In this document: positions 1 to 44,049 of the stretch, piece by piece
How positions within the stretch are numbered: the first letter of the stretch is position 1
Layout of the letters: each line of letters opens with the position of its first letter
Assembly: GCA_012031965.1 (NCBI GenBank)
Contig: JAAUSC010000038.1
Span: 1-44,049, forward strand
Length of the DNA: 44,049 nt
Source: Scytonema sp. RU_4_4
GTDB taxonomy: Bacteria > Cyanobacteriota > Cyanobacteriia > Cyanobacteriales > Nostocaceae
Reading direction: 5' to 3'
Program-made: the position numbers and the translations under genes
Notes under the pieces: model-generated
Databases searched by the model: none
What the model was told of the DNA's origin: nothing
Seen by the model: the letters and a program-made list of their open reading frames with translations, nothing else

Positions 1-37
1 CTTGATCACCAGAATGGATCGCCTCCACCGCTTCACC

Positions 38-561
38 GTTGAAATTTCTCTTACTCCCTATTAGGGATTGGAAACGAAAGCTTCTTGTCATTGATAGAAG
101 TCCTGCGAGCGCTTTTGCGTTGAAATTTCTCTTACTCCCTATTAGGGATTGAAACCTATTAGCTAGATTACGACCAATAGTGACCACATCGTTGAAATTT
201 CTCTTACTCCCTATTAGGGATTGAAACAAGGGCAAAGCCACTAACAATAGCTAATGCAGTTGAAATTTCTCTTACTCGGGAGCATCCCAATTTTGCAAAA
301 ACATGTTTGTCATTCTGAGCGGAATGAAATGGAGCGAAGAATCTAAAACTCACGTTGACTCAACAGATGCTTCGTTACGCTACCCTTCGGGAAGCCGCCT
401 TCGGCGTCTACGCTTCACTCAGCATGACAGTAAACTTGCACATTTGGGATGCTCCCTCTTACTCCCTATTAGGGATTGAAACAACCAGTTCGGACAACTA
501 CCCAAGCAACTGGGACAACTTTACGTTGAAATTTCTCTTACTTCCTATTAGGGATTGAAAC
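38..561 (+). CRISPR. CRISPR array, trailer end, five 37-bp repeats, one split by a MITE
   Basis: Repeats lie at 38-75, 119-155, 191-227, 259-277 plus 465-482 (split), and 525-561. Each starts GTTGAAATTTCTCTTACT and ends TTAGGGATTGAAAC, with an internal CCCTATTAGGG palindrome. Spacers are 76-118 (43 bp), 156-190 (35), 228-258 (31) and 483-524 (42); bases 1-37 are the end of another spacer. The ATTGAAAC end matches the 8-nt crRNA handle common in cyanobacterial arrays, so transcription is inferred left to right with the leader outside the window. The last repeat has one substitution (ACTTCC for ACTCCC), as expected at a trailer end. The first repeat has one extra G inside the handle (ATTGGAAAC). 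No cas gene lies in this window. Confidence 0.95.
278..456. mobile_element. 179-bp MITE inserted inside a CRISPR repeat, with 8-bp target duplication
   Basis: The element starts GGGAGCATCCCAATTTTGCA and ends with the inverted counterpart TTGGGATGCTCCC: 13 bp perfect, extending imperfectly to about 21 bp. It is bracketed by the direct repeat TCTTACTC (270-277 and 457-464). Removing the element and one copy restores an intact CRISPR repeat, which proves insertion. Inside is a second inverted pair, GTCATTCTGAG near 308 and CTCAGCATGAC near 418, and GC-rich repeat sequence of the type dispersed in filamentous cyanobacteria (about 370-415). It encodes no transposase, so it must have moved in trans. 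Several IS families make 8-bp duplications, and the helper cannot be named from this alone. The short open frame through it is not a gene. Confidence 0.93.
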
Positions 562-807
562 AATCTTATCTCCTCGACCGGAACTTTTTATCGTACATTA
601 AAGGGTTTAAGACCCCTACGTCTATACGTAGTTTCAGTTTGAGTTGGGGTTTAAATCCCCAACTCAAAATGTCTTTAATGCGTGAATTTTGTTAGCGCAG
701 CGCTCCGCAGTCCCGGATTGAATTTTGAATTGTTAATGTTGGGTTGCGCTACGCTTAACCCAACCTACCTTATCCTTAACTGAACGGTATTGTATTATAA
801 TCCTGGT
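562..807. repeat. Gene-free DNA with two palindromes and a solo MITE end
   Basis: Between the CRISPR array and higB. Bases 638-668 form a 12-bp perfect stem (TTTGAGTTGGGG and its complement around a 7-base loop). Bases 738-764 form GTTGGGTT/AACCCAAC around GCGCTACGC, a repeat type common in cyanobacterial intergenic DNA. Bases 775-792 read CTTAACTGAACGGTATTG, one mismatch from the terminal repeat of the element at 7095-7217. There is no U-run after the 638-668 hairpin, so a terminator is not claimed. Confidence 0.7.
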
Positions 808-1101
808 ATGCGAATCATTGCCCGCAGCACTTTACGGCAATTTTGGGAAACACATCCCGATGCCGAGCAGCCACTAAAAGCTTGGTATGATGAAGCGTCT
901 CGTGCAGAATGGAATAGTCCAACAGATATCAAAAGTACTTATCGCAACGCCAGTATTATTGCTAATAATCGTGTCGTTTTTAATATCAAAGGCAATGATT
1001 ACCGCTTAATTATTCACGTCCGTTATGACATTGGGATTATTTTTATCCGCTTTGTGGGAACGCACTTCAGATACGATAACGTAGATGCGACAACAATTTG
1101 A
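808..1101 (+). CDS. higB: HigB-family type II toxin (mRNA interferase)
   Basis: A 97-residue protein of the HigB/RelE-fold toxin family, whose members cleave mRNA on the ribosome when their antitoxin is lost. The N-terminus MRIIARSTLRQFWETHPDAE and the core WNSPTDIKSTYRNASIIANN, followed by RVVFNIKGNDYRLI and a C-terminal FIRFVGTHFRYD, are the family hallmarks. The open frame extends upstream to a TTG at 790, but that start lies in a MITE-end repeat and adds six residues foreign to the family, so ATG 808 is chosen. The antitoxin gene follows after 10 bp, in the toxin-first order typical of HigBA. Expression is probably autoregulated by HigA, though no operator was identified. The gene is intact. 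Confidence 0.9.
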   Translation: MRIIARSTLRQFWETHPDAEQPLKAWYDEASRAEWNSPTDIKSTYRNASIIANNRVVFNIKGNDYRLIIHVRYDIGIIFIRFVGTHFRYDNVDATTI

Positions 1102-1111
1102 GGTCATATAT

Positions 1112-1495
1112 ATGCTTGAACCCCGTCCCATCCGAACTGAAGCTGATTATCGTGCTGCGCTATCAGAAATCGAAAGATTATTTGATGCAGAACCTAATAC
1201 ACCGGAATGCGATCGCTTAGAAGTTTTAACGACGCTGGTGGAAGCATACGAACAGCAGCATTATCCTATCGTTGCACCAGACCCAATTGAGGCTATTTTA
1301 TATTATCTCGAATCCCGTGGGTTGTCTTGGCAGGATTTAGAGTCTGCTCTTGGGAGTCGTGGGGAGGTTGCTCCCGTTTTGAATCGCCAGCAAGCACTAA
1401 CACTAGAGATGATTCGGCGTTTGCATTCGGAATTGGGGATTCCGGCGGAGGTGTTGATTCAACCATACTCTCTAATGAAAAATTCAGCTTATTGA
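1112..1495 (+). CDS. higA: HigA-family antitoxin, helix-turn-helix DNA-binding
   Basis: A 127-residue partner of the upstream toxin. The N-terminal half (MLEPRPIRTEADYRAALSEI, LFDAEPNTPECDRLEVL) is the conserved HigA dimer/toxin-binding part. The C-terminal half, from about residue 60, holds an XRE-like helix-turn-helix (AILYYLESRGLSWQDLESAL, then LNRQQALTLEMIRRLHSELG). ATG 1112 is preferred over ATG 1085, which would overlap higB: a GAGG lies about 8 bases upstream of 1112, and the family starts there. The last codons run into the end of the IS605-type relic (TTGACACTC at 1492), so the final residues (about KNSAY) may come from element sequence rather than the ancestral C-terminus. Confidence 0.88.
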   Translation: MLEPRPIRTEADYRAALSEIERLFDAEPNTPECDRLEVLTTLVEAYEQQHYPIVAPDPIEAILYYLESRGLSWQDLESALGSRGEVAPVLNRQQALTLEMIRRLHSELGIPAEVLIQPYSLMKNSAY

Positions 1496-1880
1496 CACTC
1501 TCCGCCCTATAAGTGCGGAGATTCTTGGGCTGAACTTGCCTTCTTCTGGTTGCCCTTTTACAAGGTCTTACGATTCATACTTGTCCGAAACACGGTTTTT
1601 TACACCATGTTCCACTTCTGGACAACTCCCCAAGCGTTTACCCATTTCAGGGTACGTTCCCATGTGCCCCATGGTACGTGGATTACTCCAAAAACTTTTT
1701 AATTTTTGACAATCGTTTGAAAGTCTTAGCTGTTTATCGAGTTCTCGCTGCTCGTTGCCCCTAAAATTTCTAACTCAAAGTGTGTCTTAACTGTTTCACG
1801 ATGTTAGAGGAGTTTCACCCCGGCGTCTCAATTATAACACATTTGGCAAAAGCCGTCCTAGAAGGACGGGGCTTTAAACC
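1493..1880 (-). mobile_element. Decayed, transposase-less IS200/IS605-type element
   Basis: Both ends resemble the subterminal hairpins of the single-strand-transposing IS200/IS605 group. At 1500-1520 CTCCGC pairs with GCGGAG directly after TTGACACT. At 1848-1874 AAGCCGTCC pairs with GGACGGGGCTT around TAGAA. About 330 bp between them hold no readable TnpA or TnpB. Read on the minus strand, the inner part keeps complementary blocks (CACGTACC, GGGAACGTACCC) such as might fold in a guide-type RNA near a TnpB 3' end. That last point is inference. The orientation is deduced from the hairpins only, and the outer limits are approximate. Confidence 0.55.
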
Positions 1881-2339
1881 CAATTTTTTGGTAAAAGTGT
1901 GGGTTTGCAGGAATCACGATATAGCGGTTCTCATTTACCTGAAATATGCTGTATGCAAGAGGTTTAATCTTTGTACTCATTATTCACCTTTGTGCTGAAG
2001 CTAAGTACAAAATTTCTTAAATGCATTATTTGTTGCTAACTATTCAGCAGCATTTCTAATTGACAAAAGCAATATTATCTTAAATTGCCACGAATGATCG
2101 CAAGCAGACAAAATGTCAGCGATTTTTTTGCTCAATTCTGGCAAGTCATACTCATACCGACTATGATTAAAGGAGATAGACAAAATCAAGAACCCCAGGT
2201 ATGCAAAGCCTTGTTATCGGTGCGGTTGCTCGCTTAGATGCAGGACTTGCTTCAGTTCTCGCTGCTTTGCTGATTTAACCACTAATCAATGACACAGCGA
2301 GAAGGGATCATAGTGGGGTTCGGCGCAAAGGAGAAAAAT
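1881..2339. other. Gene-poor interval, no supported gene
   Basis: About 460 bp, AT-rich, between the IS605-type relic and the VOC gene. A short frame from ATG 2201 (24 codons, starting MQSLVIGAVARL) is readable but has no ribosome binding site or recognisable family. A GGAG (2330-2333) just before 2340 serves the next gene. Nothing else was seen. Confidence 0.5.
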
Positions 2340-2734
2340 ATGAATTTTATTCGCTTTGAACATATCAATGTTTCTTGCAAAGATATTGATGCAACCAAGA
2401 AGTTTTATCAAATCCTATTTCCTGATTGGTATGTACGCGCCGAGGGTGTGTTTGAGGGTAGACACTGGATGCATCTCGGAGACAATCAATTTATCTTGCC
2501 CTTAATGATGAAGCTGAGCAAGAGCGTGTACATACGCCCTATGAAAGTATTGGCATAAATCATGTAGGCTTTGTCATTAAAGACGGCGAAGCTCTGAAAA
2601 AACTGCTTGATATTGAGAATATTGAATATTACACAATGACAGCCCCAGAAACCAAGCACAGAATTTATGTCAATGACCCTGATGGGAATGAGATTGAGTT
2701 CGTTGAATATAACCCTGAGTATGCATTGAAATAA
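2340..2734 (+). pseudogene. VOC/glyoxalase-fold protein, single-base frameshift
   Basis: The first frame gives MNFIRFEHINVSCKDIDATK, KFYQILFPDWYVRAEG and HWMHLGDNQF. The reading then shifts near 2488-2495 and continues in another frame as LALNDEAEQERVHTPYES, GINHVGFVIKDGEAL, RIYVNDPDGNEIEFVEYN. Joined, this is one vicinal-oxygen-chelate protein of about 130 residues with both beta-alpha-beta-beta-beta halves, including the metal-ligand-like H in FEHINV and INHVGF and the E of DGNEIEFVE. One missing T near 2490 (expected CAATTTTATCTT) explains the shift, so it is either a recent mutation or a sequencing error. AAGGAG lies just before ATG 2340. Substrate unknown; unrelated in sequence to the VOC gene at 11170. 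Confidence 0.75.
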
Positions 2735-2769
2735 TCATAAGTTAAACGTTCTTGCTAATCTGGAATAGT

Positions 2770-2866
2770 TTTTGACATCCTCCCACGGCTGTGTGAATAT
2801 CGCGCAGTGTGCTGTAAGCAGCACGCTGCGCTAAGATTCCTACAAAAAGCCGTGGGATTCCCATGA
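2770..2866. mobile_element. IS200/IS605-like terminal hairpin with a nested palindromic repeat
   Basis: TTTGACATCCTCCCACGGCT (2771-2790) and AGCCGTGGGATTCCCATG (2848-2865) are the two arms of a typical IS605-group end hairpin (CCCACGGCT/AGCCGTGGG). The loop, normally a few bases, has grown to 57 bp. It holds a second 12-bp stem, GCGCAGTGTGCT around GTAAGC paired with AGCACGCTGCGC (one G-T pair). No transposase gene is associated. This is a relic of a different element from the one at 1493-1880. Confidence 0.6.
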
Positions 2867-3604
2867 CTGTAATGTCCATTTACTGGGATTTTCTTGTCTC
2901 AAATCCCAAATCTAAAATTGACACTGCTGTCACAGATAAATCTTATACCATACAAAAAATGACAAAATTGCTGACAAAAAATGACAAATTTTCTGAGATC
3001 AGAGCCAATTTTGGGTGGATACTTAAGAAAGAAAATAGGCGTATACATAAAGCGTATATCACCTACCCACCCCTGCTCAAGTTTGTGACTGCATAAGTTC
3101 GATTCACTCAACCCTATATATATGTAGTGACCTTATGACTATCAACCCTGACTCATCCAAGGAACGCTATTTATGAAGAAAAACAAAAGAAAACAAGAGA
3201 GTAGTATTTAAGACAAAGACAATGTATTTGGGAGGAAACTTAACACATATTTACAATGCCTAAAAGAAAATATGACAGCAAGCTCATGCATGTATTAAAG
3301 TTAACCAAAATGAAAGATATATGTAAAACAAATAGATAACAAGCTTGCTGTCAAGGATGTATTTTTCTAACATAAATATGGGTTGAGAGCAGTCCGGATA
3401 CGGTTGAATTCCAACACAATCTCATATCTTGTTCAATGACAAGACGAATCAGCATTTATCGGGAAAACTTAATCATCTCGTGTTTCAACTCTCATAACTT
3501 CCTGACTTTCCCGATTTATCAGATAGACACAATTATTCAGCAAAGTCCTTATTTTCTTTCCGAACTTCCCTTTTTGTCCAAAGTTATAAAAATGGTTTTT
3601 TAAG
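2867..3604. other. Long leader region upstream of the bisindole cluster, with inverted repeats
   Basis: About 740 bp of AT-rich DNA with no convincing gene. The readable frames on both strands across 2863-3111 have no family resemblance or ribosome binding sites. Two inverted repeats stand out: TGACAGCAAGCT (3273-3284) with AGCTTGCTGTCA (3342-3353), and ATCGGGAAA (3458-3466) with TTTCCCGAT (3507-3515). The second ends 89 bp before the dimerase start and could be an operator or a leader-RNA stem. No regulator gene lies next to the cluster, so control from this leader is only a suggestion. Confidence 0.5.
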
Positions 3605-6600
3605 ATGAGCATCTTAGATTATCCCCGGCTGCACTTTCAAGGTTTCGCACGCATCCACGCCCCAACAGGACATAAAAATGGTCTGGTAGATGTCAGTAGC
3701 AACACTGTCTACATGAACGGTCAGCCATTCGACCAGCAGCGTAGCGCATCCGAGTACCACGAATACCTGTACAATTTAGGACCTCGGTTCAATGCCCAAG
3801 GGGAATTAGATGAACAAGGTCCCTTCAGCATGGCAATGGGGTGGGACTTTGGCGGGAATGGTCACTTTTCTATCGAAGCACAAATTGTCAGCACACAACG
3901 CGAGTTTGGACAAATTGACCAACACGATCCAGTCGTAGGACGCAGTGTTGATTTATGGGGTCACTACAATGATTACGTAAAAACAAGCTTCAATCGCGCC
4001 CGTTTCTTTGAATGCGACCCAGCTTCTAACTGGACCAACACAATTATGTTGGGTCAGTTGACCTTCGGACGCCTTGGCGGTTCCCACGAAACCCCAAATA
4101 TGCTTTCTGGACCAATTTCAGGTCTGCAGTTAGCTCGTTGGCAAAACTTCAACCATATCCGTGAATTACCTCAACACTGTCTCAACAATGAATTTCAACG
4201 AGCAGCCGTTTATCAATTTACTGTCCCCAAAGATAACCAAGATTTTCTTTGGGGTGAAGAAATCGCCCAATCACCAACAGTATTAATGTTGCGAGAAGCA
4301 ATGAATCGTGATGATGTGTTGGGGTTAGTTGTGCAATTGGGCATAAGTAATATGTCTGCACCAGTTGAGCCTGACTCACCAACTTTCTGGGAACTACACG
4401 GAACCATCGGATTATGGTGTAAAGATGAACTCAGCACTTATCCTCACGGAAGGTTGCTCATCCCTCGACGTGCGGCTGAATCGGAAATAGAATCTCGACC
4501 AATGTCTAATCTCACCCTACAAGTCACCCCTCAAGGCGTGAGTTTAAATATGGTCACATCAGTACCCTGTGTAGGACGTGCTTCCAAACCGGGACCAGGA
4601 CCAACTCACGCTATTGGTCCCAAACTTGACCTGGGTGATTTGGAAGTGCGTACCGTTGACAGCAAACGGCTGATAGCGCGGATACCCAAGGAAAAATACC
4701 AACACCAAGCGCATCAACTGACGAGTGGAATTATAGATGTTCCTTTAGCAGAACCGTTTGAAAACTTGTCTGTTGAAATAGAACAGCAGGGTCTGTGCAT
4801 CATTGGGACCGCACCTAACGGACAACAGCAAATCCTCGTTCAAGAAGAAGAAATCAATCTTCAGATAGATGACGCTTGTTTGTTTCTTGAGCATCCGAAC
4901 TTGAAGCGTGGTGAAGACCATGCGGTAGAGTTAGAGGTGCGGTCTTTCGTCCGGGGGCGTCCTGTACCAGTTGAGTCTGTCTATCTGCGTCAGTTCTACA
5001 ACCCAAAAGCGTTCCCCCAACTACGCTACGAGTTTGAAAGCGATTCTACCAACGCAGGTCAGACATTCCACTTTCCTCGCAGCAGTGAAATGGAAATTGT
5101 CCACTTCAAGCCAGGAAAGCGGGAGTATAAGGGAGAATTTACTCCCACATGTGCAATTTCCACTGACCACGAGGGGCGCGCTTGGGTAACTGTGCGCGGT
5201 GCTAGACCAGGAACGACACGAGTCTTGCTATCTAGTCACTCAGAGGTTTTACTTTGTGAACCTCATCACCCGGATGAAGCGGAAATTGCTTACGACAATG
5301 ACGATAAACTCGGATTTTGGTCTGGTGCTGGCTTCTTTGCTGTTCGAGTCATGAGTGATGACTGGCACCTAGAAGAAATTCCTGATCAAGCCGTAGATTT
5401 TAACTTAATCTACGAACACGTTCTAGCTTTCTATGAGTTAAGTTTCTCGTTCATGAAAGTGGATGTCTTCAGTCTCGCCGACCAATGCAAGGTGGAAACC
5501 TATGCGCGATTGATGTGGCAGATGTCTGATCCTTGTAACAAATATAAAACTTACTATATGCCCCCAACGCGGGATATGTCTCAAGCCAAGTCGATGCTTT
5601 TGCTGAAGTTTCTGCAAAATCAGCAGCGAGTCGGCTACGTCCCAAGTGCGATTCCAGAACCAAAACGCCCCCAGCGCACCATCCAGACGCGGGAGGAATT
5701 GGTAAGCGCCCTGAAACAGGCGGCGGAGTTGGAAGTTACTGTCATGTTGCAATACATCTATGCAGGATACTCTGTTCCCAACTATGTCACTGGTCAGGAA
5801 TACGTGCATCGGGGTTTGTGGACTCCCGAACAGTTGCATTTAACTTGTGGCGACGGGAAAGAAGTCAAAAGTTACGGAATGCGGGGTGTAGTGCTGGAAA
5901 TTTCCCGTGAGGAAATGATCCACTTTTTGATGGTTAATAATATATTGATGGCGATTGGCGAACCTTTTTATCCAGCAGTTCCCAACTTCCGGGAACTCAA
6001 TGGACGCTTCCCCATTGATGTAGACTTTGCTCTCGAACCATTGAACGCCGCCTCTCTACAGCGTTTTATGCGCTTGGAGATGCCCGACTTTTTGGAAGAA
6101 AAGCTGAACAATGAACCTGTAGGAGGTGATCCGACAGTTGACAACCTGCACGGTTATGGCTCCTTAAGCGAACTGTACCATCAGATTCGCGAAGGACTGA
6201 AGAATATTCCAGATTTATTCATGGTCAAGAAGGGTCAAGTGGGTGGTGAGCATCGTTTATTTTTACGCGATGACTTTAACAAAGTTCACCCAGATTACCA
6301 GTTTCAGGTAGACGACCTCAACAGCGCACTTTTCGCCATCGACCTGATTGTCGAGCAGGGAGAGGGATGTCACACCAAATCACCTAAATTTGAACGTTCT
6401 CACTATCAGCAATTTCGTCGTCTAGCAGAAGCACTTTCTTCTGAGCAAGTGAGTGATGCCAAGACTGAACGTAAAGTACCGTGGAACCCTTCCTACCCTG
6501 CTTTGCGTAATCCCTCCTTACATTACCGAGATTACAACACCAACGTTGTCACTGTCCCCCAAACCAGGGCAGTCATGGAGATATTCAACGAGAGTTATTT

Positions 6601-6964
6601 CCTGATGATGCAACTCATGGTACAACACTTTGGGTTAATGCCCACTGGTAGTCTGCGGCGCTCAAAGCTGATGAATGCTGGTATTGACGTGATGACGGGG
6701 ATGATGCGTCCCTTAGGAGAGTTGCTGATGAGTATGCCTTCAGGCAAAAGCGGTAAAACAGCCGGACCATCTTTTGAGATAGAATCTCCTAGTTATATTC
6801 CCATGCCAGAAATCGCAATGAGTGCGATCGCCCGTCGATTTGAGCGACTAGGACATCGGGCGCGTGAGTGCGAAGTTATCCCCAGCAGCGTTTACGAGAT
6901 GTTTGAGTTTTATGCCAGATTCTTTGAAGACTTGGCTCGTCATCCTCAGTCTTTATCCCATTAA
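3605..6964 (+). CDS. VioB/RebD/StaD-family indolepyruvate-imine dimerase (chromopyrrolate synthase-like)
   Basis: A 1119-residue protein of the family that joins two indole-3-pyruvate imines, giving chromopyrrolic acid (RebD, StaD) or the labile dimer used for violacein (VioB). The whole length follows the family. The N-terminus MSILDYPRLHFQGFARIHAP matches MSILDFPRIHF of VioB; next come NTVYMNGQPFD, LWGHYNDYVKTSFNRARFF, LLIPRRA, then SLADQCKVETYARLMWQM. From about residue 690 comes the ferritin-like C-terminal domain (ELEVTVMLQYIYAGYSVPNY, EISREEMIHFLMVNNILMAI, GSLRRSKLMNAGIDVMTG). It is about 100 residues longer than the roughly 1000-residue characterised members; the extra length appears to lie between residues 390 and 600. 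The next genes are RebC/StaC- and StaP-like, which favours the indolocarbazole branch over violacein. First gene of the cluster; no strong ribosome binding site is seen before ATG 3605. Confidence 0.92.
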   Translation: MSILDYPRLHFQGFARIHAPTGHKNGLVDVSSNTVYMNGQPFDQQRSASEYHEYLYNLGPRFNAQGELDEQGPFSMAMGWDFGGNGHFSIEAQIVSTQREFGQIDQHDPVVGRSVDLWGHYNDYVKTSFNRARFFECDPASNWTNTIMLGQLTFGRLGGSHETPNMLSGPISGLQLARWQNFNHIRELPQHCLNNEFQRAAVYQFTVPKDNQDFLWGEEIAQSPTVLMLREAMNRDDVLGLVVQLGISNMSAPVEPDSPTFWELHGTIGLWCKDELSTYPHGRLLIPRRAAESEIESRPMSNLTLQVTPQGVSLNMVTSVPCVGRASKPGPGPTHAIGPKLDLGDLEVRTVDSKRLIARIPKEKYQHQAHQLTSGIIDVPLAEPFENLSVEIEQQGLCIIGTAPNGQQQILVQEEEINLQIDDACLFLEHPNLKRGEDHAVELEVRSFVRGRPVPVESVYLRQFYNPKAFPQLRYEFESDSTNAGQTFHFPRSSEMEIVHFKPGKREYKGEFTPTCAISTDHEGRAWVTVRGARPGTTRVLLSSHSEVLLCEPHHPDEAEIAYDNDDKLGFWSGAGFFAVRVMSDDWHLEEIPDQAVDFNLIYEHVLAFYELSFSFMKVDVFSLADQCKVETYARLMWQMSDPCNKYKTYYMPPTRDMSQAKSMLLLKFLQNQQRVGYVPSAIPEPKRPQRTIQTREELVSALKQAAELEVTVMLQYIYAGYSVPNYVTGQEYVHRGLWTPEQLHLTCGDGKEVKSYGMRGVVLEISREEMIHFLMVNNILMAIGEPFYPAVPNFRELNGRFPIDVDFALEPLNAASLQRFMRLEMPDFLEEKLNNEPVGGDPTVDNLHGYGSLSELYHQIREGLKNIPDLFMVKKGQVGGEHRLFLRDDFNKVHPDYQFQVDDLNSALFAIDLIVEQGEGCHTKSPKFERSHYQQFRRLAEALSSEQVSDAKTERKVPWNPSYPALRNPSLHYRDYNTNVVTVPQTRAVMEIFNESYFLMMQLMVQHFGLMPTGSLRRSKLMNAGIDVMTGMMRPLGELLMSMPSGKSGKTAGPSFEIESPSYIPMPEIAMSAIARRFERLGHRARECEVIPSSVYEMFEFYARFFEDLARHPQSLSH

Positions 6965-7045
6965 AACAGTACACAGTACACAGTGAAGTCAGTGAACAGT
7001 AAATAGTTAACAGTTAACAAAAGAAACAGATCCGTATTTTCTCTT

Positions 7046-7094
7046 GGTAACTGATAACTGGTAACTGGTAACTGGTAACTGGTAACTGATAACT
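7046..7094. repeat. Heptamer short tandem repeat (GGTAACT)n
   Basis: GGTAACTGATAACTGGTAAC and onwards: a run of the 7-base unit GGTAACT with GATAACT variants at each end. This is the short tandemly repeated repetitive sequence type typical of heterocystous cyanobacteria. The further partial units TGATAACTGACAAC follow the MITE at about 7219, so the MITE seems to have landed inside the tract. Non-coding spacer between the dimerase and the flavoprotein gene. Confidence 0.8.
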
Positions 7095-7217
7095 CAATAC
7101 GGTTCAGTTAAGCATTTTTTCTTTTCTCTTTTCTTCTCTCTGCGCTCTCTGCGCCTCTGCGGTTCGTTAAAAAAATTAACTTTGACAAAGAGTTTTAGCC
7201 TTAACTGAACCGTATTG
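7095..7217. mobile_element. 123-bp MITE-like element with perfect 18-bp terminal inverted repeats
   Basis: CAATACGGTTCAGTTAAG (7095-7112) and its exact complement CTTAACTGAACCGTATTG (7200-7217) bound a non-coding core. The core contains the low-complexity CTCTGCGCCTCTGCGGTTC block also found near 39205-39237. Single copies of the same end occur at 775-792 (one mismatch) and 17261-17278 (two mismatches). No target duplication can be told from the surrounding heptamer repeats. It separates the dimerase and flavoprotein genes by 310 bp, so they may not share a transcript. Confidence 0.7.
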
Positions 7218-7274
7218 ACTGATAACTGACAACTAACTGATGAGTTTAAACAAATAACTTTGGGCTGAAAACCA

Positions 7275-8882
7275 ATGACTTTAGAAAACAATCTAGAAAC
7301 AGATGTACTCATAGTAGGTGGCGGTCCTGTTGGCTTAGCAATGGCAGTAGAATTACGCTACCAAGGTATCGATTGCATCCTTATAGAACAGACTGACGGA
7401 GTTGTGATAGACCCCAAAGTCAGTACAGTCGGACCACGCTCAATGGAATATTGCCGCCGTTGGGGAATCTCTCAACAGATACGTGATGCAGGTTGGCCTC
7501 GTGACCACACTCTAGATATAGCTTGGGTGACGTCTGTTGGCGGATACGAAATATACCGAGTTCACTTTCCCTCCTATGCAGAGCGATCGCTACCTGATTA
7601 CTCACCAGAGCCAGAGCAAGTTTGTCCACAAAATTGGTTTGCTCCAGTATTCCAGAATTACTTGGGAGAGTATCCACACGGGGTCATTCGCTTGCAGCAT
7701 TGCTTAGAAAGCTTTGAGCAGACAGATGAAGGTGTCATCGCCAAAGTCACAAACCTAGAAAAAGAAACGACACAACTCATCCATGCTCGATACATGGTAG
7801 CTTGTGATGGTGCCCGCAGTACAGTACGTAAGGCTTGTGGAGTTGATGCTCCTACCTTTCACGACACCCAGGTGTTTCAGAGTGTGGTGTTCAAAGCACC
7901 AAAGTTGGCGACTGTGATGGGAAAAAACCATGCAATGGTTTATTATTTGGTCAACCCAATTCTTCAAGAACCACTCCGTGCAGTAGACGGGGACTCACTT
8001 TATCGCCTGATTTTGAAGCCAAAAGAAGACGGAAGTGTGCGTGATGCTGAAGAAGCTATCCGCGCCGCCATCTTAATTGATACCCCGTTTGAAATTGTCT
8101 CCAATGTTCCGTGGCGTCTCACCCACCGAGTCGCAGACCATTTCCGAGTGGGAAATATCTTCTTCGTCGGCGACAGTGCGCATACACTTTCCCCCTCTGG
8201 CGGTTTTGGTATGAACACTGGTATCGGTGATGCTGCTGACTTGGGTTGGAAATTAGCTGCTACGCTCAAGGGCTGGGCTGGTCCCAGCTTGCTTGATACC
8301 TATGAAATCGAACGGCGTCCCATTGCAGTGCGAAACCTCCAGGAGGCGAACGCCAACTTGCAACGCACCCAGAAACGTGCTATTCCTCCAGTCATTATGA
8401 CCGACACAAAAGAAGGTGAACAAATCCGCAAAGAGATGGCTATTGGTATGGAACGCAGTGGTGTGAAGCGCGAGTTTGACGCGCCTGGGGTTCACTTCGG
8501 GTTTCGCTATGAGTCGAATGGTATTATCCCTGATGGTACACCCCCCAGCGATGACGCCTTCGAGTGGAAACAGAGTAGTTACCCTGGTTGTCGCGCACCC
8601 CATGCTTGGTTAGAGCAAGGGTTATCTACTTTGGATTTGTTCGGTCGCTCTTTTGTGTTGATGTGCTTTGACTCAATACAGGGAGTCGAAACATTAACAA
8701 AGGTTTGTCAGGAAAAAGGAGTGCCTTTCATGAGCAAGTCCATCGATAACCCCGAAATTGCCAAGCTTTATGAGCGTGCTTATGTCTTGGTGCGACCTGA
8801 TGGACATGTCGCTTGGAGAGGTGACACCCTACCTGAAGACTCAGAAGCGCTGATTGATCGAGTTCGAGGAGTTTTTAATTAG
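7275..8882 (+). CDS. RebC/StaC-like FAD-dependent monooxygenase
   Basis: A 535-residue class A flavin hydroxylase fold. The FAD dinucleotide motif VLIVGGGPVGLAMAVEL is at residues 11-27, the FAD phosphate motif FFVGDSAHTLSPSGGFGMN near residue 297, and a thioredoxin-like C-terminal domain ends in LYERAYVLVRPDGHVAWRGD. Beyond these generic parts it shares RebC-type stretches as I recall them: GPRSMEYCRRWGISQQIRDA, GWPRDHTLDIAWVTSVGGYE, MERSGVKREFDAPGVHFGF. In staurosporine and rebeccamycin synthesis this enzyme works with the StaP/RebP P450 to set the oxidation state of the pyrrole ring (K252c versus arcyriaflavin). The aligned segment here reads LQEPLRAVDGDSLYRL and seems to lack the two active-site arginines described for RebC (about 230 and 239), so a RebC-like outcome is not assured. 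Violacein enzymes VioC and VioD do not match. Confidence 0.88.
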   Translation: MTLENNLETDVLIVGGGPVGLAMAVELRYQGIDCILIEQTDGVVIDPKVSTVGPRSMEYCRRWGISQQIRDAGWPRDHTLDIAWVTSVGGYEIYRVHFPSYAERSLPDYSPEPEQVCPQNWFAPVFQNYLGEYPHGVIRLQHCLESFEQTDEGVIAKVTNLEKETTQLIHARYMVACDGARSTVRKACGVDAPTFHDTQVFQSVVFKAPKLATVMGKNHAMVYYLVNPILQEPLRAVDGDSLYRLILKPKEDGSVRDAEEAIRAAILIDTPFEIVSNVPWRLTHRVADHFRVGNIFFVGDSAHTLSPSGGFGMNTGIGDAADLGWKLAATLKGWAGPSLLDTYEIERRPIAVRNLQEANANLQRTQKRAIPPVIMTDTKEGEQIRKEMAIGMERSGVKREFDAPGVHFGFRYESNGIIPDGTPPSDDAFEWKQSSYPGCRAPHAWLEQGLSTLDLFGRSFVLMCFDSIQGVETLTKVCQEKGVPFMSKSIDNPEIAKLYERAYVLVRPDGHVAWRGDTLPEDSEALIDRVRGVFN

Positions 8883-8900
8883 AATTCGTCCCACAGTTTT

Positions 8901-9021
8901 CAGTTCTCAGTTAATCCCTATGGCTGTTTGCTTTTCGTTCTCGCGAGTACCAAACAGAACCGGATGCATAAATTCATTTTTTCTCCGGTATGGATAACTA
9001 TCAACCGATAACTGAGAACTG
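8901..9021. repeat. 13-bp perfect inverted repeat pair framing an intergenic insert
   Basis: CAGTTCTCAGTTA (8901-8913) and TAACTGAGAACTG (9009-9021) bracket 95 bp between the flavoprotein and GST genes. The inner sequence also has inverted ATCCCTATGG-like and GGATAAC blocks but no gene. The right arm ends 4 bases before the GST start, so it occupies the ribosome-binding region. It looks like a small non-autonomous element or dispersed repeat. Confidence 0.6.
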
Positions 9022-9025
9022 AGTC

Positions 9026-9721
9026 ATGAAACTATATTACGCTCCTGCATCCAGCTATTCCCAACGAGTCCTCATCGCCCTGTACGAGAAGGGAGTTGAT
9101 TTTACAGCGATTCCGGTAAATCTCTTTGACCCCCAATCCCGTGAAGAGTATATGCAAATTAACCTTTTTGCCAAGATACCCACCCTCGTAACGGACAAAG
9201 GAAATGTGATATTTGAAGCTAATATCATCATTGAATACCTTGACCAACATTTTCCAAATACGTCCCGCCTGATTCCTCTTGATTCAGAACAAGCCATAGA
9301 GGTGCGGATGCTGGAACGGATGATTGATGTGTACATCAACAGTGGACGGGAAGCTCTATTTGCTGATACCCAGCGTCCTGTTGAGGAACGAGGCAAAAAA
9401 GAAGTTATCAAAGCTCATCGGTTATTGGAAACGGCGATCGCCATGCTTGATGAAAAACTGGCAAGTCGTACCTGGCTGGGGGGCGAAGAGTTTTCCATCG
9501 CTGACTGTGCTGCTGCTCCCACTCTGGCTTACCTGCGTATGGTTTACAACTACAAACACTTTCCCAACTTGGCAAATTACGTCAGACGTTTGGAGTCCAG
9601 ACCATCCGTAGCGCAAGTTTTCAACTTGGGACGCGACCAGATGACAAAGATGCTGTCTGAACTGCGCAATCCACTGCAACTGGTGCCATTAGATGAATAC
9701 GTAAGTTCTCAACAAAACTAA
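9026..9721 (+). CDS. Glutathione S-transferase-family protein in the bisindole cluster
   Basis: A 231-residue cytosolic GST. The thioredoxin-like N-terminal domain starts MKLYYAPASSYSQRVLIALY, with Ser/Tyr candidates at positions 9-12 for thiol activation. The cis-Pro glutathione loop is AKIPTLVTD, followed by the gamma-glutamyl site FEANIIIEYLDQHFP. The all-helical C-terminal domain has the N-capping box FSIADCAAAPTLAYL. The enzyme class would add glutathione to electrophiles, isomerise, or reduce peroxides. A GST is not part of the staurosporine or rebeccamycin core, so here it may detoxify reactive imine/quinoid intermediates or tailor the product (inference). It sits 143 bp after the flavoprotein gene and 108 bp before the P450 gene, all on the same strand. 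Start ATG 9026 fits the family exactly. Confidence 0.88.
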   Translation: MKLYYAPASSYSQRVLIALYEKGVDFTAIPVNLFDPQSREEYMQINLFAKIPTLVTDKGNVIFEANIIIEYLDQHFPNTSRLIPLDSEQAIEVRMLERMIDVYINSGREALFADTQRPVEERGKKEVIKAHRLLETAIAMLDEKLASRTWLGGEEFSIADCAAAPTLAYLRMVYNYKHFPNLANYVRRLESRPSVAQVFNLGRDQMTKMLSELRNPLQLVPLDEYVSSQQN

Positions 9722-9829
9722 ACAGGACTTACGCAAAATCGCTAAAAATCTTAATTTAACAAACCGCCAAGAACGCCAAGAATTCATAGAGTGTTCGTAA
9801 CTAAAGATAAATTTCCTTGGAGTTAACTA

Positions 9830-11089
9830 ATGACTATTTCTAAAGTTGAGAGACTAAACCCATTTTTACCTGAGGTCATTGCAGAACCTTATACTGTTTA
9901 TCGTCGTTACAGAGAAGAAGACCCTGTTCATTGGGGAATTGCCGCAAACCCCCGGCTCCCTGGTGCCTGGTATCTCTTCCGTTACGAAGATGTCATGCAA
10001 GTGCTGGAAAGCCCTAAATTTGGTCGTGAGGCTAGCCGAGTTCGAGATGACGGTGAAGGCGCACCAGTACCACCAGCCTATCGCGGGTTTAGTTCGATGG
10101 TTAGCAATTGGATGGTTTTCCGAGATCCACCTAACCATACACGACTGCGAATGCTAGTCAACAAAGTTTTCTCTGCAAAGATGGTTGAAAATATTCGTCC
10201 AGCTATCTTAGGTATTACCGATAATCTGTTGGATGGGGTTCAAAACCGTCAAGAGATTGATCTAGTTGAAGATTTTGCCTTCCCATTGCCAGTGATGGTC
10301 ATTGCAGCGCTGCTGGGTGTCGATCCAGAAGACCGCCCACTGTTCCGACAATGGGCATTAGCATTGCAACACGCCAGTGCTTCGCGTCTAACACCATCCC
10401 CAGAACTCTACGAACAAGCCGAACAGGCAACCCAAGGCTTTATCGATTACTTTCAACGAGCGATCGCTCTTCGGCACGCCGAACCACGTCAGGATCTCAT
10501 CACATCTCTCATCAAGGCACAAGAAGAAGGCGACAAACTGAGCGACGAAGAAGTTCTCGCCACATGTATCCACCTACTAACAGCTGGTCATGAAACCACA
10601 GTTAACTTGATTACCAAAGGAGTATTGGCGTTACTGCGCCATCCGCAAGCGCTCGAATTGTTACGCTCCCACCCCGAATTTATGCCAGGGGCAGTGGAAG
10701 AATTGATACGCTACGACAACCCCGTCCAAATGGTCACTCGTTGGGCATATGCAGATATAGAAATTAACGGTAAGCAGATCCGGCGCGGGGATAGCGTGGG
10801 GTTGATGCTTGGTTCTGCTAATCGAGATCCCGCACGTTTCCAGAACCCCGATGTTCTCGATATACAACGCTCAGACTTCAAACACTGCGGCTTTGGCAGT
10901 GGTATCCACTTCTGCCTTGGGTCTGCACTCGCCCGCGCAGAGGCGGCTATTGCCTTAAATGTACTGCTCAACCGTTTACCCGAGCTGCGTCTAGCACAAG
11001 AGAATATTGAGTGGGCAAACAACATCGTGTTCCACGGACCCAAACAAATGCGGGTTGCGTTTAGGTCACCTAGTGCAAACAAAGCTTAA
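9830..11089 (+). CDS. StaP/RebP-like cytochrome P450 (CYP245-like)
   Basis: A 419-residue soluble bacterial P450 with all key motifs: I-helix AGHETT at 252-257, ExxR at 291-294 (EELIRY), and the haem loop FGSGIHFCLGSALARAE with the ligand Cys at about 362. Similarity to StaP (CYP245A1) as I recall it goes beyond the common fold: EPYTVYRRYREEDPVHW, VSNWMVFRDPPNHTRLR, ALQHASASR, VTRWAYADIEINGKQIRRG, LGSANRDPARFQNPDVLDI and the terminal NIVFHGPKQMRVAF. StaP converts chromopyrrolic acid to the indolocarbazole core by intramolecular aryl-aryl coupling and oxidative decarboxylation, and that role is inferred here. A GGAG lies 9 bases before ATG 9830. An electron-donor ferredoxin is not encoded nearby. 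Confidence 0.9.
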   Translation: MTISKVERLNPFLPEVIAEPYTVYRRYREEDPVHWGIAANPRLPGAWYLFRYEDVMQVLESPKFGREASRVRDDGEGAPVPPAYRGFSSMVSNWMVFRDPPNHTRLRMLVNKVFSAKMVENIRPAILGITDNLLDGVQNRQEIDLVEDFAFPLPVMVIAALLGVDPEDRPLFRQWALALQHASASRLTPSPELYEQAEQATQGFIDYFQRAIALRHAEPRQDLITSLIKAQEEGDKLSDEEVLATCIHLLTAGHETTVNLITKGVLALLRHPQALELLRSHPEFMPGAVEELIRYDNPVQMVTRWAYADIEINGKQIRRGDSVGLMLGSANRDPARFQNPDVLDIQRSDFKHCGFGSGIHFCLGSALARAEAAIALNVLLNRLPELRLAQENIEWANNIVFHGPKQMRVAFRSPSANKA

Positions 11090-11102
11090 TCAATTCAATC
11101 AA

Positions 11103-11135
11103 AATTTGGAATTTGGAATTTGGAATTTGGAATTT
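11103..11135. repeat. Heptamer short tandem repeat (AATTTGG)n
   Basis: About four and a half copies of AATTTGG between the StaP-like P450 and the VOC gene. This is the typical cyanobacterial heptamer tandem repeat. It is non-coding, although the longest open frame starts shortly after it at a TTG. Confidence 0.8.
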
Positions 11136-11169
11136 ACTCTAATGTTGGTTGGAAAAAGGATTTAATAAC

Positions 11170-11541
11170 ATGAGTGTCATCCAAGGCTTGACAAAAACCA
11201 TCCTCTATGTAAAGGATATGAACGCGCTGGTACGCTTTTATCGCGACGTGCTGGATCTAAAGATCCAAGAACCAGCCAATTTAGAAAGCTACAGCAACGC
11301 AATCTGGGTGGAGTTTGCTACCGGTGGATGCAACCTGGTGCTACACGCAGATAGAGAGAAGCGACTTGGTGAGGATAGACCCAAGCTGGTATTTAGCGTC
11401 AACGATATGGAAACTGCTCACAAAACGCTAACTGAGCGCGGCGCAAAACTCAGCGATATTCGTTCTCGCTTACCTGGTCTCAAAGTTGCTGACGGTTTTG
11501 ACCCAGAAAACAACCCATTCTCCATTTATTGTCAGGAGTAA
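11170..11541 (+). CDS. VOC/glyoxalase-bleomycin-resistance fold protein in the cluster
   Basis: A 123-residue vicinal oxygen chelate protein: MSVIQGLTKTILYVKDMNAL, VRFYRDVLDLKIQEP, WVEFATGGCNLVLHADRE, LVFSVNDMETAHKTLTERG, then a short C-terminus FDPENNPFSIYCQE. It has two beta-alpha-beta-beta-beta modules. The first metal position, usually His, is Thr in GLTKTILYV, while H in LVLHAD and a C-terminal acidic patch remain, so metal binding is uncertain. Such proteins either catalyse (isomerase, dioxygenase, thiol transferase) or bind and sequester small aromatic molecules as self-resistance. Being inside the cluster suggests one of these for a bisindole (inference). AAAGGA lies about 9 bases before ATG 11170; the in-frame TTG at 11149 is a poorer start. 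Confidence 0.85.
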   Translation: MSVIQGLTKTILYVKDMNALVRFYRDVLDLKIQEPANLESYSNAIWVEFATGGCNLVLHADREKRLGEDRPKLVFSVNDMETAHKTLTERGAKLSDIRSRLPGLKVADGFDPENNPFSIYCQE

Positions 11542-11685
11542 AACTAGCACGCTCAACTGCAACCCTTACTAGATAAGGCTTAATATCAAGTCCCCAGAGG
11601 CGAGGGAGCAGAAGAGCAAGGGACAGGATTTCAAGGTTTTTGCACAGATGTACCGAACAATTGTAAGTAAAAAGGAATCGAAACA

Positions 11686-12947
11686 ATGATTGAACAAAAT
11701 TCAACTCAGTCTGATAAAAAAACTTGCCCCCATCTTGGAGAGGAGTTCCAACCTTTTGTTAACCCACACCTTGATGATCCCTACACTTTCTTTCAGCGTG
11801 CAAGAAAAGAGGAGCCGATATTTTATAGCCCATTGTTCGACGCTTATGTTCTCACCCGTTATGATGACATCATCAATGTACTCAGAGACCCAGCACGATT
11901 TTCTTCCGCCAGTAGCCTCAAGTCGATAGTCAACTCTACACCAGAAGTGTTTGAAGTACTGCGTCAAGGCTTTCCCTTTGTTTCTTTGATTAATAGTGAT
12001 GGCGAGCAACACAAACGCTTGCGCGCTCCTTTTATGAAAGTATTTGCACCCGAGCAGCTGACTTATGTAGAGGATTCAATTCGCGAGATTGCTAATCGGT
12101 TGCTAGATGATTTTATTAATGATGGTCGTGCGGAAATCATCGAAAATTTGCCCATCCACTCCCGCTTGAGGTCATCCTCACGATGTACAGCGTTCCGCTG
12201 AAGATCATGCCAGAAGTCACGCGGTGGGCAAAGGACATGACGCAACTATTTTCGACACCTTTACCTCCAGAACGTCAAGTCGAATGCGCTCGCAGTTTTG
12301 TCTCTTTACAGCACTTCGTTGCAAGTATAATCGAAGAAAAACGACAAGCGCCTCAAGACGACTTAATAACTAACATACTGGATTCTGGGTTGAGTACCCC
12401 TGAGTTAGTGTTGCTTTTGTGTGAGATGATTGTTGCTGGACACGCTACAAGCGCGGATTTCATTGCAACTGCAATCAAACTCTTAGTTGAGCAACCCGAA
12501 GTGTGGCAAAAGCTCCATGAAACTCCATCGCTCATTCCTGCTGTGCTAGAAGAAGTACTCAGGTACGATACTCCTGCGCCATCAATGGTTCGGGTTACGA
12601 CCACAGAAGTTTCCATAGGAGAAATGACAATACCCAAGGAATCTCGGATTCTTATACTCTATGGCTCCGCCAACCGCGATGAGACTCGGTATCCAGATGG
12701 AGAGAACTTTAATATCGAGCGTTTCAAAGATGCGCCTGTTAACCATATTGCATTTAGTCATGGAATGCACCACTGTTTGGGTTCGAGTTTAGCACGTCGA
12801 GAAGGACGAATCGCCCTGGAGATATTATCACAGCGATTACCAAGTTTACGACTTTGCCCCAATCAACAACTCACCCATGTCCCCGCAATGCTCAACCGTG
12901 GTTATACACACCTCGAAGTGGAATGGGATATTCCCCAACAAGGTTAA
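11686..12947 (+). pseudogene. Second cytochrome P450 of the cluster, single-base frameshift
   Basis: The upstream frame (11686 to about 12157) gives the N-terminal third: CPHLGEEFQPFVNPHLDDPY, YVLTRYDDIINVLRDPARFS, then GEQHKRLRAPFMKVFAPEQL and AEIIENLPI. It derails at ATCCACTCC; one extra C (ATCCCACTCC) would restore LPIPLPLEVILTMYSVPLKI. The downstream frame ending at 12947 carries the rest: I-helix AGHATS, EEVLRYDTPAPSMVRVTTTE, GSANRDETRYPDGENFNIER and the haem loop FSHGMHHCLGSSLARREGR. The joined product is about 420 residues with every P450 motif, so the break is recent or a read error in a C-run. It differs clearly from the StaP-like P450 and is not CYP245. A tailoring hydroxylase of the bisindole is likely. 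AAGGA precedes ATG 11686. Confidence 0.87.
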
Positions 12948-13026
12948 ACGGTTCGCTTGCATATGTATCAAACTTTCACCCCTATTTATAAATATCAATC
13001 AAATCAATCACAAGGAGCAAACTTTC

Positions 13027-13248
13027 ATGACTCAACAACCTCCAATCCTAAAACGCGGTAGTACTGGTGCAGATGTCGAGCGCCTGCAAGGCGACTTATC
13101 CCAAATGGGATACGAAGTTGCAGTTGACGGCGTATTTGGTGAGGCGACTGAAAATGCTGTCAAACAATTCCAACAAGACAATAACTTAACTGTGGATGGA
13201 ATCGTTGGACCTCAAACTGGCAGACAATTGGGCGCTGCTTTGACGTAA
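13027..13248 (+). CDS. Mini peptidoglycan-binding-domain protein, copy 1
   Basis: 73 residues that are nothing but one PG_binding_1-type three-helix domain: ILKRGSTGADVERLQGDLSQ, MGYEVAVDGVFGEATENAVK, then QFQQDNNLTVDGIVGPQTGR. The family hallmarks (LKxGSxGxxVxxLQ, VDGxFGxxTxxAVxxFQ, DGIVGPxT) are all present. There is no signal peptide, membrane segment or catalytic domain, which is unusual for a fold normally attached to secreted cell-wall enzymes. A longer reading from 12877 would overlap the P450 gene and is rejected. ATG 13027 has GGAGC 11 bases upstream, shared by all three copies. Its role in the cluster is unknown; a binding or scaffolding domain is possible. Confidence 0.88.
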   Translation: MTQQPPILKRGSTGADVERLQGDLSQMGYEVAVDGVFGEATENAVKQFQQDNNLTVDGIVGPQTGRQLGAALT

Positions 13249-13326
13249 CCCACACTTGATAGCTTGCATACGTATCAAACTTTCACCCCTATTAACAAAA
13301 CAAACAATCAAAAGGAGCAAACTTTC

Positions 13327-13548
13327 ATGACTCAACAACTCCCAATCCTAAAACGCGGTTCCACTGGTGAACATGTCGAGCACCTGCAACACGACTTATC
13401 TCTACTGGGATACGAACTTAAAATTGATGGCATTTTTGGTCCGGCGACTGAAAATGCTGTGAAGAAATTCCAACAAGACAATAACCTAACTGTCGATGGA
13501 ATTGTTGGACCGCAAACTGGGAGACTCATAGGCGCTGCTTTGACCTAA
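13327..13548 (+). CDS. Mini peptidoglycan-binding-domain protein, copy 2
   Basis: Second tandem copy, 73 residues. It is the most divergent of the three in the middle: GEHVEHLQHDLSLLGYELKI replaces GADVERLQGDLSQMGYEVAV, and FGPATENAVKKFQQ replaces FGEATENAVKQFQQ. The C-terminus reads GRLIGAALT. The domain core and the leader with GGAGCAAACTTTC before the ATG are kept, so the copy appears functional. No secretion signal. Confidence 0.87.
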   Translation: MTQQLPILKRGSTGEHVEHLQHDLSLLGYELKIDGIFGPATENAVKKFQQDNNLTVDGIVGPQTGRLIGAALT

Positions 13549-13626
13549 CCCACACTTGATAGCTTGCATACTTTGTCAAACTTTCACCCCTATTAACAAA
13601 TATCACATCAATTGGAGCAAACTTTC

Positions 13627-13848
13627 ATGAGTCAACAGCCCACAATCCTAAAACGTGGTTCCACTGGTGCAGATGTACAACGCTTGCAAGGCGACTTATC
13701 TCAACTGGGACACCAAGTTGAAGTTGATGGCATTTTTGGTGAGGCGACTGAAAATGCTGTGAAGAAATTCCAACAAGACAATAACTTAGCTGTCGATGGA
13801 ATTGTTGGACCTCAAACAGGCAGACAATTAAGTGTTGCTTTGGCGTAA
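13627..13848 (+). CDS. Mini peptidoglycan-binding-domain protein, copy 3
   Basis: Third tandem copy, 73 residues: TILKRGSTGADVQRLQGDLS, QLGHQVEVDGIFGEATENAV, KKFQQDNNLAVDGIVGPQTG. It begins MSQQ instead of MTQQ and ends RQLSVALA. It is the last gene before a strong terminator (13859-13899), which makes the triplet the probable 3' end of the cluster transcript. No signal peptide or second domain. Confidence 0.88.
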   Translation: MSQQPTILKRGSTGADVQRLQGDLSQLGHQVEVDGIFGEATENAVKKFQQDNNLAVDGIVGPQTGRQLSVALA

Positions 13849-13858
13849 CCTAAATGTT

Positions 13859-13899
13859 AAAACTAACGCGGGTTGATGACCTCAACCTGCGTTAGTTTT
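13859..13899 (+). terminator. Strong intrinsic terminator after the mini-gene triplet
   Basis: AAAACTAACGCGGGTTGA pairs over 18 bp with TCAACCTGCGTTAGTTTT (one G-T pair) around the loop TGACC. The descending arm ends in a T-run (TTTTAAAAATTT follows). The almost symmetrical A and T flanks would let it act on both strands. It separates the biosynthetic genes from the RidA and exporter genes. Confidence 0.88.
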
Positions 13900-13921
13900 A
13901 AAAATTTCTACCATTATAAAA

Positions 13922-14461
13922 ATGTCAAAAAAATCAATGAAGTTCATAGCCCCATTCATCACTATCATTTTATTAAATACTGTTTTAACTTCCAGCATAG
14001 AAGCTAAACAAAAAGAACCACAGCAGACACCGCAACAAAAAATCAGTCAAACTCAACAGCAAACATCATCTCCCGATTCTATAGAATATCTCACCTCTGC
14101 TGAGACGACTTCTCTCAATCTTCCCTTTTCTGAAGCAGTGCGTGTTGGCAACATGCTTTACCTCTCAGGGACACTCGGAAACATCCCTGGAACAAAAAAA
14201 CTTGTCCCAGGTGGTATCAAAGCTGAGACGAAGCAGACAATGGAGAACATCAAACGTATTCTTGAGAAAAATGGGTCATCTCTCAGTCAAGTTGTAACAT
14301 GTAACGTGATGCTCGCGGATATTAAGGAGTGGGGAGCAATGAACCAACTTTACGTTACTTATTTCCCTAAAAATAGATTACCTGCACGTAGTACATTGGG
14401 AGCAAGCGGTTTAGCTTTAAATGCACGAGTAGAAATTCAGTGTATGGCAACAGTCAAATAA
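13922..14461 (+). CDS. RidA/YjgF-family imine deaminase with a signal peptide
   Basis: A 179-residue protein. Residues 1-28 look like a Sec signal (KFIAPFITIILLNTVLTSS with a possible SIEA cut). A Gln-rich linker runs to about residue 52. A complete RidA domain follows: FSEAVRVGNMLYLSGTLGNI, GIKAETKQTMENIKRILEKN, VVTCNVMLADIKEWGAMNQL, RLPARSTLGASGLALNARVE. The substrate-binding arginine of active RidA members is present (R156 in PARS), as is the following VEI glutamate. RidA hydrolyses reactive 2-imino acids to 2-keto acids and ammonia. The family dimerase upstream uses an imine, so the pairing is suggestive, but export would place this protein outside the cytosol. It starts just past the terminator, so it is probably a separate transcript, perhaps with the exporter 89 bp downstream. 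Confidence 0.85.
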   Translation: MSKKSMKFIAPFITIILLNTVLTSSIEAKQKEPQQTPQQKISQTQQQTSSPDSIEYLTSAETTSLNLPFSEAVRVGNMLYLSGTLGNIPGTKKLVPGGIKAETKQTMENIKRILEKNGSSLSQVVTCNVMLADIKEWGAMNQLYVTYFPKNRLPARSTLGASGLALNARVEIQCMATVK

Positions 14462-14550
14462 ATGACAAATAGTCTACAATAATCAGTTTTTTTTGTGATG
14501 TTTTATAAATTTAAAAAAGCCAAGTATTAGTTTTTTAAAAAATTAAACCG

Positions 14551-16182
14551 ATGAGTAACCCAAGAATACAAACTCAATCAAAAAGTTCAACGAGCATCTT
14601 CCAGGATAAGAATTTTTACATCATCAATTCTGTGACGTTGATGGCAATTCTTGGGGGAACTATTTTTAACCCGACGCTACCAACGATACAAAAATTTTTT
14701 CAAGTTTCAGAGGACCAAGCTTCATGGGTAGCAACACTTTTTCAATTACCTGGAGCTTTTGTCACTCCCATATTTGGAGTTTTGGCTGACATTCTTGGCA
14801 GAAAACAAATATTGGTTCCCTCGCTCCTAATATTTGCCCTCGGTGGAGCTTTTAGTGGCTTGGCTTCTAGTTTTACCAGCCTTTTGGGATGGCGATTTTT
14901 GCAAGGTGTTGGTACTGCAAGCCTAGAGTCCCTGCAACTGACCATTATCGGCGACCTTTATCAAGGGAGAAAGCTGGGCGCTGCGATGGCATTTAATGCC
15001 AGCTTAATTGGTATGAGTTCAGCGATTTTTCCATTAATTGGTGGGTTTTTAGGGCTATTTAGTTGGAGATATCCATTTTTATGCTCACTGGTTGCCATTA
15101 TCGTGGCATTTTTGGTACTCACAACATTAAGATTGCCAAGACGACAGCAGAACGCAGAGAGATTTCAACTCAAATCTTATCTACAAAGTACCTGGAGCAG
15201 CATTAACAATCGTCAGGTATTTGGACTCTTGTTTGCGGTGATGTCTCTGTTTATGCTGCAAACTGGAACTTGCTTAACCTTTTTACCTTTCTTAGCAACA
15301 AATAAATTTAGTACATCGGAAGCTGTAAATGGTATCCTCCTGACTTGTATGTCGCTGTCTTTAGCAATTGTCGCTTCTCAATTAGGACGGTTGCTGCAAA
15401 ATCTCTCAGAAATCAAGCTCATCAAACTCTCTTTTCTTCTGTTTGCTGTCGCGTTATTACTTGTTCCTCTTGTTCCTAACATTTGGTTGCTATTTATCCC
15501 AATTTTTTTAATGGGTGCTGCTCAAGGTTTGGCGTTTCCATGTTCTCAAGCACTCTTAGCTGGGCTTTCTGCGCAAGAATCTCGCGCCGGATTTATGGCG
15601 GTGAATTCAACGCTTCAATCATGGGGACAAACACTTGGTCCTTTATTAGGAAGTTTTGCTGTGAAGTTCTGGGGACTACAAGCAGTCTTTTATACTAGCG
15701 CTGTTTTTTCCCTTATTGGATTCGCAATCTTTAATTATTTCGTAACGAGTAAAGTATTCGATTTCACTGCCAAAACTATACAGCTACAGGTTCCAGTTAA
15801 TACCGAACAACTAACTTTGATTCCAGAGTCTGCATCTCCAACAATCCTACAACAACCCATTGCACAACTCTTCCATGTCCAGACTAACAGGGTCATTGAA
15901 TTACCGGAACATTTTCAGGTTATTAATATCGGCAAGTCCAGTAACCGTATTACTCCTGAAATTGATCTTTTAGATTTTCCCAATTCTGGAGTTGTCTCAC
16001 GAGTTCACGCTCAGATTCGTTACGATGGAAACGAATACTATATCCAAGACCTGAACAGTTCTAACGGCACTTACATCAACAAGTATCCACTCATACCAGG
16101 TGTTTGGTATAAATTAAAATCAGGTCTTCAAATTAGTCTTGGTCGGCAAGACGCCTTTGCATTCATATTTCAGATTGATTAG
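14551..16182 (+). CDS. MFS multidrug-type exporter with a C-terminal FHA domain
   Basis: A 543-residue protein. Residues 20-410 are a major facilitator permease of the drug:H+ antiporter type. The A-loop is GVLADILGRKQILVPSLLIF, and about 12 hydrophobic segments include FLQGVGTASLESLQLTIIGD, WRYPFLCSLVAIIVAFLVL and LVPNIWLLFIPIFLMGAAQG. After a linker of about 45 residues comes a forkhead-associated domain (about 450-543): INIGKSSNR, SGVVSRVHAQIRYDG, YIQDLNSSNGTYINKYPLI. It keeps the GKS, SRVHA and SSNGTYIN phosphothreonine-binding motifs. The fusion suggests that a Ser/Thr-kinase signal may gate or localise the exporter. Self-resistance or product export is inferred from position only. Convergent with the next gene. 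Confidence 0.87.
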   Translation: MSNPRIQTQSKSSTSIFQDKNFYIINSVTLMAILGGTIFNPTLPTIQKFFQVSEDQASWVATLFQLPGAFVTPIFGVLADILGRKQILVPSLLIFALGGAFSGLASSFTSLLGWRFLQGVGTASLESLQLTIIGDLYQGRKLGAAMAFNASLIGMSSAIFPLIGGFLGLFSWRYPFLCSLVAIIVAFLVLTTLRLPRRQQNAERFQLKSYLQSTWSSINNRQVFGLLFAVMSLFMLQTGTCLTFLPFLATNKFSTSEAVNGILLTCMSLSLAIVASQLGRLLQNLSEIKLIKLSFLLFAVALLLVPLVPNIWLLFIPIFLMGAAQGLAFPCSQALLAGLSAQESRAGFMAVNSTLQSWGQTLGPLLGSFAVKFWGLQAVFYTSAVFSLIGFAIFNYFVTSKVFDFTAKTIQLQVPVNTEQLTLIPESASPTILQQPIAQLFHVQTNRVIELPEHFQVINIGKSSNRITPEIDLLDFPNSGVVSRVHAQIRYDGNEYYIQDLNSSNGTYINKYPLIPGVWYKLKSGLQISLGRQDAFAFIFQID

Positions 16183-16231
16183 TATGAAAAAGCAGGTAGG
16201 AATAGTGTTTTCCCTTTTTGCTTTTACTCAA

Positions 16232-17089
16232 TCAAAATAGACGAACAGGTTTGGAATTAAGACGCTCAGCAATAGATGTGACCTGCTTAATCACGGAAAT
16301 CATATCTTGATAGTTGGGTGGCTCTGCGTTTGGTATATATCCTACATCTCGAACCAAATTAAGAGGAGCATCTTTCATATAATTACGAATCAACTCTTGG
16401 CGATTTCTTTCGATATTTGGTCCAATCAAAACAGCACCTGGTGGAATATTTTGAGAGTCAGCGAATAATATGCGAAACTCTGCAACACCGAATTTTGTTC
16501 TATACAAATTAAATTCTTCCAACGCAAGAGCGCCAGCTGCAGCCTTTCCTTGTGCTACCCATTCAAGTACTGTTTTTGGTGTCGGAGCAAATAGGATTTC
16601 TGCCAATGTTAAACCACGAAGATTGCGCAGTGGAAAATAATATCCAGTGGCAGAACCTGCTTGACCTAGAGCAACTATTTTACCCTGTAAATCTTTTAAT
16701 TGTTTCAGAGGGCTGTTTTTACGTACAATAAATATCGCTCGTGAATTGATTTCTACCTGGAGAGGGAACAGTGGTAAATATTGATGCTTAGCACTTGCAA
16801 TTGCTGCTAAACCCGGAGGAGCAAAAACTAATGACCAAGCACGACGCTGAATACGTTCAATCGCTATCTTCTCATTGAAAGCTGGTTCTAATTGAATAAA
16901 TGCCCCTATTTTGTCACCCAAAAATTTACGGAAGCGAGCAAATCGTTCTATTGCTTGTTTTGTATCTCCATAGCTAATCACACCAATCACTAACTCAAGT
17001 TGACGATTTGATATTTCCTCCCCTGCACAAGCTGTAAACAGGAGCAGTATCTGTAAAAGAAATAAACGTCGAGAAAGTTGAGATGACAT
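16232..17089 (-). CDS. PhnD-like periplasmic substrate-binding lipoprotein
   Basis: A 285-residue protein. A lipoprotein signal at residues 1-20 (RRLFLLQILLLFTAC) has the lipobox cysteine at about 21. The body follows the phosphate/phosphonate-binding PhnD-like fold: LELVIGVISYGDTKQAIERF, then AFNEKIAIERIQRRAWSLVF, YLPLFPLQVEINSRAIFIVR, LKDLQGKIVALGQAGSATGY, and IPPGAVLIGPNIERNRQELI. No permease or ATPase gene adjoins it, so it is more likely a sensor or orphan receptor than part of a phosphonate importer. It is divergent from the haem-binding Tll0287-like gene 294 bp away, a pairing typical of signalling modules. Convergent with the exporter gene; not obviously part of the bisindole cluster. 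Confidence 0.8.
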   Translation of the reverse strand: MSSQLSRRLFLLQILLLFTACAGEEISNRQLELVIGVISYGDTKQAIERFARFRKFLGDKIGAFIQLEPAFNEKIAIERIQRRAWSLVFAPPGLAAIASAKHQYLPLFPLQVEINSRAIFIVRKNSPLKQLKDLQGKIVALGQAGSATGYYFPLRNLRGLTLAEILFAPTPKTVLEWVAQGKAAAGALALEEFNLYRTKFGVAEFRILFADSQNIPPGAVLIGPNIERNRQELIRNYMKDAPLNLVRDVGYIPNAEPPNYQDMISVIKQVTSIAERLNSKPVRLF

Positions 17090-17383
17090 TAACAGTTTTT
17101 AGTAAATATTTTTTGATGAACGCCTTGTTATTATCTAACAATGTTAAGCATTATCTTATGGAAAGGGATATTTTTAACATTTCAAAATGTTTCAATCTTT
17201 TTTGAAGTGCTTGAGATCGATTTTCATATTCTCAGAAACAGCAGAGGGAGAGAAAAAGGGCTTATCTGAACTGTATTGAATTATCACGAAATAATAATAT
17301 TCTTCATTTTAAAAAATAATAATTTTCGGTCATTATGTTATAATTCATACATAATAGATGTCTTTTTAGCACAGAGAAAAGCC

Positions 17384-18274
17384 ATGAAAATAGGAACTAA
17401 AGTTAATCTAATTTTAATAATAGTTTTTATCAGCGGTATGCTCATTAGTGGTATCGCTTTATCAAATGTACTTGCAAAAAAAGCAGAAAATGAGATAAGT
17501 TCTAAAGCTGAGATTCTCATGCAATTGGTCAATTCGCTGAGAACCTATACCAACGACCGTGTACAACCCTTATTGTTACCGAAATTAGACACTCAAGAGC
17601 AGTTCATCCCAGAATCTATACCAACATATTCCACTAGAGAAGTATTTGAAATTTTCCGTAAAAACAAAGAATATGCGCATTTTGTTTACAAAGACGCCGC
17701 ACCGAATCCAACAAACTTGCGGGATAAACCTGACGATTTTGAAGCTGAAATTGTTGAACGATTTCGTAAAGATACGGAGTTAAGAAACATAGATGGTTTC
17801 CGAACAATGTCTGGAGAGAAACTATTTTATACCGCCCGACCTTTTAAAATTGAGCAACAGAGTTGTTTGCGCTGTCATAATACTCCCCAAGAAGCTCCAA
17901 AAAGTCAAATAATAACCTACGGGAAAGACAATGGTTTTGGATGGAAGCTTAATCAAATTGTTGCAGCCCAAATGGTTTATGTTCCGGCTTCTGATATTTT
18001 GAAAAATGCTAATCAGTCATTGGTTATGATGATGGGAGTTGTAGGGATAATTTTTACCATCATCATTATCGTCATCAATCAGTTGTTGAAAAAGACTGTG
18101 CTATTACGTGTGAGAAAAATTGCTAATGTGGCAGAACAAGTTAGTATTGGTGATATGAATGCCAATTTTGATAAACAATCTAAAGATGAAATAGGAGATT
18201 TAGCAGAAGCTTTCAACAGGATGAAGTATAGTTTAGAAATGGCTCTCAACATGTTAAATAAAAATCATGATTAA
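17384..18274 (+). CDS. Tll0287-like (DUF3365) haem-binding sensor with HAMP domain
   Basis: A 296-residue membrane protein. TM1 is at about residues 8-28 (LILIIVFISGMLISGIALSN). The extracytoplasmic Tll0287-like domain carries a c-type haem motif CLRCH at 161-165 and the surrounding family signature (GFRTMSGEKLFYTARPFKIE). TM2 is at about 213-235 (MMGVVGIIFTIIIIVINQLL), then a HAMP linker to the end (RVRKIANVAEQVSIGDMNAN, KDEIGDLAEAFNRMKYSLEM). There is no kinase or methyl-accepting domain after the HAMP, so it must signal through a partner. ATG 17384 is chosen: the open frame extends upstream to 17276, but that part overlaps a MITE-end repeat and lacks family character. The family is linked to redox or ligand sensing. 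Confidence 0.85.
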   Translation: MKIGTKVNLILIIVFISGMLISGIALSNVLAKKAENEISSKAEILMQLVNSLRTYTNDRVQPLLLPKLDTQEQFIPESIPTYSTREVFEIFRKNKEYAHFVYKDAAPNPTNLRDKPDDFEAEIVERFRKDTELRNIDGFRTMSGEKLFYTARPFKIEQQSCLRCHNTPQEAPKSQIITYGKDNGFGWKLNQIVAAQMVYVPASDILKNANQSLVMMMGVVGIIFTIIIIVINQLLKKTVLLRVRKIANVAEQVSIGDMNANFDKQSKDEIGDLAEAFNRMKYSLEMALNMLNKNHD

Positions 18275-18315
18275 GTAGCCATCAAAACAAGTAAAGTCTT
18301 TTTACAAGAAATCTA

Positions 18316-20547
18316 TTAACCAAGCATGCGCCGCTTAAACTCTGAAGCTTGTTTTGGTTCAGAAATCTTCTCAGCTAACTTATTGACAAATTCTGATAAA
18401 GAAATTTGCGGCTGAGATTGCAAAACCTGTGTAATAATAAAATGAGCAATTGGACCAATCGAATAAGCTAACTCGCGCTCGCATTTACTAATCAAATTGG
18501 CATCAATTGTTTTCTTCTCCCCTCTTAACGATTGAGCAGATTTGTGTTGAGATGAAACGGTGGATGTTACTAGTAGAGCCATTGCCCGTTTCTCAAATTC
18601 TTTTTGTTGCTGTGGTAATAAGTAAGTCCCTAAACTTTTCACTAATTCTTGGCAATTTGCTGCTTGTATGACAGCTTTTTGTAATATTAAAGATGCAATC
18701 GGTCCTATAGACTGCTTGAGCAACTGTTCTAGGTTAGTGTATTGTTCTGAGCTTAGGGAAAAATTGAGTTGGGGTTGCTGAGTTACTGAAGATTCATTAG
18801 TATTAGGAGCAGAAATAACTGGAGAACTTGGGGAGACTACTGCGTGGGGATTAGGGGATATGGGGAGTAAATTTTCCTTCTCTTCCCGTTTGTTTTTCTC
18901 AACCTCAGGTAGTTCTAGTCCCTGGAAATCTTGGAAAATGGTGGCAATGTTACCAGGTAAAATATCAATGACTGCTTGTGTACCTGACAGCCAGACATGA
19001 AGGTTGATACCTTTAGCTTGTAAAAGTGTTTTTAATTGAGTTACCCATTTAGCAACTGGTAATCCGACTTGCGGATTTGCTGTCACAAGAGTTTCTAAGA
19101 GCGTTTGGGAAAATAATTCTGGCTCCTCCGCAGGCGTAGCAGCAGCTATTAAACATTGTCCATGCTCCAAATCACATTGCAAATCTTCTATCCAATTCTC
19201 CAGAGAAGTCGTAACAGAAGAATCTGAGATCGTTAAATCTAAAATAATGATTTGTTGAGTTTTTTGAGCGCGACGCAACTCTTGTCTTAACCAAGAACGA
19301 CTCAGACGCACTCCATCACCCAAAATTAACCAGGCTTCTCCATCTTCGATTTCTTCGATGTGCCCGCGCAAGTAGAACAAGGACGTCGGTGGATTTTTGG
19401 CTATCCCATATTGTGAGAGAGATTTGGTTTCTGATTCACCACGCCAACGAGTCAATCCTTGGATTGTTCCACGTATTTCTGACCAATTTTTGCCTTTTTG
19501 AGGAAAATAATCTATTTCAAAACCACCAGCACCAGCAAACAATCGACTTAAGTCAGTAGTCGTTTTCTTTGTTGAAAGTCCATCAATGACAACTGCACGT
19601 CTTGCTTTTTGAGATTCAGCTTTTGCAGCCTGGAATCCAACAATTAATTCTCCGACTCCTTCTACAATTCGTTTCGGTGTTTGTAGGGGATACTCTGGAT
19701 GAAGTTTACTATCTCCACGTTCAAGCTTCTGCTGATTAATAAAATGTAGTTGCTGATTTAATTTATTAATATATTGGAGCGTTTGGCGGTAAACATATTT
19801 GTAAAGTCTGTCTGCTTCAATCAGTCCATGTGAATCAGCGGCTTCACCCAACAGTCCCTGCATTAAATAGTAAGTGAATAACCCATGTCCTAATTCTGGA
19901 AACTCCCAAGACTTTTGTCCTTGATCACAAGATAACAAAGCACAAAATCCCTTACTTTGAGCAGCACGTTGTCTCAAGACATCCATCATTTGTGTTGTGG
20001 AATTCAGTGAACTCTCAGAAATGTATCCATCTCTGGCGCTACCTCTATTTCCCAACAACCTCATGTCCCCACTATGACAGGTGTCTAAACAAACTAACTG
20101 TTGGTTGGCGGGACTAGCCCCTAGCATTTGCACGAGCTCTTGCATACCTAATCCTGTAGCCAGCAAGTCATTTTGGCGAGTATCTGCCAGACACAGGACA
20201 GACTGCTGAGTATTTGGCTCTAGCATTCCATGCCCTGAAAAATATAACAGGATGGAGTCTTGGGATTGAGATTGTGAAACAATTTGTTGCAGGCTTTCGC
20301 GAATCCTTTGCAAGGTAGGAGGTTGTGCTGCAAAATCGTGATGGACAATCACTTCTTTGTTAGGAAATCCTTGGGTAGCGCTGCTAAGTGCTTCTCCTAA
20401 CCCTTGACAATCTAAAGCTGGATAGCGCAAAGAAGGCAAGCCCTCATCTTGGTATTCGTTAACACCTACCAACAAAATCCAAAGCTTGGCTTCTCCTGTT
20501 GTTAATGTATAAGTTGAGTCACTAGAACCAATGCCGAGCGGGGACAT
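18316..20547 (-). CDS. Orthocaspase/metacaspase-like peptidase C14 with C-terminal repeat domains
   Basis: A 743-residue protein. The N-terminal caspase-like p20 domain (about 20-300) has beta-strand LWILLVGVNEYQD, catalytic His106 in LLYFSGHGM and catalytic Cys157 in LVCLDTCHSGD, so both members of the dyad are present. These enzymes cut after Arg/Lys and have been tied to stress and cell-death responses in cyanobacteria. A second, non-catalytic caspase-like or effector segment follows (about 310-540). The C-terminal 180 residues hold two related helical units, each with an SIGPIA core (LKQSIGPIASLILQKAVIQA and LAYSIGPIAHFIITQVLQSQ), separated by a low-complexity linker. They probably recruit partners. 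It is divergent from a sigma factor/DUF1822 pair that often keeps company with such genes. Confidence 0.88.
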   Translation of the reverse strand: MSPLGIGSSDSTYTLTTGEAKLWILLVGVNEYQDEGLPSLRYPALDCQGLGEALSSATQGFPNKEVIVHHDFAAQPPTLQRIRESLQQIVSQSQSQDSILLYFSGHGMLEPNTQQSVLCLADTRQNDLLATGLGMQELVQMLGASPANQQLVCLDTCHSGDMRLLGNRGSARDGYISESSLNSTTQMMDVLRQRAAQSKGFCALLSCDQGQKSWEFPELGHGLFTYYLMQGLLGEAADSHGLIEADRLYKYVYRQTLQYINKLNQQLHFINQQKLERGDSKLHPEYPLQTPKRIVEGVGELIVGFQAAKAESQKARRAVVIDGLSTKKTTTDLSRLFAGAGGFEIDYFPQKGKNWSEIRGTIQGLTRWRGESETKSLSQYGIAKNPPTSLFYLRGHIEEIEDGEAWLILGDGVRLSRSWLRQELRRAQKTQQIIILDLTISDSSVTTSLENWIEDLQCDLEHGQCLIAAATPAEEPELFSQTLLETLVTANPQVGLPVAKWVTQLKTLLQAKGINLHVWLSGTQAVIDILPGNIATIFQDFQGLELPEVEKNKREEKENLLPISPNPHAVVSPSSPVISAPNTNESSVTQQPQLNFSLSSEQYTNLEQLLKQSIGPIASLILQKAVIQAANCQELVKSLGTYLLPQQQKEFEKRAMALLVTSTVSSQHKSAQSLRGEKKTIDANLISKCERELAYSIGPIAHFIITQVLQSQPQISLSEFVNKLAEKISEPKQASEFKRRMLG

Positions 20548-21125
20548 ATCTATTACTTAATCCTAGAAATAAGTTTAATAATGCATGGTGAGTCAGTTTA
20601 GTAAAAGCCGTACAAACCTGAATCAGTGGCTTTAAGAAGATTGCTTGTCCTTTGCCTAATCTAACAAATTTATTGTAAATTTATTGTGGTGAAGTACCTA
20701 GATAAAAGTTTATTTTGTACTTGTGTGCTTATGAGATACGATTTTTTTCCTGCTGGAATCAAACGTATTTACCCATATTCATAAATCAAGTTTGTTTCGG
20801 TCAATTACGTAAAAATTTACAAAAGTTAATAATAAGCATGGCGAAAATATGAAAATCATTATTAAGACTTCTGATAGACACCTAAAATAAAGTTGGCAGG
20901 TAAGCTCTAAGTGTTGCAAACTGTTATGCGTTTTTAGCACATTAATTTAGTTGTGACTATTGACAGTCAACGACCATCAAGAATCGCTATGTAATAATTT
21001 GTACTGTACGCGCAGTCTTCTTAATACCCTCATTCACTGCATAAGTGTATTTGTGATGTAACTATGCATTTATGTGATGATCATTTATGAATTGTTTAAT
21101 TTACCATTTATGAGTTGTTTAGTTT
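20548..21125. promoter_or_regulatory. Divergent promoter region with a 17-bp direct repeat before the sigma gene
   Basis: 578 bp of AT-rich DNA between the divergent caspase and sigma-factor genes. CATTTATGAATTGTTTA (21082-21098) and CATTTATGAGTTGTTTA (21105-21121) are spaced 23 bp apart, about two helical turns, and the second ends 4 bases before the ATG. A related CATTTATGTGATG lies at about 21068. Such spacing suits repeated operator sites or a translational block. No gene was seen in the interval. Confidence 0.45.
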
Positions 21126-22334
21126 ATGCGTTCCCGCCAAGGTATTACTGAGCTATTTACAACTTTCTTACAATTTGACGCAGATAGGGTCATTGGTTGG
21201 GCTACCGATGCTAAACTACGCCGAAATATGCTCAACTCTCAGGCGCGTTTGTCAGAACCAGAAAATTCTGAGAATTTTTGGGTGACTTATTGGTATAAAT
21301 TATGGCAAAATAAAGCAGAAAGTCTGTCACGAGCACATTTGTTAGCTTATTTACAAGAAGTATGCTACTGGGCGGCTAATAAGACAGTTGTTAATTTCTC
21401 TTCTGGACAGCACACTTTATCCGACTGCTTCCAAATGGTAACAACTAGTATAGATAAGGTTTTGAAAGGGTTTAAACCTGAGATGGGTTTTCACCTTAAG
21501 AATTACGCCAGTGCAATTTTTAGCAGCGAACTCAAGGAAATGCTGCGCCAACAGAATGAAGTTGATATTTGTAGCAATTGGCGATTGTTGCGGAGGCTCA
21601 GTCAAAAGCGGTTGGTAGAGTCTTTACAAAATGTTGGACTGAGTGAGGACACGATTGAACGCTATGTATTAGCATGGAAATGTTACCACTCCCTACATGC
21701 CCCACAGCAACCCAGTGGTACTCGCAAACTGACAAGACCAGATGATGCGACATGGCAGGCGATCGCTCAACTTTACAATTTTCAACGTAATACTCAACTG
21801 TCAAAATTAGGCGCAGAGTGTAGTCCAGAAACAATAGAACAATGGCTGCTTGCTTGTGCAAAAGCTGCTCGAAGTTATCTTTACCCAAATATGACTTCCC
21901 TGAATGCGCCAAGAGGAGATGATGATTCTGGGGAGTTTCAGGACTTTTTACCACAACTCAAGCAGGAATCGTTACTTACGGAAATTGTCGCTCAAGAAGA
22001 ACTGCTTGAGCGACAGTCAAAGCAATCTCAAATCAGTGCTGTGTTGCTCTCGGCTTTAAACGAACTAGATTCAGAAGGACTAAATATCATAAAACTCTAC
22101 TATAGTCAGAGTTTAACTCAGCAGCAGATTGCAAAACAATTAGGAGTGAAGCAGTACACGGTTTCTCGTCGGCTCACCAAGTCCAAAGATTCATTACTGC
22201 TCAAGTTTGCTACCTGGACGAAAGAGTCGCTGCATATTTCTCTAAACTCGCACGTACTTAACTATATAAACACCGTTTTAGAGGAATGGTTACAAGCTCA
22301 CTATAGCCGTCCCTCTTCTGAGTTGGAGCAATAA
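21126..22334 (+). CDS. Sigma-70 family (alternative) RNA polymerase sigma factor
   Basis: 402 residues, diverged in the N-terminal half (MRSRQGITELFTTFLQFDAD, FKPEMGFHLKNYASAIFSSE). The C-terminal region 4-like helix-turn-helix is clear: LNELDSEGLNIIKLYYSQSL, TQQQIAKQLGVKQYTVSRRL. The family is a cyanobacterial group of sigma-like proteins usually followed directly by a DUF1822 gene, as here (2-bp gap at 22335-22336, so translationally coupled). Targets are unknown; the divergent caspase gene is an obvious candidate. ATG 21126 is chosen because the direct repeats end just upstream of it. It contains a HIP1 site near 21768. Confidence 0.8.
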   Translation: MRSRQGITELFTTFLQFDADRVIGWATDAKLRRNMLNSQARLSEPENSENFWVTYWYKLWQNKAESLSRAHLLAYLQEVCYWAANKTVVNFSSGQHTLSDCFQMVTTSIDKVLKGFKPEMGFHLKNYASAIFSSELKEMLRQQNEVDICSNWRLLRRLSQKRLVESLQNVGLSEDTIERYVLAWKCYHSLHAPQQPSGTRKLTRPDDATWQAIAQLYNFQRNTQLSKLGAECSPETIEQWLLACAKAARSYLYPNMTSLNAPRGDDDSGEFQDFLPQLKQESLLTEIVAQEELLERQSKQSQISAVLLSALNELDSEGLNIIKLYYSQSLTQQQIAKQLGVKQYTVSRRLTKSKDSLLLKFATWTKESLHISLNSHVLNYINTVLEEWLQAHYSRPSSELEQ

Positions 22335-22336
22335 CT

Positions 22337-23521
22337 ATGACATTTAACACTGGCGCACATACTTTGACAAACCCTACACATTTGTGGTTGGAAATTCCTG
22401 AAGCTGAACAAGCGAAGATTTGGGAGCAAAGTCAAGCTTTTTCAACCTCTAGTCGTCGTTGGAACGCTTATCTCAACCGCTTGAGCTTAAATACTTTTTT
22501 ACCTTGGCTGCGGGAAGAATACGCACCTAATGCGACTGTTTTTCCTAATGCTGCAGCTAACCCCAGCATTTGGGAAGTCGTTAATGGTACAGGTATTTCC
22601 TTCGGAACGTCACGAATAGTCTTAATCCCCACTGAGGAGGTTGACTTGAGCGAATTGCGCGTTCCTCAAGAATGGGTGGATATTCCTAGCTGGAGTGCTG
22701 ATTATTATCTAGCAGTGCAAGTGAATTTAGAGGAAGGCTGCATTCGGGTTTGGGGATATGCAACCCACGCGCAACTTAAGAACAAGGGAACTTACGATGC
22801 AGGCGATCGCGCTTATTGTTTAGATGGAGAAGATTTAATTTCTAATCTCAGCATCCTGTGGATGGCGCGCGAAATATGTCCAGAAGAAGTGACTCGAACT
22901 GAAACCGCCCCACTACCTGCTTTGCCGCTCGCACAAGCACAAAACTTGCTCGTGCGTTTAGGAAATCCTAGAGTGATTTTACCACGTATGGCAGTGCCAT
23001 TTCAAACGTGGGGAGCGCTTCTAGAACATGGAGGTTGGAGACAACGTTTGTATGAACAACGTCAGGGACAGCAACAACAGTGGTCGATTATGCAATGGAT
23101 GCAAACTGGTGTGTCAGATTTTGCACAAAAGTTTGGTTGGGGAAGTATCGAGTTACAATCTGGTTTAGCAGGAGCGCGAGGTTCACAGCAGACAGCAGAA
23201 GCTGCAGCATTGCCTACTTTGGTGCGCAGATTAACCATTGCTGGAAAGCAATATGAACTGCGGGTGCAACCAAAAGGCAAAATTGAAGATAGGGTTTGGC
23301 GCTTTGAACTGCGCAGTCAAAGAGGCGAATTAATTCCCAGTGGGTTTAAGTTGCGACTCCTGACAGAAGATTTACAGTCGTTTGAGGGTAATCAAGCACA
23401 AGCCACAACTCCTGTCAACAAGCTTTATGTTGAAGTGGCTTTGGGTGATGCAGGGGAAGGGTTGGTATGGCAGATAGAGCCGACTCCAGAAGGCTATGAA
23501 TGTGAAGTTTTGTATTTTTAA
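22337..23521 (+). CDS. DUF1822 family protein
   Basis: 394 residues, cytosolic, without signal or membrane segment. It follows the cyanobacterial DUF1822 pattern: THLWLEIPEAEQAKIWEQSQ, RRWNAYLNRLSLNTFLPWL, then IPSWSADYYLAVQVNLEEGC, IRVWGYATHAQLKNKGTYD and the C-terminal beta-rich YELRVQPKGKIEDRVWRFEL. Function is not established for the family. It is co-transcribed with the sigma factor (2-bp gap) and opposite a caspase, an association seen repeatedly in filamentous cyanobacteria, which suggests a shared regulatory module, perhaps anti-sigma or stress related (inference). Confidence 0.82.
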   Translation: MTFNTGAHTLTNPTHLWLEIPEAEQAKIWEQSQAFSTSSRRWNAYLNRLSLNTFLPWLREEYAPNATVFPNAAANPSIWEVVNGTGISFGTSRIVLIPTEEVDLSELRVPQEWVDIPSWSADYYLAVQVNLEEGCIRVWGYATHAQLKNKGTYDAGDRAYCLDGEDLISNLSILWMAREICPEEVTRTETAPLPALPLAQAQNLLVRLGNPRVILPRMAVPFQTWGALLEHGGWRQRLYEQRQGQQQQWSIMQWMQTGVSDFAQKFGWGSIELQSGLAGARGSQQTAEAAALPTLVRRLTIAGKQYELRVQPKGKIEDRVWRFELRSQRGELIPSGFKLRLLTEDLQSFEGNQAQATTPVNKLYVEVALGDAGEGLVWQIEPTPEGYECEVLYF

Positions 23522-24009
23522 TTTAACTAGCCGTTATAGACTGCGTACACCAGGACGGATGAAAATGTTCATCAGAACTATCAGCATAGCTAGCTGCTTT
23601 CTGCCTTTTTTCAAGCTAGCCATAACCATATAATTTGCTTATTACAACAAAATGCAGATTTGCTCTTCGTTAAAATTTATTAAGAATTATAACTAACGAT
23701 AGTGGTTTAGCATCCCTAAGTTAGGCGAAAAAGAATATAAACATATTTATTTACTCATTTTTTGGAGGTTGGTTTGTGTGGTTTCACCAATGCAAAATCC
23801 ACTTCCGCTCTCAGGGTACATGGCGAGCCGAGTCGTTGTTTGCTTTTACAGTGGTAGCTGGATTCAAATCATGTTTTATTGCTACCCCTGTGGGAATCCC
23901 GATTGTCAGTGTTGCATATCTCAGCAGCGAGGACATTCCTACCAAGAAGTTTTGCGCTCACAAATGCGCTTTGGTTGACAGGGATAAGCAGTTGCTCTCA
24001 TCCAATCTC
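23522..24009. other. Gene-free interval
   Basis: About 490 bp between the convergent DUF1822 and histidine-kinase genes. Open frames from 23769 and 23776 on the plus strand have no family resemblance, and the longer one runs into the kinase gene on the other strand, so neither is accepted. No repeat or structured element is obvious apart from AT-rich runs. Confidence 0.5.
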
Positions 24010-26354
24010 CTAAGTTGGAGTACCAGGCAAGAAGACGACACGTTCACGACTGCTGAAATGAGCAGTGTCTTTTATTATATCCCTTCGAGGAAACTGCACG
24101 GTGAATGTCGTTTGACCGGCCACACTCTCCACCTGAATTGAAGCTCCTAAACGTTTCACTAATTTCTGTACGAGTGCCAATCCCAATCCAGTACCACCAT
24201 GTTGCCAGGGATCATTGTTGGGAATGCGGTAGAAAGCATCAAAAATCCGAGTCCGTTCATCAGATGCAATTTCAACACCAGAGTTGCTGACACTAAGCTC
24301 TATCATGTTAGCTGTGGCATACGCAGAAACAATGATCATTTCGCCTGCGGGTGTATACTTGCAGGCATTGGTCAGTAACTCAACCAAAATCCGCTCTAGA
24401 TCGGATATATCCGTCGTTAATAATGGAAGTTCGCCCGTCGTCAGTATGTATAACTGTTGTCTAGAGTTGCGAATGCGTTCTTCAAACAACCAAACAGTTG
24501 AGGGAATCCAAGTTTTCAGGTTAATCGTATCCATAATCGGTGGTATAACCTCCGCATCAAGATGGGCAAGCGTAAGCAGATCGTTGATCAGTTTGATCTC
24601 CCGCTGACACTCGCTATGAAGAATCTCAAAGAGTTGAGTCATTCTGGGACGTTCGCGACTAAATATGCCTTCTTGTTTAAGGACAGCTTCCAGCGTTTGG
24701 GCAGCAAGACTTATACTGGTGATTGGCGTTCGCAGTTCGTGGGAGAGCGTGTTGAGGAATTCATTTTTTAAGCAGTCGAGTTTTTCCCGCTCCCTCACCT
24801 GTACTTGGGTAGCTTCGTAAAGTCGGGCTTGGCGAATGGCGATCGCACACTCATTTGCAATCTGCTGCACGAGTTGAATTTCAAACTCATCAAACGCCTC
24901 TTCTTTTGGTCTAAACAGCCAGAGATTTCCTAAAATCCCCTGGTCATCAAAAATCGGACAAGCTAACCGCGTCACCTTGGAGAGCCTTGTGTTGAGAACT
25001 GGAACTGGCTCGAAAAATTGCAAAGGTTGTCGCTCAAAGAGTTGTCGATAAAACTCAGGAAACTTTGCAATCCGTTTGTCAAGCCTTGGCAAACGACTGA
25101 CTTGGTGGTGTACTCATAAGCGGTAGTTGCAGTGGTGTAGTGGGTGTCGAAGAAATCGATTTTACAGCGATCAATGTTGAGAGCCTGCGCCAATTCCCGC
25201 GTAACCGTTTGCAGAATTTGACGTTCATCCAGACTGTCACGAATTTTTTCCGTGATGCGTCGAACCAGGGCTTCAAACTTAAGAGCCTGTTGCAATTGAG
25301 TTGTGCGCTGTTGCACTTTGGATTCTAAATCTGTATTCAGACACTGTACTTGGTGATGCAGTTGTGCGTGTTGAACAGCAATTCCAACCTGCATTCCCAA
25401 TTGCTTAAGCAATTCAACTTCTACTTGTTGCCATTGACGGGGTTCTTGGCAATGTTGAGCAATCAGCAATCCCCACAGTTGTTGTTCTGACACAATGGGA
25501 ACGACTAAATTAGCTCTGACTTGAAACGAAGCAAGTAAATCAATGTGGCACGGATGTAGTCCACTCACATAAATATCTTCTATAACTTGAATGCGCCCTC
25601 GTCGATAGCGTTCGATGTGTTTTTCGGTAAAGCAGGGATCTTGGATGTTAGTTCCCAGTACAGAAAGCCAGGGAGCCACAACCGATTCCACCGCCATGAC
25701 TCCACTCCAATCTGGCTTGAAACGGTAAATCAGAACCCGCGAAGTTTGGAGAAACTGCCGGACTTCTGTGACAGTTCGCTTGAGAATAGTATCCAAGTCT
25801 AGGGACTGGCGGATGTGTAGGGCGATGCTCCAGCAGGGAGCCGCGCAAGGCGCGAACGCTCCTAGCAGGTGTTCTCGCTCCACCTGGAGTCTCAATGCTT
25901 CCTCTGCCTGTTTTTGCTCATTAATATTGGTGCTGGTGCCAATCAGTCGATAAATTCGCCCATGACTGTCTTGCTGGGGAGTCAGAGTCGTGAGCCACCA
26001 AGAGGGAATTCCCTGAAACCGTAGGCATTCTTCGTAAGAAATCGTTTTGCCATAGCGCACACAGTCGTTGTAGTGTCGCCGCATGACAGCTGCATTCGTT
26101 GGAGAAAAAACTTGCTCTGGTGTTTTCCCCCTCACATACTCTGAGCAAATGCCAGTCCAACGTTCATGAGCGGGGTTAAAGGCAACATACCGAAAATTGA
26201 CGTCTTCTGTGACATCCACAACAAAAATGGATGCCTCTATCGCATCGTAGATACTGTGTAAAAACTGTTGATCCTCTGAGGTACTCTGCTGTTTGGAGAG
26301 GATGTTGTCCAAAGAACGACCATTGGTTTGTTGGGAGGGATGATCAGCACTCAT
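24010..26354 (-). pseudogene. PAS-GAF-GAF sensor histidine kinase, single frameshift
   Basis: Read from 26354, the first frame gives a PAS domain (SIYDAIEASIFVVDVTEDV, RLIGTSTNINEQKQAEEALR), a phytochrome-like GAF domain (LDTILKRTVTEVRQFLQTSR, LVVPIVSEQQLWGLLIAQHC) and the start of a second GAF (LAQALNIDRCKIDFFDTHYT). Near 25075-25100 the reading must shift to continue as RIAKFPEFYRQLFERQPLQF, LACPIFDDQGILGNLWLF. Then come HisKA (FLNTLSHELRTPITSISLAA, phosphoacceptor His) and HATPase (ELLTNACKYTPAGEM, GGTGLGLALVQKLVKRLG). The G1-type box is weak (VSNSGVEIASDE). Joined, it is about 780 residues. A 30-bp repeat insertion at 25827-25856 adds ten residues in frame. It is the first of four signalling genes; a light or redox role is suggested by the phytochrome next to it. 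Confidence 0.85.
25827..25856. repeat. 30-bp dispersed palindromic repeat inserted in frame in a kinase gene
   Basis: The kinase reads LLGAFAPCAAPCWSIALHI where related GAF domains read LLGAIALHI. Removing these 30 bases restores LLGAIALHI and at the same time rebuilds an intact HIP1 octamer (GCGAT joined to CGC). On the coding strand the insert starts TTCGCGCCTTGCGCGGCTCC and is flanked by GGAGC on both sides. It resembles the small dispersed repeats of Nostoc-type genomes. The added peptide FAPCAAPCWS introduces two cysteines. Confidence 0.75.
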
Positions 26355-26417
26355 GCAAGAGTTCCTGCCTTTTTTATTGGCTTTATGTGTGTTTCTAACG
26401 AGGGGGCTTGTTCACCA

Positions 26418-26666
26418 TCATGTCTCTACATTCGGATGGGTCTTTGAGGTAAGACGGAATTCAGCAATATCGCGGATCAGCGTCGTTCTAGAACCGATGT
26501 AGTCATACAATGCACAGACTTCCTCACCACTCAGCAGCATCTTTCCAGCAATTTGTTTCAACAGCACCCTGATTAACCCTGTATCCGTAAGGGTAAGTAA
26601 CTCGCTACTTGGGGTATCCTCAATGACAGACCAAGTCAAATACACTATTGAAGAGTTGACAAGCAT
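26418..26666 (-). CDS. Small hypothetical protein, 82 residues
   Basis: Readable from ATG 26666 on the minus strand: MLVNSSIVYLTWSVIEDTPS, SELLTLTDTGLIRVLLKQIA, GKMLLSGEEVCALYDYIGSR, ending LTSKTHPNVET. Composition is protein-like, with an alternating hydrophobic pattern suggesting a helical fold; no signal or membrane segment. It lies 63 bp upstream of the kinase gene in the same direction and divergent from the phytochrome gene, and could be the first gene of the kinase transcript. No family recognised. Confidence 0.55.
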   Translation of the reverse strand: MLVNSSIVYLTWSVIEDTPSSELLTLTDTGLIRVLLKQIAGKMLLSGEEVCALYDYIGSRTTLIRDIAEFRLTSKTHPNVET

Positions 26667-26805
26667 CGCCTAATGCCCCCTTTTCTAAAGAATTTAATAT
26701 TTTTTTTATATTCTATTTATCAGCATCGCCCCATCCCTGTCTTTCTCCAAAATATTTTAATATTTTCTTTAGATTTTGTTAATACTCTTATCAAGCAGTC
26801 AAGAT

Positions 26806-29085
26806 ATGAACGGGTCTAAAATCACCACTACCTATACCGGGAGCTCAATGAGTCACAATCTTGAACCTATTCATTTTTCTGATTCAATTCAGCCTCATGG
26901 TATCCTTCTGGTGCTGAGTGATCCTGAGCTAACACTTCTTTTCATGAGCGCCAATATCCAGGATTACCTTGGCATTGCGCCTCACAGTTTACTTGGTCAA
27001 TCGCTCAATACGCTGCTTGATGATCAACTCGTTGAGGCTATTAGGCAGAGTTTGGGGGAAATTGACAGCGTGACTCCCATAAAACTTCAAGAATGCATCT
27101 CGGTGGGTGAGCATTCCTTTGACAGCTTGGTTCATCGAACAGAAGGTGCCATCATCCTTGAGTTAGAACCGACATCACCGCAAACGGAGTTAGGTTTCTT
27201 TAGTGTCCGAGCTTCGGTTAAACGAGCGATGACCAAACTGCGACACGTATCCAGGGGGAGCGAATTTCTTCAATTGGTGACTCAAGAAGTTCGTAAAATC
27301 ACTGGATTTGACCGAGTGATGGTCTATCAGTTTGATCAACACGGAGCAGGTACCGTGATGGCGGAGGCAAAGCAGGACGACTTACCGACCTATCTGAGGC
27401 TACACTATCCCGCAACAGATATTCCGGAGCAAGTTCGGGCTTTGTACGCACGCGGATTGCTGCGGTTTATTCCCGATTTGACAGCACAATCAATTGAGTT
27501 AGTACCAGCTTCTTTTGGGGTCAAGCAGCCGCTTGATCTCAGCTTTGCAGTTCTTCGGGGCGTTGATCCCTGCTGTGTTGAATACCATCAAAACATGGGT
27601 GTGGCAGCCATTCTAGTTATTGCCTTGATTAACAATCAAAAACTTTGGGGATTAATAGCCTGTCATCATCAGACACCCAAGTTTGTTCCCTACGAAATCC
27701 GGGAAGCCTGCGAGTTGTTAGGACAGTTCGTGTCGTCAGAATTAGCCAATAAAGTCAATCACGAAGAACTGGACTACATTGTCAAACTCAGATCCCTGCA
27801 ATCGGAGTTTGTTGAATCCATTTCCAAAGTTGATAACCTTAAACAAGCCCTTGTAAATCCTGCCCCCCGACTGCTAGATCTAGTCAGTGCTCAAGGCGCT
27901 GCTGTCTGTCTGGAGGATGAAATTACGCTAGTTGGGATAACGCCAACAACCCAGGAGATTCGTGCTCTGACCCAATGGGTAGATAAGCAGCTAGGTGATG
28001 CTTTGTTTCATACCGATTCGCTGCCAAAGCTCTATCCAGAGGCTCTTATGTTTAAAGATGTTGCCAGTGGCTTGCTGCTGCTGCAAATTTCTAAAGTCCG
28101 GCGATATTACATCCTCTGGTTTCGTCCTGAATTCCTGCAAACGGTAAACTGGGCAGGTGACCCGAATGCATCCATTACAGTTGAGGCAGATGGAAGCATA
28201 ACTCTGTCTCCCCGTCAATCGTTTGAAAAATGGCAAGAAACCGTTCGATTAACCTCGCTACCCTGGAAAGCGTGTGAATTGGAGAATGCGCTGGATCTCA
28301 GAAGTGCGATTGTGGGTATCGTCCTCAACAAAGCGGATGAATTAGCCCGAATTAACCAGGAATTAGAGCGCAGTAACCAGGAGCTAGATTCCTTTGCCTA
28401 TGCTGCCTCTCATGATCTCAAGGAACCCTTGCGAGGTATTCATAATTACTCAATGCTGTTGTTGAGAGGTTATGAGTCGGTACTGGATGACGTGGGTAAA
28501 AACCGCCTGCAAACCTTAATTCGTCTGACTCGTCGCATGGAATCGCTGATCGATGTCCTACTTAAGTTCTCGCGATTGGGACAAGCGGAACTCCATCTTG
28601 TGCCCACGGATATTAACCAATTAGCACACCAGGTGCTTGAGGATTTGCGCGTCAGCCATCAAAACGTTCAACCTGACATTCGCATTCCGCGACCATTGCC
28701 CACAGTTCACTGTGACCCTATCCTCATCAATGAAGTGTTCATGAACCTGCTCAGCAACGCCTTTAAGTACAACGATAAGGCAGAACAATGGATTGAGATT
28801 GGCTATCTAGACGCATCGGAGCAATTATCCAAAGGACTAAGCCAACCAGATGCATATTCGCCCGTGCCCTTTGTATTTTATGTCCAAGATAACGGGATTG
28901 GTATTCGAGCACGACATCTTGAAACTATCTTCCGGTTATTTAAGCGGCTTCACGAGCAACGCTTGTATGGTGGCGGTACAGGGGCAGGTCTGACAATCGC
29001 CAAGAAGATTATCGAGCGTCACGGCGGACGAATTTGGGTGGAGTCTACCGTAGGTGTTGGCTCTAGATTTTACTTTACTTTCTGA
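26806..29085 (+). CDS. Cph1-type phytochrome (PAS-GAF-PHY histidine kinase)
   Basis: A red/far-red photoreceptor kinase of about 759 residues. PAS: EPIHFSDSIQPHGILLVLSD. GAF: FDRVMVYQFDQHGAGTVMAE, LRLHYPATDIPEQVRALYAR. PHY tongue: SPRQSFEKWQETVRLT. HisKA: SFAYAASHDLKEPLRGIHNY, with His in the H-box. HATPase: FMNLLSNAFKYND, VQDNGIGI, GGTGAGLTIAKKIIERHGG. There is no N-terminal bilin cysteine as in bacteriophytochromes. The GAF motif GVDPCCVEYHQNMGV has Cys at the Cph1 Cys259 position, so a phycocyanobilin-type linkage is expected. The neighbouring, almost universal His260 is replaced by Cys. Upstream the frame opens at a TTG (26776); ATG 26806 is used, and ATG 26848 (GGGAG 4 bases upstream) is an alternative. 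The cognate regulator follows at 29145. Confidence 0.92.
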   Translation: MNGSKITTTYTGSSMSHNLEPIHFSDSIQPHGILLVLSDPELTLLFMSANIQDYLGIAPHSLLGQSLNTLLDDQLVEAIRQSLGEIDSVTPIKLQECISVGEHSFDSLVHRTEGAIILELEPTSPQTELGFFSVRASVKRAMTKLRHVSRGSEFLQLVTQEVRKITGFDRVMVYQFDQHGAGTVMAEAKQDDLPTYLRLHYPATDIPEQVRALYARGLLRFIPDLTAQSIELVPASFGVKQPLDLSFAVLRGVDPCCVEYHQNMGVAAILVIALINNQKLWGLIACHHQTPKFVPYEIREACELLGQFVSSELANKVNHEELDYIVKLRSLQSEFVESISKVDNLKQALVNPAPRLLDLVSAQGAAVCLEDEITLVGITPTTQEIRALTQWVDKQLGDALFHTDSLPKLYPEALMFKDVASGLLLLQISKVRRYYILWFRPEFLQTVNWAGDPNASITVEADGSITLSPRQSFEKWQETVRLTSLPWKACELENALDLRSAIVGIVLNKADELARINQELERSNQELDSFAYAASHDLKEPLRGIHNYSMLLLRGYESVLDDVGKNRLQTLIRLTRRMESLIDVLLKFSRLGQAELHLVPTDINQLAHQVLEDLRVSHQNVQPDIRIPRPLPTVHCDPILINEVFMNLLSNAFKYNDKAEQWIEIGYLDASEQLSKGLSQPDAYSPVPFVFYVQDNGIGIRARHLETIFRLFKRLHEQRLYGGGTGAGLTIAKKIIERHGGRIWVESTVGVGSRFYFTF

Positions 29086-29144
29086 GAGTTAATAATTTAT
29101 AATTTTTGTAAATTTATGTAAATAAAAGATAACATCAACCTTTA

Positions 29145-29642
29145 ATGACACGAACGACAACAAAGCAGTGTGATCCTTTGCTAATCGCTGAAGATAGTGA
29201 TGAGGATTTTGAGGTGCTGCAACTGCTGATGCAGCAAATGGACGTTCAAAACCCCATCTACCGTTGTACAAACGGAGATAAGGTTTTAGATTTCCTTTAT
29301 CAGGAAGGGGACTATGACAATCTGGATGTTGCACCACGCCCCTCCGTCATCCTGCTCGACTTGAATTTACCGGGCACTGATGGTCGTGATGTGCTGGAGC
29401 AACTCAAGCAAGACCAGAATTTTAAGGAAATTCCGATTGTCGTCTTCACGACCTCCTCAAACCCAAAAGACGTTGAATTCTGTTATGAAAAAGGGGCAAA
29501 TGGCTATCTAATCAAGCCATTCGACTCTTGTGAACTGGAGAAAACAGTTCAGGCATTTGTGAACTACTGGCTGGAAGCAAACACACCACCGACTTCAAAT
29601 TCGACTCATAAAACCAGATATCTAAAACTCCAAACCCCTTAG
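29145..29642 (+). CDS. Rcp1-like single-domain response regulator
   Basis: 165 residues, a stand-alone CheY-like receiver: [20 protein letters not shown] (acidic pair), [17 protein letters not shown] (phosphoacceptor Asp), [15 protein letters not shown] (Thr/Ser switch), [20 protein letters not shown] (Lys). A short C-terminal tail of about 25 residues follows. It lies 59 bp downstream of the phytochrome gene on the same strand, the standard Cph1-Rcp1 arrangement, so it is most likely the phosphotransfer partner. No output domain. Confidence 0.92.
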
Positions 29643-29792
29643 ATACAGGAAATTTCAAGTTTCTCCTTGTAAAGAATTTGATATGATTGGGAGTATCAAA
29701 AGAAAATTTTTCGCTCTTTGCTTTAGATTTTCTTTATATTGACAACTTGTGTCTTTCACACCTCCCAAAGAGATTTCTCTGCGTTTCCTCTT

Positions 29793-31466
29793 ATGTCAGA
29801 CGTCTGGACACTCCTGATCACCGATGACTGTATGGAGGATCGAGAAGTTTATCGTGAATATCTTTTAAGCGATCCTCACCATTCCTACCAGATTTTGGAA
29901 GCAGCCTCGGCAGAGGTTGGGCTTGCGCTTTGCCAGAAAAAGCGTTGCGATGCCATTCTGCTCGACTTTTGCCTACCCGATATGAGCGGACTGGAGTTTC
30001 TGGATGAACTTAAGCAGCAGCAATTAAAAACACCGCTCCCCGTCATTATGTTAACTGGGCAAGGTGATGAACGCGTTGCTGTGCAGGCAATGAAGCGAGG
30101 TGCTCAAGATTACCTGGTTAAGCAACATTTACAACCGGATGTCCTGCAACTGACTGTCCGCAAGGCAATTCAACAATCACACCAGCAAAACCAGTTCAGT
30201 CAGACGCAACAACGACAGCAATTGACTGCGGCGATCGCCCTACGCATTCGTCAGTCGCTGAATCTGGAGCAAATCTTACAGACGGCTGTCACCGAAGTCC
30301 AGCAACTGCTCTTGTGTGACCGTGTGGCAATATACCAGGTGACCCCAAATCCAGACTCTCACGAGAGAACTGAATCAGCCAAGCCTTATCTGGCGAAGCT
30401 TTGTGAAGCTGGTAAAAGTCATTTATCCCACGAACCCATCCAGCAATTCACCGCCTTCTTGAGTGACAATAACCAGCCCAGTCTTTGGGAAGTAGAAAAA
30501 ACAAGCACACTGGCGCAAGGTCAAGCGTCAATCATCGTTTCGCGGAACAGGAAACAGGCGACTGAGGCATATCTGCTCGTTCCCATTTTCATAACAGAGC
30601 AAGATGAATCCTCTGCTAGACTTTGGGGCTTGTTAGTTGCTTGTCAGGATTCTAACGTACGGCAGTGGCGGACAGATGAAGTAGACATTTTCAATCAACT
30701 GGCCCAACAGTTGGCGATCGCCATCCAACAAGCCCAACAGCTGAACCAAGCTCTGGTAGCTCTAGAGAACGAAAAGCAACTCAACACCATTAAATCCCAA
30801 TTTGTCGCCACAGTTTCTCATGAATATCGAGCTCCTTTAGCGTCTATCCTTGCGGCTGCGTCAACGCTTTTGCAACATAGCAATAAACTGCATAAGGCAA
30901 AACATCAGCAGTTCCTCCAACTCATAGAAGACAAAGCAAGACAAATGACTAAGCTGGTGGACGACCTGCTGGTGATTGAGACATTTGAATTTGGCAAAGT
31001 AACGTTTACGCCATCTCCATTTGAACTGCTGCAATTCTTCTCTGACATCATGGAAGAGCAGCGACAGATCATTAGCGAACACCACGAATTGACGTTTAAG
31101 ATTACGGGTAACACCAGAGGCTTCTGGGGCGATCAAAAATTGTTGCGACCAATTCTGGTTAACTTACTATCGAACGCTATCAAATACTCTCCAGATGGCG
31201 GCAATATTGAAGTTCACCTAATGGGGAATGATTCGCACATCATTTTTGTTGTCAAAGATGAAGGAATCGGGATCCCTATTGAGGATCAAGCACACTTGTT
31301 TCAATCGTTCAGTCGTGGGAATAACGTTGGCGCGATTCCTGGAACTGGCTTAGGATTAGCCATTGTGAAAGCTTGCGTCGAGTTGCATGGCGGTGAGATG
31401 AGAGTAGAAAGCCAAGAAGGGCAAGGAACAAAAGTAACTGTCAGCTTACCAAAGCGAGCAACTTGA
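29793..31466 (+). CDS. Receiver-GAF-histidine kinase hybrid
   Basis: 557 residues in three parts. The N-terminal receiver has LLITDDCMEDREVYREYLLS, AILLDFCLPDMSGLEFLDEL (Asp) and GAQDYLVKQHLQ (Lys). The GAF domain (about 145-300) includes IALRIRQSLNLEQILQTAVT, CDRVAIYQVTPN and RLWGLLVACQDSNVRQWRTD. A short coiled region leads to HisKA (FVATVSHEYRAPLASILAAA) and HATPase (LVNLLSNAIKYSPDGGNIEV, VKDEGIGIPIEDQAHLF, IPGTGLGLAIVKACVELHGG). ATG 29793 gives MSDVWTLLITDD; the frame continues upstream to a TTG at 29739 but those residues fit no receiver. It is placed 150 bp after the Rcp1-like gene and probably acts in the same phosphorelay. Confidence 0.9.
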   Translation: MSDVWTLLITDDCMEDREVYREYLLSDPHHSYQILEAASAEVGLALCQKKRCDAILLDFCLPDMSGLEFLDELKQQQLKTPLPVIMLTGQGDERVAVQAMKRGAQDYLVKQHLQPDVLQLTVRKAIQQSHQQNQFSQTQQRQQLTAAIALRIRQSLNLEQILQTAVTEVQQLLLCDRVAIYQVTPNPDSHERTESAKPYLAKLCEAGKSHLSHEPIQQFTAFLSDNNQPSLWEVEKTSTLAQGQASIIVSRNRKQATEAYLLVPIFITEQDESSARLWGLLVACQDSNVRQWRTDEVDIFNQLAQQLAIAIQQAQQLNQALVALENEKQLNTIKSQFVATVSHEYRAPLASILAAASTLLQHSNKLHKAKHQQFLQLIEDKARQMTKLVDDLLVIETFEFGKVTFTPSPFELLQFFSDIMEEQRQIISEHHELTFKITGNTRGFWGDQKLLRPILVNLLSNAIKYSPDGGNIEVHLMGNDSHIIFVVKDEGIGIPIEDQAHLFQSFSRGNNVGAIPGTGLGLAIVKACVELHGGEMRVESQEGQGTKVTVSLPKRAT

Positions 31467-31782
31467 AGAAGAATTCACAACTCACAAGTCAGTCATCTTT
31501 CAGTGGGGCACTTCGTGCGATCGCGTAGCGGCTGCTTTGCAGCATCGCTCTCATCTTCCGTTATATGTAAAGAAAGATTTCAATTATTAAAACAAACATA
31601 GAGATTAGCTAGACTTTGATCATTCTTTAGATTCTCTTAATAATTTTTTCCGCACTTCTAATCAAGTTTGTTGCGGGTAGTCATACTCGCAACATTTCCC
31701 TAACTTGGAAAAGAAATCGATATAGCTCTCGAAGAATAGTTTCCGAATTCACTTTGATATCTCTCATTTTTCAGAAGCCCCT
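31467..31782. other. Intergenic region with a HIP1-containing dispersed repeat
   Basis: 316 bp. A GC-rich palindromic stretch at about 31513-31553 (GTGCGATCGCGTAGCGGCTG then CTTTGCAGCATCGC) is a dispersed repeat containing a HIP1 site. The rest is AT-rich and probably holds the promoter of the following small gene. No gene seen. Confidence 0.5.
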
Positions 31783-31947
31783 ATGACTATCACTCCAGGT
31801 ACACTTGTCAAACTCCCCAATGGTCGTAACGGTCTGGTTATTCCTTCTCCTTGGTGGAAACCCGGTAGTGTATTAGTAAAGTTGCCGCGTGGTAAAAAGC
31901 GATGGTTCAAGGTCGATGAGTGTATTCCCATCTACTCAAACTGGTGA
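31783..31947 (+). CDS. 54-residue basic protein, unrecognised
   Basis: ATG 31783 to TGA 31945 encodes MTITPGTLVKLPNGRNGLVI then PSPWWKPGSVLVKLPRGKKR and WFKVDECIPIYSNW. The even spread of sense codons, the two VKLP(N/R)G repeats and the conserved-looking aromatic core (PSPWWKPG, RWFKV) read like a small beta-barrel (SH3- or KOW-like) domain rather than noise. No signal peptide. AGAAG lies about 8 bases upstream. No function is claimed. Confidence 0.55.
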   Translation: MTITPGTLVKLPNGRNGLVIPSPWWKPGSVLVKLPRGKKRWFKVDECIPIYSNW

Positions 31948-32451
31948 CACTCGCGACTCAAACATTCACGCATTCGCTGCCTGCGGCACGCTGCGCTAAC
32001 ATTCACGCAAAGAAAGAATACAAGCCCCCCGAAGCAATATTTTTCGTCTAAGCACTACTAATCTTTCAAGAAACACAGGGGTGTAGGGGGGTCACGGGTG
32101 TAGGGGTGTAGGGTCAAAGAGTGTTTTTTCCATTCGTAGCGGGTGGTGCGCCTAAGAGTGCGCCTGCTCCTTTGAAGGAAAGGGAAAAGGTTAAAAGGTT
32201 AAGGGGGAAAGGATGAATTCTTATACCAAGCGTGAAAAAAGAATGCGATAGATACACACTCAAAAAACCCTTGTTATGTATGGCTTTGTTCCGGATTGAA
32301 TTTTGAATGTGTTAGTAGCGTGCCGCAGGCAGCGAATTTTGTTAGCACAGCAGGACGCAGTCCATTTTGAATTGGTATTACCTTTCCCCCTTAAGTAACT
32401 AATCACTTTTTGAAACTTCCTGAACCACCAAAGATAAATTTGGATTGAACA
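31948..32451. repeat. Repeat-rich intergenic region
   Basis: About 500 bp. ACATTCACGC occurs at 31962-31971 and 31999-32008, bracketing a 27-bp palindromic insert (starts ATTCGCTGCCTGCGGCACGC). GGGTGTA-type tandem units fill 32078-32115. A second GC-rich repeat (TAGCGTGCCGCAGGCAGCG) lies at about 32316-32334, with the same core as the 31972-31998 insert in inverse orientation. No gene seen. Confidence 0.65.
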
Positions 32452-32862
32452 ATGGGACAGCTTGAACGCTTAATTCTCATGGCAGAGGATGAATTAATGC
32501 AATACAGCACCGATGCTCGCAAGATTGAAAAACTCCGCCAAAAGATTGGTTTATCGGTTAGAGCAGCAGAACAGCAACAGGTCAAACAAGACCTACAGGC
32601 TCTGATACCGACTAATGCGCTCTCGCAGTTAGTAGAAAAGCAACGTCAGGCGATCGCTCTCCCATTCTGGGGGATTGCTGGACTAGGGTTGCTGCTAGGA
32701 ATTTCGTTTTCTCAACCGTTAGACTTTATCGCTACGGTTATTGGGGGGGTGATAGCATTCAAGATTCAGAAATGGGGTTGGAGACTGCAAGCCCAGCGAT
32801 TAGTACTGCAAACACTTGAAGAAATTGAAGCACGAAAGAGCCAACTGATTTTGGAAGAATAA
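32452..32862 (+). CDS. Hypothetical membrane protein with N-terminal coiled coil
   Basis: 136 residues. The first 70 form a charged helix, likely a coiled coil ([40 protein letters not shown]). Then come two hydrophobic stretches, about 72-85 ([17 protein letters not shown]) and 90-103 ([14 protein letters not shown]), and an amphipathic C-terminal helix ([20 protein letters not shown]). No family recognised. It ends 23 bp before glgC on the same strand, so the two may be co-transcribed. Confidence 0.65.
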
Positions 32863-32885
32863 GAACTGGTCACAATGAGGTTGCT

Positions 32886-34175
32886 GTGAAAAAAGTACTT
32901 GCAATTATTCTCGGTGGGGGCGCTGGTACCCGACTCTATCCATTAACCAAGCTCCGTGCAAAACCTGCTGTACCTTTAGCAGGGAAGTATCGTCTGATTG
33001 ATATTCCTGTCAGTAACTGCATTAATTCCGAAATCTATAAAATTTATGTCCTAACTCAGTTCAACTCTGCATCCCTCAATCGTCACCTTTCTCGTGCCTA
33101 TAATTTTTCTGGATTTAATGAAGGATTCGTAGAAGTTCTAGCAGCCCAACAAACTCCAATCAGCTCTAATTGGTTTCAGGGAACAGCTGATGCTGTCCGC
33201 CAATATCTCTGGATGTTCAAAGAATGGGATATTAGTGAATACTTGATTCTCTCAGGTGATCACCTGTATCGCATGGACTACAGGAAATTTATACAACGTC
33301 ACCGGGACACCAATGCTGACATCACAATCGCTGTCGTTCCAATGGATGAAAAGCGGGCTTCTGCATTTGGCTTGATGAAGATGGATCATTCTGGTCAAAT
33401 TCTAAACTTTAGTGAAAAGCCCAAAGGTGAAGCATTGCAACAGATGCGTGTTGACACAACCCTATTGGGTTTAACACCAGAAGAAGCTAGGGAAAAACCT
33501 TACATTGCTTCTATGGGAATTTACGTATTTCAGCCAGAGGTATTGGTAGATTTGTTGGAGACATCTCCCACTCAAACTGATTTTGGCAAAGAAATCATTC
33601 CAAAAGCCGCAACCACTCACAACATTCAGGCTTATCTATTCGATGACTACTGGGAGGATATTGGAACCATTGAAGCGTTCTATAACGCAAATCTGGCACT
33701 GACAGAGCAACCACAACCACCATTCAGCTTCTATGACGAACAAGCTCCCATCTACACCAGAGGGCGATCATTACCTCCAAGTAAACTTCAGAATTGCCAG
33801 GTGACCGATTCTATAATTGGGGAAGGTTGCATTCTCAAGAATTGTCAGATTTTGCACTCAGTTTTGGGCATCCGCACGCGGATTGAGGCAGGCTGTACTA
33901 TTGAAGACACTCTGATCATGGGTGCAGATTACTATCAACCGTATGCAGAACAGCGAAGTAATCTTGATTTGCTAAGTGTACCTATTGGTATTGGAGCAAA
34001 TACCAAAATTCGTCGTGCCATCGTTGACAAAAATGCACACATCGGTCGTAACGTACAACTGATTAACAAAGAACACATTGAAGAAGCAGAACAACCAGAC
34101 CAAGGCTTTTATATTAGGAATGGCATTATTGTCATTCTGAAAAATTCTACAATTCCCGACGGAACAGTGATTTAG
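32886..34175 (+). CDS. glgC: Glucose-1-phosphate adenylyltransferase (ADP-glucose pyrophosphorylase)
   Basis: 429 residues, the length of cyanobacterial GlgC. It makes ADP-glucose from ATP and glucose-1-phosphate for glycogen. The nucleotide-binding N-terminus is [20 protein letters not shown] with [20 protein letters not shown]. Catalytic Asp lies in [16 protein letters not shown] and the glucose-1-P site in [10 protein letters not shown]. The C-terminal left-handed beta-helix contains the 3-PGA activator lysine region ([13 protein letters not shown] and [20 protein letters not shown]). Start is GTG 32886 with GAGG 8 bases upstream (AATGAGGTTGCTGTG). Intact. Confidence 0.96.
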
Positions 34176-34332
34176 CACATGTATTTTTTTATGTGTAAAG
34201 GGCGATCGCCTTCTGGAATAGGTGTTGCGATGGCGTTGCACAAAGAGGGGATGAAGTACGAACCGCCTTGCAAGAGCGTGTCCGCAGGACATAGACGAGC
34301 CAGCGCCTGAGTTTTTATTGGAATGTGTTCTG

Positions 34333-35391
34333 TTAAACAGATTTAGCAAAGAATCTATTCCAAGGAATAATTGTAGGGGCATCATGACAGACAATATCAA
34401 TCATGGTACGTAATAAAGGTAGGGCGATATCATCCAAATCACCTTTGTGGATCATATTTTCTACCGTTTGCCCAATTGCTAAAGCTAAGGAAGCACCCTC
34501 AACAGTATCATTTGGCATATGTTCGGCTTTAGCTTGACTGTAGGGTATACCATTACCCAACAAACGACCCATACGGCTGTTACGTCCACCTTGACAGGTA
34601 ACGTACAAATCTCCAGAACCGGGAAGACTGTAAACGCTTTCGGGTTTGCCTCCCATATAATCTACTAAGTAGGCTGTCTCCCACATACCTTGAGCAAAGA
34701 TAGCCGCAGCTAAATTGTGCATTTGTGCATCATTGACAGCTTTACTTGCTTTTTCCAAAAAGCCAATCACTAAGCCGACAGCAAGAGCATAGACATTTTT
34801 CAGTGCCACACACACTTCAACGCCTAGAATATCGGTACTTGTCCAAATATGATAGTAAGGAGTACGCGCTAACCCCGCCAGATGTTCTAGCAAGGTTTGA
34901 TTTGTACTGGTAAACATCACGCAAGTATGACGGCGGGCAGCTAATTCTTGGGCAATAGAAGGACCACCAATAGCAGCAATTTGAATGCGATCGCCTAAAC
35001 CATTTGGCAAATGAGCGCACAGAACATCAGGCAAAATCGATAATTTTTCGCCATCACCCGCTAATCCCTTCGTGACAACCAAGATGGGAATATCTGCTGA
35101 GAATACCGGACTGAGGGCTTGGGCTGCCCATTCTATACCGTGAGAATTAACGCCGATGATAACTAAGTCTACACCTTTTATGGCTTGGCTCAATTGGTCA
35201 TAGTTATAAGCTGTAACACGTTCTCCGACTGGAATACCCAAGCGGGGATGGGGATAACCCGCTTGTAACTTGGCAATAATATCACCGTCTAGGTGCGTAC
35301 CGACTAAATGAACAATATGTCCGTTATCAGTAAAAGGGACACTTAAAGCAGTTCCCATCACGCCAGCGCCCAAAATTAAAATTTTCACCAT
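34333..35391 (-). CDS. GpsA-like NAD(P)-dependent glycerol-3-phosphate dehydrogenase family protein
   Basis: 352 residues. Rossmann N-terminus KILILGAGVMGTALSVPFTD. NAD-domain segments VTKGLAGDGEKLSILPDVL and AAIGGPSIAQELAARRHTCV. Catalytic lysine in VCVALKNVYALAVGLVIGF, and substrate loop YSLPGSGDLYVTCQGGRNSR with MGRLLGNG. The pattern is GpsA-like but the details differ (YSLPGSGDLYVT for the usual GLGDL, NSRMGRLLG), and it is paired with an FGGY kinase instead of lipid genes. It may therefore be a paralogue acting on another polyol phosphate. The kinase gene ends 27 bp upstream of this start on the same strand, so they form an operon with the kinase first. Confidence 0.8.
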   Translation of the reverse strand: MVKILILGAGVMGTALSVPFTDNGHIVHLVGTHLDGDIIAKLQAGYPHPRLGIPVGERVTAYNYDQLSQAIKGVDLVIIGVNSHGIEWAAQALSPVFSADIPILVVTKGLAGDGEKLSILPDVLCAHLPNGLGDRIQIAAIGGPSIAQELAARRHTCVMFTSTNQTLLEHLAGLARTPYYHIWTSTDILGVEVCVALKNVYALAVGLVIGFLEKASKAVNDAQMHNLAAAIFAQGMWETAYLVDYMGGKPESVYSLPGSGDLYVTCQGGRNSRMGRLLGNGIPYSQAKAEHMPNDTVEGASLALAIGQTVENMIHKGDLDDIALPLLRTMIDIVCHDAPTIIPWNRFFAKSV

Positions 35392-35418
35392 TTTGCCTGT
35401 AATCCCTAACTAGTTTTT

Positions 35419-36981
35419 TTAAACTTGAGTTAAATCAGCCAATCGCTGCACTAATGACTGCAAGGTAGGAAATAATGGTTTATAGACTTCAGTGTAAAGC
35501 TTTTCATAAATAGCTTGGGTTTGGGAATTTGGTGTAAAGCGTTCAGCAGTACCCGTCATTGATGAAGCAGCAATATTAATGTCAGGATACCATCCCACTG
35601 CGACAGCACAGAGAATACCCGCTCCCAAACAAGTGGCTTCGATAATCGTAGAACGTACCACTGGTACACCTGTAATATCAGCAACAATTTGGCACCAAAG
35701 ATTGCTTTGAGAGCCACCACCCATAACTATATACTCACTGAACCTTTGATCCATTGCTGCCATTACCGCATCCCCTACAAGTCTTTGTTCAAAAGCAATC
35801 CCCTCCAAAATTGCTCGATAAAGATGTTCCCGTCCGTGTGTTCCTGTCCAACCGATAGTAATACCAGAGGCACTAGCATCCCAATAGGGATTCATGACAT
35901 GATTCCAGTAAGGTACTAACATTAACCCATCTGCACCTGGAGGTAATTTTGCCGCCGCCGTTTCGAGAATTTCTTCTGGAGTGAGGTTCAAATTAGAATC
36001 ACGCAAGTCTTTGGCAAATTTTTCTATAAACCAATTGATCGTGAATACACCGCCCAGTAGCACAGTTTCCAGAAAATAAGATTTAGGAATGGGCGCATAC
36101 ATAGTGCGGAAGGCTGGATTTACCAGATAATCACTGCTGATGATACCACTGACAATCGCAGTGCCTAAATTTAGATAGGCACGGTTATTGCCAACAGCAT
36201 TTGCACCCAAACCTGCACACTGACCATCTCCAGCACCAGCAATTACGGGTAAACCGGAAGGCAATCCTGTCGCTGCTGCTGCACTTTCATTGACATAGCC
36301 AATTATCGAACCTGGTTGTACTAACTCGGCAAATTGTCCTTTTTGTAGTCCCAAAGAAGTGAGTAAATCATCTGCCCAAGTATTAGCCTGCATATCCATG
36401 ACTCCCATTGGGTCAGCAGAAGCTAAACTAGTGCGGAAATTTTTGGTCAAATGGTAGACTATATAGCCATGAACATCTAAAAATTTGTAAGTACGAGTAA
36501 CAGTTTCCAGTTCATTCTGAGTGAGCCAAACAATTTTGGCTAGAGAAGGAGTCATGGCATTTGGTTTACCCGTCAGTTGGTTAATGTGTTCTGTGCCGAA
36601 TTTCTGAGCCAAAAAATTTACTTGCTTACGGCTGCGTTTGTCCATCCAGACAATGGCATTGCGAACTGCTTTACCTTCACGGTCTACAGCGACAAAAGTT
36701 TCCCGTTGATGGGTAATACAAACAGCCTCTACCTGTTTTTTATCTATCTGACTCAGCAATTGCTTGATAGCATGACAAGTGCTATGCCACCATTGGGCTG
36801 CATCCTGCTCATACCAATTTGCTTGTGGTTGTAATAGCGGATAACTTGCTCGTCCTTCGGCTACAGCTTTTCCTTCTCTGTTCCAGGCGATCGCTTTACA
36901 CGCAGTTGTACTACAATCAATTCCTATTACTAATCGGTTGTGATTAATCGTTTGACTGAGATTTGTTTGTGCTTCTCTCAT
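35419..36981 (-). CDS. FGGY-family carbohydrate kinase (xylulokinase/glycerol kinase type)
   Basis: 520 residues. The ATP-fold N-terminal motif is VIGIDCSTTACKAIAWN. FGGY signature segments are AVCITHQRETFVAVDREGKA and VRNAIVWMDKRSRKQV, then SADPMGVMDMQANTWADDLL, PVIAGAGDGQCAGLGANAVG and NLGTAIVSGIISSD. The C-terminal ATPase loop is YIVMGGGSQSNLWCQIVADI, with GVPVVRSTIIEATCLGAGIL. The MDKRS and ITHQRE motifs match xylulose/glycerol-type kinases, but the substrate cannot be fixed from sequence alone. The next gene is a GpsA-like dehydrogenase, which suggests a polyol that is phosphorylated and then oxidised. Confidence 0.85.
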   Translation of the reverse strand: MREAQTNLSQTINHNRLVIGIDCSTTACKAIAWNREGKAVAEGRASYPLLQPQANWYEQDAAQWWHSTCHAIKQLLSQIDKKQVEAVCITHQRETFVAVDREGKAVRNAIVWMDKRSRKQVNFLAQKFGTEHINQLTGKPNAMTPSLAKIVWLTQNELETVTRTYKFLDVHGYIVYHLTKNFRTSLASADPMGVMDMQANTWADDLLTSLGLQKGQFAELVQPGSIIGYVNESAAAATGLPSGLPVIAGAGDGQCAGLGANAVGNNRAYLNLGTAIVSGIISSDYLVNPAFRTMYAPIPKSYFLETVLLGGVFTINWFIEKFAKDLRDSNLNLTPEEILETAAAKLPPGADGLMLVPYWNHVMNPYWDASASGITIGWTGTHGREHLYRAILEGIAFEQRLVGDAVMAAMDQRFSEYIVMGGGSQSNLWCQIVADITGVPVVRSTIIEATCLGAGILCAVAVGWYPDINIAASSMTGTAERFTPNSQTQAIYEKLYTEVYKPLFPTLQSLVQRLADLTQV

Positions 36982-37172
36982 CTTCCATCACGTGGTGTCT
37001 GCAAAAAAAAATTGTTGTAAGCAAAAATCTTTATGGCTTTTAGTACTGAACCTGATTCTACAACCTGACAGATTATGACCGTGCGAAGTATAGCGTGGTG
37101 TTGTAGTTCATAGTTTGGGCGCATCTATGGCTACGCCACGCAAGCTATCATACAGAATTGGTATAAGTTAGC

Positions 37173-37808
37173 TTATCTTGTCCCAAACAATCTATCCCCT
37201 GCATCTCCCAATCCTGGAATAATGTAACCGTTTTCATCTAAATAGTCGTCAATAGCCGCCGTGTAAATAGGTACATCTGGATGAACTTCGGTAAAATGCT
37301 CAAGACCTTCTGGTGCAGCAAGTATGCAAATAAACTTAATCGACATTGGATTCGTTGATTTGAGCCGTTCAACTGCTGCGACAGCTGAGTTACCAGTCGC
37401 TAACATCGGATCAACCACCAGCACATCTCGCTTGTCTATATCCTGAGGAACCTTAAAATAATACTCGACCGGAATGAGGGTTTTAGGCTCGCGGTACAAT
37501 CCAATGTGTCCGACTCTTGCTGATGGCATGAGCTCCAGCATCCCATCCAAAATCCCTTGTCCTGCCCGTTGGATAGAAACAATGACCAGCTTTTTATCTG
37601 GAGCAAGCACTGGGGCGTTCATTGGCGCAAGAGGAGTTTCAATCTGTTCATATTTCACAGGCAAATCTCGCGTTATTTCATACGCCAGCAGCAGGCTAAT
37701 TTCTTTGAGAAGGACTCGAAATTTTACCGTGCTGGTTTCAACTTTACGCATCAGTGTGAGTTTGTGTTGAATCAATGGATGCTTGATGACGATAACGTGA
37801 CTGTGCAT
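37173..37808 (-). CDS. upp: Uracil phosphoribosyltransferase
   Basis: 211 residues, the family length. It forms UMP from uracil and PRPP. Features: [20 protein letters not shown] at the N-terminus, [20 protein letters not shown] loop [20 protein letters not shown], and the uracil-binding C-terminus [20 protein letters not shown]. It is the 3'-most of three minus-strand genes (GTP-cyclohydrolase-like URC1, DUF1688/URC4, upp). In yeast the URC6 step is a UPRT, so this copy may feed pyrimidine degradation as well as salvage. Confidence 0.95.
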
Positions 37809-37988
37809 ATGTCTAAGATGTTTTATTATGCGAATTAAACATTCATTTTTTAAACATTAAATTTTGATAGTGTAAGCGCACACTGCAAGCAATTCATAAG
37901 CCTCACTATGACAAGAGACACGCACAGCGTCTCCGTACGGCTAGCAGCACCGCAGGTGACTAAGATAGCGTAAAATGACTGCTGATTG

Positions 37989-39248
37989 CTAGAATACTGT
38001 GCCGTCGCTTTCTATCTGTATGGGCGATGTACCACCCTTTCTGTATTCAACCGCAATTTTGCGCCCAGCTGTCCAAGTTCCACCTTGCAAGATTTTTACC
38101 AGTGGTAGTTCTTTGGCACTCATACCCAACTTGTTGCGTACTGTTGCGGCGATGCGATCCAACAGTATCACGGTGAGGGCACGCCATTCAACGATAACCT
38201 CTGATGCAACTGAATGAGACTGTAGCAAAATTTCCGGGCGTTTAGGGCTAATCAGTCCCAAATCAAGACATAATCCCCCGTTGCGATATTCTGCCAATCC
38301 AGTAAGGGTATCCAAACCAGTTATTTCTAAGCCAAGTTCTTGTAGAGGTTCAAGCAGAGAATAAGTTAACCATTGGGACAGCTTGTGAAATGGTACTAAG
38401 CCATCATCAGCAACACGTGGGTGAAACCAAACATCCCCTAGATTTATCCCAGCAACCTCAATTCTTCCAGACCAAATATCACCTATCCCTTCTAAAACTG
38501 CACTCAACACACTTGCTGCAGCGAGTTGCTTATGACTTGAGTTTTCTATGAAATAGTTTACCAGATTGCCCGGACGGGGATTTTGTTTCCCAAATAGATG
38601 AGGTGAAGAAAGTAGGGCTTGACCCAATTTTTGCAACAATTTTAACCGCCCAGCAATACCTACCAAGGGATTCTCTGCATTCACCTGAAAACCATCTGCC
38701 AATTCTTTTTCTGTTAAGGCTTGCAATCTTTGGGCGTTGACTTGCAAAGGTGCTGTTTGCTTGTCACTAGAAAAAGTTCCGTCACAAAACATTTGGAAAC
38801 TGGCAACTGCCAAACCTTCAGAACGCTTAAAATCTAGCTGAGTCTCCGATTCATGATAGGACCAATTTTCCCCCGCACCAGCATCTAGTAAGACACTAAT
38901 AACCGCTAAATCAAACTTAGCAATAGCTTTCTGTTGAGGTGTGAGTCCTGCTAATTGCTTATCCAACTGAAACAGACGCTGTACACCTCCCGCCTCAAAA
39001 TGTCGCCAGCGGCTGTGAAATGGAATTTGCAAATCTGGGTACTGTTCCCGCATGACTTCTAATACATACTCTGCCACTTTTGGCAACAGTGTCAAATCAC
39101 AACTAAAGTGATGCGAATGACCTTCAATAGCCAACTCAAATAATTGCTCACAACGCTCCCGAATAGCACTAGGCGAACGCAAATAAGCAACCAACTCCTT
39201 GCCCTCTCTCCTCTGCGATCTCTGCGCCTCTGCGGTTCCCATCTCCAT
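37989..39248 (-). CDS. DUF1688 / URC4-type protein of uracil catabolism
   Basis: 419 residues, matching the URC4/DUF1688 family: YLRSPSAIRERCEQLFELAI, then IPFHSRWRHFEAGGVQRLFQ, FDLAVISVLLDAGAGENWSY, RSEGLAVASFQMFCDGTFSS, ISPKRPEILLQSHSVASEVI and the C-terminus KILQGGTWTAGRKIAVEYRK. The family belongs to the URC route of uracil breakdown known from yeasts and some bacteria. The first ~19 residues (MEMGTAEAQRSQRREGKEL) are encoded by a GCAGAGGCGCAGAGATCGCA-type intergenic repeat and are not conserved, so the true start may be later, near the LVAYLRSP segment. It lies between upp and the URC1-like gene on the same strand. Confidence 0.85.
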   Translation of the reverse strand: MEMGTAEAQRSQRREGKELVAYLRSPSAIRERCEQLFELAIEGHSHHFSCDLTLLPKVAEYVLEVMREQYPDLQIPFHSRWRHFEAGGVQRLFQLDKQLAGLTPQQKAIAKFDLAVISVLLDAGAGENWSYHESETQLDFKRSEGLAVASFQMFCDGTFSSDKQTAPLQVNAQRLQALTEKELADGFQVNAENPLVGIAGRLKLLQKLGQALLSSPHLFGKQNPRPGNLVNYFIENSSHKQLAAASVLSAVLEGIGDIWSGRIEVAGINLGDVWFHPRVADDGLVPFHKLSQWLTYSLLEPLQELGLEITGLDTLTGLAEYRNGGLCLDLGLISPKRPEILLQSHSVASEVIVEWRALTVILLDRIAATVRNKLGMSAKELPLVKILQGGTWTAGRKIAVEYRKGGTSPIQIESDGTVF

Positions 39249-39287
39249 TCTGGCTCACTCCTCCTGTATTGACACACCCCGTAAGAG

Positions 39288-39404
39288 GAGGGGGGGGAGG
39301 GGGGGAGTGAGGGAACAGTTCCTTCCATTGTCTCCTTGTCCTCTTGTCCCCTTGTCCCCTTGTCCCCTTGTCCCTCTTGTCCCCTTGTCCCTCTTGTCCC
39401 CTTG
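39288..39404. repeat. G-run and CTTGTCCC-type tandem repeats
   Basis: Two G homopolymer stretches (about 39291-39305) followed by roughly eight units of CTTGTCC(C/T) at 39334-39404, between the URC1-like and DUF1688 genes. Non-coding; a likely slippage hot spot and a place where assemblies are often wrong. Confidence 0.8.
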
Positions 39405-39413
39405 GAACTCAAT

Positions 39414-40673
39414 TTACTCTGCTAAAGAACGTCCCTTAACAGCACCCAAACTGTTATTATCCAACACCTCTCCTGTTGTGTAGTAACCAGCTGCCTTTTT
39501 CGCTTCTATCTCCACACGCGCATCTTTGGGAATCAAATCTTCTGGAATTGGTATGCGTTTGACAATCTCAATTCCCGACTGAGTAATAGCGTTGTACTTC
39601 ATATTACTCATTGATATCATACGGTCGATACGGGTAATGCCCAACCAGTGCAACACATCGGGCATCAGTTCTTGGAACCGCATATCTTCCACGCCAGCCA
39701 CACATTCAGTGCGAGTAAAGTAGGCATCAGCGCGATCGCCACCCTCTTGACGCTTGCGGGCATTGTAAACGAGGAATTTCGTCACCTCTCCCAAAGCACG
39801 CCCTTCTTTACGGCAGTAAATAATAACACCTGCCCCACATTCTTGTGCGGTTTGTACGCAGACTTCAATACCATGTACTAGATAGGGACGACAGGTACAA
39901 ATGTCCGACCCAAATACATCAGAACCGTTACACTCATCATGTACCCGCACTGCCACAGGCTTATCAGGGTCAGTAATAGCTGCTACATCCCCAACAATAT
40001 ACACAGTCAGACCTCCGATTGGCGGCAAAAACACCTCCAAATCAGGTCGTGTCACTAATTCTGGGAACATTCCTCCAGTTTGTTCAAATAAAGCGCGGCG
40101 TAACTCGCCTTCTGTAATCTGAAATCGCTTAGCAATTCCTGGTAAGTACCAAACTGGCTCAATCGCGGCTTTTGTGACCACTAAATCGCCACCAGGTTTC
40201 ATAATTTTGCCATCAACCTGTAAGCGTCCTTCTGTCACCGCCTCTTGTAATTCGGGGATGTTGATGTGCGCCTTTGTGATAGCAATTGTGGGACGAATGT
40301 CATATCCCTGTGTGTAGTATGATGCAAAAACCTCACCAACAATCGCCCCAAACGGGTCAAGCGAGACAATTTTATCTGGGTCAGCCCAGCCCGGATGTGG
40401 TCCAATATATTCTACTGGAGATGTGTTCGTAAGGTCCGCCCTGTGATCTGACTGAAGAACTCCGCTAGCCACCGCTAAGGCGCGATAAATCGCATAACCA
40501 CCAGAATGGGTACCAATCACATTGCGGTGTGCCTGCTTAGTCAGCGTAGCAATCACAGGACCACGTTGCATCGGATCGGCTGCTCCCCATTGAATGGAAA
40601 TCGGTTTGGGACCAAAGTGACTAGGATGCGAAGTGAGAACAATATGCCCGGAAACGCTTTTTTGCTTTGGCAT
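39414..40673 (-). CDS. GTP cyclohydrolase II-like protein, URC1 type
   Basis: 419 residues. The C-terminal half is a GCHII/RibA-like domain with the zinc cysteines in DECNGSDVFGSDICTCRPYL and the GTP-site segment YCRKEGRALGEVTKFLVYNA. The N-terminal half (HIVLTSHPSHFGPKPISIQW, IGTHSGGYAIYRALAVASGV, YIGPHPGWADPDKIVSLDPF) is the extension found in URC1-type proteins rather than in riboflavin-pathway RibA. With URC4 (DUF1688) and a UPRT downstream it makes the URC set. A role in uracil or uridine breakdown is inferred. The start ATG 40673 gives MPKQKSVSGHIV; an AGAAAAAGAAA stretch upstream on the minus strand is a weak ribosome-binding candidate. Confidence 0.88.
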   Translation of the reverse strand: MPKQKSVSGHIVLTSHPSHFGPKPISIQWGAADPMQRGPVIATLTKQAHRNVIGTHSGGYAIYRALAVASGVLQSDHRADLTNTSPVEYIGPHPGWADPDKIVSLDPFGAIVGEVFASYYTQGYDIRPTIAITKAHINIPELQEAVTEGRLQVDGKIMKPGGDLVVTKAAIEPVWYLPGIAKRFQITEGELRRALFEQTGGMFPELVTRPDLEVFLPPIGGLTVYIVGDVAAITDPDKPVAVRVHDECNGSDVFGSDICTCRPYLVHGIEVCVQTAQECGAGVIIYCRKEGRALGEVTKFLVYNARKRQEGGDRADAYFTRTECVAGVEDMRFQELMPDVLHWLGITRIDRMISMSNMKYNAITQSGIEIVKRIPIPEDLIPKDARVEIEAKKAAGYYTTGEVLDNNSLGAVKGRSLAE

Positions 40674-41001
40674 AGTCGTTTCTTTTTCTCTTACTTTTTC
40701 TCAATTTTTAGTCATTAGAGATTTCTCTACAACTACTACCAGAGTTGTGACTTGTAAAAGTATGGCATATTTATGAGCGATTACTAAAGACTTTAAAATA
40801 TCGAGTTAAGTATTAATCGTATTACAGACTACATAAGATAGCAAATTAATTGCTCATTTAAATTCATAAGTCTTAAATTTTGAGCAATGAATGCAGAGTC
40901 TTTTTTTTAATTTACTTAACCCTCAACACTTTCTAGTGACTATTATTAAGATCATAATGTGCGAAATTTGATCCAAAGCAACTATCAACGACCTTGAATT
41001 C
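40674..41001. other. Divergent intergenic region
   Basis: 328 bp between the divergent URC1-like and TPR genes. AT-rich, likely to hold both promoters. No repeat or gene seen. Confidence 0.5.
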
Positions 41002-41472
41002 ATGGATTCTTTATTTATCAGTTCCTTACTGGAAGACTTGAAAAACCCCGATGAAACAGTTCGTGACCAAGCGACCAGGAAAATCTGGCGTATTTGGTTT
41101 CAGCAAAAGGGAGTTCGTGGACTGGAAATGATTGAACGCAGTCAAAAGTTAATAGATTCTGGAAAAATAACCCAAGCCGAAGCTGTACTGACAGAACTGA
41201 TTAACAACCAACCAGATTTTGCCGAAGCTTGGAATCGTCGTGCTTTTCTTTACTATACCGACGGCGAATATCGAAAGTCTCTCAAAGACTGTCAAATGGT
41301 CATTCAGATTAATCCAGTACATTTCGGCGCACTTCACGGTATGGGTTTGTGTTTTGCCGCGATGGGACAGTATGTTGAAGCTATCAGAGCATTTCACCGT
41401 GCTTTGGAAATTCAGCCTTATTCTCAAGTGAATCAAAAATTGATTTTGGAATGTACTCTCCGATTGAACTAA
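41002..41472 (+). CDS. Tetratricopeptide repeat protein
   Basis: 156 residues. After an N-terminal helix (MDSLFISSLLEDLKNPDETV, then a WRIWFQQKGVRG segment) come about three TPR units: LIDSGKITQAEAVLTELINN, AEAWNRRAFLYYTDGEYRKS, ALHGMGLCFAAMGQYVEAIR with AFHRALEIQPYSQ. The units keep the Gly/Ala/Pro positions of TPR. No signal or membrane segment. A soluble protein-protein interaction module of unknown partner. It is not convincingly linked to its neighbours. Confidence 0.85.
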   Translation: MDSLFISSLLEDLKNPDETVRDQATRKIWRIWFQQKGVRGLEMIERSQKLIDSGKITQAEAVLTELINNQPDFAEAWNRRAFLYYTDGEYRKSLKDCQMVIQINPVHFGALHGMGLCFAAMGQYVEAIRAFHRALEIQPYSQVNQKLILECTLRLN

Positions 41473-41922
41473 GAGGATGTTTGGAAAGTCTCATTGAGTA
41501 CACAAAATTATCGTAGATCCTAATCTTTCAGTTATCAGAGCGATCTGCGTCAATGCGCAGCGCTCTCGTCCCAAGGGGACACGCTACGCGTTCGCCCGAT
41601 TCGTGCGCTTGCGCTTATGCTATCGCTCTCAATATACTCCGTCGAAATGGTCATACTTCCATCACAATTGCTCATAGATTTCTCTCTAATGAGATTGACA
41701 AACTTCTTGCCCTTGTGGAATGAAATAGCCCTGTAGTAAGGGGCAGGGAGGTTTTGGCGTAAGACAAAACCGGGGTGAGGTTATGCGACAATTGTGAGCG
41801 AGTAGGATAAAGCATAATGTAACGTAATGACAAGGGTTTCACCTTAAGTTGACACGTATGGGCTAGACGAAAGCCCCTACCAGGCTGCGTGTATTCTATG
41901 CAAGTGAGAATCGCTATAGAAG
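41473..41922. repeat. Intergenic region with dispersed palindromic repeats
   Basis: About 450 bp. GAGCGAT (41538-41544) and ATCGCTC (41622-41628) bound a GC-rich composite of small repeats (GCGCAGCGCTC, CACGCTACGCGTTCGCC, GTGCGCTTGCGC). Downstream is AT-rich DNA with a GGGGCAGGGAGG stretch. No gene seen. Confidence 0.6.
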
Positions 41923-44043
41923 CTACGCTAACTGTAAGACCCAGCGACGAAAGAGTTCTACGATAATTGACCAGCGCCCCTCAATTTCTTCAACAACATC
42001 ATGACGCTTTAAAGTATTGAGCGCTTCTTGTAAAGGAGCAATTTCTATATTTGTACCATGAGATAACGCTTCCAGACTTAATCCTTCTGGATGAGGAGCT
42101 AACGCCCTCAGTATCACCTGCTGACCAGCAGCACCCCGCGCCGCCTGACCCCAAACGCCATCAAAGTAGTAGCGTCCCCGCTGGAAAAACTCAGAGTCGT
42201 TGACAACAGCCTCCACATCCCCTATTTTGAAGATATGATCTCGGGCGCGTCCTGTCTGAAAAACTTCGTCATTATAACGGCGAACGAGTTGGAAAGCAAC
42301 AAGCTGTACTAAATAAGGTTGTCCGTGGGTGAGATTGTAGATTTTATCAAGAGCTTCCGGCGTGTAGTCGAGGGGAAAGTCTTCAATAGATGGATTTGCA
42401 ATGATTTGGTGAGTCGCCCCAGCTTCCATAAAACCAACTTTGATTGTGATGACACTGGCGAAGAAAGGTTGGAAGTAATCTGCTGTCATCTCCTCCAAGG
42501 TGTGCAAACCTGCCAAGACAAAGGCGATTTTAGAGCTTTTCTGCGTCAACCCCCGGAGATACCCCATAAAATTTACAGGGATTTTTCTTGCCGAAATCAG
42601 TTCCTCGATTTTCTCAAACTCGTCTAAGGCGATAATTAAACCCTTAGTCCCTAGTTCTTTCTCCACCTGTGTCAAGTATCTTCTAAATGTCGGTTGCGGA
42701 AGACTTAGGAAATCCTCATTGCTTGGAGGTGGAATTTGCATGACTTCAGAAATGGCATCACAAATCGCCATCAGCACTTCTACAACTCCTTGGGGAGCAT
42801 CTGCAACTTCTAGGAGATTGACATAAGCCACCTGTACACTTGCTTCTACAAAACTGGCGACATTCCGCAGGATAGAAGTTTTGCCCATCCGCCTGTGCCC
42901 GTAGATAACGACAGATTGGAGTTGAGAACTTCTCACCCACAACTCCTGCAACTGTCTGATCACGTCTTCCCGTCCAACAAACAATTCTGCCTCAACCGGA
43001 GGACCGACAACATAAGGGTTCACCACAGGTTGGGTGATGGAAATTTTCCCGACTTGCTTGGCTATCCTCTCCAAGGCTGTTTTCCAAGTTTGGGCAATGT
43101 CCACAATTAACCCGCGTTCTGCTTGCGGCAAAGTATCAGCATTATCTAGAATTTCAGTGAGTTCCCCTAAAGCACGGTTGAGGGCTAAGGAGCGTAGATA
43201 AGCAGACTGACTGCGCTGTATAATCTCGGCATTCTCAACGACAGAACGTAGAGATGTGAGAGTTTGCCAGGTGACTGGACGCAGCAGGGGTTGTTGTGGA
43301 AAGGGAGGAATTTTAACTGTAGCGATCGTATTTGGTTCTTTTGCATCGTTAAAGGATGCTAGAGTTTGGGCGAGGGTGAACATTTCTTCACCGTAGGGAA
43401 GAGAACGCACGACTGCAAAAGCCTCCTCAGCTTTCGCTGGTTCTTTTTCGTGCAGATACCAGAAACCAGCTGCTGTAGCACGGGCGGGAGTGTCTAAGCG
43501 AGTATCTGTGAAAAAACGAGCTTGGAGTTGTTCTTTCCAACGACGAGGTAAGAAAAAGAAACCTTCGATAAATTTTGACTTGAGCGTTTCATTAAGAGAA
43601 GCAGAGGCAAAACGCACGAGTTGCCAATCAAAAGGTTTTTCAGCTAGCTGAAGGACACGAAAGACGACTTGCTCTGGAGGCGTTTGTGCCAGCACCTGAT
43701 TGACAGCTTGAATCACGGGGATGAACTGAAGAGTGTAAGCCAGCAATTGGTTGGCATTATGCAAACCAGTCTCCCAGTCTTGACACAGCCAATTTTTCAA
43801 CCGAAAAGACACGGAGTAAAGGGGAAGTGGAGTAACACGGGGAATTCGCCATTGTCTATTGTGGCGGAACCGCACAACAAGAGGTAAACCCAAAAGCCAA
43901 TTTTCCAGACGGAGTATCGCCACGCCGCACGCCACGGTTAACGCCACGCCTAACGCCACGCCTAACGCCACGCCTAACGCCACACCAAACACCACGCCTA
44001 ACGCCACGCCTAACGTCACGATAGACGCCACGATAGACGCCAC
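41923..44043 (-). CDS. AAA-type ATP-binding protein with N-terminal (GVAL)n membrane segment, 5' end cut by the window
   Basis: 706 residues visible, and the frame is still open at the window edge, so the true start may lie beyond 44049 (GTG at 44043 is the first in-window choice). The first 45 residues are a GVAL tetrapeptide repeat (LGVALGVALGVALTVACGVA), probably membrane inserted. About 280 mostly helical residues follow. The P-loop ATPase has the FVGREDVIRQLQELW lead-in, Walker A VIYGHRRMGKTSIL, Walker B GLIIALDEFEKIEELI, and a sensor-like GLHTLEEMTADYFQP. The C-terminal winged-helix-like part is LSLEALSHGTNIEIAPLQEA with TLKRHDVVEEIEGRWSI. The pattern resembles STAND-type switch or conflict ATPases of filamentous cyanobacteria. 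No effector domain is visible within the window. Confidence 0.8.
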   Translation of the reverse strand: MASIVASIVTLGVALGVVFGVALGVALGVALGVALTVACGVAILRLENWLLGLPLVVRFRHNRQWRIPRVTPLPLYSVSFRLKNWLCQDWETGLHNANQLLAYTLQFIPVIQAVNQVLAQTPPEQVVFRVLQLAEKPFDWQLVRFASASLNETLKSKFIEGFFFLPRRWKEQLQARFFTDTRLDTPARATAAGFWYLHEKEPAKAEEAFAVVRSLPYGEEMFTLAQTLASFNDAKEPNTIATVKIPPFPQQPLLRPVTWQTLTSLRSVVENAEIIQRSQSAYLRSLALNRALGELTEILDNADTLPQAERGLIVDIAQTWKTALERIAKQVGKISITQPVVNPYVVGPPVEAELFVGREDVIRQLQELWVRSSQLQSVVIYGHRRMGKTSILRNVASFVEASVQVAYVNLLEVADAPQGVVEVLMAICDAISEVMQIPPPSNEDFLSLPQPTFRRYLTQVEKELGTKGLIIALDEFEKIEELISARKIPVNFMGYLRGLTQKSSKIAFVLAGLHTLEEMTADYFQPFFASVITIKVGFMEAGATHQIIANPSIEDFPLDYTPEALDKIYNLTHGQPYLVQLVAFQLVRRYNDEVFQTGRARDHIFKIGDVEAVVNDSEFFQRGRYYFDGVWGQAARGAAGQQVILRALAPHPEGLSLEALSHGTNIEIAPLQEALNTLKRHDVVEEIEGRWSIIVELFRRWVLQLA
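43921..44040 (-). repeat. 12-bp minisatellite encoding (GVAL)n
   Basis: Plus-strand units AACGCCACGCCT repeat about seven times with variants (AACACCACGCCT, ACGATAGACGCC) at the start of the ATPase gene. Each 12-base unit encodes one GVAL tetrapeptide on the minus strand, so copy-number change lengthens or shortens the hydrophobic segment in frame. The repeat runs to the window edge. Confidence 0.85.
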
Positions 44044-44049
44044 GTCTAA

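Follow-up and report, generated by a model that had tools for sequence, protein, structure and literature searches.

A probable cyanobacterial branch of the indolocarbazole pathway, with a conserved glutathione-transferase-like gene, in Scytonema sp. RU_4_4

Described indolocarbazole systems and layout of the locus

Indolocarbazoles are kinase and topoisomerase inhibitors known mostly from actinomycetes; in soil bacteria, their core enzymes assemble the skeleton of staurosporine and rebeccamycin, two drug leads. Sections of PMC10851217 and PMC3158105 set out the sequence of the RebO/RebD/RebP/RebC-type steps, and in the reductasporine pathway the indolocarbazole-forming P450 yields a reactive product that an extra enzyme, the imine reductase RedE, captures (section of PMC10851217). 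In cyanobacteria, the tjipanazole (tjp) route contains a halogenase, an oxidase, a chromopyrrolic acid synthase-like protein, a P450 and a FAD-binding monooxygenase, according to a review passage (PMC10300848). PRISM predicts one "maleimide indolocarbazole" cluster in each of four tabulated Chlorogloeopsis genomes (PMC11392904), and two further papers report "indole" clusters, from B. octagenarum and from Brasilonema sp. CT11 (PMC7261140, PMC7503407); the relevant passages of these reports contain no gene description, co-occurrence test or mention of a GST. The cluster family studied here is present in Chlorogloeopsis fritschii (L082) and in CT11 (L073). Literature searches turned up no such clusters in titles or abstracts, and terms on them gave no match in PMC8073705. 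The single mention of tjipanazole in PMC4558948 is as a compound, with no match for indolocarbazole, and the text portion available from a 2026 survey of staurosporine-like clusters (PMC13200232) gave no match for "cyanobacteri" or "glutathione".

The window, which is the whole stretch of 44,049 nucleotides analysed, shows a cluster with the same enzyme types as the rebeccamycin and staurosporine core (RebO/D/P/C, StaO/D/P/C). It differs from them in that no glycosyltransferase, sugar or halogenase genes are seen in the window, in its extra GST, VOC and RidA genes, and in the absence of an oxidase from the cluster; in addition, the RebC-like gene is optional among its relatives. S. clavuligerus is similar in that its staC homologue is apart from the dimerase and P450 genes (own locus data; section of PMC3158105). 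The tjp cluster (Symphyonema bifilamentata, "Fischerella ambigua" 108b) is also cyanobacterial and, compared by the review's description only, has the same core plus a tryptophan halogenase, which is not seen in the window.

An earlier sequence-only reading had placed a dimerase, a RebC/StaC-like flavoprotein and a StaP/RebP-like P450 on one strand of a cyanobacterial genome. Both the host and all the ORFs that it named are confirmed, on the forward strand (Table 1), as are the added GST and VOC ORFs, but the second P450 that it counted as a further enzyme is broken. Its statement that halogenase and glycosyltransferase are lacking agrees with the Pfam scan (E limits 1e-3, 1e-10 and 1e-6) of the 30 window proteins left after setting aside small or overlapping ORFs: none of them is a halogenase, such as the tryptophan halogenase of a tjipanazole cluster, and none is a glycosyltransferase or deoxysugar enzyme, as required for rebeccamycin- or staurosporine-type glycosides.

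Table 1. Features of the cluster and its surroundings in the window.
Feature	Coordinates	Strand	Length and basis
VioB/RebD-type dimerase (putative chromopyrrolic acid synthase)	3605..6964	+	1119 aa; ferritin-like domain, residues 703-941
RebC/StaC-type FAD enzyme	7275..8882	+	535 aa; match to RebC (2r0c), tree
Glutathione-transferase-like protein (GST)	9026..9721	+	231 aa; PF13417/PF00043
StaP/RebP-type cytochrome P450	9830..11089	+	419 aa; match to 2z3t, tree
VOC (glyoxalase/bleomycin-resistance fold) protein	11149..11541	+	130 aa, TTG start; PF00903
Second P450 (P450b), broken	11686..12947	+	ORFs 11686-12201 and 12183-12947, in different frames
RidA-type protein, conserved neighbour	13922..14461	+	179 aa; PF01042, 106 bits
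Predicted MFS exporter with C-terminal FHA domain, conserved neighbour	14551..16182	+	PF07690, PF00498
Place of the missing tryptophan oxidase	2738..3070		blastn matches of the flanks to L054
Exchanged block P450-VOC-P450b	9693..13250		identity shift between L054 and L056

Among 40 related loci, a VOC homologue is found in 14, the RidA-type protein in 10 and the MFS/FHA protein in 16 (identity of at least 55%); since several of these loci are truncated by contig ends, the absences are upper limits. The dimerase, RebC-like, GST and first P450 genes are under purifying selection, with dN/dS of 0.09-0.20 in three comparisons each (0.09-0.15 for the flavoprotein).

Dimerase, flavoprotein and P450 enzymes

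The similarity of the three main enzymes to their pathway-specific relatives, claimed from the letters alone, is well beyond chance. The dimerase is a RebD/StaD/VioB-family homologue, as in rebODPC/staODPC-type clusters, and shows 973 bits (972.9) against the NCBIfam VioB model TIGR04492, through which alone VioB is represented in the comparison, a PF12902 match of 133 bits and 42-44% identity to four actinomycete dimerases. Residues E710, E769, E770, H773, H883 and H895 are invariant in the 38 rows of its alignment, and a PDB sequence search found no solved relative. Four actinomycete RebD/StaD-type proteins reach only 664-763 bits with the same model, a lean of the window protein to VioB which counts against the indolocarbazole reading. 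In a tree without VioB sequences, built from locus proteins of at least 1000 aa (thus without the split or partial dimerases of L081, L084, L089 and L091-L093, and with that of L086, absent from the 40-locus gene table, placed by coordinates), it falls outside the group of five actinomycete dimerases.

The flavoprotein shows 636 bits against the solved RebC (2r0c), 630 against a RebC mutant (4eip, which we take to be the StaC-like RebC-10x) and 182 against the next enzyme, and is 50-51% identical to three actinomycete homologues. In the tree of locus proteins of at least 480 aa, five other hydroxylases, among them one with a long branch, are set apart by a branch of 100/100 support from the cyanobacterial and RebC/StaC rows, and the window protein lies on the RebC/StaC side, in a group whose inner branching order has low resolution. 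The ten positions that differ between 2r0c and 4eip read E Q T K S Q V A R I, with six RebC letters, three mutant letters and one that is neither; the Arg is likely ancestral, because the five other hydroxylases also have it. Given this mixture, a product call between the RebC (8-electron) and StaC (4-electron) types from these positions was dropped.

The best solved relative of the intact P450 is 2z3t (396 bits), whose entry reads "Cytochrome P450" and which is presumably StaP; the next match, PksS, reaches 296 bits. Identity to two actinomycete homologues is 40-44.5%. In the tree of locus proteins of at least 380 aa the window P450 belongs to a group of 25 rows together with StaP, RebP-type, Actinoplanes and Aquimarina rows; the support of 89/100 is below the tool's mark of 95 and the group includes long branches, which counts against the placement. 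Two of the refuting conditions named in the earlier reading were checked, and neither came true: the P450 and the flavoprotein each fall in the expected clade. That reading has less support in the dimerase placement, the second P450 and the oxidase.

Missing oxidase and exchanged block

No tryptophan oxidase is found in the window (best tblastn E value 3.9), so the cluster has no L-tryptophan oxidase of its own, whereas in close relatives such a gene lies upstream. The flanks of the gap match positions 6188-6870 (86%) and 9467-10096 (88%) of the Brasilonema sp. UFV-L1 locus (L054) in blastn, and between these two stretches L054 shows its oxidase gene (7594-9153). Elsewhere in the host assembly, contig C174 contains an oxidase (9159-10673) which is 71-75% identical to the five nearest cluster oxidases, and whose position in the oxidase tree, built from forward-strand genes only and lacking L111 and L113, is poorly resolved. 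That it is the relocated cluster oxidase is weakened by its 71% identity to the L054 oxidase, against 91-96% for the dimerase, flavoprotein and GST, and by its pairing with a gene of G003, a member of the host's genus (89% complete) in which no dimerase was found. For the latter reason the C174 oxidase need not serve the pathway.

The two ORFs of P450b match parts of one intact P450, with tblastn of the intact relatives from L054 and L056 passing between two frames near 12,145, and the downstream ORF shows PF00067; the gene is therefore frameshifted or misassembled. The block from 9693 to 13250 is 89.5-90% identical to Nostoc sp. CHAB 5824 (L056) and 69-78% to L054, whereas the sequence directly upstream is 91-93% identical to L054, and the P450-VOC-P450b block is thus exchanged with another lineage. 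This exchange and the repeated oxidase loss show how such clusters get reshuffled. A link between loss of the RebC-like gene and one kind of second P450 was rejected, since both kinds occur with and without it.

Distribution among genomes, proposed route and alternatives

A full-length dimerase is present in 15 of 99 genomes, the host included; four further genomes that match at E 0.001, 19 in total, contain fragments, partial genes or proteins of 30-57% identity (G022, G038, G043 and G057). P450 and GST orthologues, both with at least 67% identity, are found in exactly the same 15 genomes, and the two additional P450 matches among 17 at E 1e-100 (G008, G051) are only 44-45% identical. At E 1e-100, 10 of these 15 genomes, and none of the remaining ones, contain the RebC-like gene; at E 1e-120, an oxidase is found in 12 of them plus one dimerase-less genome; the P450, RebC-like and oxidase counts leave a few first-look candidates unscored in some genomes. 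The five genomes without RebC-like gene count against the pathway reading, as do the three without oxidase match (G001, G005 and G017). In a re-search with all candidates scored, four of the five (G011, G017, G024 and G049, equated by contig and position with G101, G103, G111 and G116) again show no RebC-like gene; the fifth, G004, is outside this re-search. In sets overlapping with the 99 genomes, the oxidase is present in 20, the RebC-like gene in 13 and the P450 in 21 of 22 genomes, and the GST in 25 of 26; G107 alone lacks the P450, and it alone lacks the GST. The shared 15 genomes and this joint absence show that the GST constantly accompanies the P450. No GST-like stretch is found in the six non-cyanobacterial loci tested (five from actinomycetes and that of Aquimarina). 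The cluster belongs to a family in many Nostocales and is not a one-off; across this family, from filamentous cyanobacteria, the enzymes that make the aglycone are shared, the GST stays with the P450 and the RebC step is optional.

These data make it likely that we see here the indolocarbazole (tryptophan-dimer) pathway in a cyanobacterial branch, for which we infer every reaction and the product. A flavin tryptophan oxidase acting in trans, that of C174 or another, would form indole-3-pyruvate imine, two units of which the dimerase would couple, with closure to chromopyrrolic acid. The StaP-type P450 would join the C2 atoms of both indoles, the GST-like protein may act at or directly after this step, and the flavoprotein would form arcyriaflavin A or K252c from the dicarboxy product, which is unstable. 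P450b, broken in this strain, would have modified the aglycone, while the MFS protein would export the product and the VOC protein may bind it. The most likely product is an unglycosylated, unhalogenated aglycone like arcyriaflavin A or K252c, altered by further steps, and it is plausible that it differs from the tjipanazoles.

That the cluster is decaying and makes nothing, its other genes being not yet broken, is a lesser possibility that still deserves weight: the oxidase present in L054 is gone, P450b is frameshifted, and two other dimerase-bearing members of the genus lack a full oxidase (a match of 35 residues in G001 and a partial one in G005). However, the dimerase, RebC-like, GST and first P450 genes are open and conserved, C174 contains a comparable oxidase that is intact, and the frameshift could be an assembly error of a 400-contig draft. 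Somewhat less probable is a halogenase-free tjp relative whose product would be a tjipanazole-like indolo[2,3-a]carbazole free of chlorine and sugar; by the review's description the tjp route is this same core plus a halogenase (passage of PMC10300848), but a cblaster screen reported tjp solely in Symphyonema (section of PMC8065813). Diversion of the dimer before indolocarbazole formation, to a violacein-like or other bisindole, is very unlikely, since all 15 dimerase genomes contain the StaP-type P450 and the dimerase stays below the VioB cut-off of 1250 bits; in its favour are the model score nearer to VioB than those of the four RebD/StaD-type proteins and some cyanobacterial dimerase loci without a nearby P450 (e.g. 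L062 and L064), which indicate use of the dimerase in other settings.

Within the indolocarbazole reading, the GST could tentatively be regarded as a fourth core enzyme, one that acts by capture, reduction or thiolation on the short-lived product which the StaP-type P450 releases. It would then be, with the same reserve, a third route for steering this intermediate besides the RebC/StaC flavoproteins and RedE; the constant extra protein of the cyanobacterial clusters is the GST-like one, whereas RedE of reductasporine is an imine reductase. Action on the P450 product would explain why, in every genome tested, the GST accompanies the P450 although RebC can be missing; it would also yield a new type of aglycone. 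How the P450 product is directed to one fate or another is a mechanistic question still open in the field, and the GST makes it testable in a single in vitro reaction. The structure model (pLDDT 82) shows the GST fold and, at S9, S10 and P52, which do not vary among the 19 proteins aligned, what we take to be the N-terminal Ser and the cis-Pro, a combination expected of an active glutathione transferase. Position 65 is Ala in all 24 aligned cluster GSTs and Ser in the four solved relatives shown, where this Ser presumably contacts glutathione, so that catalysis may be weak. This weakness would suit a GST with no role in biosynthesis that detoxifies the product or oxidative by-products, an option with a nearly even chance, and GSTs commonly detoxify. 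Against it, the GST tracks the P450 through the tested genomes and adjoins it in G024 and G056, with both genes away from the dimerase. In G113-G115 and G118 it adjoins the RebC-like gene with the P450 elsewhere, which fits work after the P450 step as well as protection.

Gene content of the cluster

The window corresponds to contig C185 in a draft assembly of 7.33 Mb and 400 contigs. Seven forward-strand ORFs between 3605 and 12947 agree with the list of the sequence-only reading, and they encode a dimerase with a ferritin-like domain, a FAD_binding_3 flavoprotein, a glutathione-transferase-like (GST-like) protein, a P450, a VOC protein and, in two ORFs, a second P450 (P450b). For the latter, the family proposed by that reading stands and the single gene does not. 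The two ORFs correspond to two parts of one P450, which is intact in Brasilonema sp. UFV-L1 (locus L054) and Nostoc sp. CHAB 5824 (locus L056); the gene appears to be broken by a frameshift, which in a draft may also be an assembly error. Loci L057, L058, L060, L061 and L067 show an unrelated P450 in its place. Downstream of three tandem units there are genes encoding a RidA protein and then an MFS exporter that carries an FHA domain. The remainder of the window, as scanned, shows ordinary gene content: a phosphonate-binding protein, a caspase-like protein, histidine kinases, a phytochrome, and nucleotide-sugar and glycerol metabolism. The contig starts just 5' of a CRISPR-like array, whose long interval contains an insertion.

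Features of the window and of the sequences compared with it
Sequence	Position	Feature	Detail
Window	29-560	CRISPR-like array	45-base reference repeat, five copies; successive starts 81, 72, 255, 79 bases apart
Window	2341-2734	VOC-like coding stretch	seen by eye, disrupted into two frames; within piece matching L054 6188-6870
Window	3605-6964	Dimerase	VioB/RebD-type
Window	7275-8882	Flavoprotein	RebC/StaC-type
Window	9026-9721	GST-like protein	
Window	9830-11089	P450	StaP/RebP-type
Window	11149-11541	VOC protein	
Window	11686-12947	P450b	two ORFs
Window	12955-13850	Tandem units	three x 300 bases; middle unit (one scanned) a peptidoglycan-binding domain
Own genome, contig C174	9159-10673	Tryptophan-oxidase-type gene	505 aa
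Own genome, contig C219 (L052)	72399-73568	Paralogue of dimerase C-terminal part	521-aa ORF, 27-31% identity
L054, Brasilonema sp. UFV-L1	7594-9153	Tryptophan-oxidase-type gene	upstream of dimerase
L064, Nostoc flagelliforme	18222-19463	Chalcone-synthase-type gene	close to dimerase
L059 / L029, Scytonema tolypothrichoides	6066 region / 16269-18053	Group II intron reverse transcriptase gene	upstream of dimerase
L082, Chlorogloeopsis fritschii	273-8329	Aromatic operon	directly 5' of oxidase

Relationship of the core enzymes to indolocarbazole pathways

The identity of this gene set as an indolocarbazole core is well supported. The flavoprotein shows bit scores of 636 with RebC, 630 with a RebC mutant and 182 with the next solved enzyme, and in a tree of 32 rows a 100/100 branch parts it, together with the RebC/StaC rows, from five other hydroxylases. 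The P450 shows 396 bits with 2z3t, which we take to be StaP, and 296 with PksS. In a 54-row tree, 20 cyanobacterial P450s of its kind form a single group (support 100/99), adjoined by StaP, a Pseudonocardia RebP-type protein, a Streptomyces clavuligerus StaP-type protein (both types assigned from their gene clusters) and an Actinoplanes protein (100/99), and joined also by an Aquimarina protein. The joint group of 25 rows, several of them long, has support of 89/100. Both enzymes are therefore placed in these trees where the sequence-only reading had put them, with RebC/StaC and with StaP/RebP. The dimerase shares 42-44% identity with four homologues from actinomycetes and falls outside a group of five actinomycete rows in its tree; with the VioB model it reaches 973 bits, below the cut-off of 1250, and four actinomycete proteins reach 664-763. 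The genome also contains a paralogue of its C-terminal part. Divergent dimerase loci (33-46%) with their own oxidase are present in Mojavia (L091), Nostoc sp. XA010 (L092) and Aquimarina (L093), where the dimerase is split into two adjacent ORFs of ~676-709 and 414-416 aa.

Ten positions distinguish solved RebC from 4eip, presumably its StaC-like mutant RebC-10x. The window flavoprotein shows E Q T K S Q V A R I, with the RebC letter at six, the mutant letter at three and neither at one. At the last eight, 19 of 22 cyanobacterial rows are identical to it, and the Chlorogloeopsis, Fischerella and Anabaena azotica rows show E E S K G H V S R T. Given these mixed letters, the product could be either arcyriaflavin A or K252c; the roles of RebC and StaC are described in the text consulted of PMC10851217.

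The cluster is a pathway type already known, here in altered form. In the parts of the sources consulted, a review describes tjipanazole biosynthesis as this core with a halogenase added (PMC10300848), a screen found the tjipanazole cluster in one strain only (PMC8065813), PRISM flagged a 'maleimide indolocarbazole' in Chlorogloeopsis (PMC11392904), and 'indole' clusters are reported from Brasilonema with their gene content undescribed (PMC7261140, PMC7503407). No title or abstract on this cyanobacterial cluster family, or on a GST in it, was found in the open-licence literature; other print may hold one.

Co-occurrence of dimerase, P450 and GST-like protein

Among 99 genomes, 15, one of them that of the window, carry a full-length dimerase (at least 69% identity), and four more show fragments or distant matches. 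The P450 (at least 67%) and the GST (at least 67%, E 1e-70) are found in exactly these 15, so that the three sets of genomes coincide; two further genomes match the P450 at just 44-45%. With kinship ignored, a single agreement of this kind has a chance probability of 5e-18 counted by genome and 2e-13 at genus level (10/89). The RebC-like gene occurs in 10 of these 15 genomes and is absent from the remaining 84; 12 of the 15 have an oxidase, as does G003 outside this group. Among the 22 genomes of the named loci, 21 contain the P450, 13 the RebC-like gene and 20 the oxidase; the GST is present in 25 of 26, as a single copy each at E 1e-30. Among these, Nostoc flagelliforme FACHB-838 is the sole genome without the P450 and the sole one without the GST, and also lacks the RebC-like gene. 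The N. flagelliforme dimerase locus has a chalcone-synthase-type gene close by, and here the dimer is perhaps put to a different use. Ten further dimerase loci, of which five are from actinomycetes, one is from Aquimarina and four are cyanobacterial outliers, gave no GST-like match at E up to 1. The GST and P450 genes adjoin each other away from the dimerase in two genomes (G024, G056), and in four (G113-G115, G118) the GST adjoins the RebC-like gene with the P450 elsewhere. A constant GST and an optional RebC are features that a specialist would not expect, and, judged by this co-occurrence, the GST-like protein may act at or after the P450 step.

The model of this protein (mean pLDDT 82) shows a GST fold, and its nearest solved relatives are bacterial GSTs of ~30% identity. 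N-terminal serines and the proline at the cis-Pro position are invariant in the alignment; at one serine position, which we assume to be a glutathione contact, all 24 aligned cluster GSTs have Ala and four solved relatives have Ser, so catalytic activity is putative.

Tryptophan oxidase and the exchanged block

Both flanks of the L054 oxidase gene have counterparts in the window (2094-2738, 86%; 3070-3700, 88%), and the intervening L054 stretch is absent from the window. The single other strong oxidase match in the genome, on contig C174, is 71-75% identical to the dimerase-adjacent oxidases of the five nearest loci (L054-L056, L058, L061) and has orthologues of 91-92% in two genus members; it may supply the pathway in trans. 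In one of these two, G003 (89% complete), no dimerase match was found.

Identity to L054 is 91-93% at 3070-9693, 69-78% at 9812-13850 (single repeat units within 12953-13850 up to 82-85%) and 86% after 14075. Identity to L056 is 83-86% before 9722 and 89.5-90% at 9799-13250. This switch from L054 to L056 indicates that the P450-VOC-P450b block has a different history from the dimerase-flavoprotein-GST block; the L056 block additionally contains a Rieske oxygenase gene. With no oxidase gene in the cluster and P450b disrupted, it is uncertain whether the pathway functions in this strain.

In Scytonema tolypothrichoides, a reverse transcriptase gene occupies the place of the relatives' oxidase, and no oxidase was found in its genome at the thresholds applied. 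The aromatic operon of Chlorogloeopsis fritschii encodes DAHP synthase, anthranilate synthase, IGPS, tryptophan synthase alpha, a PLP enzyme and a TrpD-type transferase, and locus L083 shows similarly sized ORFs in its place.
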